This document shows, piece by piece, positions 1 to 64,000 of a stretch of 64,000 bases of DNA; positions within the stretch are counted from its first letter, which is position 1, and every line of letters begins with the position of its first letter. Origin of the DNA: Bifidobacterium breve (GTDB taxonomy: Bacteria; Actinomycetota; Actinomycetes; Nanopelagicales; Nanopelagicaceae); assembly GCA_945885625.1 (NCBI GenBank), contig CAMCYS010000003.1, positions 1-64,000 on the forward strand. The letters are read 5' to 3'. The position numbers and the translations under genes were made by a program. Below the pieces are notes generated by a model. That model was not told the origin of the DNA. It saw only the letters and a list, made by a program, of their open reading frames with translations, and searched no databases.

Positions 1-893
1 ACACCTGATGCCAGAGCTTCCTGAATAGACTGGCAGAAAGTTTCGTGCTGACCAGTGTGAATGAAAATATCTAACGAGGCATACATTTGTGCCAGATCAC
101 TGCCTGATTTGAAACCAGTGAAGATTGCATTCGGTAGTTTGCGCTCTAATCGATTACGAATTGGCCCATCACCAACAATTACTAATTGAACATCGTCTTG
201 ACTATCTAAATCGATCAAATCTTCTAGTCTTTTTTCATGAGCCAAACGGCCGATATAACCAATAAGTGTGCGATCAGTTCGGTCACCAAGAAGCTTGGCA
301 CGAAGTTCAAAAGAACGATTTTCTGGGCGATATCTATCCGAATCAACCCCTCGTTGCCAGAGTTTTACCTCAGGAACTCCTAAACCAATTAGGTAGTCGC
401 ACGCAGAAGAAGACGGAGCTAACGTGCGATCAGTATTTGAATGGACTTTCGCAACGAATTTACTGAGCGAACTGTTTGCTAGCTGCAGACCATAATTATT
501 GGCAAAACCGGCAAGATCAGTTTGATATACCGAGAGCGTAGGTATCTCGTTGCGCCTTGCAAACTTTGCAATGTAGTTTCCCAACAATGCTGGTGAGGCT
601 AAGTGAATAACATCAGGATTGAACTCGATAAGTTTTGCTTTGGCGAGTTGCTGCGGAAGAGCTAACGGAATTAATCCTTTTAAGTTAACTGCTGGAATTG
701 GTAAAACTTCATAGCCAGCGTATTCAAGAGGACTACCAGTTGAGTCTGGCGCTAAGATTATTGCTTCGTGACTATTCTTTTTCAGGAAATCTAATATGCG
801 TAGAACGGAGTTTGTTACTCCGTTTACTTGAGGCAGGAACGACTCAGCGACAATTGCTACGCGCAATTTACTTTGGCAGTTATCATGCTTCAC
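1..893 (-). CDS. GT4 glycosyltransferase, MgtA-like (3' end outside window)
   Basis: The minus strand reads without a stop from the window edge to a GTG at 893 (a TTG at 866 is the alternative). The N-terminus after the start, VAIVAESFLPQVNGVTNS, is typical of GT-B/GT4 enzymes acting on GDP-mannose or UDP-sugars. Further on are IGYIGRLAHEKRLEDL, which opens the donor-binding domain, and IFIHTGQHETFCQSIQEALA, the E-x7-E region that binds the sugar nucleotide. By family it probably adds mannose to a cell-envelope glycolipid at the cytoplasmic membrane face; the exact acceptor is inference. About 297 residues are visible and the C-terminal end is missing because of the window edge. It follows a second, truncated GT4 gene on the same strand. 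Confidence 0.85.
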   Translation of the reverse strand, partial: MKHDNCQSKLRVAIVAESFLPQVNGVTNSVLRILDFLKKNSHEAIILAPDSTGSPLEYAGYEVLPIPAVNLKGLIPLALPQQLAKAKLIEFNPDVIHLASPALLGNYIAKFARRNEIPTLSVYQTDLAGFANNYGLQLANSSLSKFVAKVHSNTDRTLAPSSSACDYLIGLGVPEVKLWQRGVDSDRYRPENRSFELRAKLLGDRTDRTLIGYIGRLAHEKRLEDLIDLDSQDDVQLVIVGDGPIRNRLERKLPNAIFTGFKSGSDLAQMYASLDIFIHTGQHETFCQSIQEALASG

Positions 894-981
894 ACAGGCA
901 ACTATCACCTAAGATGATTTGCTAAACCTCAAGTTGAAGTGAAGTGTTGGTGAACCTTAAGTGACGAATTTAAAAGCGTAA

Positions 982-1431
982 TTAGGCAGGTAATGAATAT
1001 TGTCGGAGATTATCTTGAACCATTGAAACAACCTCATCGCTACATCCTAGAAACTTATTCTTACGTTCCAAAAAATCGATGGGCATATTTTCTGTCCGGA
1101 CTCGTATGTTACGAGATATGGCCCAAGCTTTGATGCGGCCTAAGTAACGCTGATCAATAACTTCAATTTCATCAGGGTCTAGGGCAATCAGAATATTCTT
1201 CAACAGTCTTTGGTTTATAAAAATGCGACGTCCCCGCGCAAACGGAACTCTGATTGAAGGAAGATTTATAATTTTTCCATTGTTTGTTTCAATTGTTGCT
1301 AATTGATATCCCGGCACAATAGCAATGAATTCATGGCCAGCGGCATGGTGGGCAACGGCGGCTCTGTTAAGCGAGTCGACCTGAGCAGCCGAACGAGTTC
1401 CGTAGAAATTGGTGATGTGCGCGATTCTCAT
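982..1431 (-). CDS. GT4-type glycosyltransferase N-terminal half (truncated or decaying)
   Basis: 149 residues starting MRIAHITNFYGTRSAAQVD, the first Rossmann half of a GT4 glycosyltransferase: a beta strand and Gly/Ser loop, then the IEVIDQRYLGRIKAWA region normally found near residue 100. The reading frame stops at 982, before any donor-binding C-terminal domain; family members usually run about 370-400 residues. Nothing resembling the missing half lies in the 88 nt before the next gene. A CATGAT hexamer 6 nt before the ATG may be its -10 element, so it may still be transcribed. It could be a pseudogene left by a deletion, or a stand-alone domain working with the neighbouring GT4 protein; decay is more likely. 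Confidence 0.6.
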   Translation of the reverse strand: MRIAHITNFYGTRSAAQVDSLNRAAVAHHAAGHEFIAIVPGYQLATIETNNGKIINLPSIRVPFARGRRIFINQRLLKNILIALDPDEIEVIDQRYLGRIKAWAISRNIRVRTENMPIDFLERKNKFLGCSDEVVSMVQDNLRQYSLPA

Positions 1432-1532
1432 GGGCAGATCATGGCTGGGGGTTTAAACGGGGCAATAGCCAAAAGGTTAATTTCGAGTGACGCTTCGATG
1501 AAGAAATGTGACCTACATCCGTTTGCTATCTG

Positions 1533-1561
1533 TTGGCACTCTCTGAACCCGCCAGTAACAT
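1533..1561 (+). promoter_or_regulatory. sigma70-type promoter of etfBA, leaderless geometry
   Basis: TTGGCA at 1533-1538, a 17-nt spacer, then TAACAT at 1556-1561. The etfB ATG follows after only 6 nt, so the transcript should begin at or next to the start codon. No Shine-Dalgarno sequence precedes the ATG. This is one of the clearest examples of the arrangement seen repeatedly in the window. Confidence 0.65.
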
Positions 1562-1567
1562 CGCCCT

Positions 1568-2353
1568 ATGAAGATTGCCGTATGCGTTAAACAGGTTCCA
1601 GACTCTTGGGCTGAGAAAAAAATGGTCAATGGCGTGCTCGACCGCGAAGGTGTCGATGCTGTGCTAAATGATCTCGATGAGTACGCAGTTGAAGAAGCGC
1701 TGCGAATTGTTGAAGCTCACGGCGGAAACGAAGAGGGTGGCGCACATAGTGTGACCATTATTTCCATGGGTCCAGAACGCGCAACTGAAGCCATTCGTAA
1801 AGCTCTTTCAATGGGTGCCAATGATGCAATTTTAGTAAGCGATGCCGCACTTGCTGGTTCTGATGCGTTAGCAACTTCAAAAGTTTTAGCAGAAGTAATT
1901 AAGAATAGCGGATTTGATCTTGTGATTTGTGGAACTGAATCAACTGATGCTCGCATGAGTGTGGTGCCAGCAATGTTGGCGCAGCGATTGGGCTGGGCTC
2001 AGTTAACTTTTGCATCGATGGTTTCAGTTGATCCGGCAGCAAACACAATTTCGATTACGCGCACAACTGAAGCGGGCGTAGATGCGATTAATGCCAAACT
2101 CCCAGCTGTGATTAGCGTCGTTGAAAAGATTAACGAACCGCGTTATCCATCATTCAAAGGCATCATGGCTGCGAAGAAAAAAACTATTGATAGTCGCGAT
2201 TTGGCAGCGGTCGGAGTTTCGGCCGAATCAGCATGGTCATTAGTTGCAGATTCAGCGCCACGTCCACCTCGCGCAGCTGGCGTAAAAGTTATTGATGAGG
2301 GTAATGGCGGAAATGATTTAGCTAAATTCCTAGTAGAAAAGAAATTCATATGA
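1568..2353 (+). CDS. etfB: electron transfer flavoprotein beta subunit
   Basis: 261-residue EtfB/FixA. It starts MKIAVCVKQVPDSWAEK and carries the conserved DEYAVEEALRIVE, ICGTESTDARMSVVPAMLAQ (AMP-binding region) and signature-like EKINEPRYPSFKGIMAAKKK stretches. With EtfA it forms the soluble heterodimer that takes electrons from acyl-CoA dehydrogenases and passes them to the quinone pool through ETF:quinone oxidoreductase. It overlaps etfA by 4 nt (ATGA), so the two are translationally coupled. The acyl-CoA dehydrogenase at 61449 is a possible electron donor (inference). The ATG at 1568 is fixed by homology and by a -10 hexamer 6 nt upstream. Confidence 0.95.
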   Translation: MKIAVCVKQVPDSWAEKKMVNGVLDREGVDAVLNDLDEYAVEEALRIVEAHGGNEEGGAHSVTIISMGPERATEAIRKALSMGANDAILVSDAALAGSDALATSKVLAEVIKNSGFDLVICGTESTDARMSVVPAMLAQRLGWAQLTFASMVSVDPAANTISITRTTEAGVDAINAKLPAVISVVEKINEPRYPSFKGIMAAKKKTIDSRDLAAVGVSAESAWSLVADSAPRPPRAAGVKVIDEGNGGNDLAKFLVEKKFI

Positions 2354-3303
2354 GCCAAGTATTTATTCTTGCCGACTTCGCAGGTGATAAGTGCACAAAA
2401 ACCACTGCTGAATTAGCAACTGCGGCAGCTCGCAGCGGCAGCGTTACAGCAATTGTTTTAGCAGCCCCAGGTGCTGGCGCTGCTCTTGCTGCCACGGTTA
2501 ATCACGGACCAATCGCCAATGCGCTAGTAGTTGAGTCTGCGGACTTTGCAACTTACGGAGTTGCGGCTGCGGCCGATGCGATTGCTCAAATCATTGCGCA
2601 GAAATCGCCGTCTGCTCTGCTTGTTGCCTCTCATGCTTATGGCAAAGAGGTAGCTGGTCGCGTTGCGGTAGCAACTGATTCTGGAATTATCACTGATGCG
2701 GTTGATGTAGCTGCAGATTTAACTGCCACACAACTAGTTTTTGGTGGTTCTACAACTGTTCACTCCAAAGTTTCTAAAGGTGTTGCGATTATTACCGTGC
2801 GCCCAAACTCGATTGAAGCTGATCTCTCTGATTCAACTCCGGCAGTAGAAAATCTATCGCTCACAATTTCTGATTCAGCTAAGTTAGCAACTACAACTTC
2901 ATCAACTCCACCAGTTAAAGGTGGTCGACCAGAACTTACCGAAGCGCAGATTGTGGTTTCTGGTGGTCGTGGCACAAATGGAGACTTTGCCGCCGTTGAA
3001 GGATTCGCTGATTCGTTAAATGCCGCAGTAGGTGCATCTCGCGCTGCAACTGATGCTGGCTGGTATCCGCACTCACATCAAGTTGGCCAGACTGGAAAAA
3101 CAGTTAGCCCGCAACTTTATGTTGCGTGCGGAATTTCCGGCGCGATTCAACACCGCGCTGGCATGCAAACTAGCAAGACCATTGCCGTCGTGAATAAAGA
3201 TCCAGAGGCACCAATCTTTGATTTGGCCGATTTCGGCGTAGTAGGCGACCTATTTGCGGTGCTGCCTCAAGCTACGCAAGGAGTTGTTGCGCAAAAGTCC
3301 TAG
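2350..3303 (+). CDS. etfA: electron transfer flavoprotein alpha subunit
   Basis: 317 residues. The N-terminal half is an alanine-rich EtfA domain. The C-terminal FAD-binding domain runs from about residue 195 and carries [42 protein letters not shown] and the [20 protein letters not shown] signature. It binds the FAD of the ETF heterodimer, in partnership with EtfB encoded 4 nt upstream by overlap. Length is normal. Its stop codon TAG (3301-3303) is also the first half of the -10 hexamer of the next gene. Confidence 0.95.
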
Positions 3304-3313
3304 ACTTACCCGC

Positions 3314-4455
3314 ATGAATAGCGTCTATCTCGACCATGCGGCAACCACGCCGATTTTGGCTGATGCGTTATCTGCATTTACCGCTCAAGCTAGCAAGTTA
3401 GGTAATCCATCTAGTCTGCATACTCAAGGTCGCGCTGCACGCAAAGATCTCGAAGATGCCCGCGAATCAATAGCCAAAGCTGCCGGTTGTCTTTCCAGTG
3501 AGATTATTTTTACGGCATCAGGCACCGAGGCGAACAACATTGCCTTAAAGGGTCTGTTCTGGCTGGGTCGCAAGAATGGCCGTAATGTTGTGGTCATCTC
3601 AGCGATTGAACATCATGCGATATTAGATCCAGCTAAATGGTTGCTCGATCACGAAGGCGCTGAAGTTATTGAATTGCCCGTAACCTCATCGGGAGTTTTA
3701 GATCTTGATTTCCTAGCTGAATTAATTGCTAAACGGGGCGACGAGATCGCAGTCATTTCGGTGATGCATTCGAATAATGAAACTGGAGTTCTGCAACCTA
3801 TCGCCGAAGTTGTCAAGCTAGCTGGTGAGATCCCAGTTCATTCTGATGCAGTTCAAAGTTTTGGAAAAGTTGCTTTGAATTACAAAGAGCTTGGCCTATT
3901 TGCCATGACTTTAAGTGCTCACAAAATTGGCGGCCCACTCGGCATCGGTGTTTTGATTTTGCGCCGAGCAGTTGAGATCCCGGCACTCCTGCATGGCGGC
4001 GGACAAGAACGCGATATTCGGAGCGGCACATTTAACGCACCTGCCATTGTTGCTTTCGCTGCCGCGGTTAGCGCTAAGAGTTATGACGCAGAAAATATTG
4101 CCAAGTTGCGCGATGACTTCGCCCAAAAAGTACTGGCCCAGATTCCTGATGCTTTTGTTAACGGGGCTGAAGCCGAACGGCTGCCTGGCATCGTGAACAT
4201 TACTTTTCCGCGTACTGAAAGCGACACCTTGTTATTGCTATTAGATAGCGAGAAAGTTTCCTGTTCAACGGGGTCGGCTTGTAGCGCAGGCGTGCATCGC
4301 CCAAGTCATGTTTTGATGGCCATGGGTCATGACGATATTTCTGCGCAATCTTCGCTACGTTTCTCGTTCGGGCCAAGCAATACAGCAGCAGAGGTTGATT
4401 ATGTGCTGTCTGTGCTGCCCGGTGTAATTCAACGAGGTAGAGCGGCGGTGGCATC

Positions 4456-4459
<4 letters not shown>
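3314..4459 (+). CDS. cysteine desulfurase, NifS/IscS family
   Basis: 381-residue class V PLP aminotransferase. It begins [14 protein letters not shown], with ASGTEANN (cofactor phosphate loop), His100 in the EHH motif, the PLP lysine at about K204 in LSAHKIGG, and the persulfide-forming cysteine at about C323 in GSACSAG. It takes sulfur from L-cysteine. The next gene, mnmA, overlaps by 4 nt, so a main job is very likely to feed sulfur to tRNA 2-thiouridylation. An upstream in-frame start at 3254 lies inside etfA. The ATG at 3314 is preferred because of homology and because TAGACT (3301-3306) lies 7 nt before it. Confidence 0.93.
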
Positions 4460-7556
<3,097 letters not shown>

Positions 7557-7568
7557 TAGGCTCAGCCC

Positions 7569-7688
7569 ATGATTAATCTTGCTTCTGAAATCACCCGCGA
7601 ATTACCAGCGCCCCCTGTTTTCTTCGGCGTTCTAGCATTTAGTGTTCTTACGATTCTTCTCTATTTAACACTTCGCCTCGGCAAGTAA
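7569..7688 (+). CDS. 39-residue single-pass membrane protein
   Basis: A short frame beginning MINLASEITRELPAPPVFF with one hydrophobic segment (about residues 17-35) ending in a basic RLGK tail. This predicts one transmembrane helix with N-terminus outside. The frame lies between ligA and nadD, leaving few spare bases. A TAGGCT hexamer (7557-7562) sits exactly 6 nt before the ATG, the same leaderless arrangement used by other genes here. I recall small proteins with a similar L-P-x-P-P motif before a membrane helix near nadD in other actinobacteria, but could not check. The function is unknown. Confidence 0.6.
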   Translation: MINLASEITRELPAPPVFFGVLAFSVLTILLYLTLRLGK

Positions 7689-7705
7689 TTTAGAAAATTT
7701 AGAGT

Positions 7706-8263
7706 TTGAGTCGCAGTATTCGGATTGGCCTTTATGGGGGCACTTTCGACCCAATCCACAATGGTCATCTTTATGTAATCACCGAACTACTCGAACGTGA
7801 TGCAGTTGATCAAATTATTTTGGTGCCAGCAGGCGAACCTTGGTTGCGCGAGAACGCACCAGTTGCCTCAGGTGAAGATCGCTTGAAGATGTGCCAGTTA
7901 GCAGTCGCTGAACTTGATTTAGGCGATGAGGTTTTTGTAAATAGCATTGAAATTCGTCGAAGTGGCCCGAGCTATACGATAGATACCGTTGAAGCGCTTA
8001 AGGCAACTTATCCAGACGATAAAATCGTTTTGATTCTTGGCACCGATGCGCATGCGTCTATCGAGCAATGGCATCGCAGCGATGAGCTAAAGAAGTTAGT
8101 CGAAGTTTTAGTAATTGATCGCCCCGACTTTCCAGGGTCACCAACTCTGGATATCGAAGCTTTAGATATTTCAGCAACCCAAGCACGCGCTGGAGATTTT
8201 GATCTGCTGCCACCTGCAGTAGTTACCTATATAAAGGAACGTGGCCTCTATGCCAGCAAGTGA
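7706..8263 (+). CDS. nadD: nicotinate-nucleotide adenylyltransferase NadD
   Basis: 185 residues. GLYGGTFDPIHNGHL near the N-terminus is the nucleotidyltransferase HxGH motif, and the C-terminal DISATQARAG stretch is the variant of the ISSTxxR motif. It makes nicotinic acid adenine dinucleotide from NaMN and ATP in NAD synthesis. The start is a TTG, because the HxGH region follows within 20 residues and no ATG precedes it in frame. Its 3' end overlaps rsfS by 14 nt. Confidence 0.93.
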   Translation: MSRSIRIGLYGGTFDPIHNGHLYVITELLERDAVDQIILVPAGEPWLRENAPVASGEDRLKMCQLAVAELDLGDEVFVNSIEIRRSGPSYTIDTVEALKATYPDDKIVLILGTDAHASIEQWHRSDELKKLVEVLVIDRPDFPGSPTLDIEALDISATQARAGDFDLLPPAVVTYIKERGLYASK

Positions 8264-8621
8264 GTCAGTTAAGGCGTTAACCCAGATCGCAGCGCAAGCA
8301 GCTGCCGATAAATTCGGCACCGACATGATTGCCATTGATCTATCTGATCAATTAGTTCTAAACGAAGTTTTCTTGATCGTTACTGGTCAAAATGTTCGCC
8401 AAGTAGATGCTATTGCTGACTTTGTTGAAGAAAAGTTACGTCAAGTGGGAGATAAGCCAGTTCGTCGCGAAGGTGGCGAAGAATGGATTCTGCTTGATTA
8501 CTCCGATTTAGTTGTTCACATTCAAAGCGCTGATCTACGCCGTTACTACATGCTCGATCGCCTCTGGAATGATTGCCCAACAATTAAGTTAGATGTTCGA
8601 ATTCCGATTGATGAGAAATAA
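8250..8621 (+). CDS. rsfS: ribosome silencing factor RsfS
   Basis: About 123 residues of the Iojap/RsfS family, with FGTDMIAIDLSDQLVLNEVF, VDAIADFVEEKLRQ and the VRREGGEEWILLDYSDLVVH signature. It binds ribosomal protein uL14 and blocks joining of the subunits when nutrients are short. The start inside the end of nadD is ATG 8250, with AAGGA about 12 nt upstream; a GTG at 8241 is possible but sits too close to that sequence. The nadD-rsfS-phosphatase order is standard for actinobacteria. Confidence 0.92.
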   Translation: MPASESVKALTQIAAQAAADKFGTDMIAIDLSDQLVLNEVFLIVTGQNVRQVDAIADFVEEKLRQVGDKPVRREGGEEWILLDYSDLVVHIQSADLRRYYMLDRLWNDCPTIKLDVRIPIDEK

Positions 8622-8630
8622 GTAATTTAA

Positions 8631-9281
8631 ATGGCTAATCGAGTTTTATTGTGGCGGCATGGTCAGACCGACTGGAATACCGTTAATCGGTTTCAGGGAC
8701 ACTCTGATATTCCGCTAAATGCCGTCGGGCAATATCAAGCAAAGCATGCGGCAAGCATTTTGGTCGGAATGCAGCCAACTAAAATTATTTCAAGTGATCT
8801 TTCGCGCGCTCGTGATACTGCGAAAGCTCTTGGAGATCTAACAAAGCTGAAAGTTGAAATTGATATTGATCTGCGCGAAACAAATGGTGGTCTCTGGGAA
8901 GGTAAGACTGGTGCGGAAAATCGCGCCGAAGATTTCGAAAACTTTGTCCGTTGGATTGATGGCGAAGATAACCCGGCCGGAACTACTGGTGAAAAACGTA
9001 GCGATGTTGCTAATCGCGCAGTAGCTGCAATCAAACGCGCACTAGATGGATTAGATAATCAGTTATTGGTTGTTACAACTCACGGCGGTACCGCTCGATG
9101 CGTTTTGGGTTCATTACTTAACTTACCGATGGCCAATTGGGGCGCAGTAGGTGGGTTATCTAACGCATCTTGGTCAATTCTGCAGACTAATCCGCGGGGC
9201 TGGCATTTAGTTGAACATAATGCAGGGTCAATACCTGAAAAGATCCTTGGCGAAGAATCTGGAGCAGAAGCACCTGAATAA
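8631..9281 (+). CDS. histidine phosphatase family protein (phosphoglycerate mutase-like)
   Basis: 216 residues. RHGQTDWN at residues 9-16 supplies the phosphorylated histidine (H10). SSDLSRARDTA, the acidic RETNGGLWEG region and the second catalytic histidine in VVTTHGGTARC follow in the expected order. In actinobacteria the gene at this position is usually annotated as phosphoglycerate mutase, and several members act as glucosyl-3-phosphoglycerate or other sugar-phosphate phosphatases; which applies here cannot be read from sequence. It lies 9 nt after rsfS in the same probable operon. Confidence 0.85.
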   Translation: MANRVLLWRHGQTDWNTVNRFQGHSDIPLNAVGQYQAKHAASILVGMQPTKIISSDLSRARDTAKALGDLTKLKVEIDIDLRETNGGLWEGKTGAENRAEDFENFVRWIDGEDNPAGTTGEKRSDVANRAVAAIKRALDGLDNQLLVVTTHGGTARCVLGSLLNLPMANWGAVGGLSNASWSILQTNPRGWHLVEHNAGSIPEKILGEESGAEAPE

Positions 9282-9312
9282 ATAAGGTAGGGTCTGCTTC
9301 TCAAAGAAATTC

Positions 9313-9385
9313 GGGGCTGTGGCGCAGCTGGTAGCGCACCTGCATGGCATGCAGGGGGTCAGGGGTTCAAGTCCCCTCAGCTCCA
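9313..9385 (+). tRNA. tRNA-Ala(GGC)
   Basis: A 73-nt cloverleaf. The acceptor stem is GGGGCTG/CAGCTCC with one G-U pair, the anticodon stem is CCTGC/GCAGG, and the seven-base loop ATGGCAT puts GGC at positions 34-36 to read GCC. The T arm contains GGGTTCAAGTCCC. CCA is not encoded. A TAGGGT hexamer at 9288-9293 could be its -10 element. The following coding sequence begins two bases after the discriminator base. Confidence 0.95.
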
Positions 9386-9386
9386 C

Positions 9387-10319
9387 GTGAGTTCTATTCC
9401 AACCATTCCGCAGGGCTGGAACGCCAAAAATATCGGTGATCTTTCCGGTAAAAAATATTTGATTACTGGTGGCACTTCAGGCATTGGTAAGGAAGCTGCC
9501 CGTGAACTTATTAGCGCTGGGGCTCAGGTAACAATTACTGCTCGTGATGCTCAAAAAGGTGAGGCCACAGCACTTGAACTAGGGATTAAAAATATTTTAG
9601 TTGGCTCGCTTGATTTAACTTCGCTGGCTTCAATTCAGAACTTTGCTGAGTCAATTGTTGAAGAGTTTGATGTTTTAATTCTTAATGCAGGCGTTATGGC
9701 TACGCCACTTGCGCACACTAAAGATGGTTTTGAACTTCAACTTGGCACTAATCATCTTGGCCATTTTGCGCTCGCTGGCTTGCTGCATTCAAAAGTGACT
9801 GACCGTGTTGTTACTGTTTCCAGCCAAGCGCATCGCATTGGAAATTTTGGTGAAGGCAGTAAAGAAGAAATCTTGAGACGTGCTAAAGGTGTTGGCGCTT
9901 ATAAACCTTGGGGTGCTTATGGCGATAGCAAGTTAGCAAATTTACTTTTTACAAATGAACTACAACGCCGCATCATGAAAAATGAATGGCGATTTAGCGC
10001 CTACGCAGTGCATCCGGGTTATAGCAATACCAATTTACAAAGTGTTAGCCCAGCAATGCGCGGTGCTGGTGCTGAAGCTCGAGTAACCGCAGCAGCTAAT
10101 GCGCTAATTGCACAAAGTGCTAGCCGCGGTGCGCTTCCAACACTTTGTGCCGCAACTCATTCACCACTTGTTGGCGCTTCATATGTCGGTCCCGATGGCT
10201 TAATGGAGATGCGCGGTTTTCCTAAGCTAACTCGCGCCGCGGGCATCGCATATGACCAAGAATTAGCGGCCAATTTATGGGCGGTAAGCGAAGAACTCAC
10301 TGGCATAACTTGGGGCTAA
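9387..10319 (+). CDS. short-chain dehydrogenase/reductase
   Basis: 310-residue SDR. After a short N-terminal segment (GWNAKNIGDLSGKK) comes the cofactor loop TGGTSGIG, then LNAGVMA and the catalytic Tyr/Lys of AYGDSKLAN. The size and the N-terminal pattern resemble the retinol dehydrogenase/oxidoreductase-like SDRs of actinobacteria; the substrate is unknown. The GTG at 9387 is the only usable start: upstream is the tRNA, and the next in-frame start would delete the first strand. There is therefore no room for a promoter or ribosome-binding site other than tRNA sequence, so the mRNA is probably released by tRNA 3' processing (inference). Confidence 0.85.
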   Translation: MSSIPTIPQGWNAKNIGDLSGKKYLITGGTSGIGKEAARELISAGAQVTITARDAQKGEATALELGIKNILVGSLDLTSLASIQNFAESIVEEFDVLILNAGVMATPLAHTKDGFELQLGTNHLGHFALAGLLHSKVTDRVVTVSSQAHRIGNFGEGSKEEILRRAKGVGAYKPWGAYGDSKLANLLFTNELQRRIMKNEWRFSAYAVHPGYSNTNLQSVSPAMRGAGAEARVTAAANALIAQSASRGALPTLCAATHSPLVGASYVGPDGLMEMRGFPKLTRAAGIAYDQELAANLWAVSEELTGITWG

Positions 10320-10338
10320 AGCCCGATAAACTAAGTTA

Positions 10339-12816
10339 ATGACCACTGAACGCGAGCATGCGGCGTATGACTTCGCCTATGTGCAGGAAAAGTGGCTACC
10401 TGTCTGGGACAAAATCGAGCCTTTTAAATCTGGCCGAGCCGATGATCCCCGCCCCAAGAAATATGTTCTCGATATGTTCCCTTATCCATCAGGTGATCTA
10501 CATATGGGCCATGCCGAGGCCTACGCACTAGGCGATGTAATTGCTCGTTATTGGGCGCAAAAAGGTTTCAACGTCATGCACCCGATTGGTTGGGATGCAT
10601 TTGGTTTGCCTGCTGAAAATGCGGCAATCAAGCGCAATGAAGATCCGAAAATCTGGACTTACGAAAACATCGCCGTGCAAAAAGCATCAATGCGCCGCTA
10701 TGCCTGTTCCTTCGACTGGGATCGTGTTTTCAATACTTGCGACCCAGAATATTACAAATGGAATCAATGGTTGTTCTTACAACTTCACGAACGTGGTTTG
10801 GCCTACCGTAAAGATTCTGCCGTTAACTGGTGCCCAGATTGCCAAACAGTTTTAGCAAATGAACAAGTAGTTGCCGGTCTTTGCGAGCGCTGCGATAACG
10901 CAGTTACTAAAAAGAAGTTAAACCAGTGGTATTTCAAGATTACTGATTATGCCGATCGCTTGCTCGATGACATGGAACAACTCGAAGGCAAGTGGCCTGA
11001 GAAAGTTCTGATGATGCAGCGCAACTGGATCGGTCGATCAACGGGCGCCAATGTTGATTTCCAAATTGAGGGAATGCCAGAGCCGGTAACTATTTACACA
11101 ACTCGCCCTGATACTTTGTATGGCGCTACTTTCTTTGTCGTCGCTGCCGATTCTGAACTTGCCGCCAAGTTAGCTGCTGGTACTGAAGTTGAATCAGAAT
11201 TTAAAAAATATCTAGATAGCGTTAAGGCAGCATCTGATATTGATCGCTTAGCCACAGATCGCCCCAAGACTGGTGTTTTCTTGCGGCGTTATGCGATTAA
11301 CCCAGTTAATGGTGAGAAGTTGCCGATCTGGGCGAGTGATTATGTATTAGCTGATTACGGCACTGGTGCGATCATGGCCGTGCCGGCACACGATCAACGC
11401 GATTTAGATTTTGCGCGCGCCATGAAATTACCGGTGCGCGTAGTTGTTGAAACTGGCGAAGAAGATCCAAATGAAACTGGTATTGCTACCGGCGGTGACG
11501 GAAAACTAGTCAATTCAGGCTCGCTTAATGGTCTTTCTAAAGCCGAAGCCATTACCCAAATCAACGCCCAACTTGAAAAAGATGGCCTTGGAAAAGCTGC
11601 TCGCAATTATCGTTTGCGTGACTGGTTAGTTTCTCGTCAACGTTATTGGGGCACCCCGATTCCAATTATTCACTGCCCTAAGTGCGGCGAGGTCGGCGTT
11701 CCTGCGGATCAACTTCCACTTACTTTGCCTGATGCAACTGGTCTTGATCTAAAGCCAAAGGGTCAATCACCACTTGCGGCGGCAACTGATTGGGTAAATG
11801 TTGCCTGCCCTAAATGCGGCACTGCGGCAATGCGCGACACCGACACCATGGATACTTTCGTAGATTCATCTTGGTATTACTTGCGCTACCCAAGTTCAAC
11901 AAATCACAACGAACCTTTTAGTCGCAAAGATGTTGACACCTGGTTACCAGTTGATCAATATGTTGGCGGCGTTACCCACGCGATTCTGCACTTGCTCTAT
12001 AGCCGCTTCTTCACCAAAGTTTTATTCGACCTAGATATGGTTTCATTTAATGAACCATTTACTCGTTTGCTAAATCAAGGCATGGTCTTAATGGACGGTT
12101 CGGCAATGTCTAAGTCTCGCGGAAATTTAGTTCGACTCTCAGATGAACTTGCTAACCATGGCGTCGATGCGATTCGGTTATCAATGGTTTTCGCGGGCCC
12201 ACCTGAAGATGATGTTGATTGGTCAGATGTTTCACCGGCTGGCTCAGTTAAATTCTTAACTCGTGCCTGGCGTTTATCTGGCGATGTCACAAGTACGCCG
12301 GGTGTTGATTTCAGTACTGGCGATGTTTCACTTCGCAAGGCAACGCACAAAGCACTTCACGATGCCGCGTTCGCCGTGGAATCTTTCCGTTTTAACGTAG
12401 CAATTGCTCGCGTTATGGAATTAGTTAATGCCACTCGCAAAGCAGTTGATAGTGGTTGCGGTCCAGCCGACCCAGCAGTTCGCGAAGCAGTTGAGGCTAC
12501 TGCGATTATGTTGTCATTAGTAGCGCCTTATACCGCTGAAGAAATGTGGGATCGCTTAGGCCATCAGCCAGCAGTAGCCCTTGCGGGCTGGCCAGTTGTG
12601 GATGAAAAACTACTTGTGGCTGACGCCGTTGAAGCGGTTATTCAAATTAATGGCAAGATCAAAGAGCGTTTAGAAGTTGCGCCAACAATTTCTGATGCGG
12701 AACTTGAAGCACAAGCACTCGCTTTACCGGCAATCGTTGCTGAACTAGGTGGGGCAACACCAGTAAAGATAATTACTCGCGCACCTAAGCTCGTAAATAT
12801 TGTTATCCCCAATTGA
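10339..12816 (+). CDS. leuS: leucyl-tRNA synthetase
   Basis: 825 residues, a normal bacterial length. [11 protein letters not shown] is the HIGH motif. The CP1 editing domain includes [16 protein letters not shown] and [16 protein letters not shown]. There are zinc-ribbon cysteine pairs (CPDC, CERC, CPKC), and MSKSRGN carries the KMSKS loop, here AMSKS. It charges tRNA-Leu. TAAACT at 10327-10332 lies 6 nt before the ATG, which suggests a leaderless transcript separate from the SDR gene. Confidence 0.97.
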
Positions 12817-12841
12817 TAATTGGCTAGAAAATCCAGTCCAA

Positions 12842-12902
12842 AAGTGCAAATTGAGCGTATTTATTGGATGCACTTAAGTTTGTCGGTCCGCAAGACTAGA
12901 AT
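12842..12902 (+). promoter_or_regulatory. inverted repeat and -10 element upstream of the restriction-modification genes
   Basis: The 94-nt gap after leuS holds the inverted repeat AAGTGCA (12842-12848) / TGCACTT (12869-12875), separated by 20 nt. TAGAAT follows at 12897-12902, 8 nt before the methyltransferase ATG. The repeat could be a leuS terminator stem without a U-tract, or an operator controlling methyltransferase expression. The sequence does not decide between them. Confidence 0.4.
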
Positions 12903-12910
12903 CAAAACCT

Positions 12911-13771
12911 ATGGCTAAGTACAAATTCATCGATCTGTTCGCAGGAATAGGTGGCTTTCACCTGGCTCTGCATAATTTGGGAGCAGAATGTGTTTTTGCG
13001 TCTGAATGGGATGAAAAAGCACGAAAAACATATGAGATGAATTTTAAATCAGTGAGCCCTAAATTGTTTAGCTCGGGTAGTTTTGTAGGCGATATAACCG
13101 AAGTAAACAAAAAAAGTATTCCAGATTTTGACATCTTAACTGCGGGTTTCCCCTGTCAACCTTTTAGCCAAGCTGGCTTTAAAAGAGGTTTTGACGATAT
13201 CAGGGGAACTCTATTTTTTGACATCGCTGAAATTATTAGAATTAAGAAGCCCAAAGCTTTCTTCCTCGAAAATGTAAGGCATCTTTATGCTCACGATGGC
13301 GGTAAAACGTTCGAAACAATCAGAACGATTTTAACTGAGGAACTTGGATACTCATTCCACCATTCAATAGTTAAAGCTTCTGACCATGGATTACCTCAAC
13401 TGCGTCCAAGATTATTTATGGTTGGATTTAGAGATAAGAAATTAGAGTTTGTGCCTCCAGAGAAAAGAAGATTAAAACTTACAATGTCAGACATTATGAA
13501 AGGCGAAGTTGACCGTGAAATTGGTTTTACTTTAAGAGTTGGTGGAAAAGGATCAGGCATTAATGACAGAAGAAACTGGGATAGTTACCTTGTTGATGGT
13601 GAGGTACGGCGCCTAACTCCGAGTGAAGGCAAGCGAATGCAGGGTTTCCCAGCCTCGTTCAAGTTTCCAGTCTCGGATAATGAAGCTATGAAGCAACTCG
13701 GAAATAGCGTAGCCGTAAGGGCGATTCAGGATTATGCAGAAAAAATAATTGAAACTTTAGACTCGGCATGA
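12911..13771 (+). CDS. C5-cytosine DNA methyltransferase, HpaII-type modification subunit
   Basis: 286 residues with the motifs of m5C methyltransferases in order: I (FIDLFAGIGGFHLAL), IV with the catalytic cysteine at about C82 (GFPCQPFSQAG), VI (FFLENVRHL), VIII (LPQLRPRLFMVGF), a short target-recognition region, IX (RRLTPSEGKRMQGFP) and X (QLGNSVAVRAIQ). It methylates cytosine at the 5 position in a short DNA site. The partner nuclease resembles HpaII, so CCGG is the predicted target (inference). Arginine codons are often AGA here, whereas neighbouring genes use CGC/CGT, which supports acquisition by transfer. TAGAAT lies 8 nt before the ATG. Confidence 0.93.
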   Translation: MAKYKFIDLFAGIGGFHLALHNLGAECVFASEWDEKARKTYEMNFKSVSPKLFSSGSFVGDITEVNKKSIPDFDILTAGFPCQPFSQAGFKRGFDDIRGTLFFDIAEIIRIKKPKAFFLENVRHLYAHDGGKTFETIRTILTEELGYSFHHSIVKASDHGLPQLRPRLFMVGFRDKKLEFVPPEKRRLKLTMSDIMKGEVDREIGFTLRVGGKGSGINDRRNWDSYLVDGEVRRLTPSEGKRMQGFPASFKFPVSDNEAMKQLGNSVAVRAIQDYAEKIIETLDSA

Positions 13772-13778
13772 GATAAAA

Positions 13779-14855
13779 ATGGCAGAAGTTAAGGGTAATT
13801 TAGGTGAATGGAGTGAGTTGCTGACACTAGGCACCATACTCGTTGCCGGTGGTGGTTATTCCGCAGATGAAAATCAAAATCAAATAAGAGATCAATTCCA
13901 TAAGGTCTTAGAAGTAATAATCGCGGAAAACTCCAAAGGTAGTGAGCAAGTATTTAGGCTTGATAAAGAAGAGGTCCAAATACTTTCAAACGGTATTGAG
14001 ATGAAGAAAGTTTCAAAAAGTGAATTAGAAGAAAAGCTAAAAGTGTTCTTGAAAGATCTCACTGATGGAAACTATAAGAAAACCTTTGCCCTCAATTCTG
14101 GGGTCGAGGTTATGAATATTCTGGCGCGTCGAACGTTAAGTGCTGATTCGTCAGAGACAACAAGTGATCTTGAGCTAGTAGTTGAGGACCCAATTACTGG
14201 TGGCCCAACGCCAAGGAGTGGGTTCAGTATTAAATCACAGCTCGGTCAAGCAGCCACTTTGTTAAATTCATCTGGATCAACAAACATTATTTACAGAGTT
14301 GTAAAGAATGATTCAGCTTCAAGTGCTGAATTGCCAGATTTTGTGCCATCCAGTCACAAGCCCAACATCAATAAGCTTTATTCCGCTGGTTATCATCTCG
14401 AATTTCATAAGTATCAGCGAGACGTTTTCTTTAACAATCTGACTTATATCGATAGTCAATTGCCATTTAATTTGGCAAAAGTAATCATAAATCATTATCT
14501 ATTTCAAGATACAAATGATTATGCAACAACAGTAGAGCGAACTTATCCCAACGCAGACCAACAATCTGAACAAATTATCTTTAAATTCAAAGAGTTACTT
14601 GGTGCGATTTCTATGGGGCTTCGCCCAGCAAAAGTATGGAAAGGAAACCCAAGTAAGTTCAAAGGGCTAATTGTGGTTAAATCTGATGGTCAATTGTTAT
14701 TCTATTATCTTGTTACACGTTTGAACTTTGAGGAATTCTTATACAAGAGTGTGCGATTTGACCGACCAGACACCAGTCGACACAAATATGGTTCTCTTTA
14801 TAGTGAAAACGGGGAGACTTTTATAAAGCTAAATTTTCAGATTCGTTTCAAGTGA
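13779..14855 (+). CDS. HpaII-like type II restriction endonuclease
   Basis: 358 residues, 7 nt after the methyltransferase. The N-terminus (VKGNLGEWSELLTLGTILVAGG then YSADEN) and the C-terminus (LLFYYLVTRLNFEEFLY, then DTSRHKYGSL and FIKLNFQIRF) match my recollection of the HpaII restriction enzyme family. A central E-x-K-like site may be the TSDLELVVED ... GFSIKSQLG stretch (D/E...SxK), as in PD-(D/E)XK nucleases. With the methyltransferase it would form a type II system cutting unmethylated CCGG. The family call rests on N- and C-terminal similarity; the target site needs confirmation. AGA codons and lower GC match the methyltransferase rather than the flanks. Confidence 0.85.
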   Translation: MAEVKGNLGEWSELLTLGTILVAGGGYSADENQNQIRDQFHKVLEVIIAENSKGSEQVFRLDKEEVQILSNGIEMKKVSKSELEEKLKVFLKDLTDGNYKKTFALNSGVEVMNILARRTLSADSSETTSDLELVVEDPITGGPTPRSGFSIKSQLGQAATLLNSSGSTNIIYRVVKNDSASSAELPDFVPSSHKPNINKLYSAGYHLEFHKYQRDVFFNNLTYIDSQLPFNLAKVIINHYLFQDTNDYATTVERTYPNADQQSEQIIFKFKELLGAISMGLRPAKVWKGNPSKFKGLIVVKSDGQLLFYYLVTRLNFEEFLYKSVRFDRPDTSRHKYGSLYSENGETFIKLNFQIRFK

Positions 14856-14911
14856 TTTATATCAGTGAAAAAAGTAATCAGATATTTAAGTTCTGGGATT
14901 GGGGGTGAGCG

Positions 14912-15862
14912 ATGAATGATTTTTATTTAATTCTAGGTTCTGAAGCTGCCCTGGCTGATCGCGCACTAGCTAAATTACAAGCTGAGTTAAAAAGCGAGAA
15001 CGCCGAAATCACTTCAATCTATGCGGCCGATTCAATGGTGGGCGATATCTCTGACGCCCTGGCACCTTCACTATTTTCTGAACGCCGAGCCCTCATCATT
15101 CGCGACCTACAAGATTTACCTGAAGACAATAAAGACGAGATCATCCGCTACTTGCCAGAACCTGATGCATCTACCACCGTAATCTTTCTACATAAAGGCG
15201 GCATAAAAGGAAAAGCGCTACTTGATGCAATTAAGAAAGTTAAGCCCGAGATTATTTCTTGTGACCCCCTCAAGAAAGAAGCCGAGAAACAAGAGTTCGT
15301 AAAGAACCTATTTCTTGATGCTGGTCGCAAAGCATCACCTGCGGCAATCGCAGCTTTAGTAAATGCAATCGGTGGCGACTTGCGTGAGCTAACTGCGGCC
15401 TGCAGTCAGATCATCGCTGATGCTCCCGCTGGCACCATCGATGAAAAAGAAGTTGATAAGTATCACCAAGGTCGCGTTGAAACTACTGGCTTTGATGTTG
15501 CCGATGCTGCACTCGATGGAAACTTGCCAGTCGCGTTGTTACAACTTCGAAGTGCAATCGAAACTGGCACTGACCCAGTAATGGTTACAAGCGCAATCGC
15601 ATCAGCGCTTCGTTCATTGGCTAAAGTCTCAGGAGCAAACCGAAATGCGAAATCTTTTGAGCTAGCCGGCCAATTGGGCATGGCGCCATGGCAGATTGAT
15701 AAGGCTCGTCGTCAGTTGGCGGGCTGGACTCCACGCGGAATCGTGGCGGCTGTTGGAGCAATTGCCCTGGCCGATGCCCAAGTAAAAGGCGCTGCCAGTG
15801 ACCCGATCTACGCTCTCGAACACGCAATTTCCGAGATCGCCAGCGCAAAAGCGGCCCGATAA
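14912..15862 (+). CDS. holA: DNA polymerase III subunit delta
   Basis: 316 residues of the HolA family: an N-terminal AAA+-like domain (LILGSEAALADRALAKLQ, LIIRDLQDL, TTVIFLHKGG) and a C-terminal helical domain (AIAALVNAIGGDLRELTAACSQ, IDKARRQLAGWT). It opens the beta clamp in the clamp loader. The GGGGGTG run 4-10 nt before the ATG may serve as ribosome-binding site. In related actinobacteria holA follows comEA-comEC; here it follows the restriction-modification genes. Confidence 0.92.
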   Translation: MNDFYLILGSEAALADRALAKLQAELKSENAEITSIYAADSMVGDISDALAPSLFSERRALIIRDLQDLPEDNKDEIIRYLPEPDASTTVIFLHKGGIKGKALLDAIKKVKPEIISCDPLKKEAEKQEFVKNLFLDAGRKASPAAIAALVNAIGGDLRELTAACSQIIADAPAGTIDEKEVDKYHQGRVETTGFDVADAALDGNLPVALLQLRSAIETGTDPVMVTSAIASALRSLAKVSGANRNAKSFELAGQLGMAPWQIDKARRQLAGWTPRGIVAAVGAIALADAQVKGAASDPIYALEHAISEIASAKAAR

Positions 15863-15956
15863 GCGGATTTCCTCGATTTGAGCCTAAAGGTGCCCCGCTG
15901 GTAACCTTCGGGTTCGTATTTAGCGTTCAACCAATTTAGTTCGGAGTAAACCTTAA

Positions 15957-16226
15957 GTGGCAAATATCAAGTCGCAGATCAAGCGGATCAAGACCAATGA
16001 GAAGGCACGCCTACGTAACAAGTCAGTGCGCTCTTCTATCAAGACAGCTGCTCGCAAATTCCGCGACGCTGTAGCCGCTGGCGATGCCGCAGTTATCTCA
16101 AATGAACTACGTACCGCTTCAAAAGCGCTCGATATCGCCGTTGCTAAGGGTGTGCTACACAAGAACACTGCTGCCAACAAGAAGTCTTCAATGGCAAAAG
16201 CTGCCACTAAAGCCGGCGTTCGTTAA
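15957..16226 (+). CDS. rpsT: 30S ribosomal protein S20
   Basis: 89 residues, basic and alanine-rich, starting [20 protein letters not shown] and ending in a conserved Lys-rich helix. It binds 16S rRNA early in 30S assembly. The start is GTG, with GGAG about 10 nt upstream. The holA-rpsT-lepA order is conserved in actinobacteria. Confidence 0.97.
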
Positions 16227-16256
16227 TTCGCAACTAGTTACTTTTAAGGCTTAACG

Positions 16257-18137
16257 ATGCCTGCAATTTCACTTGCCAAGGCACCTCAACCAGCCGCAAC
16301 TAATCCCGCGCAGATTCGTAACTTCTGCATTATTGCCCATATTGATCACGGTAAATCAACTCTTGCCGATCGCATGTTGGGAATCACCGAAGTAGTAGAA
16401 GCCCGCAATATGCGCGCGCAATATTTAGATCGCATGGATATTGAACGCGAACGCGGAATCACCATTAAGTCACAAGCGGTTCGTCTGCCATGGCGTAGCG
16501 GTATCGATGGTCAGGAATACATCTTGAACATGATCGATACCCCAGGCCACGTTGACTTTACTTACGAAGTTTCTCGTTCCCTTGCTGCCTGCGAAGGCGC
16601 AGTTTTGCTCGTTGACTGCGCGCAAGGAATCGAAGCGCAAACGCTCGCGAACTTGTATTTAGCGATGGAAAATAACTTAACCATTATTCCGGTGCTAAAT
16701 AAAATCGATCTACCTAATGCCCAGCCAGAAAAGTTTGCTAAAGAACTGGCTAACTTAATTGGTTGCCAACCCGAAGATTGCCTACGTGTCTCTGGAAAAA
16801 CTGGCGATGGCGTTGCTGAACTGCTTGACCAGATCATTGCTCAGATTCCCGCGCCACAAGGCGATGCCAGCGCTCCAGCTCGCGCACTTATTTTCGACTC
16901 GGTTTATGACAGCTATCGCGGTGTAGTTACCTACGTTCGCGTAGTCGATGGTCATCTTTCGCCACGCGATCAGATTCAAATGTTCTCAACTGGCGTGCGT
17001 CACGAGATGCTCGAAGTCGGCGTTATCTCGCCCGAACCAATGCCTAGTAAGGGTTTAGGCGTTGGCGAAGTGGGTTATTTGATTACTGGCGTTAAAGATG
17101 TTCGCCAATCACGTGTGGGTGACACAGTTACGACTTATAACAACCCAACTAAGACAGCACTTGCCGGCTATAAAGATCCTAAGCCAATGGTTTTCTCGGG
17201 GCTATTCCCATTAGATGGTGCAGATTTCCCAGTGCTTCGCGAAGCGCTAGATAAATTACAGCTAAACGATGCCGCCCTAGTTTATGAACCAGAGAGTTCA
17301 GCAGCCCTTGGCTTCGGTTTCCGTTGCGGCTTCCTTGGTCTGCTACATATGGAAATTGTGCGCGAACGCCTAGAGCGCGAATCAAAACTTAATTTAATTT
17401 CAACCGCTCCAAACGTGGTTTATAACGTCAAGATGGAAGATGGCAGAGATGTTCGCGTTACTAATCCATCAGAATTTCCCGATGGCAAAGTAGCTGCCGT
17501 TTTTGAACCAATTGTTCGCTCAACTATTTTGGCGCCATCTGAATTTATTGGCGTAATCATGGAACTCTGCCAGGATCGTCGTGGCGTTCTACTTGGCATG
17601 GATTACATCTCCGAAGATCGCGTTGAGATTCGCTACACCTTGCCACTTGCTGAAATTGTTTTTGACTTCTTTGATCAACTTAAATCTCGCACCAAGGGTT
17701 ACGCGTCCCTTGACTATGAAGAAAAAGGCGATGAAGAAGGCAACCTAGTTAAAGTTGATATTTTGCTACAAGGTGAAGCAGTAGATGCGTTCAGCGCAAT
17801 CGTTCACCGAGATAAGGCATATGCCTATGGCGTGATGATGACCGGCAAGCTGCGCGAACTAATCCCACGTCAACAATTCGAAGTTCCTATCCAGGCCGCT
17901 ATCGGCTCAAGAATTATTGCGCGCGAGTCAATTAGAGCAATGCGTAAAGACGTTCTTGCTAAATGTTATGGCGGCGATATTTCACGTAAGCGTAAATTGC
18001 TCGAGAAGCAAAAAGAGGGCAAGAAGCGCATGAAGATGGTTGGCCGCGTTGAAGTTCCTCAAGAAGCATTCGTGGCAGCCCTTGCGACAGATGCGGATAT
18101 CGAGAAGATTAAGGCCGCGCGTAAAGCTGGAAATTAG
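16257..18137 (+). CDS. lepA: elongation factor 4 (LepA)
   Basis: 626 residues. The GTPase domain has [15 protein letters not shown] (G1), RGITIKSQ (G2), DTPGHVDF (G3), NKIDLPNA (G4) and a G5 region. EF-Tu domain 2, EF-G-like domains and the LepA-specific C-terminal domain with [20 protein letters not shown] follow. It remodels stalled ribosomes and assists biogenesis. It lies 30 nt after rpsT, probably in the same transcript. Confidence 0.97.
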
Positions 18138-18192
18138 CCCGACTCCGCATTAAACCTTCCCTAAGGTTTGATCTTCCCGCTACCCTTTTGGA

Positions 18193-20463
18193 ATGCGAAT
18201 CAAGGGGAGTCTTACCCAGGGGTTGTTAATTACCCTGGCTCTTACCCTGATTCCGATTTCCACCTATGGAACTGATCATGCTGGACCAAAAACCCCAAGT
18301 TGTGGCAATTACAAAGTTACCAAAAATGAAGTAATCGTGGGAGTTAAATTCCCCAAAGGCACGTATCAAATCAATGCATTTGGAATTTCCTGCGCAAAAG
18401 TAATGGGTAGCAAAGGGTTATTTTCTAAATTCCTGAAATTAAAAAATAAAGATCCTCTCCCTAAGCCTTGGCGCTACCTGGCAGATGCAGTCGGGGCACC
18501 TAAATTTTCATCAGGGCCAGGAGTTGGCTTTCGTGTTCAATTAATTACACCAGCACCAATTCCAACTCCCGAACCTCCACCAACGCCAACCGTGACGCCG
18601 TCGCCAACACCAACCGTGACACCGACACCGTCGCCAACACCAATCGTGACGCCGTCGCCAACACCAACCGTGACGCCGTCGCCAACGCCAACCGTGACGG
18701 AGTCGCCAACGCCAACGCCTTCACCAACAACGACACCGGCAACCTGGAGAGATCCACTGGAAGGAACACCCTGTACAGAAGAAAATGCATCAGTACCTAA
18801 TCAGATTTATGAAATGAAATGTGTTAACCCAAGCAAAGTTGTCCCTGGCAGTTCCGATAACCGATTAATCTGGTCACAGAATAGTCCGCCTGCGGGATGG
18901 ACACCAAGCCCTTCATCAACTTCAACGACTTCATCAAATCCGACACTTACACCTGTTTCACTTGTAAATACGATATGTGAAAAAGTTGGATCAAAGATTA
19001 TGGAAGGCGAGACAGTTCTCAAGTGTAATTGGATGGGAGGCGCACAATCTAAAGGATCTTGGACGCCTTTGGTTGTCAGGAAGGTTTCCACCTCAGCCTC
19101 GAATAATTACAAAATAACGCCAATCGCCAATCAAGTTTGCGATAGTTATGGCGATACATTTGATGTACCAGAAGGTTACTTAGAGTGCCGCTGGGTCAAT
19201 GGCAAGAAACTGCAATGGATAAAGATAAACAATGTGAAGCAAACATTTGTAAACAAAGTAAGTCCACAAGGTATCGAACCATGCAAATTGAAAAATAAGG
19301 ATGTAACAGTCACTCAAGGTGACCTCAGGAGTCAGGGGTTAAAGGTTGGCTTCCCCTTTGATAACACTTTCAAACATGGCGTTTATACAAAAGGCGTAAA
19401 TGAGGTGTTAATTGTAGGAATAGATTTCCCTGAATTGAGGGGCGATGGCACATTGAAAGCAACCATGGCTGAGGATAAGAAGTGGATGCAAGATTGGTTC
19501 CGCTACTACAGCAACGATCAATCTAAGTTCAATGTCACAACTATTGATAACTGGATTAGTGCACCAAAAAGTGCAGCCTCATATGTTGTCACTGGAAATG
19601 ATGGCAATTCCAGCTCCTCCAATAGATTCCTAGCAAACGCTTCTCAACCATTCATTGATTTAATCACAAAAGAAATTGATCTACGTAAATTCAATACCGT
19701 ATACATGATGTTTCCAGATGGAGAAATTGACTTTGATATGGATTTAATTGTTAGAAATGAGAGATTCAAAATCAAAGAAGGTGAAATGAATCTCAATTTC
19801 TTCGGCTGGGGCCACGACAACGAGTTAATGGAAACTCTACGTTGGAGTTTTTACGTACATGAAACTTTGCATGATTTCGACATTATTGGACATGCGCCCG
19901 GAAACGGTTGGCCTTTTGGATTATTCACTAACCAATCTGGCATTAGCTTAGCCATGAATCCATACGAACAATTCTTGCTTGATTGGTTACCAGAAAATCA
20001 AATCTATTGTGTAGATGCTAAAGATCTAACCACCACAACAGTTTCTCTTTCACCATTGGAGAGAGAAGATCGCCAAACAAAAATGGCTATGATTAAACTC
20101 TCGCCTACGCGCATTATTGTTGTTGAGTCGCATGGGATTGATAAGTGGAGTAATTTTAAGAAAGGCGATCGAGAGTTTCCGCAAAGTTTCTATTCAGTAA
20201 TGGCATATGTTGTTGATTTAAATAAAACGGCGGCACCACCAGTCACTGCAGACCAACGTTCTCTTTCAAATGAGGAGTATGCCTGGGCAATGTGGCAAAA
20301 TGTTGAAGGTGGCAAATCCACGGACTACCAGCAGACTATTGGGATTCGTCCAGATATGTATAACAAGGTCGCGGTTCTCGGGGACTCATTCTTGATTGAT
20401 GGAATCCAAATAAAATTTGTTGGCACTGGCGATTATGAGACTATTGAAATCTCCAAGCTTTAA
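18193..20463 (+). CDS. secreted multidomain protein with variant HExxH metallopeptidase motif
   Basis: 756 residues. A signal peptide (1-27) precedes a Cys-pair domain (about 36-117) with [12 protein letters not shown], and a Pro/Thr linker (about 120-182). Three short modules follow, each with cysteines exactly 16 residues apart (C194/C210, C262/C278, C316/C332). The C-terminal part (about 400-756) contains [12 protein letters not shown] at 556-567, an HExxH zinc motif with a late histidine, preceded by FGWGHDNE. This resembles, but does not match, M6/metzincin sites (HExxHxxGxxH or HExxHxxGxxxxY). A secreted zinc peptidase is likely; the substrate is unknown. TACCCT lies 6 nt before the ATG. 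It interrupts the conserved lepA-hemW order. Confidence 0.75.
18580..18705 (+). repeat. 24-bp in-frame tandem repeat encoding a Thr/Pro linker
   Basis: Five copies of a 24-bp unit (consensus begins CCAACACCAACCGTGACGCC), one expanded to 30 bp, encode [12 protein letters not shown] octapeptides. All lengths are multiples of three, so copy-number change would lengthen or shorten the linker without a frameshift. The unit is much more GC-rich than its surroundings. Confidence 0.9.
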
Positions 20464-20529
20464 TCTTTTCAAGTCCCGCTAGATTCCTCGGATTACTATT
20501 TCTTTGTGATCTGGGGGAGAATAAGCGCC

Positions 20530-21651
20530 ATGCCCCTCTCGTTTTACGTTCATATCCCGTACTGCGTAAAGCGCTGTGGGTACTGTGACTTCAATACCTA
20601 CACTCCCTCCGAGCTACAAGATGGTGCCACACTAGAGATCGTTTCAAATGACTACATCGATGCGGTTTTACGTGAACTGGAGAGTGCGCCAACCTCGCCA
20701 GTTCCAACGATTTTCTTTGGTGGCGGCACTCCTTCACTCTTGCCACCTGCTGATCTGGGGCGAGTAATTGCTGCTATTCGCAAGCGCTTTGATTTAGCTT
20801 CAGATGCTGAGATAACACTTGAGGCAAACCCTGATTCAGTTACAGCTGAGAAGTTAAGTGAATATCTTGCCGTTGGGTTTAATCGAATCTCCTTCGGAAT
20901 GCAGTCTGCCAAAGCTCACGTGTTGGCAGCTCTTGATCGCACGCATAATCCAGAAAATGTTGCTAAAGCTGTCAGCATGGCTCGAGCTGCTGGGTTTAAA
21001 TCAATCAGCGCAGATCTTATTTACGGAACTCCAGGTGAATCGCTAGATGATTGGCGCGAAACAGTTCAATCGGCACTTGCTCTAGATATTGACCATATAA
21101 GTGCGTACGCGCTCATTGTGGAAACTGGAACCAAGTTAGCAGCGCAGATTAAACGTGGTGATTTAACTATGCCCGATGATGACTTGATGGCAGATATGTA
21201 TTTGTTAGTTGATCAGCTTTGCGAAGAGGCTGGTTTGAGTTGGTATGAGTTAAGCAATTGGTCGAAGCCGGGCAAAGAATGTTTACACAACATTGCTTAC
21301 TGGAAGAGTGCTAATTGGTGGGGGCTAGGGCCAGGTGCTCACTCGCATTTAAATGGCGAGCGGTGGTGGAATGTTAAACATCCAACTGCCTATAAAACTA
21401 AGTTATTTTCGGGTGAATCACCAGTACAAGATCGTGAAACCATGAACTCGTCACAGTTGCGTGATGAGGAAATAATGTTGGCGATTCGAATGCGCGAAGG
21501 TTTGAGTTTTGAGATGCTGCAGCCCCATGAACTTGAGCGATTAGCTAGCTACCGCGAGCAGGGTTATCTAGACACCTCGAGTGATCGCATCAAATTAACG
21601 CCAACGGGTCGATTGATTGCTGATCGAATCGTGCGTGAAATCGTTATGTAG
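20530..21651 (+). CDS. hemW: radical SAM heme chaperone HemW-like
   Basis: About 373 residues from the ATG at 20530. HIPYC-VKRC-GYCDF holds the three iron-sulfur cysteines (CxxxCxxC). GGGTPSLL, TLEANPDS, NRISFGMQS and a C-terminal HemW domain (NWWGLGPGAHSH) follow. It is a heme-binding radical SAM protein formerly annotated as coproporphyrinogen III oxidase. An in-frame GTG at 20506 would add eight residues, but homology and the GGGGGAG sequence about 10 nt upstream favour 20530. The hemW-hrcA-dnaJ order is conserved; only the DoxX gene is inserted. Confidence 0.92.
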   Translation: MPLSFYVHIPYCVKRCGYCDFNTYTPSELQDGATLEIVSNDYIDAVLRELESAPTSPVPTIFFGGGTPSLLPPADLGRVIAAIRKRFDLASDAEITLEANPDSVTAEKLSEYLAVGFNRISFGMQSAKAHVLAALDRTHNPENVAKAVSMARAAGFKSISADLIYGTPGESLDDWRETVQSALALDIDHISAYALIVETGTKLAAQIKRGDLTMPDDDLMADMYLLVDQLCEEAGLSWYELSNWSKPGKECLHNIAYWKSANWWGLGPGAHSHLNGERWWNVKHPTAYKTKLFSGESPVQDRETMNSSQLRDEEIMLAIRMREGLSFEMLQPHELERLASYREQGYLDTSSDRIKLTPTGRLIADRIVREIVM

Positions 21652-21666
21652 TACCTTTTACCCACT

Positions 21667-22005
21667 ATGGAAACCACAAAAATCGTCCTGCTCTCGTTCT
21701 TAGCCCTGATTTTCCTTATCTCTGGCCTCTCAAAAGCCAGTGGTAATGAGAAAGGCTTAAGCGGAACTCGCGACGTGAATGTGCCAGATTGGCTAGCTCG
21801 CGTAACTGGCGTATTTGAGGCAGCTGCAGCTCTGGGCTTAGTGCTAGCTCTGAAGTGGAGCGCATTTGCTTATCCGGCGCTGATTTCACTCTGGTGCATC
21901 ATGGCTGGTGCGATTTTCTTCCACTTCCGCGCTGATAAGGCTAAGACCGCATTTCCAGCTTTCTTCTTATTAACTTTGATTTCGATTACGCTCGCAATTA
22001 ACTAA
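21667..22005 (+). CDS. DoxX-like membrane protein
   Basis: 112 residues with about four hydrophobic segments: residues 5-24, then a charged loop DVNVPDWLARVTGVFE typical of DoxX/SURF4-like proteins, and 46-65, 67-86 and 93-111. DoxX family members are integral membrane proteins linked to thiol or redox stress in mycobacteria; the role here is unknown. It sits 15 nt before hrcA and 15 nt after hemW. Confidence 0.75.
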   Translation: METTKIVLLSFLALIFLISGLSKASGNEKGLSGTRDVNVPDWLARVTGVFEAAAALGLVLALKWSAFAYPALISLWCIMAGAIFFHFRADKAKTAFPAFFLLTLISITLAIN

Positions 22006-22020
22006 GTAGAACCTCTTCTT

Positions 22021-23034
22021 ATGTCTAACCGCCGACTCGAAATCTTGCGAGCGATTGTCGATGAATATGTCGCAACGCAAGAACCTGTGGGCTCAAAGGC
22101 AATTGCTGATCGACATGGCTTAGGTATTTCGCCAGCAACCATCCGCAACGAAATGGCTGTGCTTGAAGAAGAAGGTTTGATCGCACAACCTCACACAAGT
22201 GCCGGTCGTATTCCAACTGATTCTGGTTACCGTTTATTCGTAGATCGCATTGAAACTGTAAAGCCACTTTCGGCTGCCGAGCGACGAGCCATTGAAACTT
22301 TTCTTGAAGGTGCGCTAGATCTTGATGATGTGGTTATGCGTACCGTGCGGTTACTGGCTGATGTGACTAAACAGGTAGCTGTGGTTCAGTATCCATCAAT
22401 GATTAAATCTAAGGTTCGCCACGTTGAGTTAGTTTCACTTACAGCTTCGCGCATGATGATGATTTTGATCACCGACTCTGGGCGCGTTGAACAACGAGTA
22501 ATTGAGTTAAGTAGTGAGGTAAATGATATTTTCATTGCTAGCTTGCGTAATCAAATTAATAACGCACTTGCGGGTTATCGTTTACCAGAGGTAGCTGATC
22601 GAATTACTGGCATCATGGATGTTTACTCATCGCATGAACGTAAAGATGTGGCGCTATTGATTTCAGCACTTTTGGAAATGTCGATGGAACGCCCAGAAGA
22701 GAAGATCGTTTTGGCTGGAACTGCGAATTTAGCCCGCTTTAGTGAGGATTTCTCGACCCAGATCCACCCTGTTTTGGAAGCTCTGGAAGAGCAAGTGGTT
22801 CTATTACGCCTTCTTGGTGATGCTAATGAGAGCGTAAAGGTGCGTATTGGCCATGAACAGCAAGTGGCAAATCTGCAGCAGACCAGTTTGGTAACTGTTG
22901 GTTACGGCATAGATAATTCGCCGTTGGGAGCACTTGGTATTTTGGGGCCAACCCGAATGGATTACGCCAGTTCTATGGCAACAGTTGGCGCAGTTGCACG
23001 TTACATCAGTCGGTATTTAACAGAGGGTGCATAA
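22021..23034 (+). CDS. hrcA: heat-inducible transcription repressor HrcA
   Basis: 337 residues. The N-terminal winged helix (LEILRAIVDEYVATQEPVGSK, ISPATIRNEMAVLEEEGL, HTSAGRIPTDSGYR) is followed by the GAF-like HrcA domain, ending GILGPTRMDYASSMATVGAVA. It represses chaperone genes by binding CIRCE. No CIRCE palindrome is visible directly upstream, so its targets are probably elsewhere (groESL). The stop is followed directly by the dnaJ start. Confidence 0.95.
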   Translation: MSNRRLEILRAIVDEYVATQEPVGSKAIADRHGLGISPATIRNEMAVLEEEGLIAQPHTSAGRIPTDSGYRLFVDRIETVKPLSAAERRAIETFLEGALDLDDVVMRTVRLLADVTKQVAVVQYPSMIKSKVRHVELVSLTASRMMMILITDSGRVEQRVIELSSEVNDIFIASLRNQINNALAGYRLPEVADRITGIMDVYSSHERKDVALLISALLEMSMERPEEKIVLAGTANLARFSEDFSTQIHPVLEALEEQVVLLRLLGDANESVKVRIGHEQQVANLQQTSLVTVGYGIDNSPLGALGILGPTRMDYASSMATVGAVARYISRYLTEGA

Positions 23035-24147
23035 GTGGCAGATCATTACGAAGCGTTAGGTGTATCGCGCGATGCATCTGGCGATGAAATAAAGAAGGCT
23101 TATCGTAAACTTGCTCGTGAATTACACCCCGATGTAAATCCAGATCCAGCGATTCAAGAGAAATTCAAAGAAGTTACGGCTGCCTATGACACCTTAAGTG
23201 ATCCACAAAAGCGCCAGCAATATGACATGGGCGGAAGCAACATGGGTGGTTTTGGTGGTTTCGGAAATGCCGGCGGCTTTAGCGACATCATGGATGCTTT
23301 CTTTGGCGGCGGCACAGCTAATCGTGGCCCGCGGCCTCGCATGCGCGCAGGTCAAGATGCGTTGATTCGCATTGAAGTAGATTTAAATGAAGCTTGCTTT
23401 GGTACCGAGCGCACAATAACTTTGGAAAGCGCAGTTATTTGTCCGAAGTGCACCGGTAGCGGGTGTGCCGATAATTCAACACCGCAAACTTGTCCGATCT
23501 GTAAGGGCCGTGGTGAAACGCAACAAGTAACTCGATCATTTATTGGTCAAGTTATGACTTCGCGTCCTTGTAATAATTGCGGGGGATACGGTTCAACGAT
23601 TCCTAATCCATGTCGCGAATGCTCTGGCGATGGTCGAGTTCGCGCTCGCCAAACAATTGATATTAAAGTCCCAGCTGGTGTTGAAACCGGCAACCGCATT
23701 CAAATGTCTGGCCGTGGTGAAGTTGGTGCGGGCGGAGGCCCAGCGGGTGATTTATATGTAGAAATCGTCGAAACTGCCCACGAAACCTTGATGCGCGAAG
23801 GCGATAATCTGCACTTGGCGTTGGCAGTCTCAATGGCAGCAGCAACGCTTGGCACGAAAGTAAATATTGAAACGCTTGATGGCCCAATCGAGGTGGAAGT
23901 TAAAGCCGGCACTCAAAGTGGCGCCACTATTACGGTTAAGGGCAAAGGCATGACTCACTTGCGTCGGGGTACGCGTGGCGATCTGATTGTCCATGTTGAA
24001 GTTAAGACCCCAACTAAATTGAATAAGGCTGAAGAAGAGTTAATGCGAAAGTTTGCTGAATCCCGCGGTGAAAAAGCTGGCGAAGTTGAGATCAAGGATC
24101 ACGACCAGGGTTTCTTCCATAAACTTCGTGGCGCTTTCGGTCGCTAA
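23035..24147 (+). CDS. dnaJ: chaperone protein DnaJ
   Basis: 370 residues: a J domain with HPD at 31-33, a Gly/Phe-rich linker ([12 protein letters not shown]), four CxxCxGxG zinc motifs ([32 protein letters not shown]) and a C-terminal substrate-binding domain. It is a co-chaperone for DnaK. The GTG start at 23035 follows the hrcA stop after 0 nt. In actinobacteria the dnaJ next to hrcA is normally dnaJ2; a second copy with dnaK is likely elsewhere. Confidence 0.95.
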
Positions 24148-24867
24148 ATGTTGACGCTATTTTTTGTACCAGATTTGCCTAGCCAAGTTGGCTCCAGTTA
24201 TTCGTTTAATTCCGAAGATGCTAATCACGCGATTAAAGTTTTGCGCATTGAAGTTGGCGAAATTTTCCGAGTATCTGACGGAAACGGTGGTTGGGCCATT
24301 GTTCAAGTTAATGAAGTCACCAAGCGCTCACTCGAGACCACAGTTTTAGAAGTTGGCTGCCAAGAACCTTTAGAAATTCAATTCACTGTTGTACAAGCGC
24401 TGCCGAAAAGTGATCGCGCTAAAGAAGCAGTTGAACTACTAACTGAAGCTGGCGCAGATGTAATTGTGCCGTGGCTGGCCAATCGTTCAATTAGTCGCAC
24501 CGAAGTAATTAGTAAATTTGTCACAACTGCGCGCGAAGCAAGTAAGCAATCGCGTCGCCTCTTTATTCCGCAGCTACATGAAACTGTAAAAGAAAAAGGC
24601 GTAATTGAATTAATCAAGAGCGCAGATTTAGCACTGGTGTTTCATGAAAGCGCCCAAGTAAAGTTAAGTGAAATAATTTCCCCACAGATGAAGGCCAAAA
24701 GGGTAGTGATCGTGATTGGCCCCGAAGGTGGCATAACTGACGAAGAGTTGGCTGCCTTCGCAGCCGCTGGCGCTCAGATCGCTGGCTTAGGTAGGCCCAT
24801 TTTGCGCTCAGCACACGCTGGGCTGGCCGCCCTTAGCGCCGTTAACTCGTTGCTGAAAGTCTTCTAA
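24148..24867 (+). CDS. rsmE: 16S rRNA (uracil(1498)-N3)-methyltransferase
   Basis: 239 residues of the SPOUT-fold RsmE family: an N-terminal PUA-like domain (NSEDANHAIKVLRIEVGE), then QALPKSDRAKEAVELLTEAG and the knot motif VIGPEGGITDEE, with LRSAHAGLAAL at the C-terminus. It methylates U1498 of 16S rRNA. The ATG follows the dnaJ stop directly. Confidence 0.95.
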   Translation: MLTLFFVPDLPSQVGSSYSFNSEDANHAIKVLRIEVGEIFRVSDGNGGWAIVQVNEVTKRSLETTVLEVGCQEPLEIQFTVVQALPKSDRAKEAVELLTEAGADVIVPWLANRSISRTEVISKFVTTAREASKQSRRLFIPQLHETVKEKGVIELIKSADLALVFHESAQVKLSEIISPQMKAKRVVIVIGPEGGITDEELAAFAAAGAQIAGLGRPILRSAHAGLAALSAVNSLLKVF

Positions 24868-24878
24868 ACTAATTAACT

Positions 24879-25214
24879 ATGAGCTGCCTATTCTGCAAAA
24901 TCATTGCTGGCGAAATTCCCGCCGAGATTAAATTTCAAGATGAACAAGTAATTGCTTTCTCAGATATAAATCCGCAAGCACCAGTTCACTTATTAGTAGT
25001 ACCTAAGCTGCATGTTGAAAATGCCGCCGAGTTAGCTGCTAAATCACCGGCGGCGTTAAGTGCACTCTTTTCAGCGGCAGATCACTTGGCAAAGGTCGAG
25101 GGCCTAACTGGCTATCGCACTATCTTTAATACCGGTGCCGATGCTGGCCAAAGCGTTTTTCACGCTCATTTACATCTGTTAGGTGGCCGTGGTCTGGCAT
25201 GGCCGCCCGGTTAA
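24879..25214 (+). CDS. HIT family protein (HinT-like purine nucleoside phosphoramidase)
   Basis: 111 residues. CLFCKIIAGEIPAEI at the start and the histidine triad HAHLHLLGGR near the end are the HinT-type signature, with the zinc-like CxxC. It hydrolyses nucleoside phosphoramidates. TAAACT at 24865-24870 lies 8 nt before the ATG, so it may have its own leaderless transcript. The HIT-phoH order is conserved. Confidence 0.92.
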   Translation: MSCLFCKIIAGEIPAEIKFQDEQVIAFSDINPQAPVHLLVVPKLHVENAAELAAKSPAALSALFSAADHLAKVEGLTGYRTIFNTGADAGQSVFHAHLHLLGGRGLAWPPG

Positions 25215-25233
25215 AGGTAGCCTTACGTCACAC

Positions 25234-26217
25234 ATGGAGCGAACCTTAATTACGATTCCGCCCGCAATTCCAATGGTTGCCTTGGTCGGAGCAAATGATG
25301 CAAATATGCTGGTCATTGAAGCAGCATTCCCATCGGTGAACATCACGGTTCGTGGCAACGAAATTACTTTGCGCGGCCCACATATTGATTGCCAACAATT
25401 AGAGAAACTCTTCACCGAGCTCATGGTGGTAATTCGTTCTGGTCAGGCTGTAAATGTTGATGCTGTAATTCGCTCTATTGGCATGCTGGCACATACTCCG
25501 CAAGATAATCCTGGCGAAGTTTTATCGCTAAATATTGTTTCTAATCGCGGGCGCACAATTCGCCCGAAGACTGCCAATCAAAAGCGTTACGTCGATGCCA
25601 TTGATGAGAACACAATTACTTTCGGAATCGGCCCGGCCGGTACCGGTAAAACTTACTTAGCAATGGCTAAAGCTGTTGCTGCGCTACAGGCGAAGAAAGT
25701 TAATCGTATTGTTCTAACGCGTCCGGCAGTTGAAGCTGGCGAACATTTAGGTTTCTTACCTGGCTCGCTTTCCGAGAAAATTGATCCTTACTTGCGCCCA
25801 TTGTTCGATGCGCTACATGACATGATTGATATTGATTCAATTCCACGGTTAATGCAATCTGGAGTCATCGAAGTTGCCCCTCTTGCCTATATGCGTGGTC
25901 GTACCCTTAATGACGCTTTTATAATTCTTGATGAGGCGCAGAACACGACCCCCGAGCAGATGAAGATGTTCTTAACTCGCTTAGGTTTTGGTTCCAAGAT
26001 GGTTGTTACAGGCGATGTAACACAGATCGATTTACCTAATGGTGCCAAATCAGGGCTAGCAATTATTCGAGATATTCTGCAAGATATCGATGACATCTCC
26101 TTCCAGGAGCTAACTGCCGAAGATGTAGTTCGCCACCGGCTAATTGGCGACATTGTTAAGGCTTACGACAAGTTCAATGAAGCGCGCCAAACCCCGCGTT
26201 CGATTCGCAATCCATGA
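25234..26217 (+). CDS. PhoH family ATPase
   Basis: About 327 residues from ATG 25234. An N-terminal KH-like region (NDANMLVIEAAFPSVNITVRG) is followed by the ATPase with Walker A GPAGTGKTYLA and Walker B FIILDEAQN, and the sensor-like VVTGDVTQIDLP. PhoH proteins are linked to RNA handling and work next to YbeY. An in-frame start at 25183 would lie inside the HIT gene; 25234 fits the family. It overlaps ybeY by 4 nt. Confidence 0.92.
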   Translation: MERTLITIPPAIPMVALVGANDANMLVIEAAFPSVNITVRGNEITLRGPHIDCQQLEKLFTELMVVIRSGQAVNVDAVIRSIGMLAHTPQDNPGEVLSLNIVSNRGRTIRPKTANQKRYVDAIDENTITFGIGPAGTGKTYLAMAKAVAALQAKKVNRIVLTRPAVEAGEHLGFLPGSLSEKIDPYLRPLFDALHDMIDIDSIPRLMQSGVIEVAPLAYMRGRTLNDAFIILDEAQNTTPEQMKMFLTRLGFGSKMVVTGDVTQIDLPNGAKSGLAIIRDILQDIDDISFQELTAEDVVRHRLIGDIVKAYDKFNEARQTPRSIRNP

Positions 26218-26654
26218 CCATTGAAATAACCAATAAATCAGGGGCACTGGCACCAGGTGATCAAATTCAATCGCTATTGGCTTTTGCAATGACTAAATTA
26301 GAGCTACATCCTGATTGTGACTTGAATGTAACTTTTGTCGATGACGTTGAAATGACTGAACTACACATTAAATGGATGGATGAGCCTGGCTCAACTGATG
26401 TGCTCTCATTTCCGATGGACCTGCCTGAAACTGTGGGCGAAGTTGTAACTTTGGGCGACATCGTTATCTCACCTGATTTCGCAACGGCGCAAGCAAAATT
26501 GGCTGGCCATTCCCCTGAACATGAAATGTATATTTTGGCTACCCATGGCTTATTACATATCCTCGGATATGACCATGCTGAACCGCAAGATGAGAAAGTT
26601 ATGTTCGACCTGCAAGAATCCCTAGTAAAACAATGGAGTGCTGAAAGTAAATGA
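26214..26654 (+). CDS. ybeY: endoribonuclease YbeY
   Basis: 146 residues. The zinc motif H-x3-H-x5-H appears in THGLLHILGYDH, and STDVLSFPMD is the upstream family motif. YbeY matures the 16S rRNA 3' end and takes part in ribosome quality control. It is coupled to phoH (ATGA overlap) and to the next gene (ATGA overlap). Confidence 0.95.
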   Translation: MTIEITNKSGALAPGDQIQSLLAFAMTKLELHPDCDLNVTFVDDVEMTELHIKWMDEPGSTDVLSFPMDLPETVGEVVTLGDIVISPDFATAQAKLAGHSPEHEMYILATHGLLHILGYDHAEPQDEKVMFDLQESLVKQWSAESK

Positions 26655-27934
26655 ACCCCCTGCCCATAATTTCCATTATTGCTCTACTAGCTTTCGCTGG
26701 CTTCTTAGCAGGAACCGAGTCAGCGCTTGCTTCAATCTCTCGTGTGGCTATTGAAAAACTTGAGCGCAAACGAGGCGGTGCAATACTTAAGAAAGTTTTC
26801 TTTGACCAAGCTAGATATTTAAATGTGGTGCTGCTGGTTCGAAAAACTTGTGAATTAACCGCAACTGTTTTATTGGCTGTTATTTTGCTACGCGAATACT
26901 CGTCCGCCCAAGCAATGGCACTTACGGTGGCAATCATGGTGGTTATTTCATATGTAATGGTCGGTGTTGGTCCTCGCACTTTAGGAAAGCAAAGACCTGA
27001 TAACTGGGCCTTAGCTGGCGCGACCGTTGCTTATTTCTTAGCATTTATTCTGGCTCCAGTAACCAAATTACTTATTGCTATTGGTAATGCCATGACACCC
27101 GGAAAAGGTTTCCGAAGTGGGCCGTTTGCGAACGAAGCTGAACTACGTGATTTAGTAGACCAAGCACACGAGCGCGGCCTGGTTGAGTCAGATGAACACG
27201 AAATGATTCACTCGGTATTCGAGCTCGGCGATACTTTGGTACGCGAACTAATGGTGCCCCGTACTGACATGGTTTGGGTAGAAAAAGATAAGACTTTGCG
27301 TCAAGGACTATCGCTGGCACTTCGCTCGGGCTTCTCTCGAATCCCTGTAGTTGGCGAAAACATCGATAACATTATCGGCATCACTTATGTAAAGGATTTA
27401 GCCCGTCGTGCACTTGATCACCACGAGGCCGAAACTACTGAGCGAGTAGAGCAGCATTTGCGCCCAGCTACCTTTGTTCCTGAAATTAAAATCGCTGCTG
27501 AATTGTTGAAAGAAATGCAGCGCGATCAGATTCACTTAGCCATCGTGGTGGATGAATATGGTGGCACTGCTGGCATTATTACGATTGAAGACATTATTGA
27601 AGAAATCGTGGGCGAGATTGCGGATGAATTCGACGATGGGGTCGAATCGTTTACTTGGCTAAATGATGAAAAAACCAAAGCTCGCGCAAAGGCAACTTTA
27701 CATATTGAAGATTTAGCCGAAGAGTTAGAAATTGAGATTGATGCGCAAGACTTCGAAGATGTTGACACCATCGGTGGACTAATGGCGCAAAAACTTGGTC
27801 GTGTGCCAATTACGGGAAGTACTGTTGATTTGGGTGGTTGGTCAATTACCTCAGAGCGACCAATTGGTCGTCGACGTAGAATTAGTAGTGTCATTGTCGA
27901 AAAATTAGCGGAGCCAGTTTCTAATGCTGAGTAA
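26651..27934 (+). CDS. CNNM/CorC-like membrane protein with CBS domains
   Basis: 427 residues: an N-terminal DUF21/CNNM membrane domain with about four helices (GFLAGTESALASISRVAIEK early), a CBS pair (about 200-330; VPRTDMVWV, SRIPVVGENIDNIIGITYVKDL, VVDEYGGTAGIITIEDIIEEIVG) and a C-terminal CorC/HlyC domain. Members are often annotated hemolysin C but are linked to magnesium or cobalt export. It overlaps ybeY by 4 nt and the next gene by 11 nt. Confidence 0.92.
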   Translation: MNPLPIISIIALLAFAGFLAGTESALASISRVAIEKLERKRGGAILKKVFFDQARYLNVVLLVRKTCELTATVLLAVILLREYSSAQAMALTVAIMVVISYVMVGVGPRTLGKQRPDNWALAGATVAYFLAFILAPVTKLLIAIGNAMTPGKGFRSGPFANEAELRDLVDQAHERGLVESDEHEMIHSVFELGDTLVRELMVPRTDMVWVEKDKTLRQGLSLALRSGFSRIPVVGENIDNIIGITYVKDLARRALDHHEAETTERVEQHLRPATFVPEIKIAAELLKEMQRDQIHLAIVVDEYGGTAGIITIEDIIEEIVGEIADEFDDGVESFTWLNDEKTKARAKATLHIEDLAEELEIEIDAQDFEDVDTIGGLMAQKLGRVPITGSTVDLGGWSITSERPIGRRRRISSVIVEKLAEPVSNAE

Positions 27935-28241
27935 TCCAGAAGATCAAAAGTTAGTTACCTTGGCACAAGCCACCTTGAAACGCAGCGGCGCAGAGCAAGC
28001 TGCCGCTCTTCGTGATGTCACTGGTCGCACCTATGTGGCAGTAGCTATTGATTCTCCATCACTCAAGTTAGATGCGGTCGAAGCAGTATTTACAGTTGCC
28101 ATGGCGTCGCAAATTGATGGGATTGAGGCAGTAGTTTTCACGGGCGAACGAAGCGCCAAAACTGATGTAATCAGTGACTTCGCGCCAACGGCTGCGATCT
28201 TCTTTGCAAATGATGGGGCAGTGCCCGATAAGATTGCTTAA
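27924..28241 (+). CDS. cytidine deaminase-like protein lacking the zinc site
   Basis: 105 residues in the position where actinobacteria carry a short cytidine deaminase-like gene next to corC and era. The strand VTGRTYVAVAIDSPSLKLDA fits the deaminase fold, but the HAE or CAE and PCxxC motifs that bind zinc are absent (no cysteine or histidine at all). It is therefore probably inactive as a deaminase, perhaps a structural or binding protein. It overlaps the preceding gene by 11 nt and touches the next (TAATG). Confidence 0.7.
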   Translation: MLSNPEDQKLVTLAQATLKRSGAEQAAALRDVTGRTYVAVAIDSPSLKLDAVEAVFTVAMASQIDGIEAVVFTGERSAKTDVISDFAPTAAIFFANDGAVPDKIA

Positions 28242-29029
28242 TGCGCATCATTCGATTTACGCCAGGTCCAGATACCGGACTTGGCACTGACCCGCTCTTT
28301 GGATTGCTCGAAGATGACAGCGCCATCAGCGTGATTTCGGGAGACCCGATCTATCACGGGGTCACTAAGACTGGTGCGACTACCGAGCTAAACAAAGTCC
28401 GTTTACTAGCCCCAGTTATTCCGCGCAGCAAAGTTGTCTGTATTGGCAAGAATTATGCCGACCATGCTGCTGAAATGAATAGCGTCGTACCCGATGAACC
28501 AATTATTTTTATCAAACCCAATACTTCGGTAATTGGACCAAATGACACCATCGTTTGGCCAAGTACGTCTAGCCAAGTGGATCACGAAGCTGAACTAGCA
28601 ATCGTGATTGGCCGCATCTGCAAAGATGTTCCGAAAGAGCGCGTAAAAGATGTGATCTTTGGTTACACCATCGCAAACGATGTAACAGCTCGAGATCTTC
28701 AGAAAAAAGATGGCCAATGGACCCGCGCTAAAGGCTTTGATACTTTCTGTCCAATCGGGCCCTGGATCGATACTGATTTCATTCCGGGCACTCAGCGAAT
28801 CACTGCCACACTAAATGATGAGATTAAGCAAGACGGCAAGTTAAGCCAAATGATTTTTGATGTGCCAACAATCGTAGAATTTGTTTCGAAAGTTATGACT
28901 TTGCTCCCGGGCGATGTAATCATTACCGGGACGCCAGCCGGCATTGGCCCAATGCCAGAGAAATCAACTATTACTATTGCAATCGATGGCTTAGGCGAAT
29001 TAACAAATAAGGTGAGTTCTCGTGCCTAA
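28241..29029 (+). CDS. fumarylacetoacetate hydrolase family protein
   Basis: 262 residues. The C-terminal FAH fold carries IGKNYADHAAEM, metal ligands in DHEAELAIVIGR, IANDVTARDLQ, KGFDTFCPIGPW and GDVIITGTPAGIGPM. Family members cleave or decarboxylate beta-keto acids such as oxaloacetate or 2-hydroxyhepta-2,4-diene-dioate. The substrate is unknown. An FAH gene just upstream of gltX is common in actinobacteria, and here the two overlap by 8 nt. Confidence 0.9.
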   Translation: MRIIRFTPGPDTGLGTDPLFGLLEDDSAISVISGDPIYHGVTKTGATTELNKVRLLAPVIPRSKVVCIGKNYADHAAEMNSVVPDEPIIFIKPNTSVIGPNDTIVWPSTSSQVDHEAELAIVIGRICKDVPKERVKDVIFGYTIANDVTARDLQKKDGQWTRAKGFDTFCPIGPWIDTDFIPGTQRITATLNDEIKQDGKLSQMIFDVPTIVEFVSKVMTLLPGDVIITGTPAGIGPMPEKSTITIAIDGLGELTNKVSSRA

Positions 29030-30479
29030 AGAAGTTCGCGTTCGATTTGCGCCATCTCCGACTGGAGATCTCCACGTTGGAAATATTCGCACAGCACTCT
29101 TTGACTGGGCATATGCTCGTCACACTGGCGGTACTTTTATTTTTCGAATTGAAGATACCGATACCACTCGCGTTACTGACGAATATATTCAAGCCGCAAT
29201 CGATACGCTCAAGTGGCTTGGCCTTGATTGGGATGAAGGCCCAGAAGTTGGCGGCCCAAATGGTCCCTATCTGCAATCACAACGTTTAGATATTTATGCG
29301 CAGTGGGCCCAAAAGTTTCTTGATCAGAAAGATGCTTATTACTGCTATTGCACGCCGGTTGAACTAGAAGCTCGTCGCGAAGCACAACGAGCGGCAAATG
29401 TGGCCCCTGGCTATGACGGTCAATGCCGTGACTTAACTGCTGCTCAAATTGCTGATTACAAAGCGCAAGGCCGCGAAGCGGTAGTACGCATGCGCATGCC
29501 TGATGGCAGCACTACTTTCACCGATGAGATTCGTGGTGATGTAACTTTCGATCATAAATTTGTCCCTGACTTTGTGCTAGTTCGCGGCGATGGTTCGCCG
29601 CTCTATACCTTGGCAGTTGCAGTTGATGACATCATGATGAAAGTAACCCATGTTCTGCGTGGTGAAGATTTACTTTCATCGACTCCGCGTCAGATTCGGG
29701 TGTATCAAGCCATGGGTGTAAAGCCGGCAGATTACCCAACTTTTGCCCACTTGCCATTTGTGATGGGTCAAGACAACGCCAAGCTTTCAAAGCGAAACGG
29801 TGAAGTATCTATTGCTTGGTATCGCGAACGTGGTTTCTTGCCTGAAGCAATTTGTAATTATCTAGCGCTGCTTGGTTGGTCGCCTGGAGATGATCGCGAA
29901 AATGTAACCATGAAAGAATTAACCGAACTTTTCACAGTCGATAAGGTTCACTCTTCACCAGCCCGATTTGATATGAAGAAGTTAGAGGCTATTAATGGCG
30001 ACAAGATTCGCGCATTAACTTCTGATGAGTTCCTCAATTGGTCACTACCTTTTCTCAAAAAAGAGGGCACAATTTCTGGAACAGATGCCGAGATAGCTGT
30101 TATTAAAGCCGCGCTACCAATTATTCAAGAGCGCATTGTTACCCTAGCCGAAGTGCCAGCAATGCTTAACTTCTTATTTGTTCAGAATTTTGCGGTGGCC
30201 GATGACTGCATTAGTAAAGTAAGTGATGAGGCTGCGAAATTAGTATTGACTCGCAGTATCAGCGAACTAGAAAAGCTAACTACCTGGAGCCATGACTCAA
30301 TTGAAGCAGCCCTGAGATCTTCACTTATTGAAGAAATGGGACTAAAGCCACGTATTGCTTTTGGCGCTGTGCGTATTGCCACAACAGGAAGCAATATTTC
30401 ACCACCGCTCTTTGAATCTATGGAGTTGCTCGGCCAAAGAGTAAGTCTGCAGCGCCTCGAATTAGCTCTTTCCCTTTAA
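29022..30479 (+). CDS. gltX: glutamyl-tRNA synthetase
   Basis: 485 residues. [17 protein letters not shown] contains the HIGH-like motif and [11 protein letters not shown] the KMSKS-like loop; a discriminating GluRS C-terminal domain follows. Start GTG at 29022, with AAGGTGAG upstream. In actinobacteria, which generally lack glutaminyl-tRNA synthetase, it also charges tRNA-Gln for GatCAB amidation. Both tRNAs lie downstream at 34144-34323, separated from it by the inserted prp operon. Confidence 0.96.
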
Positions 30480-30509
30480 CTGTTAGCAGTTTCACTAACT
30501 GGAACCCTT

Positions 30510-30538
30510 TTGGGATGAAAAAAGCCAAGTGTTATAGT
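30510..30538 (+). promoter_or_regulatory. promoter of prpBCD, leaderless geometry
   Basis: TTGGGA (30510-30515), a 17-nt spacer, then TATAGT (30533-30538), 6 nt before the ATG at 30545. The placement implies that the mRNA starts at the initiation codon, which is the main argument for choosing 30545 over the earlier in-frame ATG at 30515 that lies inside the -35/-10 region. Confidence 0.65.
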
Positions 30539-30544
30539 TCCAGC

Positions 30545-31429
30545 ATGGCGCAGATTTCTGCAGGTGAGAAGTTTAGGAAAGCCCTTGCCCAAGAAAAGCC
30601 GCTTCAAATCGTGGGCACAATTAATGCCAATCATGCACTCCTTGCCAAGCGTGCTGGATATAACGCGATTTACCTTTCTGGTGGTGGAGTAGCAGCAGGT
30701 TCATTAGGAGTTCCAGATTTAGGAATTAGTAATCTTGACGATGTACTTGTAGATGTTCGTCGCATAACTGATGTTTGCGATCTGCCATTGCTAGTTGATG
30801 CTGACACAGGTTTTGGAGCATCAGCTTTTAATATCGGTCGCACGGTTAAGTCTCTAATTAAAGCAGGCGCAGCTGCGATGCATATGGAAGATCAAGTAGC
30901 TGCAAAGCGATGTGGTCATCGCCCAAATAAGGAAGTTGTTTCAAAGGGCGAGATGGTAGATCGAATTAAAGCAGCAGCCGATGCACGTGGTGAGGATCGC
31001 TTTGTAATCATGGCTCGTACTGATGCGATTGCGGTTGAAGGCATCGATTCTGCGATTGAGCGCTCACTTGCCTACATTCAAGCCGGTGCTGATTACATTT
31101 TCCCTGAAGCGATTCGCACCCTGGCAGATTTTAAAAAGTTCTCAGATGCGGTAAAGGTGCCGATTCTGGCCAATATCACTGAGTTCGGATTAACTCCGCT
31201 CTTTACTCGCGATGAGCTGGCTGGCGCAGATGTTTCGATGATCCTCTATCCGCTATCAGCTTTCCGCGCAATGAATAAAGCCGCCGAAAATGTCTATAAC
31301 GCGATTCGCACAGAAGGTACTCAAGCCAATGTGATTGAAACTATGCAAACTCGCGAAGAACTATACGATCGCATTGATTACCACCGTTACGAACAAGCCC
31401 TTGACAAATTCCTAAAGGAGCAAGAATAA
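30545..31429 (+). CDS. prpB: methylisocitrate lyase
   Basis: About 294 residues of the isocitrate lyase/PEP mutase superfamily. [27 protein letters not shown] (Mg site), the catalytic KRCGHRPNK loop and [10 protein letters not shown] are as in PrpB. It splits 2-methylisocitrate into pyruvate and succinate, the last step of the 2-methylcitrate cycle. It is first in a three-gene operon with prpC and prpD. Confidence 0.93.
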
Positions 31430-32566
31430 GTGGTCGAATTCAAGCCTAAGAAATCAGTAGCCCTATCTGGCGTTCCAGCCGGTAACACAGCGCTTTGTTC
31501 AGTTGGTAAGAGTGGCAACGATTTACATTACCGTGGCTATGACATCTTAGATTTAGCAAAGTATTGCGAATTTGAAGAAGTTTCATATCTTCTGATTCAT
31601 GAGAAGCTGCCAAACTTGGCTGAGCTAACTGCTTACAAATCAAAGCTAAAGAAACTGCGTGGCTTACCTGATTCGCTAAAGCGGGTCCTTGAGCAAATTC
31701 CAGCTTCGGCACACCCAATGGATGTTGTGCGTACGGGTGTTTCGGCCCTTGGCACCATGGAACCAGAAGCCGATGCACATGAAATAACTGCGGCTCGCGA
31801 TTTAGCAGATCGTTTAGTTGCCTGTATTCCTTCGATTTTGGTCTACTGGTACCACTTCAGCCACAATGGCAAGAAGATTGAAGTAGAAACTGCCGATGAT
31901 TCAGTAGCAGCACACTTCTTACACATGTTGCACGGTGAAGTTCCTAATGCTCAGTGGGAAAAGTCGATGCAGATCTCACTAATTCTTTACGCCGAGCATG
32001 AGTTCAACGCCTCAACTTTTGCTGCCCGCGTTATCGCAGGCACGGGTTCAGATATGTTCTCGGCCATTACTGGTGCGATCGGCGCCCTTCGCGGACCAAA
32101 GCATGGTGGCGCTAATGAAGTTGCGCTAGAAATTCAAGAACGTTATTCAAATGTCGATGAAGCCGAAGCAGATATTCGTGCTCGCGTTGCAAATAAAGAG
32201 GTCGTCATCGGATTCGGTCACCCGGTCTACACAATCTCAGATCCACGTAACGTAGTTATTAAGACTGTCGCTGAAGAGTTATCACAAACTCAAGGTGATA
32301 TGACGCTTTATAACATTGCCGAACGTATTGAATCTGTCATGTGGGATGCCAAGAACATGTTCCCTAACCTTGATTGGTTCTCAGCTGTTTCATATAACAA
32401 GATGAATATTCCGACCTCTTTCTTCACACCGATTTTTATTATTGCCCGCACAACTGGGTGGGCAGCTCACGTTATTGAGCAACGTATTGATAACAAGATC
32501 ATTCGCCCAAGTGCTAACTACACTGGCCCCGAAGATCTAACTTTTGTACCACTCGCTGACCGATAA
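31430..32566 (+). CDS. prpC: 2-methylcitrate synthase
   Basis: 378-residue citrate synthase-fold enzyme with [12 protein letters not shown] and [13 protein letters not shown] (active-site histidines) and an Asp-containing C-terminal region. Its place between prpB and prpD indicates that it condenses propionyl-CoA with oxaloacetate; it may also take acetyl-CoA. GTG start directly after the prpB stop, with AAAGGAG about 11 nt upstream. Confidence 0.9.
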
Positions 32567-32589
32567 AAAATAACCGAAAAGGAAACCTA

Positions 32590-34044
32590 GTGTCATCACA
32601 TATCGCGCGCCCAGTCCAAGAATTCGATAAAGAGATTGTCGATATCGTTGATTACGCACTCAACTTTCAAGTAACTTCAGATGTTGCCTACGAAACTGCT
32701 TACAACTGCTTGCTCGACACCATCGGTTGCGGTCTTGAGGCTCTCGAATACGAAGCTTGCCGCAAATTGCTTGGCCCACTTGTAGCACAAGGCGAAATTG
32801 AAACAGGTGCTCGAGTTCCTGGTACTGCCTACAAATTAGATCCAGTGCAAGGTGCTTTTAATATTGGCGCCATGATTCGCTGGTTAGATTTTAATGACAC
32901 TTGGCTGGCTGCTGAATGGGGTCATCCATCAGATAACTTAGGCGCAATTTTGGCTACTGCTGACTGGATTTCACGTAATCCAGAATATGCAACCGGTAAA
33001 AAACTCGTCGTAAAAGACATTTTGACCGCAATGATTAAAGCCCACGAGATTCAAGGCTGTATTGCACTCGAAAACTCATTTAACAAGGTGGGTCTAGATC
33101 ACGTAATTTTAGTTAAAGTTGCCTCAACTGCAGTTGTTTCACAGATGCTCGGTTTAACTCGTGAACAGACTTTAAATGCAGTCTCACTTGCTTGGGTTGA
33201 TGGCCAAGCTCTTCGTACATACCGCCATTTCCCAAATGCAGGTTCCCGTAAATCTTGGGCTGCAGGCGATGCCACATCGCGGGCAGTTCGCCTTGCGCTA
33301 ATCGCAAAGACTGGCGAAATGGGTTATCCATCAGTATTAACTGCCAAGGTTTGGGGTTTCTATGACTCCCTATTTAAGGGTAATCACTTCAAGTTCCAAC
33401 GTCCTTACGGAACTTATGTCATGGAGAATGTGCTATTTAAGATTTCCTTCCCAGCCGAATTCCATAGCCAAACTGCAGTAGAGGCAGCTATGACTCTACA
33501 AGGACAGATGCTCGCAGCTGGAAAAACTTCAGATGACATTAAGTCGGTAACAATTCGCACTCACGAAGCTTGTATTCGTATTATTGATAAGAAAGGTCCT
33601 TTAAATAATCCAGCAGACCGCGATCACTGTATTCAATACATGGTCGCAGTTCCACTTATTTTTGGCCGCCTAACTGCCCGTGACTACGAAGAAGATATTG
33701 CAGCAGATCCCCGCATTGATGCTTTGCGCGAGAAAATTCTTTGCGTAGAAGATACTTCTTACACCGCTGACTACCATGATCCAGCTAAACGTTCGATTGC
33801 TAATGCGCTAACTATTGAATTCAATGATGGTAGCAAGCTTGCTGAAATTGCAGTTGAGTATCCAATCGGCCACGCACGTCGACGCACCGAAGGCATTCCG
33901 TTACTGATCGAAAAATTCCGTACCAACTTGGCGCGAATTTATTCTGCAGATCATCAGAAGCGAATTGAAGATGCCACCCTTGATCGCGCTAAGCTCGAGC
34001 AAATGTCGGTAACTGATTTCACTGATCTGCTCGCAAAGCCTTAA
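32590..34044 (+). CDS. prpD: 2-methylcitrate dehydratase
   Basis: 484 residues, MmgE/PrpD family. GHPSDNLGAILATADW, HEIQGCIALENSFN and the C-terminal EYPIGHARRRTEGIPLL are typical of PrpD. It dehydrates 2-methylcitrate to 2-methyl-cis-aconitate. The GTG start at 32590 has AAGGAAA 6-12 nt upstream. A second MmgE/PrpD gene at 56448 belongs to a different branch (458 residues, CoA-gene neighbourhood). No prpE is present, so propionyl-CoA must come from other reactions. Confidence 0.9.
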   Translation: MSSHIARPVQEFDKEIVDIVDYALNFQVTSDVAYETAYNCLLDTIGCGLEALEYEACRKLLGPLVAQGEIETGARVPGTAYKLDPVQGAFNIGAMIRWLDFNDTWLAAEWGHPSDNLGAILATADWISRNPEYATGKKLVVKDILTAMIKAHEIQGCIALENSFNKVGLDHVILVKVASTAVVSQMLGLTREQTLNAVSLAWVDGQALRTYRHFPNAGSRKSWAAGDATSRAVRLALIAKTGEMGYPSVLTAKVWGFYDSLFKGNHFKFQRPYGTYVMENVLFKISFPAEFHSQTAVEAAMTLQGQMLAAGKTSDDIKSVTIRTHEACIRIIDKKGPLNNPADRDHCIQYMVAVPLIFGRLTARDYEEDIAADPRIDALREKILCVEDTSYTADYHDPAKRSIANALTIEFNDGSKLAEIAVEYPIGHARRRTEGIPLLIEKFRTNLARIYSADHQKRIEDATLDRAKLEQMSVTDFTDLLAKP

Positions 34045-34101
34045 AAACCAGCGAAAAACCAGCGTTAGAAGTGCAGTAATTCCTAAGGTATTCTTAGCCC
34101 T

Positions 34102-34123
34102 CGCTGACCATCGCCGGTCAGCG
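34102..34123 (+). other. stem-loop between prpD and tRNA-Gln
   Basis: An 8-bp perfect stem CGCTGACC/GGTCAGCG with a 6-base loop, no U-tract. TATTCT at 34089-34094 lies just before it, so it could be the 5' leader of the tRNA transcript or a weak prpD terminator. A small GGC-GAAA-GCC hairpin follows near 34131. Nothing else was seen in 34045-34143. Confidence 0.4.
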
Positions 34124-34143
34124 CATCTAGGCGAAAGCCTTAA

Positions 34144-34215
34144 TGGGGTATGGGGTAATTGGCAGCCCTGCTGATTCTGGTTCAGTAAGTCTAGGTTCGA
34201 GTCCTGGTACCCCAG
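34144..34215 (+). tRNA. tRNA-Gln(CTG)
   Basis: 72-nt cloverleaf: acceptor TGGGGTA/TACCCCA, discriminator G, anticodon stem GCTGA/TCAGT and loop TTCTGGT with anticodon CTG (reads CAG). The T arm contains GGTTCGAGTCC. CCA is not encoded. It is paired with tRNA-Glu 35 nt downstream. Confidence 0.95.
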
Positions 34216-34250
34216 CGAACGTGATTCAAAGATTTAAAAATATGGACTAG

Positions 34251-34323
34251 GGCCCCGTCGTCTAGCGGCCTAGGACTCTGGCTTCTCAAGCCAGCTACGA
34301 GGGTTCGAATCCCTTCGGGGCTA
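34251..34323 (+). tRNA. tRNA-Glu(CTC)
   Basis: 73-nt cloverleaf: acceptor GGCCCCG/CGGGGCT with a terminal G-U pair, anticodon stem CTGGC/GCCAG and loop TTCTCAA with anticodon CTC (reads GAG). The T arm contains GGTTCGAATCC. CCA is not encoded. This is the usual partner of tRNA-Gln downstream of gltX in actinobacteria. Confidence 0.95.
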
Positions 34324-34328
34324 CAAAA

Positions 34329-34376
34329 GATAATGGCCCGCTTTAACTTGATTTAGAGTTAAAGCGGGCCATTATC
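34329..34376. terminator. strong bidirectional hairpin terminator
   Basis: A 20-bp perfect inverted repeat (34329-34348 and 34357-34376) with the 8-base loop TGATTTAG; the stem core GGCCCGC/GCGGGCC is GC-rich. It lies between tRNA-Glu (plus) and a secreted-protein gene (minus), and the minus strand continues TCTTTTG after the stem. It most likely ends transcription from both sides. Confidence 0.85.
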
Positions 34377-34383
34377 TATGACT

Positions 34384-35244
34384 TTAATCGATTGTAATTA
34401 CTGTTTCTGATGAGAACGCTAAATTCTTAGCATTACCCGCATTGCTACCACTAACTACACATTCACCTGAACGGACAGCGATAACACGCTTTCCGATAAC
34501 GTAACATGTTGGAGTTGAACTAGTTGACCAGTTGATCTTTATTCCTGCGTAAGATTTAGCTGGCAGAGTTAGATACTTACCACGTTTTAGTGAAGTTTCT
34601 AGTTCTCCAATTTGCTGAGTCGCTGGTCCAAATACGGTGGCAGGAGCATCAGTGATATCAAATGTAACCAAGTCGGTATCAGCTTCTTTATCACCCTTGC
34701 CTGGAATGACTGGCTTCATTGTTCCATAAAGTCGTGCTGGCTTAATTTCATCACGATTTTGAATTGGTGAAGATGGTGCTATTTCAAGACCCGTTGTATC
34801 AGTATTTGTAAGTTCAAAAGTCACCTGTCCTGTGGCATCTGTTTTACCTACAAGTTCAAGCCCGAAGTTAGCACCATCTTGCGCAGTAACTTTAGTGCCG
34901 TCAGCAGTTACCCAGTTGGCCTTTGAACCACTGTATGGCGCATTTACTTGCAGGCGCACTTCTTGAGCAGCTGCAGGTGTAGTTCCATCAGTTGTAACGA
35001 TGTAGGTAAGTGAAAGCTTTGTGCCATGGCCAATGTAGGTGTAGAACGCCTTAGTATCAGCGGAGTAGTACTGTGCAATATCGCCTGTGGCATCGACGCT
35101 ATTAGTCGCGTCATAACTTGGGCTGATCAAGCGAACTGATGGCAATCCAGCAGCAGTACTTGATGGCATCGCCACAACGCCGGCGGCAATAACTAGGGCA
35201 AGCGAAACTAAAGCTCGTCCTGTCTTGAGTGTTCGGTTATTCAT
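34384..35244 (-). CDS. secreted protein with one copy of the locus-specific beta-rich module
   Basis: 286 residues from the ATG at 35244, chosen because AAAGGAG lies 5 nt upstream and a signal peptide (residues 1-32, ending STAAG) follows immediately. Residues 37-198 form a module starting VRLISPSYDATNS, with LSLTYIVT, VRLQVNAPYSGSKANW and DATGQVTFELTNTD; two further copies are in the protein at 39697. Residues 200-286 are a second, Ig-like or Big-like domain with a Cys pair. No known enzyme motif is visible. It is co-transcribed behind a secreted GH16 enzyme, so glucan binding at the cell surface is a reasonable guess. Confidence 0.75.
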   Translation of the reverse strand: MNNRTLKTGRALVSLALVIAAGVVAMPSSTAAGLPSVRLISPSYDATNSVDATGDIAQYYSADTKAFYTYIGHGTKLSLTYIVTTDGTTPAAAQEVRLQVNAPYSGSKANWVTADGTKVTAQDGANFGLELVGKTDATGQVTFELTNTDTTGLEIAPSSPIQNRDEIKPARLYGTMKPVIPGKGDKEADTDLVTFDITDAPATVFGPATQQIGELETSLKRGKYLTLPAKSYAGIKINWSTSSTPTCYVIGKRVIAVRSGECVVSGSNAGNAKNLAFSSETVITID

Positions 35245-35296
35245 TTTTTCTCCTTTTACTGGACGATTCCCCTGAAAATGAAGCATTTCCCTGGGT

Positions 35297-36214
35297 TTAT
35301 TTCTTAGTTACCTTGCCGACTCCATCAACCGAGTAATAGCGGATGTAATCAACAAATGTTTGAGTTTTATCTATAGCTGGATCAATAGCACCACCAAATT
35401 CGCCACCCATTGCTAAGTTAAGAATTAGGTAAAATTTTTGATTGAAAACCCATCGACCCGGTTTCACTGAGGCAGGAGTTTCACTAGTAATTAAGCGATC
35501 GTTAAAATAGAAATCAATTTTATTCTTTTTCCATTCAATTGCATATATATGGTAGTTATCACTTACCGGTGTTGGGCTCTGATATGACCCGCCAACTCCA
35601 GGGCCCTTTCCGTATCCGGGACCATGCAGAACTGCTGAAACTAAAGATGGTTCAACTCCGCGAGTTTCAACAATATCAATTTCGCCACATTCGGGCCAAG
35701 GATTACCATCTAGAAAATCAGCACCGAGCATCCAAAAAGCCGGCCAAGTTCCTTCGCCAGGGGCTACTTTAATGCGAGCTTCTAGGCGACCGTATTGAAA
35801 CTGTACTTTTCTCGAAGACTTTATTTTGGCACTTGTAAATTGGCATTCCCAACAGGAATTCAGTATCCGTGTCGTAGCGCTTGAATTATCTATTTGGTTA
35901 CCTAGAGCATCGGAAATTCGATTTGCCGAGATTACTAACTTGCCTTCGCCGTCGGTTGAAATGTTGGCAGGTTTGTTTGTGTAGTACTGAAGCTCGGCGT
36001 TACCCCACCCGTAGCCATTACCTATGTCGTAATCCCAATTCTTTGACGATGGCAATGAACCTTTCTTACCGTTGAATTCATCAGCCCAGAGTAGTTTGAG
36101 AACTTTAGGCCCAGCGGCTTGCGAAATAGTCACCGGCGTAATGGCAATAATTGAAGTCGCCAATAATGAGGCTGACACTAGGGCCAATACCCGCACTTTG
36201 GATTTCCGGTTCAT
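35297..36214 (-). CDS. secreted GH16 beta-glucanase (laminarinase-like)
   Basis: 305 residues with a signal peptide (1-34). The GH16 domain begins LLWADEFNG. The catalytic ExDxxE motif is E178/D180/E183 in CGEIDIVET, preceded by GTWPAFWMLG and followed by FYLILNLAMGGEFGG and a VDYIRYYSVDG end. These features match the laminarinase branch of GH16 (endo-beta-1,3-glucanase), acting outside the cell. GAAGAGGAAG lies about 10 nt before the ATG. First gene of a minus-strand pair, divergent from the ABC-transporter operon across an operator-bearing intergenic region. Confidence 0.92.
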   Translation of the reverse strand: MNRKSKVRVLALVSASLLATSIIAITPVTISQAAGPKVLKLLWADEFNGKKGSLPSSKNWDYDIGNGYGWGNAELQYYTNKPANISTDGEGKLVISANRISDALGNQIDNSSATTRILNSCWECQFTSAKIKSSRKVQFQYGRLEARIKVAPGEGTWPAFWMLGADFLDGNPWPECGEIDIVETRGVEPSLVSAVLHGPGYGKGPGVGGSYQSPTPVSDNYHIYAIEWKKNKIDFYFNDRLITSETPASVKPGRWVFNQKFYLILNLAMGGEFGGAIDPAIDKTQTFVDYIRYYSVDGVGKVTKK

Positions 36215-36272
36215 GCCGCTACTTCCTCTTCCCTGCCTACTCGGTCACGCTTTGATAACGAATTAGAACTCC

Positions 36273-36313
36273 GCGCAATAGGTGTTGCGCTACTAGCAAT
36301 TACGCACTTAGAT
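36273..36313 (+). promoter_or_regulatory. GCGCAA palindrome and likely promoter of the glucan transporter operon
   Basis: A perfect inverted repeat GCGCAA(N6)TTGCGC at 36273-36290. Its right arm TTGCGC (36285-36290) can serve as -35, with TTAGAT (36308-36313) 17 nt later as -10. Transcription would start near 36320, directly before the LacI-type operator at 36323. The region is shared with the divergent GH16 gene, and the 215-nt gap holds no gene. Confidence 0.5.
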
Positions 36314-36322
36314 ACAGTAGTG

Positions 36323-36336
36323 TGAAACCGCTTTCA
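36323..36336. promoter_or_regulatory. LacI-family operator TGAAACCGCTTTCA
   Basis: A 14-bp near-palindrome with the central CG step typical of LacI/GalR sites (compare TGAAAGCGCTTTCA). It lies just downstream of the likely -10, between two divergent glucan-use transcripts. A copy with one mismatch occurs at 43456, in the other divergent intergenic region of the locus. The LacI gene at 44920 is the obvious candidate regulator. Confidence 0.75.
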
Positions 36337-36429
36337 TAGTGCATAAGAGCCTACCTCTCGGACAGGCAAATTGGTACTACGAAACGATAACTTTTTTAAT
36401 TGGCGCTGTTAATTATCAAGGAGTTGGCT

Positions 36430-37773
36430 ATGCGTAAGAAGACCATATTTAGAGGCTCGATTGCGGTTTCAACCGCAGCTATTTTGGCAGCGGGCGTTTT
36501 AGGAACCCCAGCTCGAGCGGCAGATCCAGTAACTATTACCATCTGGACTTTTGGCGATGTAATTCAGCGCCAACTCGTTCAGGAGTATAAGAACCTGCAC
36601 CCAGAAATTACTCTGCAAATTAAGAAATCAGATTTAGACCCACTAAATGGTACAAATATGGTTACCGCATGTACCTCCAAAACTGGCCCAGATGTTGTGG
36701 CAGTCGAAGTTCAATACTCTGGATACTGGCGCTCATATCCAAAGTGCTTTACCGATTTGCGCAAAATGAAAACATCAGAGGCAAATGTTGTGGCAGGAAT
36801 CCCTGCCGGCAAGACTGCGCTGGACTTTAAGAAAAATTACTTACCATGGCGCTGGGAACAAGGCGTCGGTTATGACGATAGCGTTATTGGGTTCCCTACA
36901 GATGTCGGCGGTCTTGAAGTTGCCTACCGAGTTGATTTATTTAAGAAAGCTGGACTTCCTACCGATCGTGACAAAGTTGGAAAATTATGGCCAACTTGGG
37001 AGAAGTTCATCGCTACTGGCGTTAAGTACAATGCAAAGCGAAGCGCTGCAGATAAAAAAGCAGGTAAAGGATTTATTGATAATGCTGGCACAATTTATGC
37101 CGCGATTATGAATCAAGGTACTGAAAAGTATTATAAGAATGATGGCACTGATGCGGGTAAGTTGATTTATGACACAAATCCTCAGGTTAAAAAAGCATGG
37201 GATACGACAATTAAAGCAACTGAATTAGGCATCGGAACCCGAATTGGTCAGTACACATCTGACTGGAATATCGGAATGAACAAGGGAACTTTCGCAACTA
37301 TTTTGGCTCCAGCCTGGATGATGGATTACATCAAGCAGCAAGCGCCAGACACCTCGGGTAAATGGGATATTGCTGCCCTTCCTGGTGGTGGTGGTAACCA
37401 AGGTGGAACTCAGCTAACAGTTCCTTCTTATGCCAAAAATCCCCAAGAGGCATATGACTTCATTACCTGGTATCTAGCGCCAGAACAACAGTTGAAGGTA
37501 TTTAAGACCTACGGTCTCTTCCCAGCAGCTTCAGTTCTGTACAACGATGCCGCTTTACTGGACTACAAAGATCCATTCTTTAACAATGCCCCAGTTGGGA
37601 AGATCTACTCTGAAGGCGTTTCAAAGGTAAAGCCTATCTTTGAGGGCAAACTACAACGAGCAATTGATCAAGCTATTGGTGCTGGCCTCGGGAGAGTAGC
37701 GGCAAAGAAAATGACTCCAGCTAAGTCATGGGCTCAAGTGCTTGTAGATATCAAAAAAGTTATTAGTAACTAG
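36430..37773 (+). CDS. sugar ABC transporter substrate-binding protein
   Basis: 447 residues from the ATG at 36430, which has AAGGAG 6 nt upstream; the in-frame TTG at 36400 is not needed. It is a family 1 binding protein: signal peptide ending ARAADP, then VTITIWTFGDVIQRQLVQEY and a C-terminal LAPEQQLKVFKTYGLFPA region. It should capture an oligosaccharide, here probably laminari-oligosaccharides by context. The signal peptide has an AxA cleavage site rather than a lipobox with cysteine, unusual for a monoderm binding protein. Two permeases follow. Confidence 0.9.
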   Translation: MRKKTIFRGSIAVSTAAILAAGVLGTPARAADPVTITIWTFGDVIQRQLVQEYKNLHPEITLQIKKSDLDPLNGTNMVTACTSKTGPDVVAVEVQYSGYWRSYPKCFTDLRKMKTSEANVVAGIPAGKTALDFKKNYLPWRWEQGVGYDDSVIGFPTDVGGLEVAYRVDLFKKAGLPTDRDKVGKLWPTWEKFIATGVKYNAKRSAADKKAGKGFIDNAGTIYAAIMNQGTEKYYKNDGTDAGKLIYDTNPQVKKAWDTTIKATELGIGTRIGQYTSDWNIGMNKGTFATILAPAWMMDYIKQQAPDTSGKWDIAALPGGGGNQGGTQLTVPSYAKNPQEAYDFITWYLAPEQQLKVFKTYGLFPAASVLYNDAALLDYKDPFFNNAPVGKIYSEGVSKVKPIFEGKLQRAIDQAIGAGLGRVAAKKMTPAKSWAQVLVDIKKVISN

Positions 37774-37801
37774 ATTCCTATAACTAGGTGTTAAACAACT
37801 T

Positions 37802-38791
37802 ATGAGCCATTCAAAGGAAAGAGAGGGGCGTCGCAAGGCGCCTCTCTCACCTTGGAAATCAACTACCCCAAAAAAGGCTACTAAAACAAATAAACCGATT
37901 GAGGGCGTTGCTTCGCTAGATCACCGTTTCGGTATTCCATTTATTGCGCCTTTCTTTCTTATTTTTCTGATTTTCGGTCTGGCTCCAGTTATCTACTCAA
38001 TTTATATCTCTTTTTATAAATGGGATCCCCTTGGTGGATCAACTTTTAACGGGGTGCAGAATTTCGTAACTCTCTGGGGCGACTCTGATTTTTGGCTAGC
38101 AATGCGTAACACTTTTAGTATTTGGGCGCTCTCTACCTTTCCACAGATGGCGATGGCAATCGGGCTAGCTGTAATTCTTAGAAGCAAGCGGTTACGTGGC
38201 GCATCTTTTTGGCGGACAATTTTCTTAGTTCCAAACATCACTTCGGTAATCGCAATCACAATTGTTTTCGGACAGTTATTTGGCCGAGATTTTGGAATCA
38301 TCAATGGAATTCTGGGGCTTTTTGGTGTTGATAATATTGACTTTATTGAAGGTGTAATACCGAGTCACATTCAGATTGCGGTGATGATCACCTGGCGTTG
38401 GATTGGCTACAACACATTGATTTTCCTGGCTGCTATGCTGGCAATTCCAGACGAGCTTTATGAATCTGCCTCTGTTGACGGGGCTACCAAGTGGCAGCAA
38501 TTCATTTATGTAACTCTTCCGCAATTGAAAAATACCATCACATTTGTGCTAGTTGTAGGCACGATTGGTGGCCTGCAAGTATTTGCTGAGCCGCAACAAT
38601 TGGCAGCAGATGGCGGATCAAGCAAGCAGTTCTTGACTTTAACGCTATTTCTTTACAACCAAGCATTTGTAAATAATAAATATGGTTATGCCGCAGCTAT
38701 CGGTATTGCAATTACCGTAATTGTGTTGATTATTTCGGTAATAAATTTCTTAATAACTCGCCGCATCTCTAATGACGGGGGTGGGCGCTAA
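37802..38791 (+). CDS. sugar ABC transporter permease (MalF type)
   Basis: 329 residues. A basic cytoplasmic tail (about 1-45; KERE, KKATKTNK) is followed by about six transmembrane helices and the EAA loop ELYESASVDGATKWQQFIYV near residue 220, which contacts the ATPase. By family it forms half of the membrane channel. It overlaps the second permease by one base (TAATG). It is slightly longer at the N-terminus than most MalF-type permeases. Confidence 0.92.
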   Translation: MSHSKEREGRRKAPLSPWKSTTPKKATKTNKPIEGVASLDHRFGIPFIAPFFLIFLIFGLAPVIYSIYISFYKWDPLGGSTFNGVQNFVTLWGDSDFWLAMRNTFSIWALSTFPQMAMAIGLAVILRSKRLRGASFWRTIFLVPNITSVIAITIVFGQLFGRDFGIINGILGLFGVDNIDFIEGVIPSHIQIAVMITWRWIGYNTLIFLAAMLAIPDELYESASVDGATKWQQFIYVTLPQLKNTITFVLVVGTIGGLQVFAEPQQLAADGGSSKQFLTLTLFLYNQAFVNNKYGYAAAIGIAITVIVLIISVINFLITRRISNDGGGR

Positions 38792-39633
38792 TGGAAAAGA
38801 TTCCAAAATGGCAGCGCACCTCGCCATTTAGTTATGTAGCCCTTGCTTTAATTACTTTCCTCTCTATTTTCCCGTTTTATTGGATGTTTGTAGTTTCCTC
38901 AAACACGAATGCGGAAATCTCTAAGAGTCCACCTTCGCTAATTCCAGGCGGCAGATTCCTAATCGTTGCCGAGAAAGTACTTAATGCTGAAGGTGTTTAC
39001 TTCAACACCGCCTTGATGAACACATTTATTGTTGGTGTCTCAATTGCCGTTGCGCAAGTAATTTTCTCAGCCTTTGCTGGTTTTGCATTTGCGAAACTGA
39101 ACTTTAAAGGCCGTAAATTCTTTATTCTCTTCATCGTCGGAACGATGATGCTACCTAGTCAGTTGGGTATCATTCCGTTATTTATTCTGGTCAAGAATTT
39201 GCGCATGATTGACACGCTCTACGCGCTGATCGTCCCGGCGCTAGTAACTGCCTTCGGCGTATTCTGGATGCGTCAAATAATTGATGCTCAAGTACCAAAT
39301 GAGCTCCTTGAAGCAGCGAGCATTGATGGGGCCAGCGTTCCACGAATCTTCTTTGGGATAGTCCTTCCAATCATTCGTCAAAGTTCATTCGTACTTGGCT
39401 TATTTGCCTTCTTGGCTGCTTGGAATGACTACTTGTGGCCAACAATTGTGCTGCAGAATCCCCAAAATTTCACGCTGCAAGTTGCTCTGACTCAACTTAA
39501 GCCGATGTATGGACTCGATTACGCATTACAAATGGGTGGAGCCTTCTTGGCAACAGCTCCACTACTTATTCTCTTCGTCTTTGTCGGCCGCAAGTTGGTC
39601 AGCGGAGTCATGGATGGAGCAGTCAAAGGTTGA
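38791..39633 (+). CDS. sugar ABC transporter permease (MalG type)
   Basis: 280 residues, about six transmembrane helices, EAA loop ELLEAASIDGASVPRIFFGI near residue 170. It pairs with the upstream permease. No ATP-binding gene follows; in actinobacteria one shared ATPase (MsiK type) often serves several sugar importers. A small stem (TTTCTC/GAGAAA) at about 39638-39657 lies between this gene and the next. Confidence 0.93.
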   Translation: MEKIPKWQRTSPFSYVALALITFLSIFPFYWMFVVSSNTNAEISKSPPSLIPGGRFLIVAEKVLNAEGVYFNTALMNTFIVGVSIAVAQVIFSAFAGFAFAKLNFKGRKFFILFIVGTMMLPSQLGIIPLFILVKNLRMIDTLYALIVPALVTAFGVFWMRQIIDAQVPNELLEAASIDGASVPRIFFGIVLPIIRQSSFVLGLFAFLAAWNDYLWPTIVLQNPQNFTLQVALTQLKPMYGLDYALQMGGAFLATAPLLILFVFVGRKLVSGVMDGAVKG

Positions 39634-39696
39634 GAATTTTTCTCGGGAAAAGAGAAAAGTAAGCACAATACAAAAGCAAAAGGAAGAGGAAGATAA

Positions 39697-41154
39697 ATGA
39701 GTATCAAGGCAAAGAAAGTACTAGCTGGTTTTGCTGCCGCTGTAACTGTGCTTGCTTTATCAAGCGCTGTATCAGCTCCGGCTATGGCCGCAGGAGATCC
39801 ACCGAAGGATGCAGTAATCAAATTAATTAGCCCAATTCTTACTGCAGAGAACACAAGTGAAGCTGCGGCGAACCAGAAGATGGCCGATGGCTGGGTTGCT
39901 AATGGTTGGTTTGGAACCGGCTTGGTTTACCAGCGTGCATTCGTGCCAACTGGATCAACAATTACATTGGTTTATCACGTAACTGATAAGGATGGAAAAA
40001 TCCTAGTTGGTCAAGATGTGACACTTCGTGTCAATAAGGGTTACTCAAACTCTTCAGCAATTGTTCAAGTTGATGACAAGATTACAACTGGTGTTCACAA
40101 GCCAGAATCAGCTGATCAGGCACGTGTTACTCACAAGACAGATGCCTACGGAAACGTAACATTTGTTATGAAGAACCTCGATAAGCCAGGAACAGGTGAA
40201 CCAGAACCTGAATCAATGACTGCTAAGCCAGACATTAGTGCTGACGGACTAAACGATCTTCACGCACAGGTATTGCCTGAGATCGCGGGCGAAATACCAG
40301 ATCACTCAGTCATAACTGAATTTCATTATTACGACCCAAAGACACCAGCAGCTGCTCAACCGGTAACTAAGCCAACAATTCGCTTAGTTTCACCAATTTT
40401 AAATGATGCTAACTCAATTCAGCGTGCTGATCTAGAAAAGACCTTCAGCGTTGATAACCCTTGGTACGCCAAGGGAATTGGTTTCCGTCAAGCTTATGTT
40501 CCAACCGGATCTGCTATCAATCTGGTTTACAAAGTTACTGATGACAATGGAAAGCCACTTCCAAATACAACAGTCAAGCTTCATGTTAATAAGGCCTACA
40601 GCGCTTCCAAGGCTGGCATGACTGATGGCACCAACTCTACAGATCCTACAAAAGATAGTGCGCAGGATAATGATCAATTGCTGCTTACAGGCACCACTGA
40701 TGGATTTGGATTTGTTCTCTTCGCTTTGAAGAACACTGACAAAAAAGGTGAGCCAATTCCGGCTACATTAACTACCCCTACTCCGACGACCAATGGGGTC
40801 TTTAGTCAGATCTACCCAGAGATTTCTGGTCAGGCAACGGATATCGCAGACATGGTGGAGTTCCACTTTGTTGGCGATGAAGCTGTTCCTGTAGCACCGC
40901 CATCGAAAGCAATTTCGGTAAAAGCAACTGCCTCAAAGGCAACCGTGAAAGGCAAAGCCGTTTATTCAATGACAATTGCCATCGCGAATGCATCAGGAAA
41001 AACCGCAACAATTTCAATCACTGGAAATAAGAAAGTAACTGAGAAGATCTCAGTTGCAAATCAGGCTTTCAAGTACACCGTTACAGCAGGAAAGAAAACT
41101 GTGACCGTTGTAATTGCGGGCAAGACCTATAAGTCAACAGTTACCGTTAAATAG
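39697..41154 (+). CDS. secreted protein with two copies of the locus-specific beta-rich module
   Basis: 485 residues. Signal peptide 1-32 (ending AMAAG). Module 1 at about 40-211 (IKLISPILTAENTS, ITLVYHVTDKDGK, LRVNKGYSNSSA, KTDAYGNVTFVMKN) and module 2 at about 227-391 (IRLVSPILNDANSI, INLVYKVTDDNGK, LHVNKAYSASKA, TTDGFGFVLFALKN). Residues 404-485 are a Lys/Val/Thr-rich domain with no recognised fold. The modules look like beta-sandwich Ig-like domains and recur in the protein at 34384. GAGGAAG lies 5-11 nt before the ATG. It sits in the transporter operon ahead of a secreted GH16, so glucan binding or surface display is plausible but unproven. Confidence 0.8.
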   Translation: MSIKAKKVLAGFAAAVTVLALSSAVSAPAMAAGDPPKDAVIKLISPILTAENTSEAAANQKMADGWVANGWFGTGLVYQRAFVPTGSTITLVYHVTDKDGKILVGQDVTLRVNKGYSNSSAIVQVDDKITTGVHKPESADQARVTHKTDAYGNVTFVMKNLDKPGTGEPEPESMTAKPDISADGLNDLHAQVLPEIAGEIPDHSVITEFHYYDPKTPAAAQPVTKPTIRLVSPILNDANSIQRADLEKTFSVDNPWYAKGIGFRQAYVPTGSAINLVYKVTDDNGKPLPNTTVKLHVNKAYSASKAGMTDGTNSTDPTKDSAQDNDQLLLTGTTDGFGFVLFALKNTDKKGEPIPATLTTPTPTTNGVFSQIYPEISGQATDIADMVEFHFVGDEAVPVAPPSKAISVKATASKATVKGKAVYSMTIAIANASGKTATISITGNKKVTEKISVANQAFKYTVTAGKKTVTVVIAGKTYKSTVTVK

Positions 41155-41162
41155 AAACAAAT

Positions 41163-41198
41163 GCCGGCGAGGCCCTAGAAAGCCTCGCCGGCCTTTTC
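41163..41198 (+). terminator. rho-independent terminator between operon genes
   Basis: An 11-bp GC-rich stem GCCGGCGAGGC/GCCTCGCCGGC with the loop CCTAGAAA, followed by CTTTTCT. It lies 9 nt after the stop of the modular secreted protein and 20 nt before the next GH16 start. It should end or sharply reduce transcription, so the downstream GH16 depends on read-through or its own promoter. Confidence 0.85.
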
Positions 41199-41218
41199 TA
41201 GATTGAGGAATTAGGTAT

Positions 41219-42601
41219 ATGTATCGCAAAGTTCTAGCAGTGATTGCCGCACTAGTCTTAAGTGTCTCATCATTTTCAGTAATTGCGGCACACGGTGAAG
41301 AGGCAAATAAGCCGCTAACTTTGCCAAAAATTACCGCTGGGTCAACTGGATATACCTTCAAGGCCACGCCAGCTAAGTGGGCAGATAACGGCCCGAGCTC
41401 ATTTCAATGGCTTTTAAACGGTAAAGCTTTACCAACTTCAGGTCTAACTTTGAAGCTAAAAAGTATTGATAAGAAGAAAAAACTGCAGTTTAGCGAGGCA
41501 CATATTTTTGATGACGGAACAACAGTCACTGCGAGATCAAACATAATTACGATCGGCAATGTACTTCTATCCGAGTCTTTAACTATTCGTGTGCGACCAA
41601 GTGATGACAAAGTCATGGAAATTGCCATGCTTCCACAGAGTATTCCTACAAATGCTAAGCCGTCATACCAATGGTATGTAGGATATTTTGAGATTAGAGG
41701 TGCGACTAAGAGCACTTACAATTTAAAAACCTCAGATTTAGGCACCGATATTTCGCTAGAAGTTAAGTTTTCGGCTAAAGGCTTTGTCACGGCAAAGCAG
41801 ACTTCTAATACCGTTGCCGTAGCAAATATAACTCGTAAATATGAACAGATTTGGTCGGAAGAATTCAATGGACCTGCTGGCGCACCTGCAGACCCAACTG
41901 TATGGATTGCCCAAAATGGCGATGGCGTCGCATTTGGCAATCGGGGCTGGGGAAATAATGAAAGACAATGGTATGACGATAAGGTTTCTTCTACTAATGG
42001 TTCGGGTTCTTATGTAATTAGAGCAACAACCGAGGGTGCGGGCGCAAATAACTGCTACTACAAAGGACCATGCGAGTGGTTGAGCACGAAATTAGTCACA
42101 AAAGACAAGGTTGGATTTAAGTACGGTCGTATCGAAGCTCGAATAAAGGGTCCAGTTGGTAAAGGAACTTGGGGCGCCTTCTGGATGTTAGGTGCAGATA
42201 TCGATGAACGTGGCTGGCCCGGTTGTGGTGAAATTGATGTAACCGAGTTACTCGGAAATCTTCCATCCACAAATCTCGGGTACATTCATGGCCCTGCCGG
42301 CAGTCGTGGTGAAAGAGTAGAAATGAAAACTCCACATGCATCGGAGTACCACACCTATGCTGTTGATTGGCTGCCTGACCAAATTCGATATTACTTAGAT
42401 GGTGTTCCCTTTTTAACGCTTGATAGGCGTGATCCAGGCTGGGTTTATGACCATGAGTTCTACATCATTATTAACTTAGCTATGGGTGGAAATCTAGGCG
42501 GAGAAATTGAAGCGAATCTGAAAGATTCCACAATGGAATTTGATTACATTCGGGTTTATTCAATCAATGGCATAGGCGAAGTAATTAAGCACAATGCATA
42601 A
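41219..42601 (+). CDS. secreted GH16 beta-glucanase with N-terminal Ig-like repeats
   Basis: 460 residues. Signal peptide (1-26), then two Ig-like repeats of about 85 residues (FQWLLNGKALPTSG; SYQWYVGYFEIRGATKSTYN) of a kind common in actinobacterial surface proteins. The GH16 domain runs from about 207 to 456 (EQIWSEEFNG; catalytic E338/D340/E343 in CGEIDVTE; FYIIINLAMGGNLGG). It should cleave beta-1,3-glucan outside the cell, with the repeats as spacer or binding domains. GAGG lies 10 nt before the ATG. A strong terminator precedes it. Confidence 0.9.
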   Translation: MYRKVLAVIAALVLSVSSFSVIAAHGEEANKPLTLPKITAGSTGYTFKATPAKWADNGPSSFQWLLNGKALPTSGLTLKLKSIDKKKKLQFSEAHIFDDGTTVTARSNIITIGNVLLSESLTIRVRPSDDKVMEIAMLPQSIPTNAKPSYQWYVGYFEIRGATKSTYNLKTSDLGTDISLEVKFSAKGFVTAKQTSNTVAVANITRKYEQIWSEEFNGPAGAPADPTVWIAQNGDGVAFGNRGWGNNERQWYDDKVSSTNGSGSYVIRATTEGAGANNCYYKGPCEWLSTKLVTKDKVGFKYGRIEARIKGPVGKGTWGAFWMLGADIDERGWPGCGEIDVTELLGNLPSTNLGYIHGPAGSRGERVEMKTPHASEYHTYAVDWLPDQIRYYLDGVPFLTLDRRDPGWVYDHEFYIIINLAMGGNLGGEIEANLKDSTMEFDYIRVYSINGIGEVIKHNA

Positions 42602-42618
42602 TTAACAAAGCATAAATA

Positions 42619-43422
42619 CTAGTACTTTACTGTTTTAACTTCGCCAATACCATCAATCATGAAGTGTTTGATATTAGCAATTTCAAGGTTACTTGTCTGC
42701 AGATCAGGATCTACTTCCCCTACGAACCAGCCACCAATTGCTTGATTTATAATTAGGTAGAAATAGCCATTAAACGGCCACTCTTTACCTGCAAAATCAC
42801 CTTGACCGCGAGTGAACTTTTGAAACGAATGATCGTTAAAGAACCATTCAATTGAGTCCTCCCGCCAATCAATTGCGAATCGGTTAAAGCTCTCTGATAA
42901 GTCAGTCAAACTTTCATGGAAACCAGTTATTCCAGATTCTCCTGCGTAACCCGTTGCGTGCAGCGTTCCTTGAATTGTTCTTGGCTTGGCTCCGTTTCCC
43001 TCAAAGAGATCGATCTCACCACATGCTGGCCAAGCAGTACCTTCAGAAATACTTTTGCCTAGCAGCCAGAGAGCAGGCCAAGTTCCCACACCTTTTGGCA
43101 TTTTGGCTGAAATTTCAAGGTATCCATATTTAAAAAAGACCTTGCCGTTGGTATGAATCTTTCCGCTCGTCCATTCAGCAGGACCGTAATAAGTTTCAAT
43201 GTGCGAAACACCTTCTTCGCGAGCTGCTGTAATTGTCAATCCGTTGTCTGCATTCAAAGAATTGGTTGTGTAAAACTCACGTTCATGATTTCCCCACCCA
43301 ACCAAGCCATGTTGTGAGCCATCACCTAAGTCAGGTGTCCAGAATTCGGGATTTGGCTGTCCGTCACAAGTTGGCAGAAATTCTTCGCACCAGAGCAATG
43401 TTTTCGCATCTGAACTTAACAT
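42619..43422 (-). CDS. GH16 beta-glucanase without signal peptide (predicted cytoplasmic)
   Basis: 267 residues from the second in-frame ATG at 43422, which has GGAGG 5 nt upstream; the first ATG at 43434 would overlap that sequence. It starts MLSSDAKTLLWCEEFLP, directly in the GH16 fold with no signal peptide. The catalytic motif is E136/D138/E141 in CGEIDLFE, with FYLIINQAIGGWFVG later. A cytoplasmic GH16 next to a GH1 gene suggests intracellular trimming of imported laminari-oligosaccharides. It is divergent from GH1 across the second LacI-type operator. Confidence 0.87.
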   Translation of the reverse strand: MLSSDAKTLLWCEEFLPTCDGQPNPEFWTPDLGDGSQHGLVGWGNHEREFYTTNSLNADNGLTITAAREEGVSHIETYYGPAEWTSGKIHTNGKVFFKYGYLEISAKMPKGVGTWPALWLLGKSISEGTAWPACGEIDLFEGNGAKPRTIQGTLHATGYAGESGITGFHESLTDLSESFNRFAIDWREDSIEWFFNDHSFQKFTRGQGDFAGKEWPFNGYFYLIINQAIGGWFVGEVDPDLQTSNLEIANIKHFMIDGIGEVKTVKY

Positions 43423-43455
43423 TCTGGCCTCCATATAGGATAGGGTTCGAGAGTA

Positions 43456-43478
43456 TGTAACCGCTTTCAGAGGCGGTT
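43456..43478. promoter_or_regulatory. second LacI-type operator, within a larger palindrome
   Basis: TGTAACCGCTTTCA at 43456-43469 differs at one position from the site at 36323. The AACCGC arm is also repeated inverted as GCGGTT at 43473-43478, making a second palindrome with an 8-base loop. It lies between the divergent cytoplasmic GH16 and GH1 genes. Confidence 0.7.
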
Positions 43479-43537
43479 TATAGGGCTCTTGTATGAAAGT
43501 ATAAGGGTAGAAATTGCCGAAATGGAGTTCAAGGTTT

Positions 43538-44923
43538 ATGTCTCACGCTTTTCCAGATGACTTCCTTTGGGGCACAGCAACTGCCAGTTACCAAATCGAA
43601 GGCGCTGCACAAAAAGATGGTCGTGGCGTGAGCATATGGGACACCTTTAGTAAAACTCCTGGCAAAGTTGTAGGTAGCGATAACGGTGATGTTGCGTGCG
43701 ATCACTACCATCGTTATCCAGAAGATATTGAAATTATGAAAGATTTAGGCGTTAAGGCATATCGTTTTTCAATTGCTTGGCCAAGACTTTTCCCAAATGG
43801 CGATGGAGTTCGTGAAGAGCGCGGTTTCAATTTTTACAATAACTTAATTGACTCGCTCATTGAAGCTGGTATTGAACCTATGGTGACTTTGTACCACTGG
43901 GATCTTCCGCAGCAACTAGAAGATGCAGGCGGTTGGGCAAACAGAGCAACAGCTAAAGCATTTGCAGATTACGCACTTGCGTGTGCTGATGAATTTGGTG
44001 ATCGAGTGAATAACTGGATTACTTTGAATGAGCCTTGGTGTGTAGCGTGGTTGGGTTATTCAATTGGAGTTCATGCACCTGGTAAAAAAGATCACGCGCT
44101 GGCAATTGCAGCCTCTCATCACACAGCTCTTGCTCACTCAATGGCAACTCAAGCAATAAAGAGCATTCGCCCAAATGCTCAAGTTGGCTTAACCGTGAAC
44201 ATGACAAATCACCATTTGGAAAATCCCGAGAATCCTGAACTAGTAACTCTTAATGCGCTTCTTGATTCAAATATAAATCGTTGGTGGATTGAAGCAATGC
44301 TTTATGGCAAGTATCCAACAAATATTCTTGAGTACTACGGTAAAGCGCTGACCGATGTACTTCTTCCTGGTGATCAAGAATTACTTAAGGTAAAGCCTGA
44401 TTTCCTTGGTATTAATTATTATTCTGATTCATTCTTGCGTAATCCTCGCCCCGAAGATTTGTTAGATAACGGACCAGGAATCTTCCCATTCCCGCAAAAA
44501 GGCGATAATTCGCCACCCGCACACTTGGCGGAGTCCCTCACAGCCATGGGTTGGGTTGTTACGCCTGAAGGTCTCGGCAATTTAGTAGCGCGAGTTCATC
44601 GTGACTACCCTGAGATTCCTTATCTAATGATTACCGAGAATGGCTCCTCATATGAAGATTTGGTTGAGGCCGACGAAAGCATTAACGATGTTGAAAGAAC
44701 TTCTTATCTAGTACGACACCTACAGTCTCTTCAGAAAGCGATCGCTTCCGGCGTGCCAGTAAAGGGCTACTTCGCTTGGTCACTACTGGACAATTTTGAA
44801 TGGGCTGAAGGTTATGCGAAGCGATTTGGCTTAGTTCGAGTTGACTATAAAACCTTGGCGAGAACTCCCAAGTTGAGCGCTAAAAAGTATAAAGAAATTA
44901 TTGCATCCAATAGCCCTAGCTAG
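43538..44923 (+). CDS. GH1 beta-glucosidase
   Basis: 461 residues from ATG 43538; the in-frame TTG at 43514 precedes the family's usual start. DFLWGTATASYQIEGA opens the fold, the acid/base is about E165 in LNEPW and the nucleophile about E367 in ITENGSS; WSLLDNFEW is near the C-terminus. No signal peptide, so it is cytoplasmic. It should release glucose from beta-linked oligosaccharides, completing the pathway of this locus. Its stop overlaps the convergent LacI stop by 4 nt. Confidence 0.94.
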   Translation: MSHAFPDDFLWGTATASYQIEGAAQKDGRGVSIWDTFSKTPGKVVGSDNGDVACDHYHRYPEDIEIMKDLGVKAYRFSIAWPRLFPNGDGVREERGFNFYNNLIDSLIEAGIEPMVTLYHWDLPQQLEDAGGWANRATAKAFADYALACADEFGDRVNNWITLNEPWCVAWLGYSIGVHAPGKKDHALAIAASHHTALAHSMATQAIKSIRPNAQVGLTVNMTNHHLENPENPELVTLNALLDSNINRWWIEAMLYGKYPTNILEYYGKALTDVLLPGDQELLKVKPDFLGINYYSDSFLRNPRPEDLLDNGPGIFPFPQKGDNSPPAHLAESLTAMGWVVTPEGLGNLVARVHRDYPEIPYLMITENGSSYEDLVEADESINDVERTSYLVRHLQSLQKAIASGVPVKGYFAWSLLDNFEWAEGYAKRFGLVRVDYKTLARTPKLSAKKYKEIIASNSPS

Positions 44924-45954
44924 CTCTTGGCGGTTGACTCTCTAGCTACCAGTTTTACCGGCAACATTTTCTTGGTGACTTCAGATCCTCCAAGCGCTGC
45001 CACCAACATATTTGCTACCTCGGCACCTAGTTCACGAGTTGGCTGATGGATACTTGAGAGCGCAGGTACTGAACGCGTAGCAACTGGTGAATTATCAAAA
45101 CCAATGACTTTTACTTGTTTAGGAACTGATATTTTATTTTGCAACAGTACATTTATGGCGCCTAGAGCGCTCAAGTCGTTTCCAGCAAAGATTCCATCAA
45201 ATGCAATCTTCTTCTTTAGAAACTCGCGAACAACTTCCTCGGCTTTAGAAGATGAATAATCACCAGTCAAAATTGAAGTTGGCGAGATTTCTCGACCAGC
45301 CTCTGAGATAGCTTTTTCAAAACCTTCAAATCGATCTCGCCCTGACTGCAGTTTTAAATCTCCAGTAATCACAACTATTTTCTTACAGCCCTGCGAAATC
45401 AAATGTTTTGTGGCTAAATAGCCACCTTGCACGTTATCAACGTCGACGTAAGGGAATTTTTCTGAACCACCCAAATCTCCACCAAAAACCACTGGGACAC
45501 CTTTAGGAAGTAAGCGCTCAAAACTCTTTACCGAACGGTGCCAGCTAAACATGGCGATTCCATCAACTTGAGCTTTTCGGAGTGATTCAAAGAGAGAGTC
45601 TTCGCTACCGGTTTTCGGGCGAATCAGAAGCAGAGGTTGCATACCCGCATCAGAAATTGCGGTGGTAAATCCCTGAACCACCAAACCCCAGAATGGATTC
45701 AGGAAGAATTCTTCACTGGATTCCTCAAGTACCAGGGCAACAAGTCCGCTGCGCCCGCCAGCAAGTCTGCGAGCCGTGGTGTTTGGCACGAAGTTATATT
45801 TCTTGATTGCCCTGCGAACTGCCTTTTCAGTTTCTGGTGAAACTTTTGCGCTGCCATTTATAACCCGGGAAACGGTGGCACGACTAACGCCGGCAGTTTC
45901 AGCGACTAAATCAATAGTAACCTCAACGCTTCGGGAAGTGCTTTTGGCGGTCAC
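44920..45954 (-). CDS. LacI family transcriptional regulator
   Basis: 344 residues. The N-terminal helix-turn-helix with hinge helix (TIDLVAETAGVSRATVSRVING, FVPNTTARRLAGG) is followed by a periplasmic-binding-like ligand domain (VPVVFGGDLGG, GIFAGNDLSALGA, KVIGFDNSPVA). It probably represses the glucan genes through the palindromes at 36323 and 43456, released by a sugar (inference). Start GTG at 45954, with TAGAAT at 45961-45966 six nt upstream, so the mRNA is probably leaderless. No copy of the operator is visible at its own promoter. Confidence 0.92.
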   Translation of the reverse strand: MTAKSTSRSVEVTIDLVAETAGVSRATVSRVINGSAKVSPETEKAVRRAIKKYNFVPNTTARRLAGGRSGLVALVLEESSEEFFLNPFWGLVVQGFTTAISDAGMQPLLLIRPKTGSEDSLFESLRKAQVDGIAMFSWHRSVKSFERLLPKGVPVVFGGDLGGSEKFPYVDVDNVQGGYLATKHLISQGCKKIVVITGDLKLQSGRDRFEGFEKAISEAGREISPTSILTGDYSSSKAEEVVREFLKKKIAFDGIFAGNDLSALGAINVLLQNKISVPKQVKVIGFDNSPVATRSVPALSSIHQPTRELGAEVANMLVAALGGSEVTKKMLPVKLVARESTAKS

Positions 45955-45972
45955 CCGATAATTCTAGGTGAA

Positions 45973-46335
45973 TTAAAGTGATGTGGCTACAAAAACATTC
46001 GCCAATGTAAGCGCGATTAGCCCAGCCCAGAGGCCATTTGATACTTGAGTTTTCTTCTTATTTATAATGGTAAGCACTAAAATAACCAGAAGAACAAGGA
46101 ACTTAACTCCAACTTTGCCGTGCTCTGGTTCCGCGTACTTAACTGCATCTGTTGCGTGCAAATAACTGTTAATCCCGACTAAGGCGATACCAGTAACCAA
46201 TGCTGTGAGCATTGAATGCAAGAAGCCAACGTGAATCGATTTCTTTGACTTAGGCAGCGCAGTTAGTAAAAGTGCCAAGCCGCCCAAGATAGAAAGAATA
46301 TGGATGATGAGAAAAATGGTTTTAACAGTGCTCAT
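45973..46335 (-). CDS. small membrane protein of four predicted helices
   Basis: 120 residues from the ATG at 46335 (MSTVKTIFLIIHILSI), preferred because TATTAT (46342-46347) lies exactly 6 nt upstream; the longer reading adds an improbable MYRLYYFH tail. About four hydrophobic segments with short basic loops (KSKKS, NKKKT). I do not recognise the family. It starts within 70 nt of the divergent gene at 46405. Confidence 0.65.
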   Translation of the reverse strand: MSTVKTIFLIIHILSILGGLALLLTALPKSKKSIHVGFLHSMLTALVTGIALVGINSYLHATDAVKYAEPEHGKVGVKFLVLLVILVLTIINKKKTQVSNGLWAGLIALTLANVFVATSL

Positions 46336-46404
46336 GTGAAAATAATAGAGGCGATACACGCAGATTCATGGCTATTTCAGAGAACAAAGGAGCATAATTT
46401 GGGT

Positions 46405-46782
46405 ATGGCAACCACCAAGAAAGCTCCAGTTAAGAAATCAGCAGCTAAGGCCCCAGCAAAGGCTCAAGTAATTCAGCCGATTTACCAACAATCGAAAATT
46501 GATTGGCGTTCGCTTTATCTTTACGCCGTCTGCTTGATCACTCTTATGGTCTGTCTTTTCTCGCTGGTTTCATTAATTAGAAGTGGCGTAAATGTGGCAT
46601 ATCCGGATCCAGCATATGTAGATCCTTATGCAACTGCACCAAAAGTAGATTCAGCAGTCATTGCGGAGCAAGTTAAAGATCAGAACCAACGTCAAGCCGT
46701 AAAAAGCGCGATTGACGCAGTTACAACTTTGATTATTGCTGGGCCACTTTACGTTTATCACTGGCGTTTAGCTCGTAAATAA
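46405..46782 (+). CDS. membrane protein with Lys/Ala-rich N-terminus
   Basis: 125 residues from ATG 46405, supported by CATAAT (46393-46398) six nt upstream; the in-frame extension to 46300 would run antisense through the divergent gene's promoter. The N-terminus is a Lys/Ala/Pro-rich tail, then a helix (about 34-56, LYLYAVCLITLMVCLF), an acidic middle (YPDPAYVDPYATAP) and a C-terminal helix. It loosely resembles DUF5671-type proteins, but this is uncertain. The function is unknown. Confidence 0.6.
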   Translation: MATTKKAPVKKSAAKAPAKAQVIQPIYQQSKIDWRSLYLYAVCLITLMVCLFSLVSLIRSGVNVAYPDPAYVDPYATAPKVDSAVIAEQVKDQNQRQAVKSAIDAVTTLIIAGPLYVYHWRLARK

Positions 46783-46787
46783 GTTGC

Positions 46788-47501
46788 ATGCAAAAGTCTA
46801 AGTACGTTTTGGTGATTGCTGCGCTTCTTGCTTTTGGGTTAGCACCAGCACAAGGCGCGCTTAAAGTTGCAAGAATTTATGATGGTGACACCGTAACTAT
46901 GGCCGATGGTATGAAGATTCGCCTTCTACAAATTGATGCCCCAGAACTTGCTGAAGGCGAATGCTTTGCTAAAGAATCTAAAGCTGCTCTAGTTAATATC
47001 TTGGCGAAAAAAGGAACTCTTGCCTTAAAGGCAGATCCGGCTTCGGCTTCGTTTGATCGTTATGGCCGAGCGCTTCGATACATTTTTGTGGGAAAAGTAA
47101 ATGTAAATCTTGAGATGGTGAAAATTGGCGCAGCAGCCCCATATTTCTATCAAGGCGAAAAAGGGATTTACTCAAAAGCGATGTTAAAGGCCGCTCAAGA
47201 TGCCAAGTTATACAAAGTAGGTTTATGGAAAGCTTGCCCTGGTACGCAATTGGTTCCAACTAAAGCAATAACAACTTATAAAGCCGTTGGAACTCCGGTT
47301 GCTACGCCACTTAACACTCCTGCTGCCGTACCAAGTGCTGCAACAGGATGTGATCCGAACTACGCCGGCTGTATTCCGCTTTATCCACCTGACTTGAATT
47401 GCAGCGATATAAAGGCACTTGGCTTAGCACCAGTTACAGTAATTGGTAAAGATCCGCACAGATTAGATGGCGACGGCGATGGTAAAGCCTGCACTAGCTA
47501 G
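46788..47501 (+). CDS. secreted thermonuclease-like nuclease with C-terminal Excalibur-like calcium motif
   Basis: 237 residues: signal peptide 1-23, SNase domain about 24-150 with IYDGDTVTM, IRLLQIDAPE and FDRYGRALRYIF (the Arg/Asp/Glu active-site region), a Thr/Pro/Ala linker, then a Cys-rich end with LDGDGDGKACTS, the DxDxDGxxC pattern of Excalibur domains. It should cut extracellular DNA or RNA for nutrients. It lies 5 nt after the preceding membrane-protein gene. Confidence 0.88.
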   Translation: MQKSKYVLVIAALLAFGLAPAQGALKVARIYDGDTVTMADGMKIRLLQIDAPELAEGECFAKESKAALVNILAKKGTLALKADPASASFDRYGRALRYIFVGKVNVNLEMVKIGAAAPYFYQGEKGIYSKAMLKAAQDAKLYKVGLWKACPGTQLVPTKAITTYKAVGTPVATPLNTPAAVPSAATGCDPNYAGCIPLYPPDLNCSDIKALGLAPVTVIGKDPHRLDGDGDGKACTS

Positions 47502-47516
47502 TTATTCCACCGCAAA

Positions 47517-48944
47517 CTAACTATTCCACCACCAAGGATCATTACCGGTCGATGAATTAACCAATAATGATTGACGTCTAAAGAAACGGCGAATTGAAGC
47601 AGGACCCATACGTGAACCGCCAATACCGGAGTGCTTAAATGCTTGTTTTTCACCTTCATGCATAATCGCTGTTAACGATGCATCATTGATACTTATTGCG
47701 CCAGCATCAATCTGGCGACCAATGCGAATGCCATCTTCGAGAGTTGCAGCAAATACCGATCCAGATAGACCGTAAATAGTTGCATTAGCTAGTTCAATTG
47801 CTTGCTCTTCAGAATCAACTTTCATAATTGGCAAGATAGGAGCAAAAGTTTCTGCAGTCATGATTTTCATACTGTGATCAACATTAACCAAGATTGTTGC
47901 TTCGAGAAAATATCCACCACCAAGTTGCTTAACTTCACCACCACTAAGAGCCATGGCACCTTTTGCGTAAGCATCAGCTAAGTGTGCTTTGATTGTCTCA
48001 ACTTGATCAATTGCGATAATCGGTCCAAGAGCACCGCTATCTAAGTTTGGATAGTTGATTCCAATATTATTAGCCAGCGCTGCGATTTTTCCGACGAAAT
48101 CATCATAGATATCGGCATGGGCGTAAACGCGTTCGATTGATAAACATGATTGACCAGCGTTACCAGTTCCGCCCCAGAGAATTCCAGCAGCGGCGCGATC
48201 AATATCAGCACCAGGTAGAACAATCGCTGGGTCTTTGCCACCGAGCTCTAATGAAACAGGTGTGAAAGCTTTGGCACCGGCTGCCGCGATCAACTCACCA
48301 ACTTCGGTACTTCCGGTAAAACAAACAAAATCAACTTGCGGAATTAACGCTTGGCCAACTTCAGCAGCACCTTCAACAGTTCCAAAGAGATCGCGCAGTA
48401 CTGGTACACGTTCAATTGAACGAGCTAATGGCGCTAAGAATCTTGGCGTGACTTCACTTGGCTTGATTATTACTGCACAACCGGCAGCTAGTGCAGGGAT
48501 GGCATCGATGCAGCCAAGTAGCAGTGGGAAATTCCAGGGGCTAATAACACCAACTAGTTGGTAAGGGCGAAAAGAGGGATGAATTGTTACGCCAGGCAGT
48601 TGAGCCTTCTGACTATCTGATTCATCCATCAAGGATGGTGCCATCTTTGCCCAACGTTCGATGCCAGCTAGAGTGACTTGAAGTTCTAGCTTGCTCTCTG
48701 TGATACGACCAGTATCTTCATAAAGTGCTTGGACTATTGCATCGCCTTCTTTTTGAAGTTCGGCATGCCATTGCATCAAAATTTCGCCGCGCTTTACCGC
48801 ACCGATTGCTTCCCAATTCTTTTGCGCGCCACGCAACTTAGAAACTAGAGCAGATAATTCATTAGATGTCGGTGCAGCTAAATCACGATCAACTTCGCTA
48901 GTTCGTGGGTTACGAACCTTTACATCTGAATCTAATCGCGACAT
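47517..48944 (-). CDS. NAD(P)-dependent aldehyde dehydrogenase
   Basis: 475 residues. PWNFPLLLGCIDAIPALAAG and FTGSTEVG mark the cofactor domain, the general base is about E233 in ELGGKDP and the nucleophile about C267 in GNAGQSCLS. The family includes succinate-semialdehyde and aromatic aldehyde dehydrogenases; the substrate is not readable. It is last in a minus-strand trio with the nitrilase-like and NTF2-like genes, separated from the former by 3 nt, so it likely works with them. Confidence 0.9.
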   Translation of the reverse strand: MSRLDSDVKVRNPRTSEVDRDLAAPTSNELSALVSKLRGAQKNWEAIGAVKRGEILMQWHAELQKEGDAIVQALYEDTGRITESKLELQVTLAGIERWAKMAPSLMDESDSQKAQLPGVTIHPSFRPYQLVGVISPWNFPLLLGCIDAIPALAAGCAVIIKPSEVTPRFLAPLARSIERVPVLRDLFGTVEGAAEVGQALIPQVDFVCFTGSTEVGELIAAAGAKAFTPVSLELGGKDPAIVLPGADIDRAAAGILWGGTGNAGQSCLSIERVYAHADIYDDFVGKIAALANNIGINYPNLDSGALGPIIAIDQVETIKAHLADAYAKGAMALSGGEVKQLGGGYFLEATILVNVDHSMKIMTAETFAPILPIMKVDSEEQAIELANATIYGLSGSVFAATLEDGIRIGRQIDAGAISINDASLTAIMHEGEKQAFKHSGIGGSRMGPASIRRFFRRQSLLVNSSTGNDPWWWNS

Positions 48945-48947
48945 TAC

Positions 48948-50030
48948 TTAGTAGCCCTCATTGCCTTCGTAGATACCTAGTTCTTGCATCTTTTTAATAA
49001 CGCTAGTTTGGCGCTCTACAAAGAAAGAGCGTTGTGGTTCATTGGTTAACAGAGCGTTAGCTGAAACTACATCAACTGCTCCATAAACTGAAGCCCAAAG
49101 TTGTGACTTATTGCGCGAGAGTGTGTTACTCATGCCAGGCTTATTACGAGTGCGACGTAATGCCATTACATCGATAGCAGCATGCGCATTCATGGTTTCG
49201 CCGTAGCCAGCTTCGCAGAGAACCAGACCGTTGTAATCAACAACTTTGCTCATACCATCAGTTGAATTCATAGGTACAGCAGATCCATCAAGGCCAGCTG
49301 AATTCGCTGAAACTACGTAAGCATGGTTTTCGAAGGCACGAGCACGCTTTGCAACATCCTTTGAAGTTAAGGCAGGAGAGCCTACTTCGCTAGTTGAGTG
49401 CAAGAAAATCTCAGCGCCTTTAAAGGCAAGCGCGCGAGCAACTTCAGGATATTGAATTTCCTCGCTTGCAATCGTTGCTAAATTTCCGAATTCCGTATGA
49501 GTTACTGGGAAAACATTTTCGGCGCCATAAATGTCAGTGTATTTATCCCAGTAATCCCAAGGTGAAGGTGAGAACATTGAGTGCATTCGGCGATAGCGAT
49601 GGATCAACTCACCTGATGGATCGATGATGAAACACGCCTGGAAATAGATGCCAGGAAAATTTGGGTCTAGCTCATAGGTATTTCCAGAAAGGTAGACCTT
49701 ATTTTTCTGAGCTGAAGCACAAAGTGCGTCATATTCTGGACCATCATGTGCAATCGCAGCTTTTTCAGCCCATCCTGCAATGGTGTCGCCAATTGGGTAA
49801 CCGGATAAAAAATACTCAGGCAAGACGACAACACTTAAATCGCCACCTAACCAACCAGCAGCTGCTTGAACTGTGGCATCGACTCGTTCGACTGAAGCCA
49901 TGATCGATGCACGAGCTGATGCGACATCCATCTTGGCCACACCTTTGCCTTTAATCTGCAAAGCCATGGCGCGACCAGCTTTAACTTTTGCAACCGGAGC
50001 ACTCTTTTTAGTGCCAATTAAAATAGTCAT
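48948..50030 (-). CDS. nitrilase-superfamily protein lacking catalytic Lys and Cys
   Basis: 360 residues from ATG 50030 (an in-frame TTG at 50042 is the alternative). The carbon-nitrogen hydrolase fold is clear: VVLPEYFLSGYP (Glu72), YRRMHSM where the family has YRKxH, and IASEEIQYPEVARALAF where the family has ICYDxxFPExxR. The catalytic lysine is thus Arg148 and the cysteine Ser189; only the glutamate remains. It may bind a substrate without hydrolysis, or use altered chemistry. It overlaps the upstream NTF2-like gene by 4 nt and precedes the aldehyde dehydrogenase. Confidence 0.85.
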   Translation of the reverse strand: MTILIGTKKSAPVAKVKAGRAMALQIKGKGVAKMDVASARASIMASVERVDATVQAAAGWLGGDLSVVVLPEYFLSGYPIGDTIAGWAEKAAIAHDGPEYDALCASAQKNKVYLSGNTYELDPNFPGIYFQACFIIDPSGELIHRYRRMHSMFSPSPWDYWDKYTDIYGAENVFPVTHTEFGNLATIASEEIQYPEVARALAFKGAEIFLHSTSEVGSPALTSKDVAKRARAFENHAYVVSANSAGLDGSAVPMNSTDGMSKVVDYNGLVLCEAGYGETMNAHAAIDVMALRRTRNKPGMSNTLSRNKSQLWASVYGAVDVVSANALLTNEPQRSFFVERQTSVIKKMQELGIYEGNEGY

Positions 50031-50461
50031 GATTTTTTCCAATCTCCCGTGCCGTATGGATTCTCAAGTGGAGCCGATACATGTTCATGCATGATGCGCC
50101 ATTGTCCATCAGCACCTAATCGAAATACCCAAGTGCCACGAAACTTAAGAATCTTTTCTTGAGCTGGCGACTTCGTGTGAAGATTTATGATTCCCTGCAG
50201 CGATGAAATATTTCCTTCGGTAATTTCTACCGGGCCTTCAACCCAGTCATGGTCATAAATTTCAAGATCAGCGCCGTACCAAGCAGCCCAGCCGGCGCTC
50301 ACATTGGTATAGGTACGCGATGACCAACGCGGCCCCTCGAGAAACACGTAAAGGTCATCACTTTCTTCATAGGTATTGAGAATGCCCGCTAAATCACGAT
50401 CTTTAATCGCAGTTAGCATGTTCTGGATGATCTGATGACCGGGGGTAAGTTTCTCTGACAT
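50027..50461 (-). CDS. SnoaL/NTF2-like domain protein
   Basis: 144 residues from ATG 50461 (MSEKLTPGHQIIQNML). A TACATT hexamer at 50469-50474 lies 7 nt upstream, so it is probably the first gene of the minus-strand transcript; the longer frame has an odd N-terminal extension. The cone-like NTF2 fold is suggested by LTAIKDRDLAGILNTYEE, FLEGPRW, FRGTWVFRLGADGQWRIMHEH. Members are isomerases, hydrolases or binding proteins. Overlap with the next gene is 4 nt. Confidence 0.8.
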   Translation of the reverse strand: MSEKLTPGHQIIQNMLTAIKDRDLAGILNTYEESDDLYVFLEGPRWSSRTYTNVSAGWAAWYGADLEIYDHDWVEGPVEITEGNISSLQGIINLHTKSPAQEKILKFRGTWVFRLGADGQWRIMHEHVSAPLENPYGTGDWKKS

Positions 50462-50565
50462 GCGAAGAAATGTAGCGCAGATCGCAGCAGGGTTGAAGCA
50501 AAATTCCAGCCTAAGGAATGGAACGGGTAGTAGCAAGTTAGCCCAAATGCTTGTTTGATAGCCAC

Positions 50566-51513
50566 ATGACTATTTCTGGTGAAACCGCCCAAGCACTCTG
50601 GTGTACCGCTATTGGCGAGAGTGAGATCCGCCCAACTCCAGTTACCGCAAATCCCGGCGAAGAGTTAGTTGATGTAATCATCTGCGATGTGTCACCGCTA
50701 GATCGACAAGTAGCTGAAGGTCGTTTCCCACCAGGGCCACCAATGCCAGTTATCCCCGGTACTACTGGTGTAGTTCGTGATGCGGCCGGAAAACTTTATT
50801 TCGCATTCGTTGAAATGCGTGGTGGTGGATTGTTCTCACCAGGAATTCATCGCACAGTTGCTTCAGTGCCACGTGATGTTCTCTATGAAATTCCGAGCGG
50901 CGTAAACCATAAAGTTGTGGCAGCGGGTTTTACGGGCATCGTTACTGCATTGGCTATTTTGGATCACTCAATTAAGATTCAAAAGGGTCAGAGTGTTTTA
51001 ATTCTTGGCGCTAATCGTGGCGTGGGTGGCGCAGCAGTTGAAGTCGCACTAGCTCGAGGGGCACATGTAATTGCTGCGGCGCGCGAACCAATTAATATTC
51101 CAGGAGTTGATTATGTTTCCTACGACGAGATGCCAGCAAAAGTTATGGAACTAACAGGTGGTAAAGGCGTGAGCGGCATTATTGATGGCCTTGGTGGCGA
51201 GATCACAAACAAAGCACTTATGTGCGGTGGCGCTGATTGCAAACATGTCCTGCTTGGCTTTAGTGCTGGCGTGCAACTGCCGCTAATTGCGCCTAGATTC
51301 TTAGGTACTGAGCACCAATTAATCGGTTACAACTTATTGCGTCGACCTTGGCCGCTAATCGCAGAGCTAATGGGAGAGGCAATGGAATTCTTAAAAGCCG
51401 GCAAATGTATTCCGCAGATTGCCCAAGAACTACCATTTACCAGTGCCCCTGAAGCATTTAAAACTGCCGCTAGCAAGCAAGGTCGGACCTTGATTGTTAT
51501 GCAAGAGATATAG
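50566..51513 (+). CDS. MDR family quinone/enoyl reductase-like oxidoreductase
   Basis: 315 residues from ATG 50566. GroES-like N-terminal half (MPVIPGTTGVVRDAAG), then a nucleotide-binding half with ILGANRGVGGAAVEVALARG, the GxGxxG-type loop of quinone oxidoreductases. No zinc-binding cysteines are evident. Likely NADPH-dependent reduction of an enone or enoyl-CoA in the catabolic island. It is followed after 12 nt by the FAD oxidoreductase. Confidence 0.82.
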   Translation: MTISGETAQALWCTAIGESEIRPTPVTANPGEELVDVIICDVSPLDRQVAEGRFPPGPPMPVIPGTTGVVRDAAGKLYFAFVEMRGGGLFSPGIHRTVASVPRDVLYEIPSGVNHKVVAAGFTGIVTALAILDHSIKIQKGQSVLILGANRGVGGAAVEVALARGAHVIAAAREPINIPGVDYVSYDEMPAKVMELTGGKGVSGIIDGLGGEITNKALMCGGADCKHVLLGFSAGVQLPLIAPRFLGTEHQLIGYNLLRRPWPLIAELMGEAMEFLKAGKCIPQIAQELPFTSAPEAFKTAASKQGRTLIVMQEI

Positions 51514-51525
51514 AAAGGTATCGCT

Positions 51526-52932
51526 ATGTCTGCCAACGATTATGACTTAATCATTGTGGGTGCCGGAACTGCTGGCATTCCATGTGCGATAGCGGCTGCA
51601 GAAAACGGTGCCAAAGTCTTATTGCTAGATAAGGCCGATGACATTGGTGGCTCACTACATACATCTGGTGGGCATATGTCTGCTGCTGGCACTCGGCGTC
51701 AAAAAGAAAAAGGCATCGTCGACAGCGTTGAGTCGCATCGCGCAGATATTGATCGTATTTCAAATGGCGGGGCTCGTAAAGATTTAGTTAATTTAGCAAC
51801 CGAGTTAGCTGCGCCAGGTATGGATTGGCTAGAAGATAATGGCTTTGAGTTCGCCCCTGAAGCCCCAAGAATTGTTTATGGGCATGAGCCCTACTCAGTA
51901 GCACGTACTTATTATGGACCCGAGGCGGGCCGAAGTATTCTCAAGGTTCTGCGTCTGCTTTTAGAAAAAGCAATCGCCGGCGGAAACATCGAACTTCGTT
52001 TAAATGCAGCAGTTAAGTCCTTTACGACAAAGGACGGTGCCGTAGTTGGAGTAGAACTTGCCGATGGCAGCAAGGTAACTGCCAAAAATACTGTTCTTGC
52101 CTCAGGTGGTTTTGGCGCTAATGCTGAATTATTTGAAGAGTTAGAAAAAGCAACTTTGGTTAGTGCCGCTTGGCCAACTTCAACTGGTGATGGAATTTTA
52201 ATGGCACGAGAAATTGGCGCCGCTATTGCTGGCGCGGGGACGTATCTACCTACCTTTGGCGGTCTGCCATCACCAGATGGCACCGGTCGCGTGCGCTGGA
52301 CTGATCGACCTTTGTTAGTGGCTACAGAGCGACCACCATATGAAATTTATGTTGATAAGTCGGGCAACCGTTGGGTCGCTGAAGATGAGGAAAGCATTGA
52401 TGTTAAAGAGCATGCGCTAACTGGCGTTGAAGCGATGACTTTTTGGACAATATTTGATTCAGTCGGAATGCAGAATAGTCAGCCAATGGTGGTCGATTGG
52501 TCTATTGAAAAGTTTAAAGAACAAGCCAACGTTCTGCCAGGCGTTTTCTCTGGTGAGACGTTAGAAGAATTAGCAAAAAAAGCTGGCATAAGTGCTTCAG
52601 GTCTAGCGGCTTCGGTTGCAAAGTACAACGCAGATTTAGCTGCAGGAAATCCAGATCAATTTGGTCGCAAGTTTCGTCCAGCTCCGATTGAAAAGGGCCC
52701 GTTCTATTCGCTGCAGAATCATGCAGTCACGCTAATTACTTTCTCTGGTATTGATGTCGATGCTGATTTGCGAGTGCGCAAGAATAATGGCGAAGTGATT
52801 CCTAATCTTTATGCAGCTGGTGAAGTTCTAGGCTCCGCTGCAACTATGGGTCAATCATTTGCGGGTGGCATGCTGGTTATGCCTTCGATTACTTTTGGAA
52901 AGTTATTAGGCGAACGCTTAAGCACGCATTAA
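51526..52932 (+). CDS. FAD-dependent oxidoreductase, fumarate reductase/ketosteroid dehydrogenase-like
   Basis: 468 residues. VGAGTAGIPCAIAAAENG binds the ADP part of FAD; DIGGSLHTSGGHMSAAGT, GGFGANAELF and the C-terminal LYAAGEVLG..GQSFAGGML region match the FAD_binding_2 family (fumarate reductase flavoprotein, ketosteroid 1-dehydrogenase). It should oxidise or reduce a C=C bond next to a carbonyl. The ATG follows a GAAAGG sequence. It runs convergently into the MaoC-like gene with a 15-nt overlap. Confidence 0.86.
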   Translation: MSANDYDLIIVGAGTAGIPCAIAAAENGAKVLLLDKADDIGGSLHTSGGHMSAAGTRRQKEKGIVDSVESHRADIDRISNGGARKDLVNLATELAAPGMDWLEDNGFEFAPEAPRIVYGHEPYSVARTYYGPEAGRSILKVLRLLLEKAIAGGNIELRLNAAVKSFTTKDGAVVGVELADGSKVTAKNTVLASGGFGANAELFEELEKATLVSAAWPTSTGDGILMAREIGAAIAGAGTYLPTFGGLPSPDGTGRVRWTDRPLLVATERPPYEIYVDKSGNRWVAEDEESIDVKEHALTGVEAMTFWTIFDSVGMQNSQPMVVDWSIEKFKEQANVLPGVFSGETLEELAKKAGISASGLAASVAKYNADLAAGNPDQFGRKFRPAPIEKGPFYSLQNHAVTLITFSGIDVDADLRVRKNNGEVIPNLYAAGEVLGSAATMGQSFAGGMLVMPSITFGKLLGERLSTH

Positions 52933-53310
52933 CATCTTGGCAGTCGTTGTTGCCAAGATTTCACCATGCTGGTTAGTTATTTCCCAGGCAAAATTTGCGA
53001 TTGCTTTATCGCCCTTAGAAGTCGTGGTCCGATCAAGTTCGGTTAGCTCTAGGGTTACAAAGTCGCCCGCAAACGCGGGTTTTAAGAAGAGAGTTTCGCT
53101 CAAGCCAACTAGCGCAATCGCATCCTCAATCATTCCACTGTTCTCGGCAGCGCCACCAGCAAGCAATAGCAGGGCTTGGCCAGGTAGCGGCAGCGCTGAC
53201 ATACCTGAGTTCTTGGCTACTTCTAGGTCGCTAAATAGTGGATGGGTGTAGTTACCAACTCGCACCAATGTTGAGCGAAGCTCTTCAGTGACTTCGATTG
53301 GAGTTGTCAT
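52918..53310 (-). CDS. MaoC-like hotdog-fold protein
   Basis: 130 residues from ATG 53310, whose A-T-G overlaps the upstream stop (ATGA). The hotdog pattern includes RVGNYTHPLFSD and ALPLPGQALLLLAGG, near the usual hydratase helix, but the canonical GDxNPxH is altered. It probably hydrates or binds an acyl-CoA, with the enoyl-CoA hydratase encoded just upstream. Confidence 0.75.
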   Translation of the reverse strand: MTTPIEVTEELRSTLVRVGNYTHPLFSDLEVAKNSGMSALPLPGQALLLLAGGAAENSGMIEDAIALVGLSETLFLKPAFAGDFVTLELTELDRTTTSKGDKAIANFAWEITNQHGEILATTTAKMLMRA

Positions 53311-54104
53311 AGCCAATTTGGTTTACGCCCCTCTTTATATGAGTTAAATCCTTCAGCAGCCATTGGGTCATTCAGTAAGAATTCCCGGAATAACCCAATC
53401 TCAACTTCCCAGCTTTGCTCATTTGTTAAACCTTGGGTTTGCGTGAAACCGGCTTTAGTTTTAGCTAGCGCATTTCGAGGTGATTTATCAAATGTTGAAA
53501 CTAACTTGTTTACGGCATCGGTTAATTCGCTGCGGGGGACTGAGGTAAGTGCCAGCCCCGCGGCTACCGCCTCGGGCCCAGTTAAAGTACCTGAGCTAAA
53601 GAGCAAAGCTTTTGCGCGTTGTTCACCTAGCTTGTTGCGGCTACGAAAAGTGGCACCTGCGCCGGGTGGTAGACCACTTGCCACATGTAGATCACCGACC
53701 CGAGCTTCATCGGCCATTACAACTAAGTCTGCCGCAACCAAAAGTTCGAAACCACCGGCTCGAGCAAAACCATTAACTGCCGCGATCACAGGCACCTCGA
53801 GTGATTCGAGTCGTAATAAAACTTTATGAATTGAAGTGACGAATGGAATAAAAACACCATCAATATCGGCAAAACATTTTCCTAAGAATTCAATATCCAT
53901 GCCAACCGAGAAGTTTTCGGCTGTTCCACCCGCTGAACCAGTAATAATTAAGGCTCTGATATTTTGATCCTTTTCAACTTCATCACAAGCAGAATTTAAG
54001 CCAGCAATAACATCAGGAGTAAGAGCATTCAAATCATCAGGTCGATTGATTGTGATCCACAGGGCGGAACGATCACGAGTTATTACTGTCGAATTAGTAC
54101 TCAA
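53307..54104 (-). CDS. enoyl-CoA hydratase/isomerase family protein
   Basis: 265 residues of the crotonase fold: WITINRPDDLNALTPDV, GMDIEFLG (CoA-binding loop), NGFARAGGFELLVAADLVV (first glutamate region) and VASGLPPGAGA. The second catalytic glutamate position (usually PE before LG) reads LH here, so simple hydration may not be its reaction; isomerase or lyase activity is possible. Start TTG at 54104. It is the first gene leftward from the divergent palindromic region. Confidence 0.85.
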   Translation of the reverse strand: MSTNSTVITRDRSALWITINRPDDLNALTPDVIAGLNSACDEVEKDQNIRALIITGSAGGTAENFSVGMDIEFLGKCFADIDGVFIPFVTSIHKVLLRLESLEVPVIAAVNGFARAGGFELLVAADLVVMADEARVGDLHVASGLPPGAGATFRSRNKLGEQRAKALLFSSGTLTGPEAVAAGLALTSVPRSELTDAVNKLVSTFDKSPRNALAKTKAGFTQTQGLTNEQSWEVEIGLFREFLLNDPMAAEGFNSYKEGRKPNWL

Positions 54105-54142
54105 AAGGTTGCCCTACCTTCACGTATGAGAGAGAATTACAT

Positions 54143-54163
54143 TATTGGAACAGCGTCTCAATA
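54143..54163. promoter_or_regulatory. candidate operator palindrome in the catabolic island
   Basis: A 21-bp imperfect palindrome with arms TATTGnnAC and GTnnCAATA around a 3-base centre, midway between the divergent enoyl-CoA hydratase and LLM oxidoreductase genes. Seven of nine positions per arm pair. The size and shape suit a TetR or GntR-family repressor. No such regulator is encoded in the window. Confidence 0.5.
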
Positions 54164-54215
54164 GGTGGAAAAGACTATCTGGCTTCGAAACCGCTGCCAA
54201 GTGAGGAGTTTAATC

Positions 54216-55247
54216 ATGGGTTTGAAAATTACTTATGCACCATGGGGTGAATCCCTTGCCGAGTTAGTCGATGCCGCACAACGTGCCGAGAAAGCTGGCG
54301 CTGAAGTTGTTTGGGTTCCAGAGTTACATCGCAGCGCAACTGTTTCTGCCGCAGCAATGGCGGCCGGTACTTCAACAATTGGAATTGGAACCGCAATTGC
54401 GCTGGCATTTACTCGCAGTCCACTGATCACTGCACTCGAAGCTCTTGATATCGATGAGATGAGTAACGGCAGATTCATTTTAGGTTTAGGCAGTGGTGTC
54501 GAACGTTTAAATCAAGATTGGCACAATGCACGTTGGGGAAAGCCAGTTGCGCATATTCGCGAGACGGTAGCAATTGTGCGACAGATTATGGCGCAATCAC
54601 ATTTGGGTGAGCGCATGACATTTGAAGGCGAATTCGAGCGGATTGATATTCGTGGTTTTACTCGCCCGTTCACTCCTGCACGCACAAATATTCCAATTTA
54701 TTTGGGAGGCATGGGCCCTGTCATGACCAAGCTCGCTGGCGAAATTGGCGATGGTTGGATTTCACATGAACTTTGTTCACCAAAGTATCTTGGCGAAATG
54801 CTGGGACCTTGGCTTACTGAAGGTCGCGAGAAATCTGGCCGCGATAGCGACAAGTTAGATATTGTCGTTTCAGCTGCATGTGCGATTGATAAAGATGCCA
54901 AGCAAGCAAAGCGTTGGGCAGCTGGCTTAATTGGTTTTTATGCAACTGTTAAAACATATGCAGATTTCTTTGAATTCCACGGAATGCTCGATCAACAAAA
55001 TGCGGTGATTGAGAAGTTCCGTACTGGCGTTTCTAGTGATGACTTAGGCGATGTCGTACCCGATGAGATGGTTGATGCCTTAACTTTGGCAGGCGATACC
55101 GATGAAGTCATTGAAAAAATTGCTCGCTACGAAGGCTTGGCTAACACCGTTAAGTTGAGCCCACCTACTCATGGATTAGCGAATGCAACTGTTCGTCAAG
55201 CGCAAAATCAGATTATCGAAATGATTCCAAGTTTGGTTCGAGGCTAA
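54216..55247 (+). CDS. LLM-class flavin (probably F420)-dependent oxidoreductase
   Basis: 343 residues from ATG 54216, fixed by GAGGAG 7-12 nt upstream. A luciferase-like TIM barrel: AQRAEKAGAEVVWVPEL, GTSTIGIGTAIALAFTRSP, GRFILGLGSGV, IPIYLGGMGPVMTKLAGEIGDGW. In actinobacteria many such enzymes use cofactor F420. The substrate is unknown. First gene of the rightward transcript of the catabolic island. Confidence 0.88.
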   Translation: MGLKITYAPWGESLAELVDAAQRAEKAGAEVVWVPELHRSATVSAAAMAAGTSTIGIGTAIALAFTRSPLITALEALDIDEMSNGRFILGLGSGVERLNQDWHNARWGKPVAHIRETVAIVRQIMAQSHLGERMTFEGEFERIDIRGFTRPFTPARTNIPIYLGGMGPVMTKLAGEIGDGWISHELCSPKYLGEMLGPWLTEGREKSGRDSDKLDIVVSAACAIDKDAKQAKRWAAGLIGFYATVKTYADFFEFHGMLDQQNAVIEKFRTGVSSDDLGDVVPDEMVDALTLAGDTDEVIEKIARYEGLANTVKLSPPTHGLANATVRQAQNQIIEMIPSLVRG

Positions 55248-55251
55248 ATAA

Positions 55252-56451
55252 ATGTTGCCCTTAGCTGATGTGCGAATCCTTTCAGTTGAACAGTACGGTG
55301 CTGGGCCTTTTGCAACCGTTCACTTAGCTGACATGGGCGCCGAAGTAATTAAAGTTGAAGATCCAGCCGTTGGCGGCGATGTTGGCCGGTATGTACCGCC
55401 ATATGCCGAAGGTGAAGATTCTCTATTCTTTGAAACTTTTAACCGCAATAAGAAGTCAATCTCAATTAATTTAAACACTCCAGCTGGTCGCGCAGTCTTT
55501 GAAGATCTAGTAAAAGTTTCTGATGTGGTTTACAGCAATCTTCGCGGCGATGTTCCAAAGAAAATGCGCATTACTTATGACGACTTAAAACATCTGAATC
55601 CCAAAATTGTTTGTTGCTCTTTAACTGGCTTTGGTATGACCGGGCCGCGCTCTCAAGAACCTGGCTATGACTATATTCTGCAAGGTTTAGCGGGCTGGAT
55701 GGATCTAACTGGTGAGCCTGATGGCCCACCAACAAAATCTGGTTTATCAATGGTCGATTATTCAGGTGGTCTGATTTCAACAATTTCATTGTTAGTGGCA
55801 CTGCATGCTGCTCGTCGCGATGGTGTTGGCATGGATTGTGATGTGAGTTTGTATGACACTGCAATCGGAATGCTTACTTATCCAGCTGCTTGGCATTTAA
55901 ATGCTGGCTTCGAACCAGTTCGCACACATCATTCAGCTCACCCGTCACTTGTGCCTTTCCAAGCATTCGAAGCATCAGATGGTTGGTTAATCGTTGGTTG
56001 CGCCAAAGAGAAGTTCTGGCAGCGCTTAACCGTTGTAATTGAGCGCCCTGAGCTAGCTGCAGATGAGCGCTTTGATAGCTTTGCGGCACGTCTGAAGAAT
56101 AAAGCTATCTTGATTCCGATGATCGAAGAGATCTTGGCTAAACAGAGCGTTAACTACTGGTTACCAAAACTTTATGCCGAATCAATTCCCTGCGGACCAA
56201 TTAATACGGTGGCGCAAAGTTTAGTTGAGCCACACACCATAGCTCGTGAAATGATTATTGAAACTGATCACCCTCGCTATGGAAAAGTTAAGCAAGTTGC
56301 GACCCCAGTAAAAGCAGGTCCGGCACGAACTGATAATCGTCGCGCGCCTGGGCGTAATGAAGATGCTAATTACGTACTAAATGAGCTACTTAAATATGAC
56401 GAAGCAAAGGTGTCACAGCTTTCAGCAGATCAGGCTTTTACTGCCAAATGA
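55252..56451 (+). CDS. type III CoA-transferase (CaiB/BaiF family)
   Basis: 399 residues. SVEQYGAGPFATVHLADMGA and KVEDPAVGGDVGR at the N-terminus, the catalytic aspartate at residue 169 in MVDYSGG, and IETDHPRYGKVKQVATPVK near the C-terminus are typical of formyl-CoA transferase relatives. It moves CoA between carboxylic acids, so the pathway substrate is probably a carboxylate activated here. It overlaps the MmgE/PrpD gene by 4 nt. Confidence 0.92.
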   Translation: MLPLADVRILSVEQYGAGPFATVHLADMGAEVIKVEDPAVGGDVGRYVPPYAEGEDSLFFETFNRNKKSISINLNTPAGRAVFEDLVKVSDVVYSNLRGDVPKKMRITYDDLKHLNPKIVCCSLTGFGMTGPRSQEPGYDYILQGLAGWMDLTGEPDGPPTKSGLSMVDYSGGLISTISLLVALHAARRDGVGMDCDVSLYDTAIGMLTYPAAWHLNAGFEPVRTHHSAHPSLVPFQAFEASDGWLIVGCAKEKFWQRLTVVIERPELAADERFDSFAARLKNKAILIPMIEEILAKQSVNYWLPKLYAESIPCGPINTVAQSLVEPHTIAREMIIETDHPRYGKVKQVATPVKAGPARTDNRRAPGRNEDANYVLNELLKYDEAKVSQLSADQAFTAK

Positions 56452-57824
56452 CTACTGCGCAGGAATTAGCAGAGTGGGCGCTAAAACTCACTTGGTCTGA
56501 CCTGCCTAAAGATGTGCAACTAATTGTCAAAGAGCACGCACTTGATGGTTTTGGCGATGCAGTTGGCGGACGTTCAACTGCAGTTGCAAGCGCTGCCGCA
56601 GCAACAGTTGCGCAGTATGGCGAATCAGCCGCTGCAACTATTTGGGGCAGCGATAAGAGAACCTCAGTACCTGCGGCAGCATTCGTAAATGCCATCTTGA
56701 TTCACGCTCTTGATTTTGATGACACTCATGCAGGGGGACTGGTGCATGCAACTGCGCCTACTTTGCCAGTTGCCATGGCACTTGGTGAATCTCTAAAAGC
56801 AACTGGTGAAGAAGTTATTACGGCTTACGCAGCAGGTCTGGAAATTATTTGCCGACTTGGCGCGGCAACCCCACATGGCTTTCATGCTCGCGGTCTTCAT
56901 GCAACACAGGTTTGCGGAACTATTGCTGCCTCAGTTGTGGCAGCAAAACTAATGAAGTTATCAGTTTTACAAACTGTAAATGCAATGGGTATTGCGGGCA
57001 GTTTTTCGGGTGGTCTGCTGGAGTTCTTAAATACTGGTTCTTCAACTAAGCAGATTCACCCAGGTATTGCAGCGCAAGGTGGCATTACTGCTGCAAATTT
57101 GGCTGCCCATGGCGCAAGTGGCCCCGAGTCAGTAATCGAGGGACAGTACGGAATCTTTAACGCACTAAGTGATCGACCTGCAGATTTCGCTAGCGTTGTA
57201 AAGAAGTTAGGACAAGATTGGCAATGTGCACAAATAACAATTAAGCCATACCCTGCTTGTCAGCTATCACACGTAACTCTGGACGCTGTAAAAATTGCTT
57301 GGGCAAGCGCTAAAGCAGTCGGCGTTTCAATTGTAGATATTGCCAAGATCTCAGCGATCGTACATCCAGATTCAGCAAAGATTGTCTGTCATCCACGAAA
57401 TGAAAAGAACGAACCAAAGACTCCTTATGATGCAAAGTTTTCTCTACCTTGGTCAGTTGCTGCACTGATTATTGATGGCGCACTTGTTGTTGAAACTTTT
57501 GAACCTGAGTCAATTAAGCGACCAGCCGTTATTGCCTTAGCCAGTAGATTTGAATTTTCTGAAAAGAGTGAGGTCGCAGCAGCTGCAGCAGCAGCGGGCT
57601 CAGTTGAGATAACTACAACAGATGGCCGTACTTTTTCGGGCAAAGTTGCCTCAAGTGCTGGTGGCCCGAATAACCGCCTAACCTTGGCTGCGCTAACCGA
57701 GAAGTTTGTTCTGCAATGTTCAAATCGCTCAGGTGCTAGTGCTGTTGCCGATGAGATATTGCACATTGAAAGCGTGGCACAGATCGCCACAATCGCGGCG
57801 AAGATTGCTACGTTAGGCAAATAA
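56448..57824 (+). CDS. MmgE/PrpD family protein
   Basis: 458 residues. DFDDTHAGGLVHATAPTLPVA (with active-site His region), GLEIICRLG, HGFHARGLHATQVCGTI and IKPYPACQLSH fit MmgE/PrpD. The family includes 2-methylcitrate dehydratase, cis-aconitate decarboxylase and others. It differs from the PrpD at 32590 and is embedded between CoA-transferase and RidA-like genes, so a role on a dicarboxylate or tricarboxylate of this pathway is likely. Confidence 0.88.
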   Translation: MTTAQELAEWALKLTWSDLPKDVQLIVKEHALDGFGDAVGGRSTAVASAAAATVAQYGESAAATIWGSDKRTSVPAAAFVNAILIHALDFDDTHAGGLVHATAPTLPVAMALGESLKATGEEVITAYAAGLEIICRLGAATPHGFHARGLHATQVCGTIAASVVAAKLMKLSVLQTVNAMGIAGSFSGGLLEFLNTGSSTKQIHPGIAAQGGITAANLAAHGASGPESVIEGQYGIFNALSDRPADFASVVKKLGQDWQCAQITIKPYPACQLSHVTLDAVKIAWASAKAVGVSIVDIAKISAIVHPDSAKIVCHPRNEKNEPKTPYDAKFSLPWSVAALIIDGALVVETFEPESIKRPAVIALASRFEFSEKSEVAAAAAAAGSVEITTTDGRTFSGKVASSAGGPNNRLTLAALTEKFVLQCSNRSGASAVADEILHIESVAQIATIAAKIATLGK

Positions 57825-57834
57825 GGAGGGCTAT

Positions 57835-59028
57835 ATGAGTAAATTTAAGGCTATCGAACCAAGTGTTTACCCTTGGTACAAATATTCCGATTACACATTT
57901 AGCTTGGGGCTAGCAACCGAAACCGATGCTTTTATTTCGGGCCATACTGCAAGCACATTTAACGCTGAAACTGGCCGCATGATTGTGGTTGGCGGAATGA
58001 CCGATCAAGTAAATACTGCCTATGACAAAATCGAGTGCATTCTCGAAGCGGCGGGCATGACTTTTGCTGACATTACTCGTGTTGTCGAGAATGTAACTGT
58101 TAGCGGTTTGCCACATTACGCCGAAGCTCAAGCTGTGCGCATCGCGCGCTTTAATGGCCACACTCCAACAATTACCACTGTTATGGTCGATGCGCTTTTA
58201 CGCCCTGAAGCATTTATTGAAATTGAAGTCTATACAACTAAAGGCGGAGGCAAAAAGTTAAATAGTGGTGATGATTTAAGTTGGGCACGCAACACGGTTA
58301 CTAAAGGTCATGATGGTTCAGTATTTTTGCCAACTCTTTTGCCGATTGATAAAGATGGCAACGTTGTTCATGAAGGTGATTTCGTCGCGCAATATCGTTA
58401 TTGCCTAGAACGCGGTGGCGAATTACTTGCGCAAGTTGGATTATCACTTGATAACGCAGTTACTACATATGACTATTCGATGCCCGAGACTCGTACTATT
58501 TATGGCAAGACATCGCGCGTACGTAAGGAACTACTTGGCGGCGCGGGAGTCTTTCCAGGTGCTGGTGGAATTTTGATGTCACAGCTGCATCAGCCTGGCG
58601 TTCTGGTTGCAATTGATTTAGTCGCCTCGCATCACCCGCTTAAAGGAGTTAATCCAGGTTGGAAACGTTATGACACTCTGTCATACACCCCCGGCGTAAT
58701 TGCAGGTAAAACTCTTTATATGTCAGGTTTTGCCTCCCTTGATATGGAGACCCAAGAGGCAACACATGCTGGCGATATCGTCGCTCAAGCACAATCAACG
58801 TATGAAGCAATTTTGCTTGTGCTCAAAGAGGCTGGCGTAGGCGCAGAAGCCTTAATAAATACCATTGAATACGTGGTTCCTGAAGGTTTAAAGGAGTATC
58901 GCGGTGTTGCAAAGGTGCGTGAGAACTTACTTACTAAGCCTTGGCCTTCATCTACTGGCGCGCTCTGTCATTCATTGTTGCGCCCTGAATTCTTGCTGGA
59001 AGTATTTCCGTTAGCAGTTCTGCCATGA
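57835..59028 (+). CDS. triple RidA/YjgF-domain fusion protein
   Basis: 397 residues made of three successive RidA-like domains: about 19-134 (FISGHTAS, YDKIECILEAAGMTFADI, EIEVYT), 154-265 (VFLPTLLPID, GGELLAQVGLSLDNAV, LVAIDLVAS) and 282-396 (YMSGFASLD, YEAILLVLKEAGVGAEAL, LLEVFPLA). Single-domain RidA proteins form trimers with active sites between subunits; three domains in one chain could build the same trimer. The substrate arginine of RidA (Arg105 type) is not seen in any domain, so enamine deamination is doubtful. AAGGAGG lies 8 nt before the ATG, and the stop overlaps the next gene (4 nt). Confidence 0.8.
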   Translation: MSKFKAIEPSVYPWYKYSDYTFSLGLATETDAFISGHTASTFNAETGRMIVVGGMTDQVNTAYDKIECILEAAGMTFADITRVVENVTVSGLPHYAEAQAVRIARFNGHTPTITTVMVDALLRPEAFIEIEVYTTKGGGKKLNSGDDLSWARNTVTKGHDGSVFLPTLLPIDKDGNVVHEGDFVAQYRYCLERGGELLAQVGLSLDNAVTTYDYSMPETRTIYGKTSRVRKELLGGAGVFPGAGGILMSQLHQPGVLVAIDLVASHHPLKGVNPGWKRYDTLSYTPGVIAGKTLYMSGFASLDMETQEATHAGDIVAQAQSTYEAILLVLKEAGVGAEALINTIEYVVPEGLKEYRGVAKVRENLLTKPWPSSTGALCHSLLRPEFLLEVFPLAVLP

Positions 59029-59492
59029 CCCTTTTGACTGTTGCAATCAAAGCCATGGTTGGTACTGAGCGTACCTACATAGCACCAGAACCATTTGGTA
59101 TCGCATCTAGTCGATATTTTGCGCTTGCCGTTGAAGATTACAACCCAATGTATGCCGCTCGCGAAATAGCGCCACTTACTTTAATTTGCGATACCAATCA
59201 ATATGCCAATTTGCCCATGAATGAAGATGGCTACGCCGGCCACTTCTGGGATATCGAAATACCGAATACTAAATTACTTCGTGGTGGCAACAGCTATAAG
59301 TTCCACCAATACGTTCACGCCACAGATGTTTTGCACGTGACTTGGAAAATCGATGAGATATCTGAGCGCGTTAATTCCAAAGGCATAGCGATGGCAACTA
59401 TGTTCAGCACTGCCACTTATCGCAATCAACGGAACGAGCTTTTAGCAACCAATACCGAATATTTGATTTGGATTGCATTGGAGGCTAACTAA
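59025..59492 (+). CDS. MaoC-like dehydratase subunit lacking the catalytic His (N-terminal type)
   Basis: 155 residues. VEDYNPMYAAREIAPLT aligns with the DxNPxH site, with Tyr in place of the catalytic His; GGNSYKFHQYVHATDVLHVTWKI is a hotdog strand-helix region of the MaoC_dehydrat_N type. Such subunits pair with a catalytic MaoC partner, encoded here immediately downstream (1-nt overlap). It overlaps the RidA-fusion gene by 4 nt. Confidence 0.8.
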   Translation: MTLLTVAIKAMVGTERTYIAPEPFGIASSRYFALAVEDYNPMYAAREIAPLTLICDTNQYANLPMNEDGYAGHFWDIEIPNTKLLRGGNSYKFHQYVHATDVLHVTWKIDEISERVNSKGIAMATMFSTATYRNQRNELLATNTEYLIWIALEAN

Positions 59493-59902
59493 TGAAAAGT
59501 GTAAATGTTGGCGATCAAGTGCCTGCAATAACCAAACATTGCACTCTAACTTCAATGATTGCCTATGCTGGGGCAACCTGGGACTGGCACCGTCTGCATT
59601 ACGACCATGATTACCTAAAGTCGAAAGGCTTAAGTGCACCAGTTGTAGATGGTCAAGTATTTGGTGCATACGTTGTACAAGCCATTCAAGATTGGCTGGG
59701 CGAGGGCGCCTTTATTTCTGAGTTAGATTTTAGATATGCCGGCCTAGTCTTTGCTGAAGAACATGTGCAGGTAAGCGGCGAGATAACTGCAGTAAGCGGT
59801 TCAGAGGTATCACTCTCGCTAAAGATTGATGTAATTGATGCTAACGGCACGGTTCTACGCCCAGCTGTTACGCCAATTACCGCGAAGGTTCTTTGGCGTT
59901 AA
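59492..59902 (+). CDS. MaoC-like enoyl-CoA hydratase, catalytic subunit
   Basis: 136 residues. ATWDWHRLHYDHDYLKSKGL matches the hydratase 2 motif with Asp and His, followed by APVVDGQVFGAY. With the upstream subunit it should form a heteromeric (R)-type hydratase acting on a bulky or polar enoyl-CoA (itaconyl-CoA and steroid side-chain hydratases share this design). It ends 3 nt before the thiolase-like gene start. Confidence 0.85.
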   Translation: MKSVNVGDQVPAITKHCTLTSMIAYAGATWDWHRLHYDHDYLKSKGLSAPVVDGQVFGAYVVQAIQDWLGEGAFISELDFRYAGLVFAEEHVQVSGEITAVSGSEVSLSLKIDVIDANGTVLRPAVTPITAKVLWR

Positions 59903-59904
59903 GG

Positions 59905-61047
59905 ATGAAAACCCCGGTAATTGTTGGTGCTGCAGAGTGCGATTTAGGCGTAACCAATAAATCAATTTTGGAACTACAAGCACAGGGTGTCACGCGAGCT
60001 TTGGCAGATGCTGGTCTAAAAATCAGTGATGTTGATGGCATCGCAACTAATGCAATTTCACGTTTTTCAGCGAGCTCGCTAGCAGATTATCTAGGGATCG
60101 AACCGAAATTCACTGATTCAACTTTTGCTGGTGGAAGTTCCTTTGAGATGTATGTGGCTCGGGCTTATCACGCAGTTGCTAGCGGCCAATGCAACGTAGT
60201 CGTGATCTCGTTTGCTTCAAATCAAAGATCAGCTAAATCTCGCTCACTTGGTGGCGTCGTAGAACATCACACACCTGAAGCACAATTCGAAACTGCCTAT
60301 GGCCCATTGTTTCCACTTAGTTATTACGCCATGGCGGCTCAACGTTATATTCATGATGTTCCAAATGGTCGTGCAGCACTCTCGGAAATCGCAATTAGTG
60401 CTCGCGAATGGGCGCTATTAAATCCAAAGGCCTATCGCTATGGCAGCGCATCGCTAACTGATTCTGAATTAGAAAGCGCCGATCTGATTTCGTCCCCATT
60501 GCGAGCCAGTGACTGCTGCTTAGTTACCGATGGTGGTGGCGCAATCATCATTACTAACTCTGAGATTGCTAAGAACTTAAAGAGCAAACCAGTTTCAATT
60601 CTAGGTTTTGGTGAATCTACGACTAATACCTCTATGACCACTCACCGTGATTTGCGTGTAACTGGTGCCAAGCAAAGCGGTGATCTGGCATTTGCAATGG
60701 CCGGCGTATCGCGTTCAGATATTGATGTGGTTGAACTCTATGACTCGTTCACCATCACCACATTGCTTTCGCTCGAAGGTTTGGGATTTGCCGGCAAAGG
60801 AGAAGGTGCAGATTTTATACTTGACGGGAAAACCAGACCAGGTGGCTCATTTCCGTTAAATACCAATGGTGGGGGACTTTCCTATTGCCACCCTGGCCAG
60901 TATGGAATTTTGTTACTGATCGAAGCAGTACGCCAACTGCGTGGTGAATGTGGCGATCGCCAAGTAGCAAACGCCAAGTTAGCAGTAGCCCATGGCACTG
61001 GCGGAATTCTTTCGACAAATGCCACTGTGATTCTGGGGGCAAATTAA
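59905..61047 (+). CDS. thiolase-like protein (SCP-2/Ltp2 type, no N-terminal Cys nucleophile)
   Basis: 380 residues from ATG 59905 (the in-frame TTG at 59893 lies in the previous gene). Thiolase fold: VIVGAAECDLG, STFAGGSSFEMYVARAYHAV where active thiolases have a Cys, NTNGGGLSYCHPGQYGILLLIEAVRQ and VAHGTGGILSTNATVIL. Lack of the usual Cys nucleophile places it with Ltp2-like aldolases or degradative thiolase-like proteins that work with a DUF35 partner. The next gene is exactly such a DUF35 (TAATG overlap). Confidence 0.83.
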   Translation: MKTPVIVGAAECDLGVTNKSILELQAQGVTRALADAGLKISDVDGIATNAISRFSASSLADYLGIEPKFTDSTFAGGSSFEMYVARAYHAVASGQCNVVVISFASNQRSAKSRSLGGVVEHHTPEAQFETAYGPLFPLSYYAMAAQRYIHDVPNGRAALSEIAISAREWALLNPKAYRYGSASLTDSELESADLISSPLRASDCCLVTDGGGAIIITNSEIAKNLKSKPVSILGFGESTTNTSMTTHRDLRVTGAKQSGDLAFAMAGVSRSDIDVVELYDSFTITTLLSLEGLGFAGKGEGADFILDGKTRPGGSFPLNTNGGGLSYCHPGQYGILLLIEAVRQLRGECGDRQVANAKLAVAHGTGGILSTNATVILGAN

Positions 61048-61427
61048 TGTTTCCATACTTGCCTCATGAAGATGCAATCAGTGCGCCATTTTGGGCAGCT
61101 ACCCGAGAGCGAAAATTGGTAATTCAATACTGCTCAACTTGCGATCAGCACCAGTGGTACCCGCGTGCGATCTGCATCTCTTGTGCCACCGAGAATTTGA
61201 CCTGGCGTGAAGCAAGTGGCAAAGGCACCGTAGATTCCTGGACCACTGTGTATCGCGCACCTGCTGAAGGCTTTGTTCCACCATATGTAATTGCTCGCGT
61301 TCTACTGAGCGAAAAGGTAATCATGCTAACTAGACTTGTCGGTATCGAGAGCCCCGCTTGTGATCAAGTAGTTGAGCTTTCTTGGCAAGAGTTATCTGAT
61401 GGTCGCGCACTTCCGGTATTTGGTTAA
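61047..61427 (+). CDS. DUF35 zinc-ribbon/OB-fold protein, partner of the thiolase-like protein
   Basis: 126 residues. A four-cysteine zinc ribbon (C29xxC32, C43xxC46) is followed by an OB fold (GKGTVDSWTTVYRAPAEGF, PYVIARVLL). DUF35 proteins form complexes with thiolase-like enzymes (HMG-CoA synthase, Ltp2). It overlaps the upstream thiolase-like stop by one base. Confidence 0.88.
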   Translation: MFPYLPHEDAISAPFWAATRERKLVIQYCSTCDQHQWYPRAICISCATENLTWREASGKGTVDSWTTVYRAPAEGFVPPYVIARVLLSEKVIMLTRLVGIESPACDQVVELSWQELSDGRALPVFG

Positions 61428-61448
61428 AGACAGAACTAGGAGCTAAAA

Positions 61449-62612
61449 ATGGATTTCAACTTAAACGATGAGCAATTAGCATTTAAAAAAGTGCTACGCG
61501 AATTTGTCGAGAAAGAAATCAAGCCTGTTGCTAACCAGTATGAAAAAGAAGGCATCTACCCAACTGAGATAGTTGCGACCATGGCCGAGATGGGTCTTTT
61601 CGGAATGACAATTCCAGAAGAGTACGGCGGTTTAAATGTTGACATGGTTTCATTCGCATTAGTTTTTGAAGAAATTGCGCGCGGCTGGATGGGCGTTGCT
61701 GGAATTCTTGGTAGCCACTCACTTTCCTGCTGGATGATTGCGCATCACGGCACCCAAGAGCAGAAAGATAAGTACTTACCTGATCTAGCAACTGGTAAGC
61801 GCCGTACTGGTATCGGGCTAACCGAGCCAGATGCCGGAACCGATCTACAAGGTATTCGCACAACTGCTCGCCTCGAAGGTGATGAATATGTAATTAATGG
61901 TTCGAAAACCTGGATCACGAATGCTCGTTATGCCGACCCGCTACCAGTCTTAGTTAAGACTGATCCAAATGCATCTCCTGCACATAAGGGAATGAGCGTG
62001 ATTTTAGTTGAAGCTGGAACACCAGGCTTCGAAGTCTTAAAAGATATTGGAAAACTTGGTTATAAAGGTACTGAGTCATGCGAAGTTGTTCTAAATAATG
62101 TTCGAGTACCGAAAGCAAACTTACTCGGCGGCGTTGAAGGTCGCGGAATGCAGCAAGTACTAAGTGGACTAGAAACTGGTCGAGTTAATATTGCGGCACG
62201 TTCTATTGGTATCGCTCAAGCCTCATATGAAGCTGCAATTAACTATTCCAAAGAACGAAAAGCATTTGGTCAGCCAATTAGTGAATTCCAAGCAATTCAA
62301 TTGAAGTTAGCTGAGATCGCAACACACTTACAAGCAGCACGCTTAATGACTTACTGGGCTGCCTCAAAGGCAGATGCTGGCGAGCGTGTTGACATGGAAG
62401 CCGGCATGGCTAAGTACTTCGCAAGCGAAGTAGCAATCATGGCCTCTCTCGAAGCAATGCGTGTTCACGGTGGTTATGGTTACTCAACCGAATATGTGGT
62501 TGAACGCCTTTACCGCGATGCCCCACTAATGTCGATTGGCGAAGGCACCAATGACATCATGAAAATGGTTATTGCTAAATCCTTACTAAGTGGAAAGACC
62601 CAAATCGGATAA
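61449..62612 (+). CDS. acyl-CoA dehydrogenase
   Basis: 387 residues. FGMTIPEEYGG, GIGLTEPDAGTDLQGIRTTA (FAD and substrate loop), KTWITNARYAD, ERKAFGQPISEFQAIQLKLAE and IGEGTNDIMKMV, where the catalytic glutamate of the short-chain family sits. It makes an enoyl-CoA and hands electrons to ETF (etfBA at 1568). TAGGAG lies 7 nt before the ATG. It overlaps the CitE-like gene by one base (TAATG). Confidence 0.92.
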   Translation: MDFNLNDEQLAFKKVLREFVEKEIKPVANQYEKEGIYPTEIVATMAEMGLFGMTIPEEYGGLNVDMVSFALVFEEIARGWMGVAGILGSHSLSCWMIAHHGTQEQKDKYLPDLATGKRRTGIGLTEPDAGTDLQGIRTTARLEGDEYVINGSKTWITNARYADPLPVLVKTDPNASPAHKGMSVILVEAGTPGFEVLKDIGKLGYKGTESCEVVLNNVRVPKANLLGGVEGRGMQQVLSGLETGRVNIAARSIGIAQASYEAAINYSKERKAFGQPISEFQAIQLKLAEIATHLQAARLMTYWAASKADAGERVDMEAGMAKYFASEVAIMASLEAMRVHGGYGYSTEYVVERLYRDAPLMSIGEGTNDIMKMVIAKSLLSGKTQIG

Positions 62613-63451
62613 TGAGCGCTCGCAGCCATCTATACGTACCCGCCAATGATTTAGAACGTTTAAATAAGGCACTTGGGCGCGGTGCAGATGCGCTAATTGT
62701 TGATCTCGAAGATGGTGTCGCGCCAAGCGATAAAGATTTAGCTCGCCAGAACTTAACTACTTTTTTGGAAAACTTTGATTCGACAGTTGAAATTTGGGTG
62801 CGCGTTAATCCTGAGAAAGGTGCTCTTGAAGCTGATTTAGCTGCTGCAGTTCATAGCAAATGTCGAGGAGTAGTTCTAGCAAAAGCCACGACTTTGGCTG
62901 AGATTCAAAACCTTGATTCTTTGATCACCGGACTAGAAAAGTCTCGCAGTATTGCAAAGCCACTAGAAGTATCGGCGCTTATTGAATCAGCTGCGGGAGT
63001 TTTTAACGCGCAAGCTATTGCAACTGGGCCACGCGTAACTCGGTTACAGCTTGGCGAAGCTGATTTACGGGCAGATTTAGGCACTTCCGGAACTGCGGGC
63101 GATGCCACAACTCAATTTGCCCGCAGTATGGCGGTCTTAGCAAGTGCTGCTGCCGGTATCAATCCACCACTGGCCGCAGTATCAACTAACTTTAAAGACC
63201 TCGATGCTTATCGCAAGAGTTCACAAGATTTCAAAGAGTGGGGCTACTTTGGTAGAGCTTGTATCCACCCAGCTCAAATCGAAATTGTAAATGAAGTTTT
63301 CACGCCTGATGCTGAAGAGTTAGCCGCAGCGCAAGACATTCTCGATCGCTTATTCGCAGCAGGCGGTGGTGTCGCACTCGATGCCAAAGGAAGAATGATC
63401 GATGAAGCAATTGCCAAGATTGCTCGTCGCACCTTAGCAACCGGAAAGTAG
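62612..63451 (+). CDS. CitE-like (citrate lyase beta family) CoA-ester lyase
   Basis: 279 residues of the HpcH/HpaI-CitE TIM barrel: ARSHLYVPANDLERLNKALG, ALIVDLEDGVAPSDK, WVRVNPEKGALEADL, ALIESAAGVFNAQAIA (Mg ligand), LQLGEADLRADL and GRACIHPAQIEIVNEVF. Members cleave malyl-, citramalyl- or 3-hydroxy-3-methyl-type CoA esters to acetyl-CoA plus a 2-oxo acid. With the CoA-transferase and MaoC pair it would complete a C5-dicarboxylate cleavage. Confidence 0.87.
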   Translation: MSARSHLYVPANDLERLNKALGRGADALIVDLEDGVAPSDKDLARQNLTTFLENFDSTVEIWVRVNPEKGALEADLAAAVHSKCRGVVLAKATTLAEIQNLDSLITGLEKSRSIAKPLEVSALIESAAGVFNAQAIATGPRVTRLQLGEADLRADLGTSGTAGDATTQFARSMAVLASAAAGINPPLAAVSTNFKDLDAYRKSSQDFKEWGYFGRACIHPAQIEIVNEVFTPDAEELAAAQDILDRLFAAGGGVALDAKGRMIDEAIAKIARRTLATGK

Positions 63452-63457
63452 GCAAAT

Positions 63458-64000
63458 GTGGCCGTTATTAAAAGTCAAGATCTGCGTGACATGTCTGGCG
63501 CAGTTGAGGTACCGATTCCTGATTCCACCGATGTCGTAAAAATGCATCGAATACATACTTGGGAGAATGGCACCAGCGTAATGATTGTTAACTTTCCAGT
63601 CGGTTGGTCACGCCCTATTGATGGCAGTTATGAATGCGCCGAAGAATTCTTTGTATTCGAAGGCGAACTGCATATGTCCGGTGATGTAATTGTGGCCGGC
63701 GATCACACTTGGGTTCCACCACATTCACTTCGCCTTGGGGCCTACACACCAAATGGCGCAGTTGCCATAGCTTGGTTCTATGGCGCACCAAAATGGAATC
63801 GTCGCGAAGGTGGCGAAGGTTTTGTTTCGCAGATCAAAACCCCAATTGATGCAAATGCTTTTGGCGAGATTCGACCACTAGGTGCAAACGGATTTGCCGG
63901 CGAGACAATTAAGTTGCCGGCAAGTGGTTATGTGACACCGAGTGAGTGTGAAGTAATTGATATTGCTAATCGAAGTTGGGCTCTTTATGAAAAAGGCAGT
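63458..64000 (+). CDS. cupin-like protein, 3' end outside window
   Basis: 181 codons from a GTG at 63458 to the window edge without a stop. A beta-rich sequence with YECAEEFFVFEGELHMSG and AGDHTWVPPHS, the two cupin metal-site strands, and a second half beginning about residue 125 (VSQIKTPIDANA). Possibly a two-domain (bicupin) dioxygenase or isomerase in the same transcript, 6 nt after the CitE-like gene. The substrate is unknown. Confidence 0.7.
   Translation, partial: MAVIKSQDLRDMSGAVEVPIPDSTDVVKMHRIHTWENGTSVMIVNFPVGWSRPIDGSYECAEEFFVFEGELHMSGDVIVAGDHTWVPPHSLRLGAYTPNGAVAIAWFYGAPKWNRREGGEGFVSQIKTPIDANAFGEIRPLGANGFAGETIKLPASGYVTPSECEVIDIANRSWALYEKGS

Follow-up and report, generated by a model that had tools for sequence, protein, structure and literature searches.

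Several described systems resemble the locus analysed here, as far as the accessible portions of the reports go. The Streptomyces cebR-cebEFG-bglC cluster, together with MsiK, combines a LacI-family-type regulator and two 14-bp sites with a binding protein, two permeases, a beta-glucosidase and a remote shared ATPase; these have counterparts in our locus, with the ATPase a probable one (PMC4890002). The mixed-linkage beta-glucan locus of Blautia producta shares with it a GH16_3 endo-glucanase, an ABC importer, a regulator and intracellular glucan-cleaving enzymes; barley glucan and lichenan are the preferred substrates of its GH16_3, which also cuts laminarin (PMC10318527). A laminarinase, a beta-glucosidase and an ABC importer are co-regulated in the Thermotoga maritima BglR operon (PMC3750489), and the same functions are linked here by a shared operator. 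A LacI-family regulator is likewise part of the Clostridium thermocellum celC-glyR3-licA operon, where laminaribiose releases it from the celC site, providing an inducer model for our locus (PMC5483248). Among freshwater planktonic actinobacteria, beta-1,3-glucanase capacity has already been reported for Luna-1 plankton, with genes in 58% of Rhodoluna and 29% of freshwater Aquiluna (PMC12422013).

Here, we describe a ten-gene locus in a 64,000-nucleotide stretch of Nanopelagicaceae DNA (hereafter, the window). Its gene content, protein families, catalytic motifs, operator conservation and gene co-occurrence, and a UgpC-type ATPase gene elsewhere in the genome, were all established by computation. 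We interpret it as a regulated locus for the use of beta-1,3-glucan of the laminarin/chrysolaminarin type, possibly of mixed-linkage glucan too, with a probability of about 0.82. The proposal of an earlier sequence-only reading, a Gram-positive, ABC-based beta-glucan locus under LacI control, fits the tests run and is supported.

Organization of the locus

Ten ORFs were verified between positions 34384 and 45954, all where the sequence-only reading had placed them, and Pfam and NCBIfam profile searches confirmed the family assignments of the ten proteins. The gene set as named there (three GH16 proteins, of which two are secreted and the third has no signal peptide; a GH1; an importer; two further secreted proteins; and a LacI regulator) holds. 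Start codons of A, C and I were re-set from the sequence to probable ATG starts at 35244, 36430 and 43538, respectively, and signal peptides were called by eye and with a simple hydrophobicity rule rather than a predictor. By strand, the genes fall into at least five transcription units rather than one operon. A strong terminator-like hairpin occupies the gap between F and G (41163..41192), where the hairpin scan coincides with an inverted repeat. A sigma-70 promoter scan was dropped, as it returned 8 promoter-like sites against a shuffle mean of 21.

One edge of the cassette is marked by tRNA-Gln and tRNA-Glu (34144..34324, plus strand; ARAGORN). The gltX-tRNA-Gln-tRNA-Glu block is preserved in relatives, and the genes downstream of it differ (eight relatives compared). 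Site-specific integration at tRNA-Glu was considered; no att site is claimed, because the last 12 to 18 tRNA bases have no repeat elsewhere in the window.

GH16 enzymes

The three GH16 proteins, B (35297..36214, minus strand), G (41219..42601, plus) and H (42619..43434, minus), match the Pfam GH16 family at 69-77 bits (cut-off 22). All carry the expected EXDXXE catalytic motif (EIDIVE, EIDVTE and EIDLFE, respectively), as do 12 of 12 aligned GH16s chosen from four loci. Their nearest solved structures are beta-1,3-glucanases or laminarinases (156 to 207 bits); 3atg, 9voq, 9vmv and 2hyk rank best for B, and H is closest to 3azx, which we take to be a laminarinase of Thermotoga. None of the types named beforehand as contrary evidence (agarase, carrageenase, xyloglucan-type) appeared among these nearest relatives.

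In the accessible part of the GH16 subfamily scheme, EXDXXE marks an early split, GH16_3 is the named laminarinase subfamily and its pattern WPA ... WXX ... WPX is largely conserved (PMC6827312). In our alignment, B and H carry WPA..W(M/L)L..WP; the first element of the pattern reads WGA in G. All three appear to be GH16_3-like enzymes. Profiles, solved relatives and alignment make secreted B a likely endo-beta-1,3-glucanase and secreted G a likely beta-1,3-glucanase; about 200 residues at the N-terminus of G match no Pfam family.

H lacks a signal peptide, and the hydrophobicity rule found a hydrophobic N-terminus in none of the 18 H rows, window included. It forms a single group in a GH16 tree, where B and G form unclean groups (9 and 10 changes). 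The tree comprises 126 rows with the catalytic motif and sufficient length, the remaining rows having been dropped before counting; it is no test of the motif, because the rows were pre-selected for it. H is predicted to be cytoplasmic and would act there. A literature search with most subscription journals outside its coverage returned no publication on GH16 enzymes or laminarinases described as intracellular or cytoplasmic.

GH1 beta-glucosidase and sugar importer

Protein I (43514..44923, plus), which has no signal peptide, is a GH1 beta-glucosidase, scoring 530.9 bits in Pfam and 567.9 bits with TIGR03356 (NCBIfam cut-off 478.5). NEP and TENG are GH1 catalytic motifs, and the translation contains both, in ITLNEPW and ITENGSS, in line with the catalytic residues noted previously. 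A genome search for GH3 found none, which, as far as this family is concerned, leaves the beta-1,6 branches of laminarin without an obvious debranching enzyme.

The sugar-binding protein C (SBP_bac_8; 36400..37773, plus) and the permeases D (37802..38791, plus) and E (38791..39633, plus; both BPD_transp_1 in Pfam, with NCBIfam agreement) together form the binding-protein and permease part of a CUT1-type sugar ABC importer. C has a signal peptide without lipobox, and a lipobox was found in 0 of 53 binding-protein N-termini examined by simple hydrophobicity and pattern rules without a signal-peptide predictor, 13 of 66 having been passed over because they were cut by contig ends or had no landmark motif. 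Lipoboxes first flagged in three loci were rejected, being located upstream of the likely start.

The locus has no ATPase gene of its own. A UgpC/MsiK-type ATPase gene lies unlinked elsewhere in the genome (G000:C1, L140:464-1543; NF008653, 458 bits against a cut-off of 432) and probably supplies the absent component; it would then power the C-D-E importer. The locus had been called complete, which holds only if this unlinked ATPase serves the importer.

BIg21 proteins

F (39697..41154, plus), the larger of the two secreted proteins, combines a pair of BIg21 modules with an Ig-like domain at its C-terminus, as seen by Pfam (PF05688, 35 bits; cut-off 27.4) and a structure model (pLDDT 81.3; 89.7 for the first BIg21 module alone). 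A (34384..35286, minus) is a small secreted Ig-like protein without catalytic domain; its BIg21 match lies below the cut-off (22 bits), and it scores 167.9 bits with a BIg21 module profile that includes its own row. Fold searches with the BIg21 model returned general Ig-like matches and nothing more specific. Within the genus, the BIg21 module and GH16 occur in exactly the same genomes (12/61). Five ORFs fuse the two. Among 39 outgroup genomes, 18 encode GH16 but no BIg21 module. The BIg21 proteins may bind glucan.

LacI regulator and operator

The LacI-family regulator J (44920..45954, minus) was assigned by Pfam, NCBIfam and solved relatives. Of the 35 LacI proteins inspected from such loci, 34 contain the helix SxATVSRVxN. 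The operator TGAAACCGCTTTCA lies in the B/C gap (36323..36336) and corresponds to a conserved palindrome, NGAAANCGNTTTCN; a second operator, TGTAACCGCTTTCA, in the H/I gap (43456..43469) is one base off NGAAANCGNTTTCN. Scanning the window alone with two mismatches gave 5 matches against 1.2 expected, a count equalled in 2 of 100 shuffles. As this signal is just weakly above chance and too weak as proof, the gaps of relatives were used instead. With the window included, NGAAANCGNTTTCN occurs in 61/61 divergent gaps between GH16 and binding-protein genes and in 19/20 between GH16 and GH1 genes, the sole miss being the window's own H/I gap; for these two sets of gaps, first-order Markov resamples predict about 0.06 and 0 occurrences, respectively. 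It is found in 0/7 other divergent gaps, and no operator was found upstream of lacI (0/5 gaps).

Exact TGAAACCGCTTTCA, on either strand, is present in 11 of 12 GH16-bearing and 0 of 49 GH16-lacking genus genomes; the looser TGAAANCGNTTTCA also occurs in 8 of those 49. TGWAACCGCTTTCA has no second exact copy in the 1.44-Mb assembly, and its two one-mismatch copies fall within reading frames. The conserved operator at the locus is real, confirming the matching sites first noticed in both divergent gaps. LacI would presumably repress from them, with a gluco-oligosaccharide as the plausible inducer.

Distribution among planktonic actinobacteria

GH16 was detected in 11 of 60 sampled congeners and in 4 of the 21 listed at 90% completeness or more, and the gene set is a minority accessory cassette in the genus. 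The remark that such a locus is out of the ordinary in a streamlined freshwater-type actinobacterium is thus half right. Related loci occur in Nanopelagicaceae and planktonic Microbacteriaceae. Setting aside 5 of 65 related loci whose upstream sequence did not exceed 700 bases, a GH16 gene is divergent to the binding-protein gene in every one (60/60); permease 1 is present in 57/58, permease 2 in 51/51, and GH1 and LacI in 15/15 long loci. Apart from one single cell, the named relatives are MAGs; their samples are of plankton type, and some record titles mention lakes. In the available text of a labelling study, Verrucomicrobia dominated laminarin-labelled freshwater single cells, and the groups that prevailed in the general stain included acI (PMC3335022), a result that counts against a beta-1,3-glucan explanation.

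Substrate and proposed mechanism

The true target could instead be a mixed-linkage (1,3/1,4) or cello-type beta-glucan, the locus being a retargeted cello-oligosaccharide (Ceb) system. Binding protein C is close to the cellobiose-binding protein 8bfy, and the nearest solved relative of J is, by a wide margin (222.5 versus 139.3 bits), 5ysz, presumably Thermobifida CelR. The top NCBIfam model for B, G and H is the endo-1,3-1,4-beta-glycanase EglC, at 81-87 bits and far under its cut-off of 700. Moreover, some GH16_3 enzymes also cleave mixed-linkage glucan (PMC6827312), and the GH16_3-containing Blautia locus serves barley glucan (PMC10318527), as far as these sources extend. Nevertheless, three GH16_3-like enzymes are present and no cellulase family match among the ten locus proteins (Pfam), and the CebR box TGGGAGCGCTCCCA has no genome copy within one mismatch and one within two, on another contig. 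For relatives from plankton-type samples, algal beta-1,3-glucan would also be the likelier food. We regard this alternative as rather unlikely; laminarin rather than mixed-linkage glucan is a tentative assignment.

Certain GH16 proteins of other organisms act on their own wall, and weak SKN1/KRE6 matches, all under the Pfam cut-off, would agree with remodelling of the cell's own wall or exopolysaccharide and recycling of fragments by the transporter. The accessory distribution of GH16 and its retention as a block with importer, glucosidase and LacI follow the pattern of a catabolic cassette, which makes such a role highly improbable. A non-glucanase specificity of the GH16s, such as agarase or carrageenase activity, is hardly credible. 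In its favour are weak kappa-carrageenase matches (B 19.8, G 19.4 bits; NCBIfam cut-off 350), whereas B and G match solved carrageenases with scores of 22 to 32 bits (unlisted for H), far below those of the solved glucanases, and the partner enzyme is a beta-glucosidase.

In a beta-1,3-glucan locus, LacI would occupy both operators when substrate is absent and hold the divergent promoters low. Secreted B and G would cleave the polysaccharide outside the cell, while A and F may keep glucan or enzymes nearby. Oligosaccharides would enter through C, D and E, powered by the shared ATPase; inside, H may shorten the long ones and I would free glucose. LacI would be driven from the DNA by a short gluco-oligosaccharide that is either imported or released. 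More tentatively, we consider it possible, if doubtful, that a sparing, semi-selfish mode of glucan uptake, in Gram-positive form, is common to planktonic freshwater actinobacteria. Here, BIg21, as a new class of beta-glucan-binding domain, would tether glucan and secreted GH16s at the cell, an importer with unanchored binding protein would take up long oligosaccharides and a conserved, dedicated cytoplasmic GH16 lineage would finish endo-cleavage, leaving little sugar to be lost to neighbouring cells.

As the cassette is present in some species of one genus and absent in others, some may be direct consumers of algal storage sugar, which could help to explain niche differences between close species. 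The locus offers one testable operator, a group of signal-peptide-less GH16s and a candidate new glucan-binding module.

Comparison with known systems

A literature search, with most subscription journals outside its coverage, found no description of this locus in the text available. The conserved operator, the conserved signal-peptide-less GH16 lineage, the BIg21 tie and the binding protein without lipid anchor are apparently new. The Luna-1 report counts genes by EC number, and its accessible text does not describe a locus, operator, BIg21, signal-peptide-less GH16 or Nanopelagicaceae (PMC12422013). None of the ten locus proteins has a Pfam match to the SusC/SusD pair of Bacteroidota laminarin PULs.

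As far as the available text shows, the C. thermocellum system is an autoregulated operon named without an ABC importer, whereas no site was found upstream of lacI in our locus (PMC5483248). The T. maritima regulator belongs to the ROK family, and neither a signal-peptide-less GH16 nor BIg21 is mentioned in the portion available (PMC3750489). Compared with the B. producta locus, the regulator is of LacI rather than AraC type, GH1 is present without a GH94 phosphorylase, three GH16s (one without signal peptide) are encoded, separate BIg21 proteins stand in place of CBM4 domains, the binding protein has no lipobox and the ATPase is unlinked (PMC10318527, accessible part). In contrast to Streptomyces ceb and its TGGGAGCGCTCCCA box, as given in the accessible text, our locus carries the operator TGAAANCGNTTTCA and adds three GH16 glucanases and BIg21 proteins (PMC4890002).

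Gene content and enzymes

The sequence-only reading had described a ten-gene unit at 34384-45954, and the open reading frames with their Pfam and NCBIfam families agree with this description. The genes encode a small BIg21 protein (A, minus strand), a secreted GH16 enzyme (B, minus strand), the binding protein of an ABC importer (C), two ABC permeases (D and E), a large BIg21 protein (F), another secreted GH16 enzyme (G, plus strand), a GH16 enzyme without a signal peptide (H, minus strand), a GH1 enzyme (I, plus strand), and a LacI protein (J, minus strand). Only three GH16 matches were found in the 1,442,484-base assembly (completeness rating, 90.75%), and these are B, G, and H. We consider it highly probable that the locus serves beta-glucan catabolism under control of J. 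Its main food is likely beta-1,3-glucan rather than mixed-linkage glucan.

Among solved structures, B is most closely related to 3atg, 9voq, 9vmv, and 2hyk (197 to 207 bits), all named glucanase or beta-1,3-glucanase. The top relatives of G are 2hyk (beta-1,3-glucanase), 2vy0 (endo-beta-1,3-glucanase), and 5wut (ULam111), at 155 to 156 bits, and those of H are 3azx (laminarinase) and 4dfs (family 16), at 187 bits. Lichenase-type and carrageenase entries rank far lower. The previously claimed GH16 catalytic motif is present as EXDXXE in B, G, and H (12/12 sequences aligned from four loci). According to the accessible part of PMC6827312, EXDXXE versus EXDXE marks an early split within GH16, and GH16_3 holds beta-1,3-glucanases as well as enzymes also cutting mixed-linkage glucan. 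The top NCBIfam model for the three enzymes is a 1,3-1,4-beta-glycanase, at 81 to 87 bits and hence far under the cut-off of 700. I is a GH1 beta-glucosidase scoring above the curated cut-off, with beta-glucosidases as its top solved relatives too; GH3 had no match in the genome searched.

By a simple hydrophobicity rule, a hydrophobic N-terminal stretch occurs in 0/18 H sequences (window included), versus 59/70 for B and 30/36 for G. It is also lacking in the six tree neighbors of H, which carry labels B or G. In the 126-row tree, the H sequences form one group (SH-aLRT, 90; 98 with the six neighbors added). An endo-glucanase in the cytoplasm would be useful to a cell that imports rather long oligosaccharides. 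Most Microbacteriaceae-type loci are without H. Several relatives have extra GH16 genes close to the core set (L065:788, L069:37, L070:5505, L083:6667, and L114:5342); these belong to a 13-row tree group set apart from the main B, G, and H sequences.

LacI regulator and operators

The nearest solved relative of J is 5ysz (222.5 bits; next match, 139.3 bits), which we take to be Thermobifida CelR. The matching operators proposed for both divergent intergenic regions (B/C and H/I) were recovered, with TGAAACCGCTTTCA at 36323 and TGTAACCGCTTTCA at 43456. TGWAACCGCTTTCA matches exactly nowhere else in the genome. Allowing one mismatch brings the total to four, no more than for the backward control (six), so the two sites stand out by their position and conservation alone.

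Conservation was assessed in the window, the 65 loci of a named-genome scan (see below), and four further contigs. NGAAANCGNTTTCN is found in 61/61 B/C gaps, 47 of them with the strict TGAAANCGNTTTCA, and in 19/20 H/I gaps (17 strict), the sole miss being the window's own gap, by one base. First-order Markov resamples give chance expectations of about 0.06 and 0, respectively. The motif also occurs in 4/4 other GH16/GH1/importer gaps, in 0/7 other divergent gaps, and in none of five gaps upstream of lacI. Two sites per B/C gap, spaced by 30 to 34 bases (in a few, 24 or 66 to 67), are seen in numerous loci, the majority of which belong to the Microbacteriaceae type. After setting aside one row without an N terminus and three extra LacI genes (27 to 30% identity), the helix SxATVSRVxN is shared by 34/35 locus LacI proteins, with identity to J down to 34%; the remaining one has I in place of V. 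Across the genus (n = 61, own genome included), exact TGAAACCGCTTTCA on either strand is present in 11/12 GH16-bearing versus 0/49 GH16-lacking genomes, and the looser TGAAANCGNTTTCA in eight of the latter.

Two relatives have a third exact operator copy on the locus contig, beyond the B gene (G044:C27:8103 and G041:C101:7877), which suggests further regulated genes.

Importer and BIg21 proteins

The top two matches to the profile of C are 5ixp, at 224.7 bits, and 8bfy, at 220.6 bits; the latter is a putative cellobiose-binding protein. The next match reaches only 59.8 bits. The locus itself lacks an ATPase gene, and the genome has 41 ABC ATPase matches. Six were inspected, and the most MsiK-like by eye, which is unlinked, fits the UgpC model (458 bits; cut-off, 432). 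By analogy with Streptomyces, where the available text of PMC4890002 has the shared ATPase MsiK powering the Ceb importer, we infer that this UgpC-type ATPase may drive the locus importer.

C has a signal peptide, and a lipobox was seen in 0/53 N termini examined among its orthologues (13 of 66 were skipped). Such binding proteins are odd for a Gram-positive cell. The window's genome has lgt, yet by eye five of its six family-1 binding proteins combine a signal peptide with the absence of a lipobox (36430-36530 in the window; L134, L137, L138, and L139 of G000, the window's own genome).

The BIg21 module occurs in 12/100 genomes, exactly the 12 genus members with GH16 (own included); 18/39 outgroup genomes have GH16 without it. 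Genes of the same locus are not independent in such a co-occurrence. BIg21-GH16 fusions, a separate line of evidence, amount to five ORFs from five genomes, among 88 module ORFs and 155 GH16 ORFs from 81 partly redundant loci. AlphaFold predicts Ig-like modules with fair confidence (pLDDT, 81.3 and 89.7), and fold searches with these models named no function. We rate glucan binding by BIg21, together with sparing or selfish uptake, as possible but less likely than not. In homologues of A, and in the F homologue of L047, a short two-cysteine tail (TTITCVKGKxTKKVTAVxPKCPxGYKKK-like) replaces the window's C-terminal domain (L035:5137, L036:325, L039:4084, L041:5294, L043:4907, L045:756, and L047:5639); it is perhaps a surface-retention signal.

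Distribution and genomic setting

The nearest named relatives of the window's organism place it in Nanopelagicaceae (acI). GH16 was found in 11/60 sampled congeners, a lower bound because many other congener genomes are partial, and in 4/21 of those listed at ≥90% completeness. A named-genome scan by two peptide patterns yielded 65 loci, several of which duplicate genomes of the sampled relatives (L090 and L121 are one genome). By record name, the carriers are Candidatus Planktophila, Candidatus Nanopelagicales, actinobacterium SCGC AAA044-N04, Rhodoluna, Aurantimicrobium, Microbacteriaceae, and Micrococcales. Gene order is conserved wherever contigs are long enough. Among loci with enough sequence, GH16 is divergent to C in 60/60, permease D is present in 57/58, permease E in 51/51, and GH1 with LacI in 15/15. 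The locus is also carried by public MAGs deposited under the names Bifidobacterium breve and Streptomyces griseus (entries L060 and L064), which look wrong; the Auritidibacter label of L112 is doubtful too.

tRNA-Gln and tRNA-Glu adjoin the left edge of the locus, and gltX followed by the same two tRNAs occurs in 8/8 relatives examined. Beyond them lie several gene sets, some common (L150 = L154; L151 = L152 = L156) and some not; the region after gltX-tRNAs is a variable site. The cassette is flanked by prpD and the k46300/SNase genes in the window, G033, L059, and L089, and by gltX and k46300/SNase in G026.

Between gltX and the tRNAs, the window has a methylcitrate-pathway-like block (30515-34044; PEP mutase family, citrate synthase, and MmgE/PrpD). 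It also accompanies the cassette in G033, L059, and L089, is absent beside it in G026, and may represent a further accessory block sharing this site. A Staphylococcal-nuclease-like protein (46788-47501; Excalibur match subthreshold) occurs in 3/37 genus genomes searched (the window's own, G026, and G033), with the cassette adjoining in each.

Comparison with known systems

The kind of locus is already known, as is beta-1,3-glucanase capacity in another planktonic actinobacterial group. In the portions available, PMC10318527 describes Gram-positive PULs combining GH16_3, an ABC importer, and a regulator, in which a CBM often replaces surface glycan-binding proteins; PMC5483248 reports release of a LacI-family regulator by laminaribiose; and PMC12422013 places beta-1,3-glucanase genes in 58% of Rhodoluna and 29% of freshwater Aquiluna within the Luna-1 plankton. 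For acI, alpha- and beta-glucosidases appear in excerpts of two genome papers (PMC5301498, PMC5574706), and no mention of laminarin, GH16, or glucan was found in the accessible text of PMC5574706. Verrucomicrobia dominated laminarin-labelled freshwater cells in the part available of PMC3335022, which counts against a large role for carriers of the locus. As far as our literature searches go, the architecture with its operator, the GH16 enzyme without a signal peptide, the BIg21 partners, and the unanchored binding protein is new.
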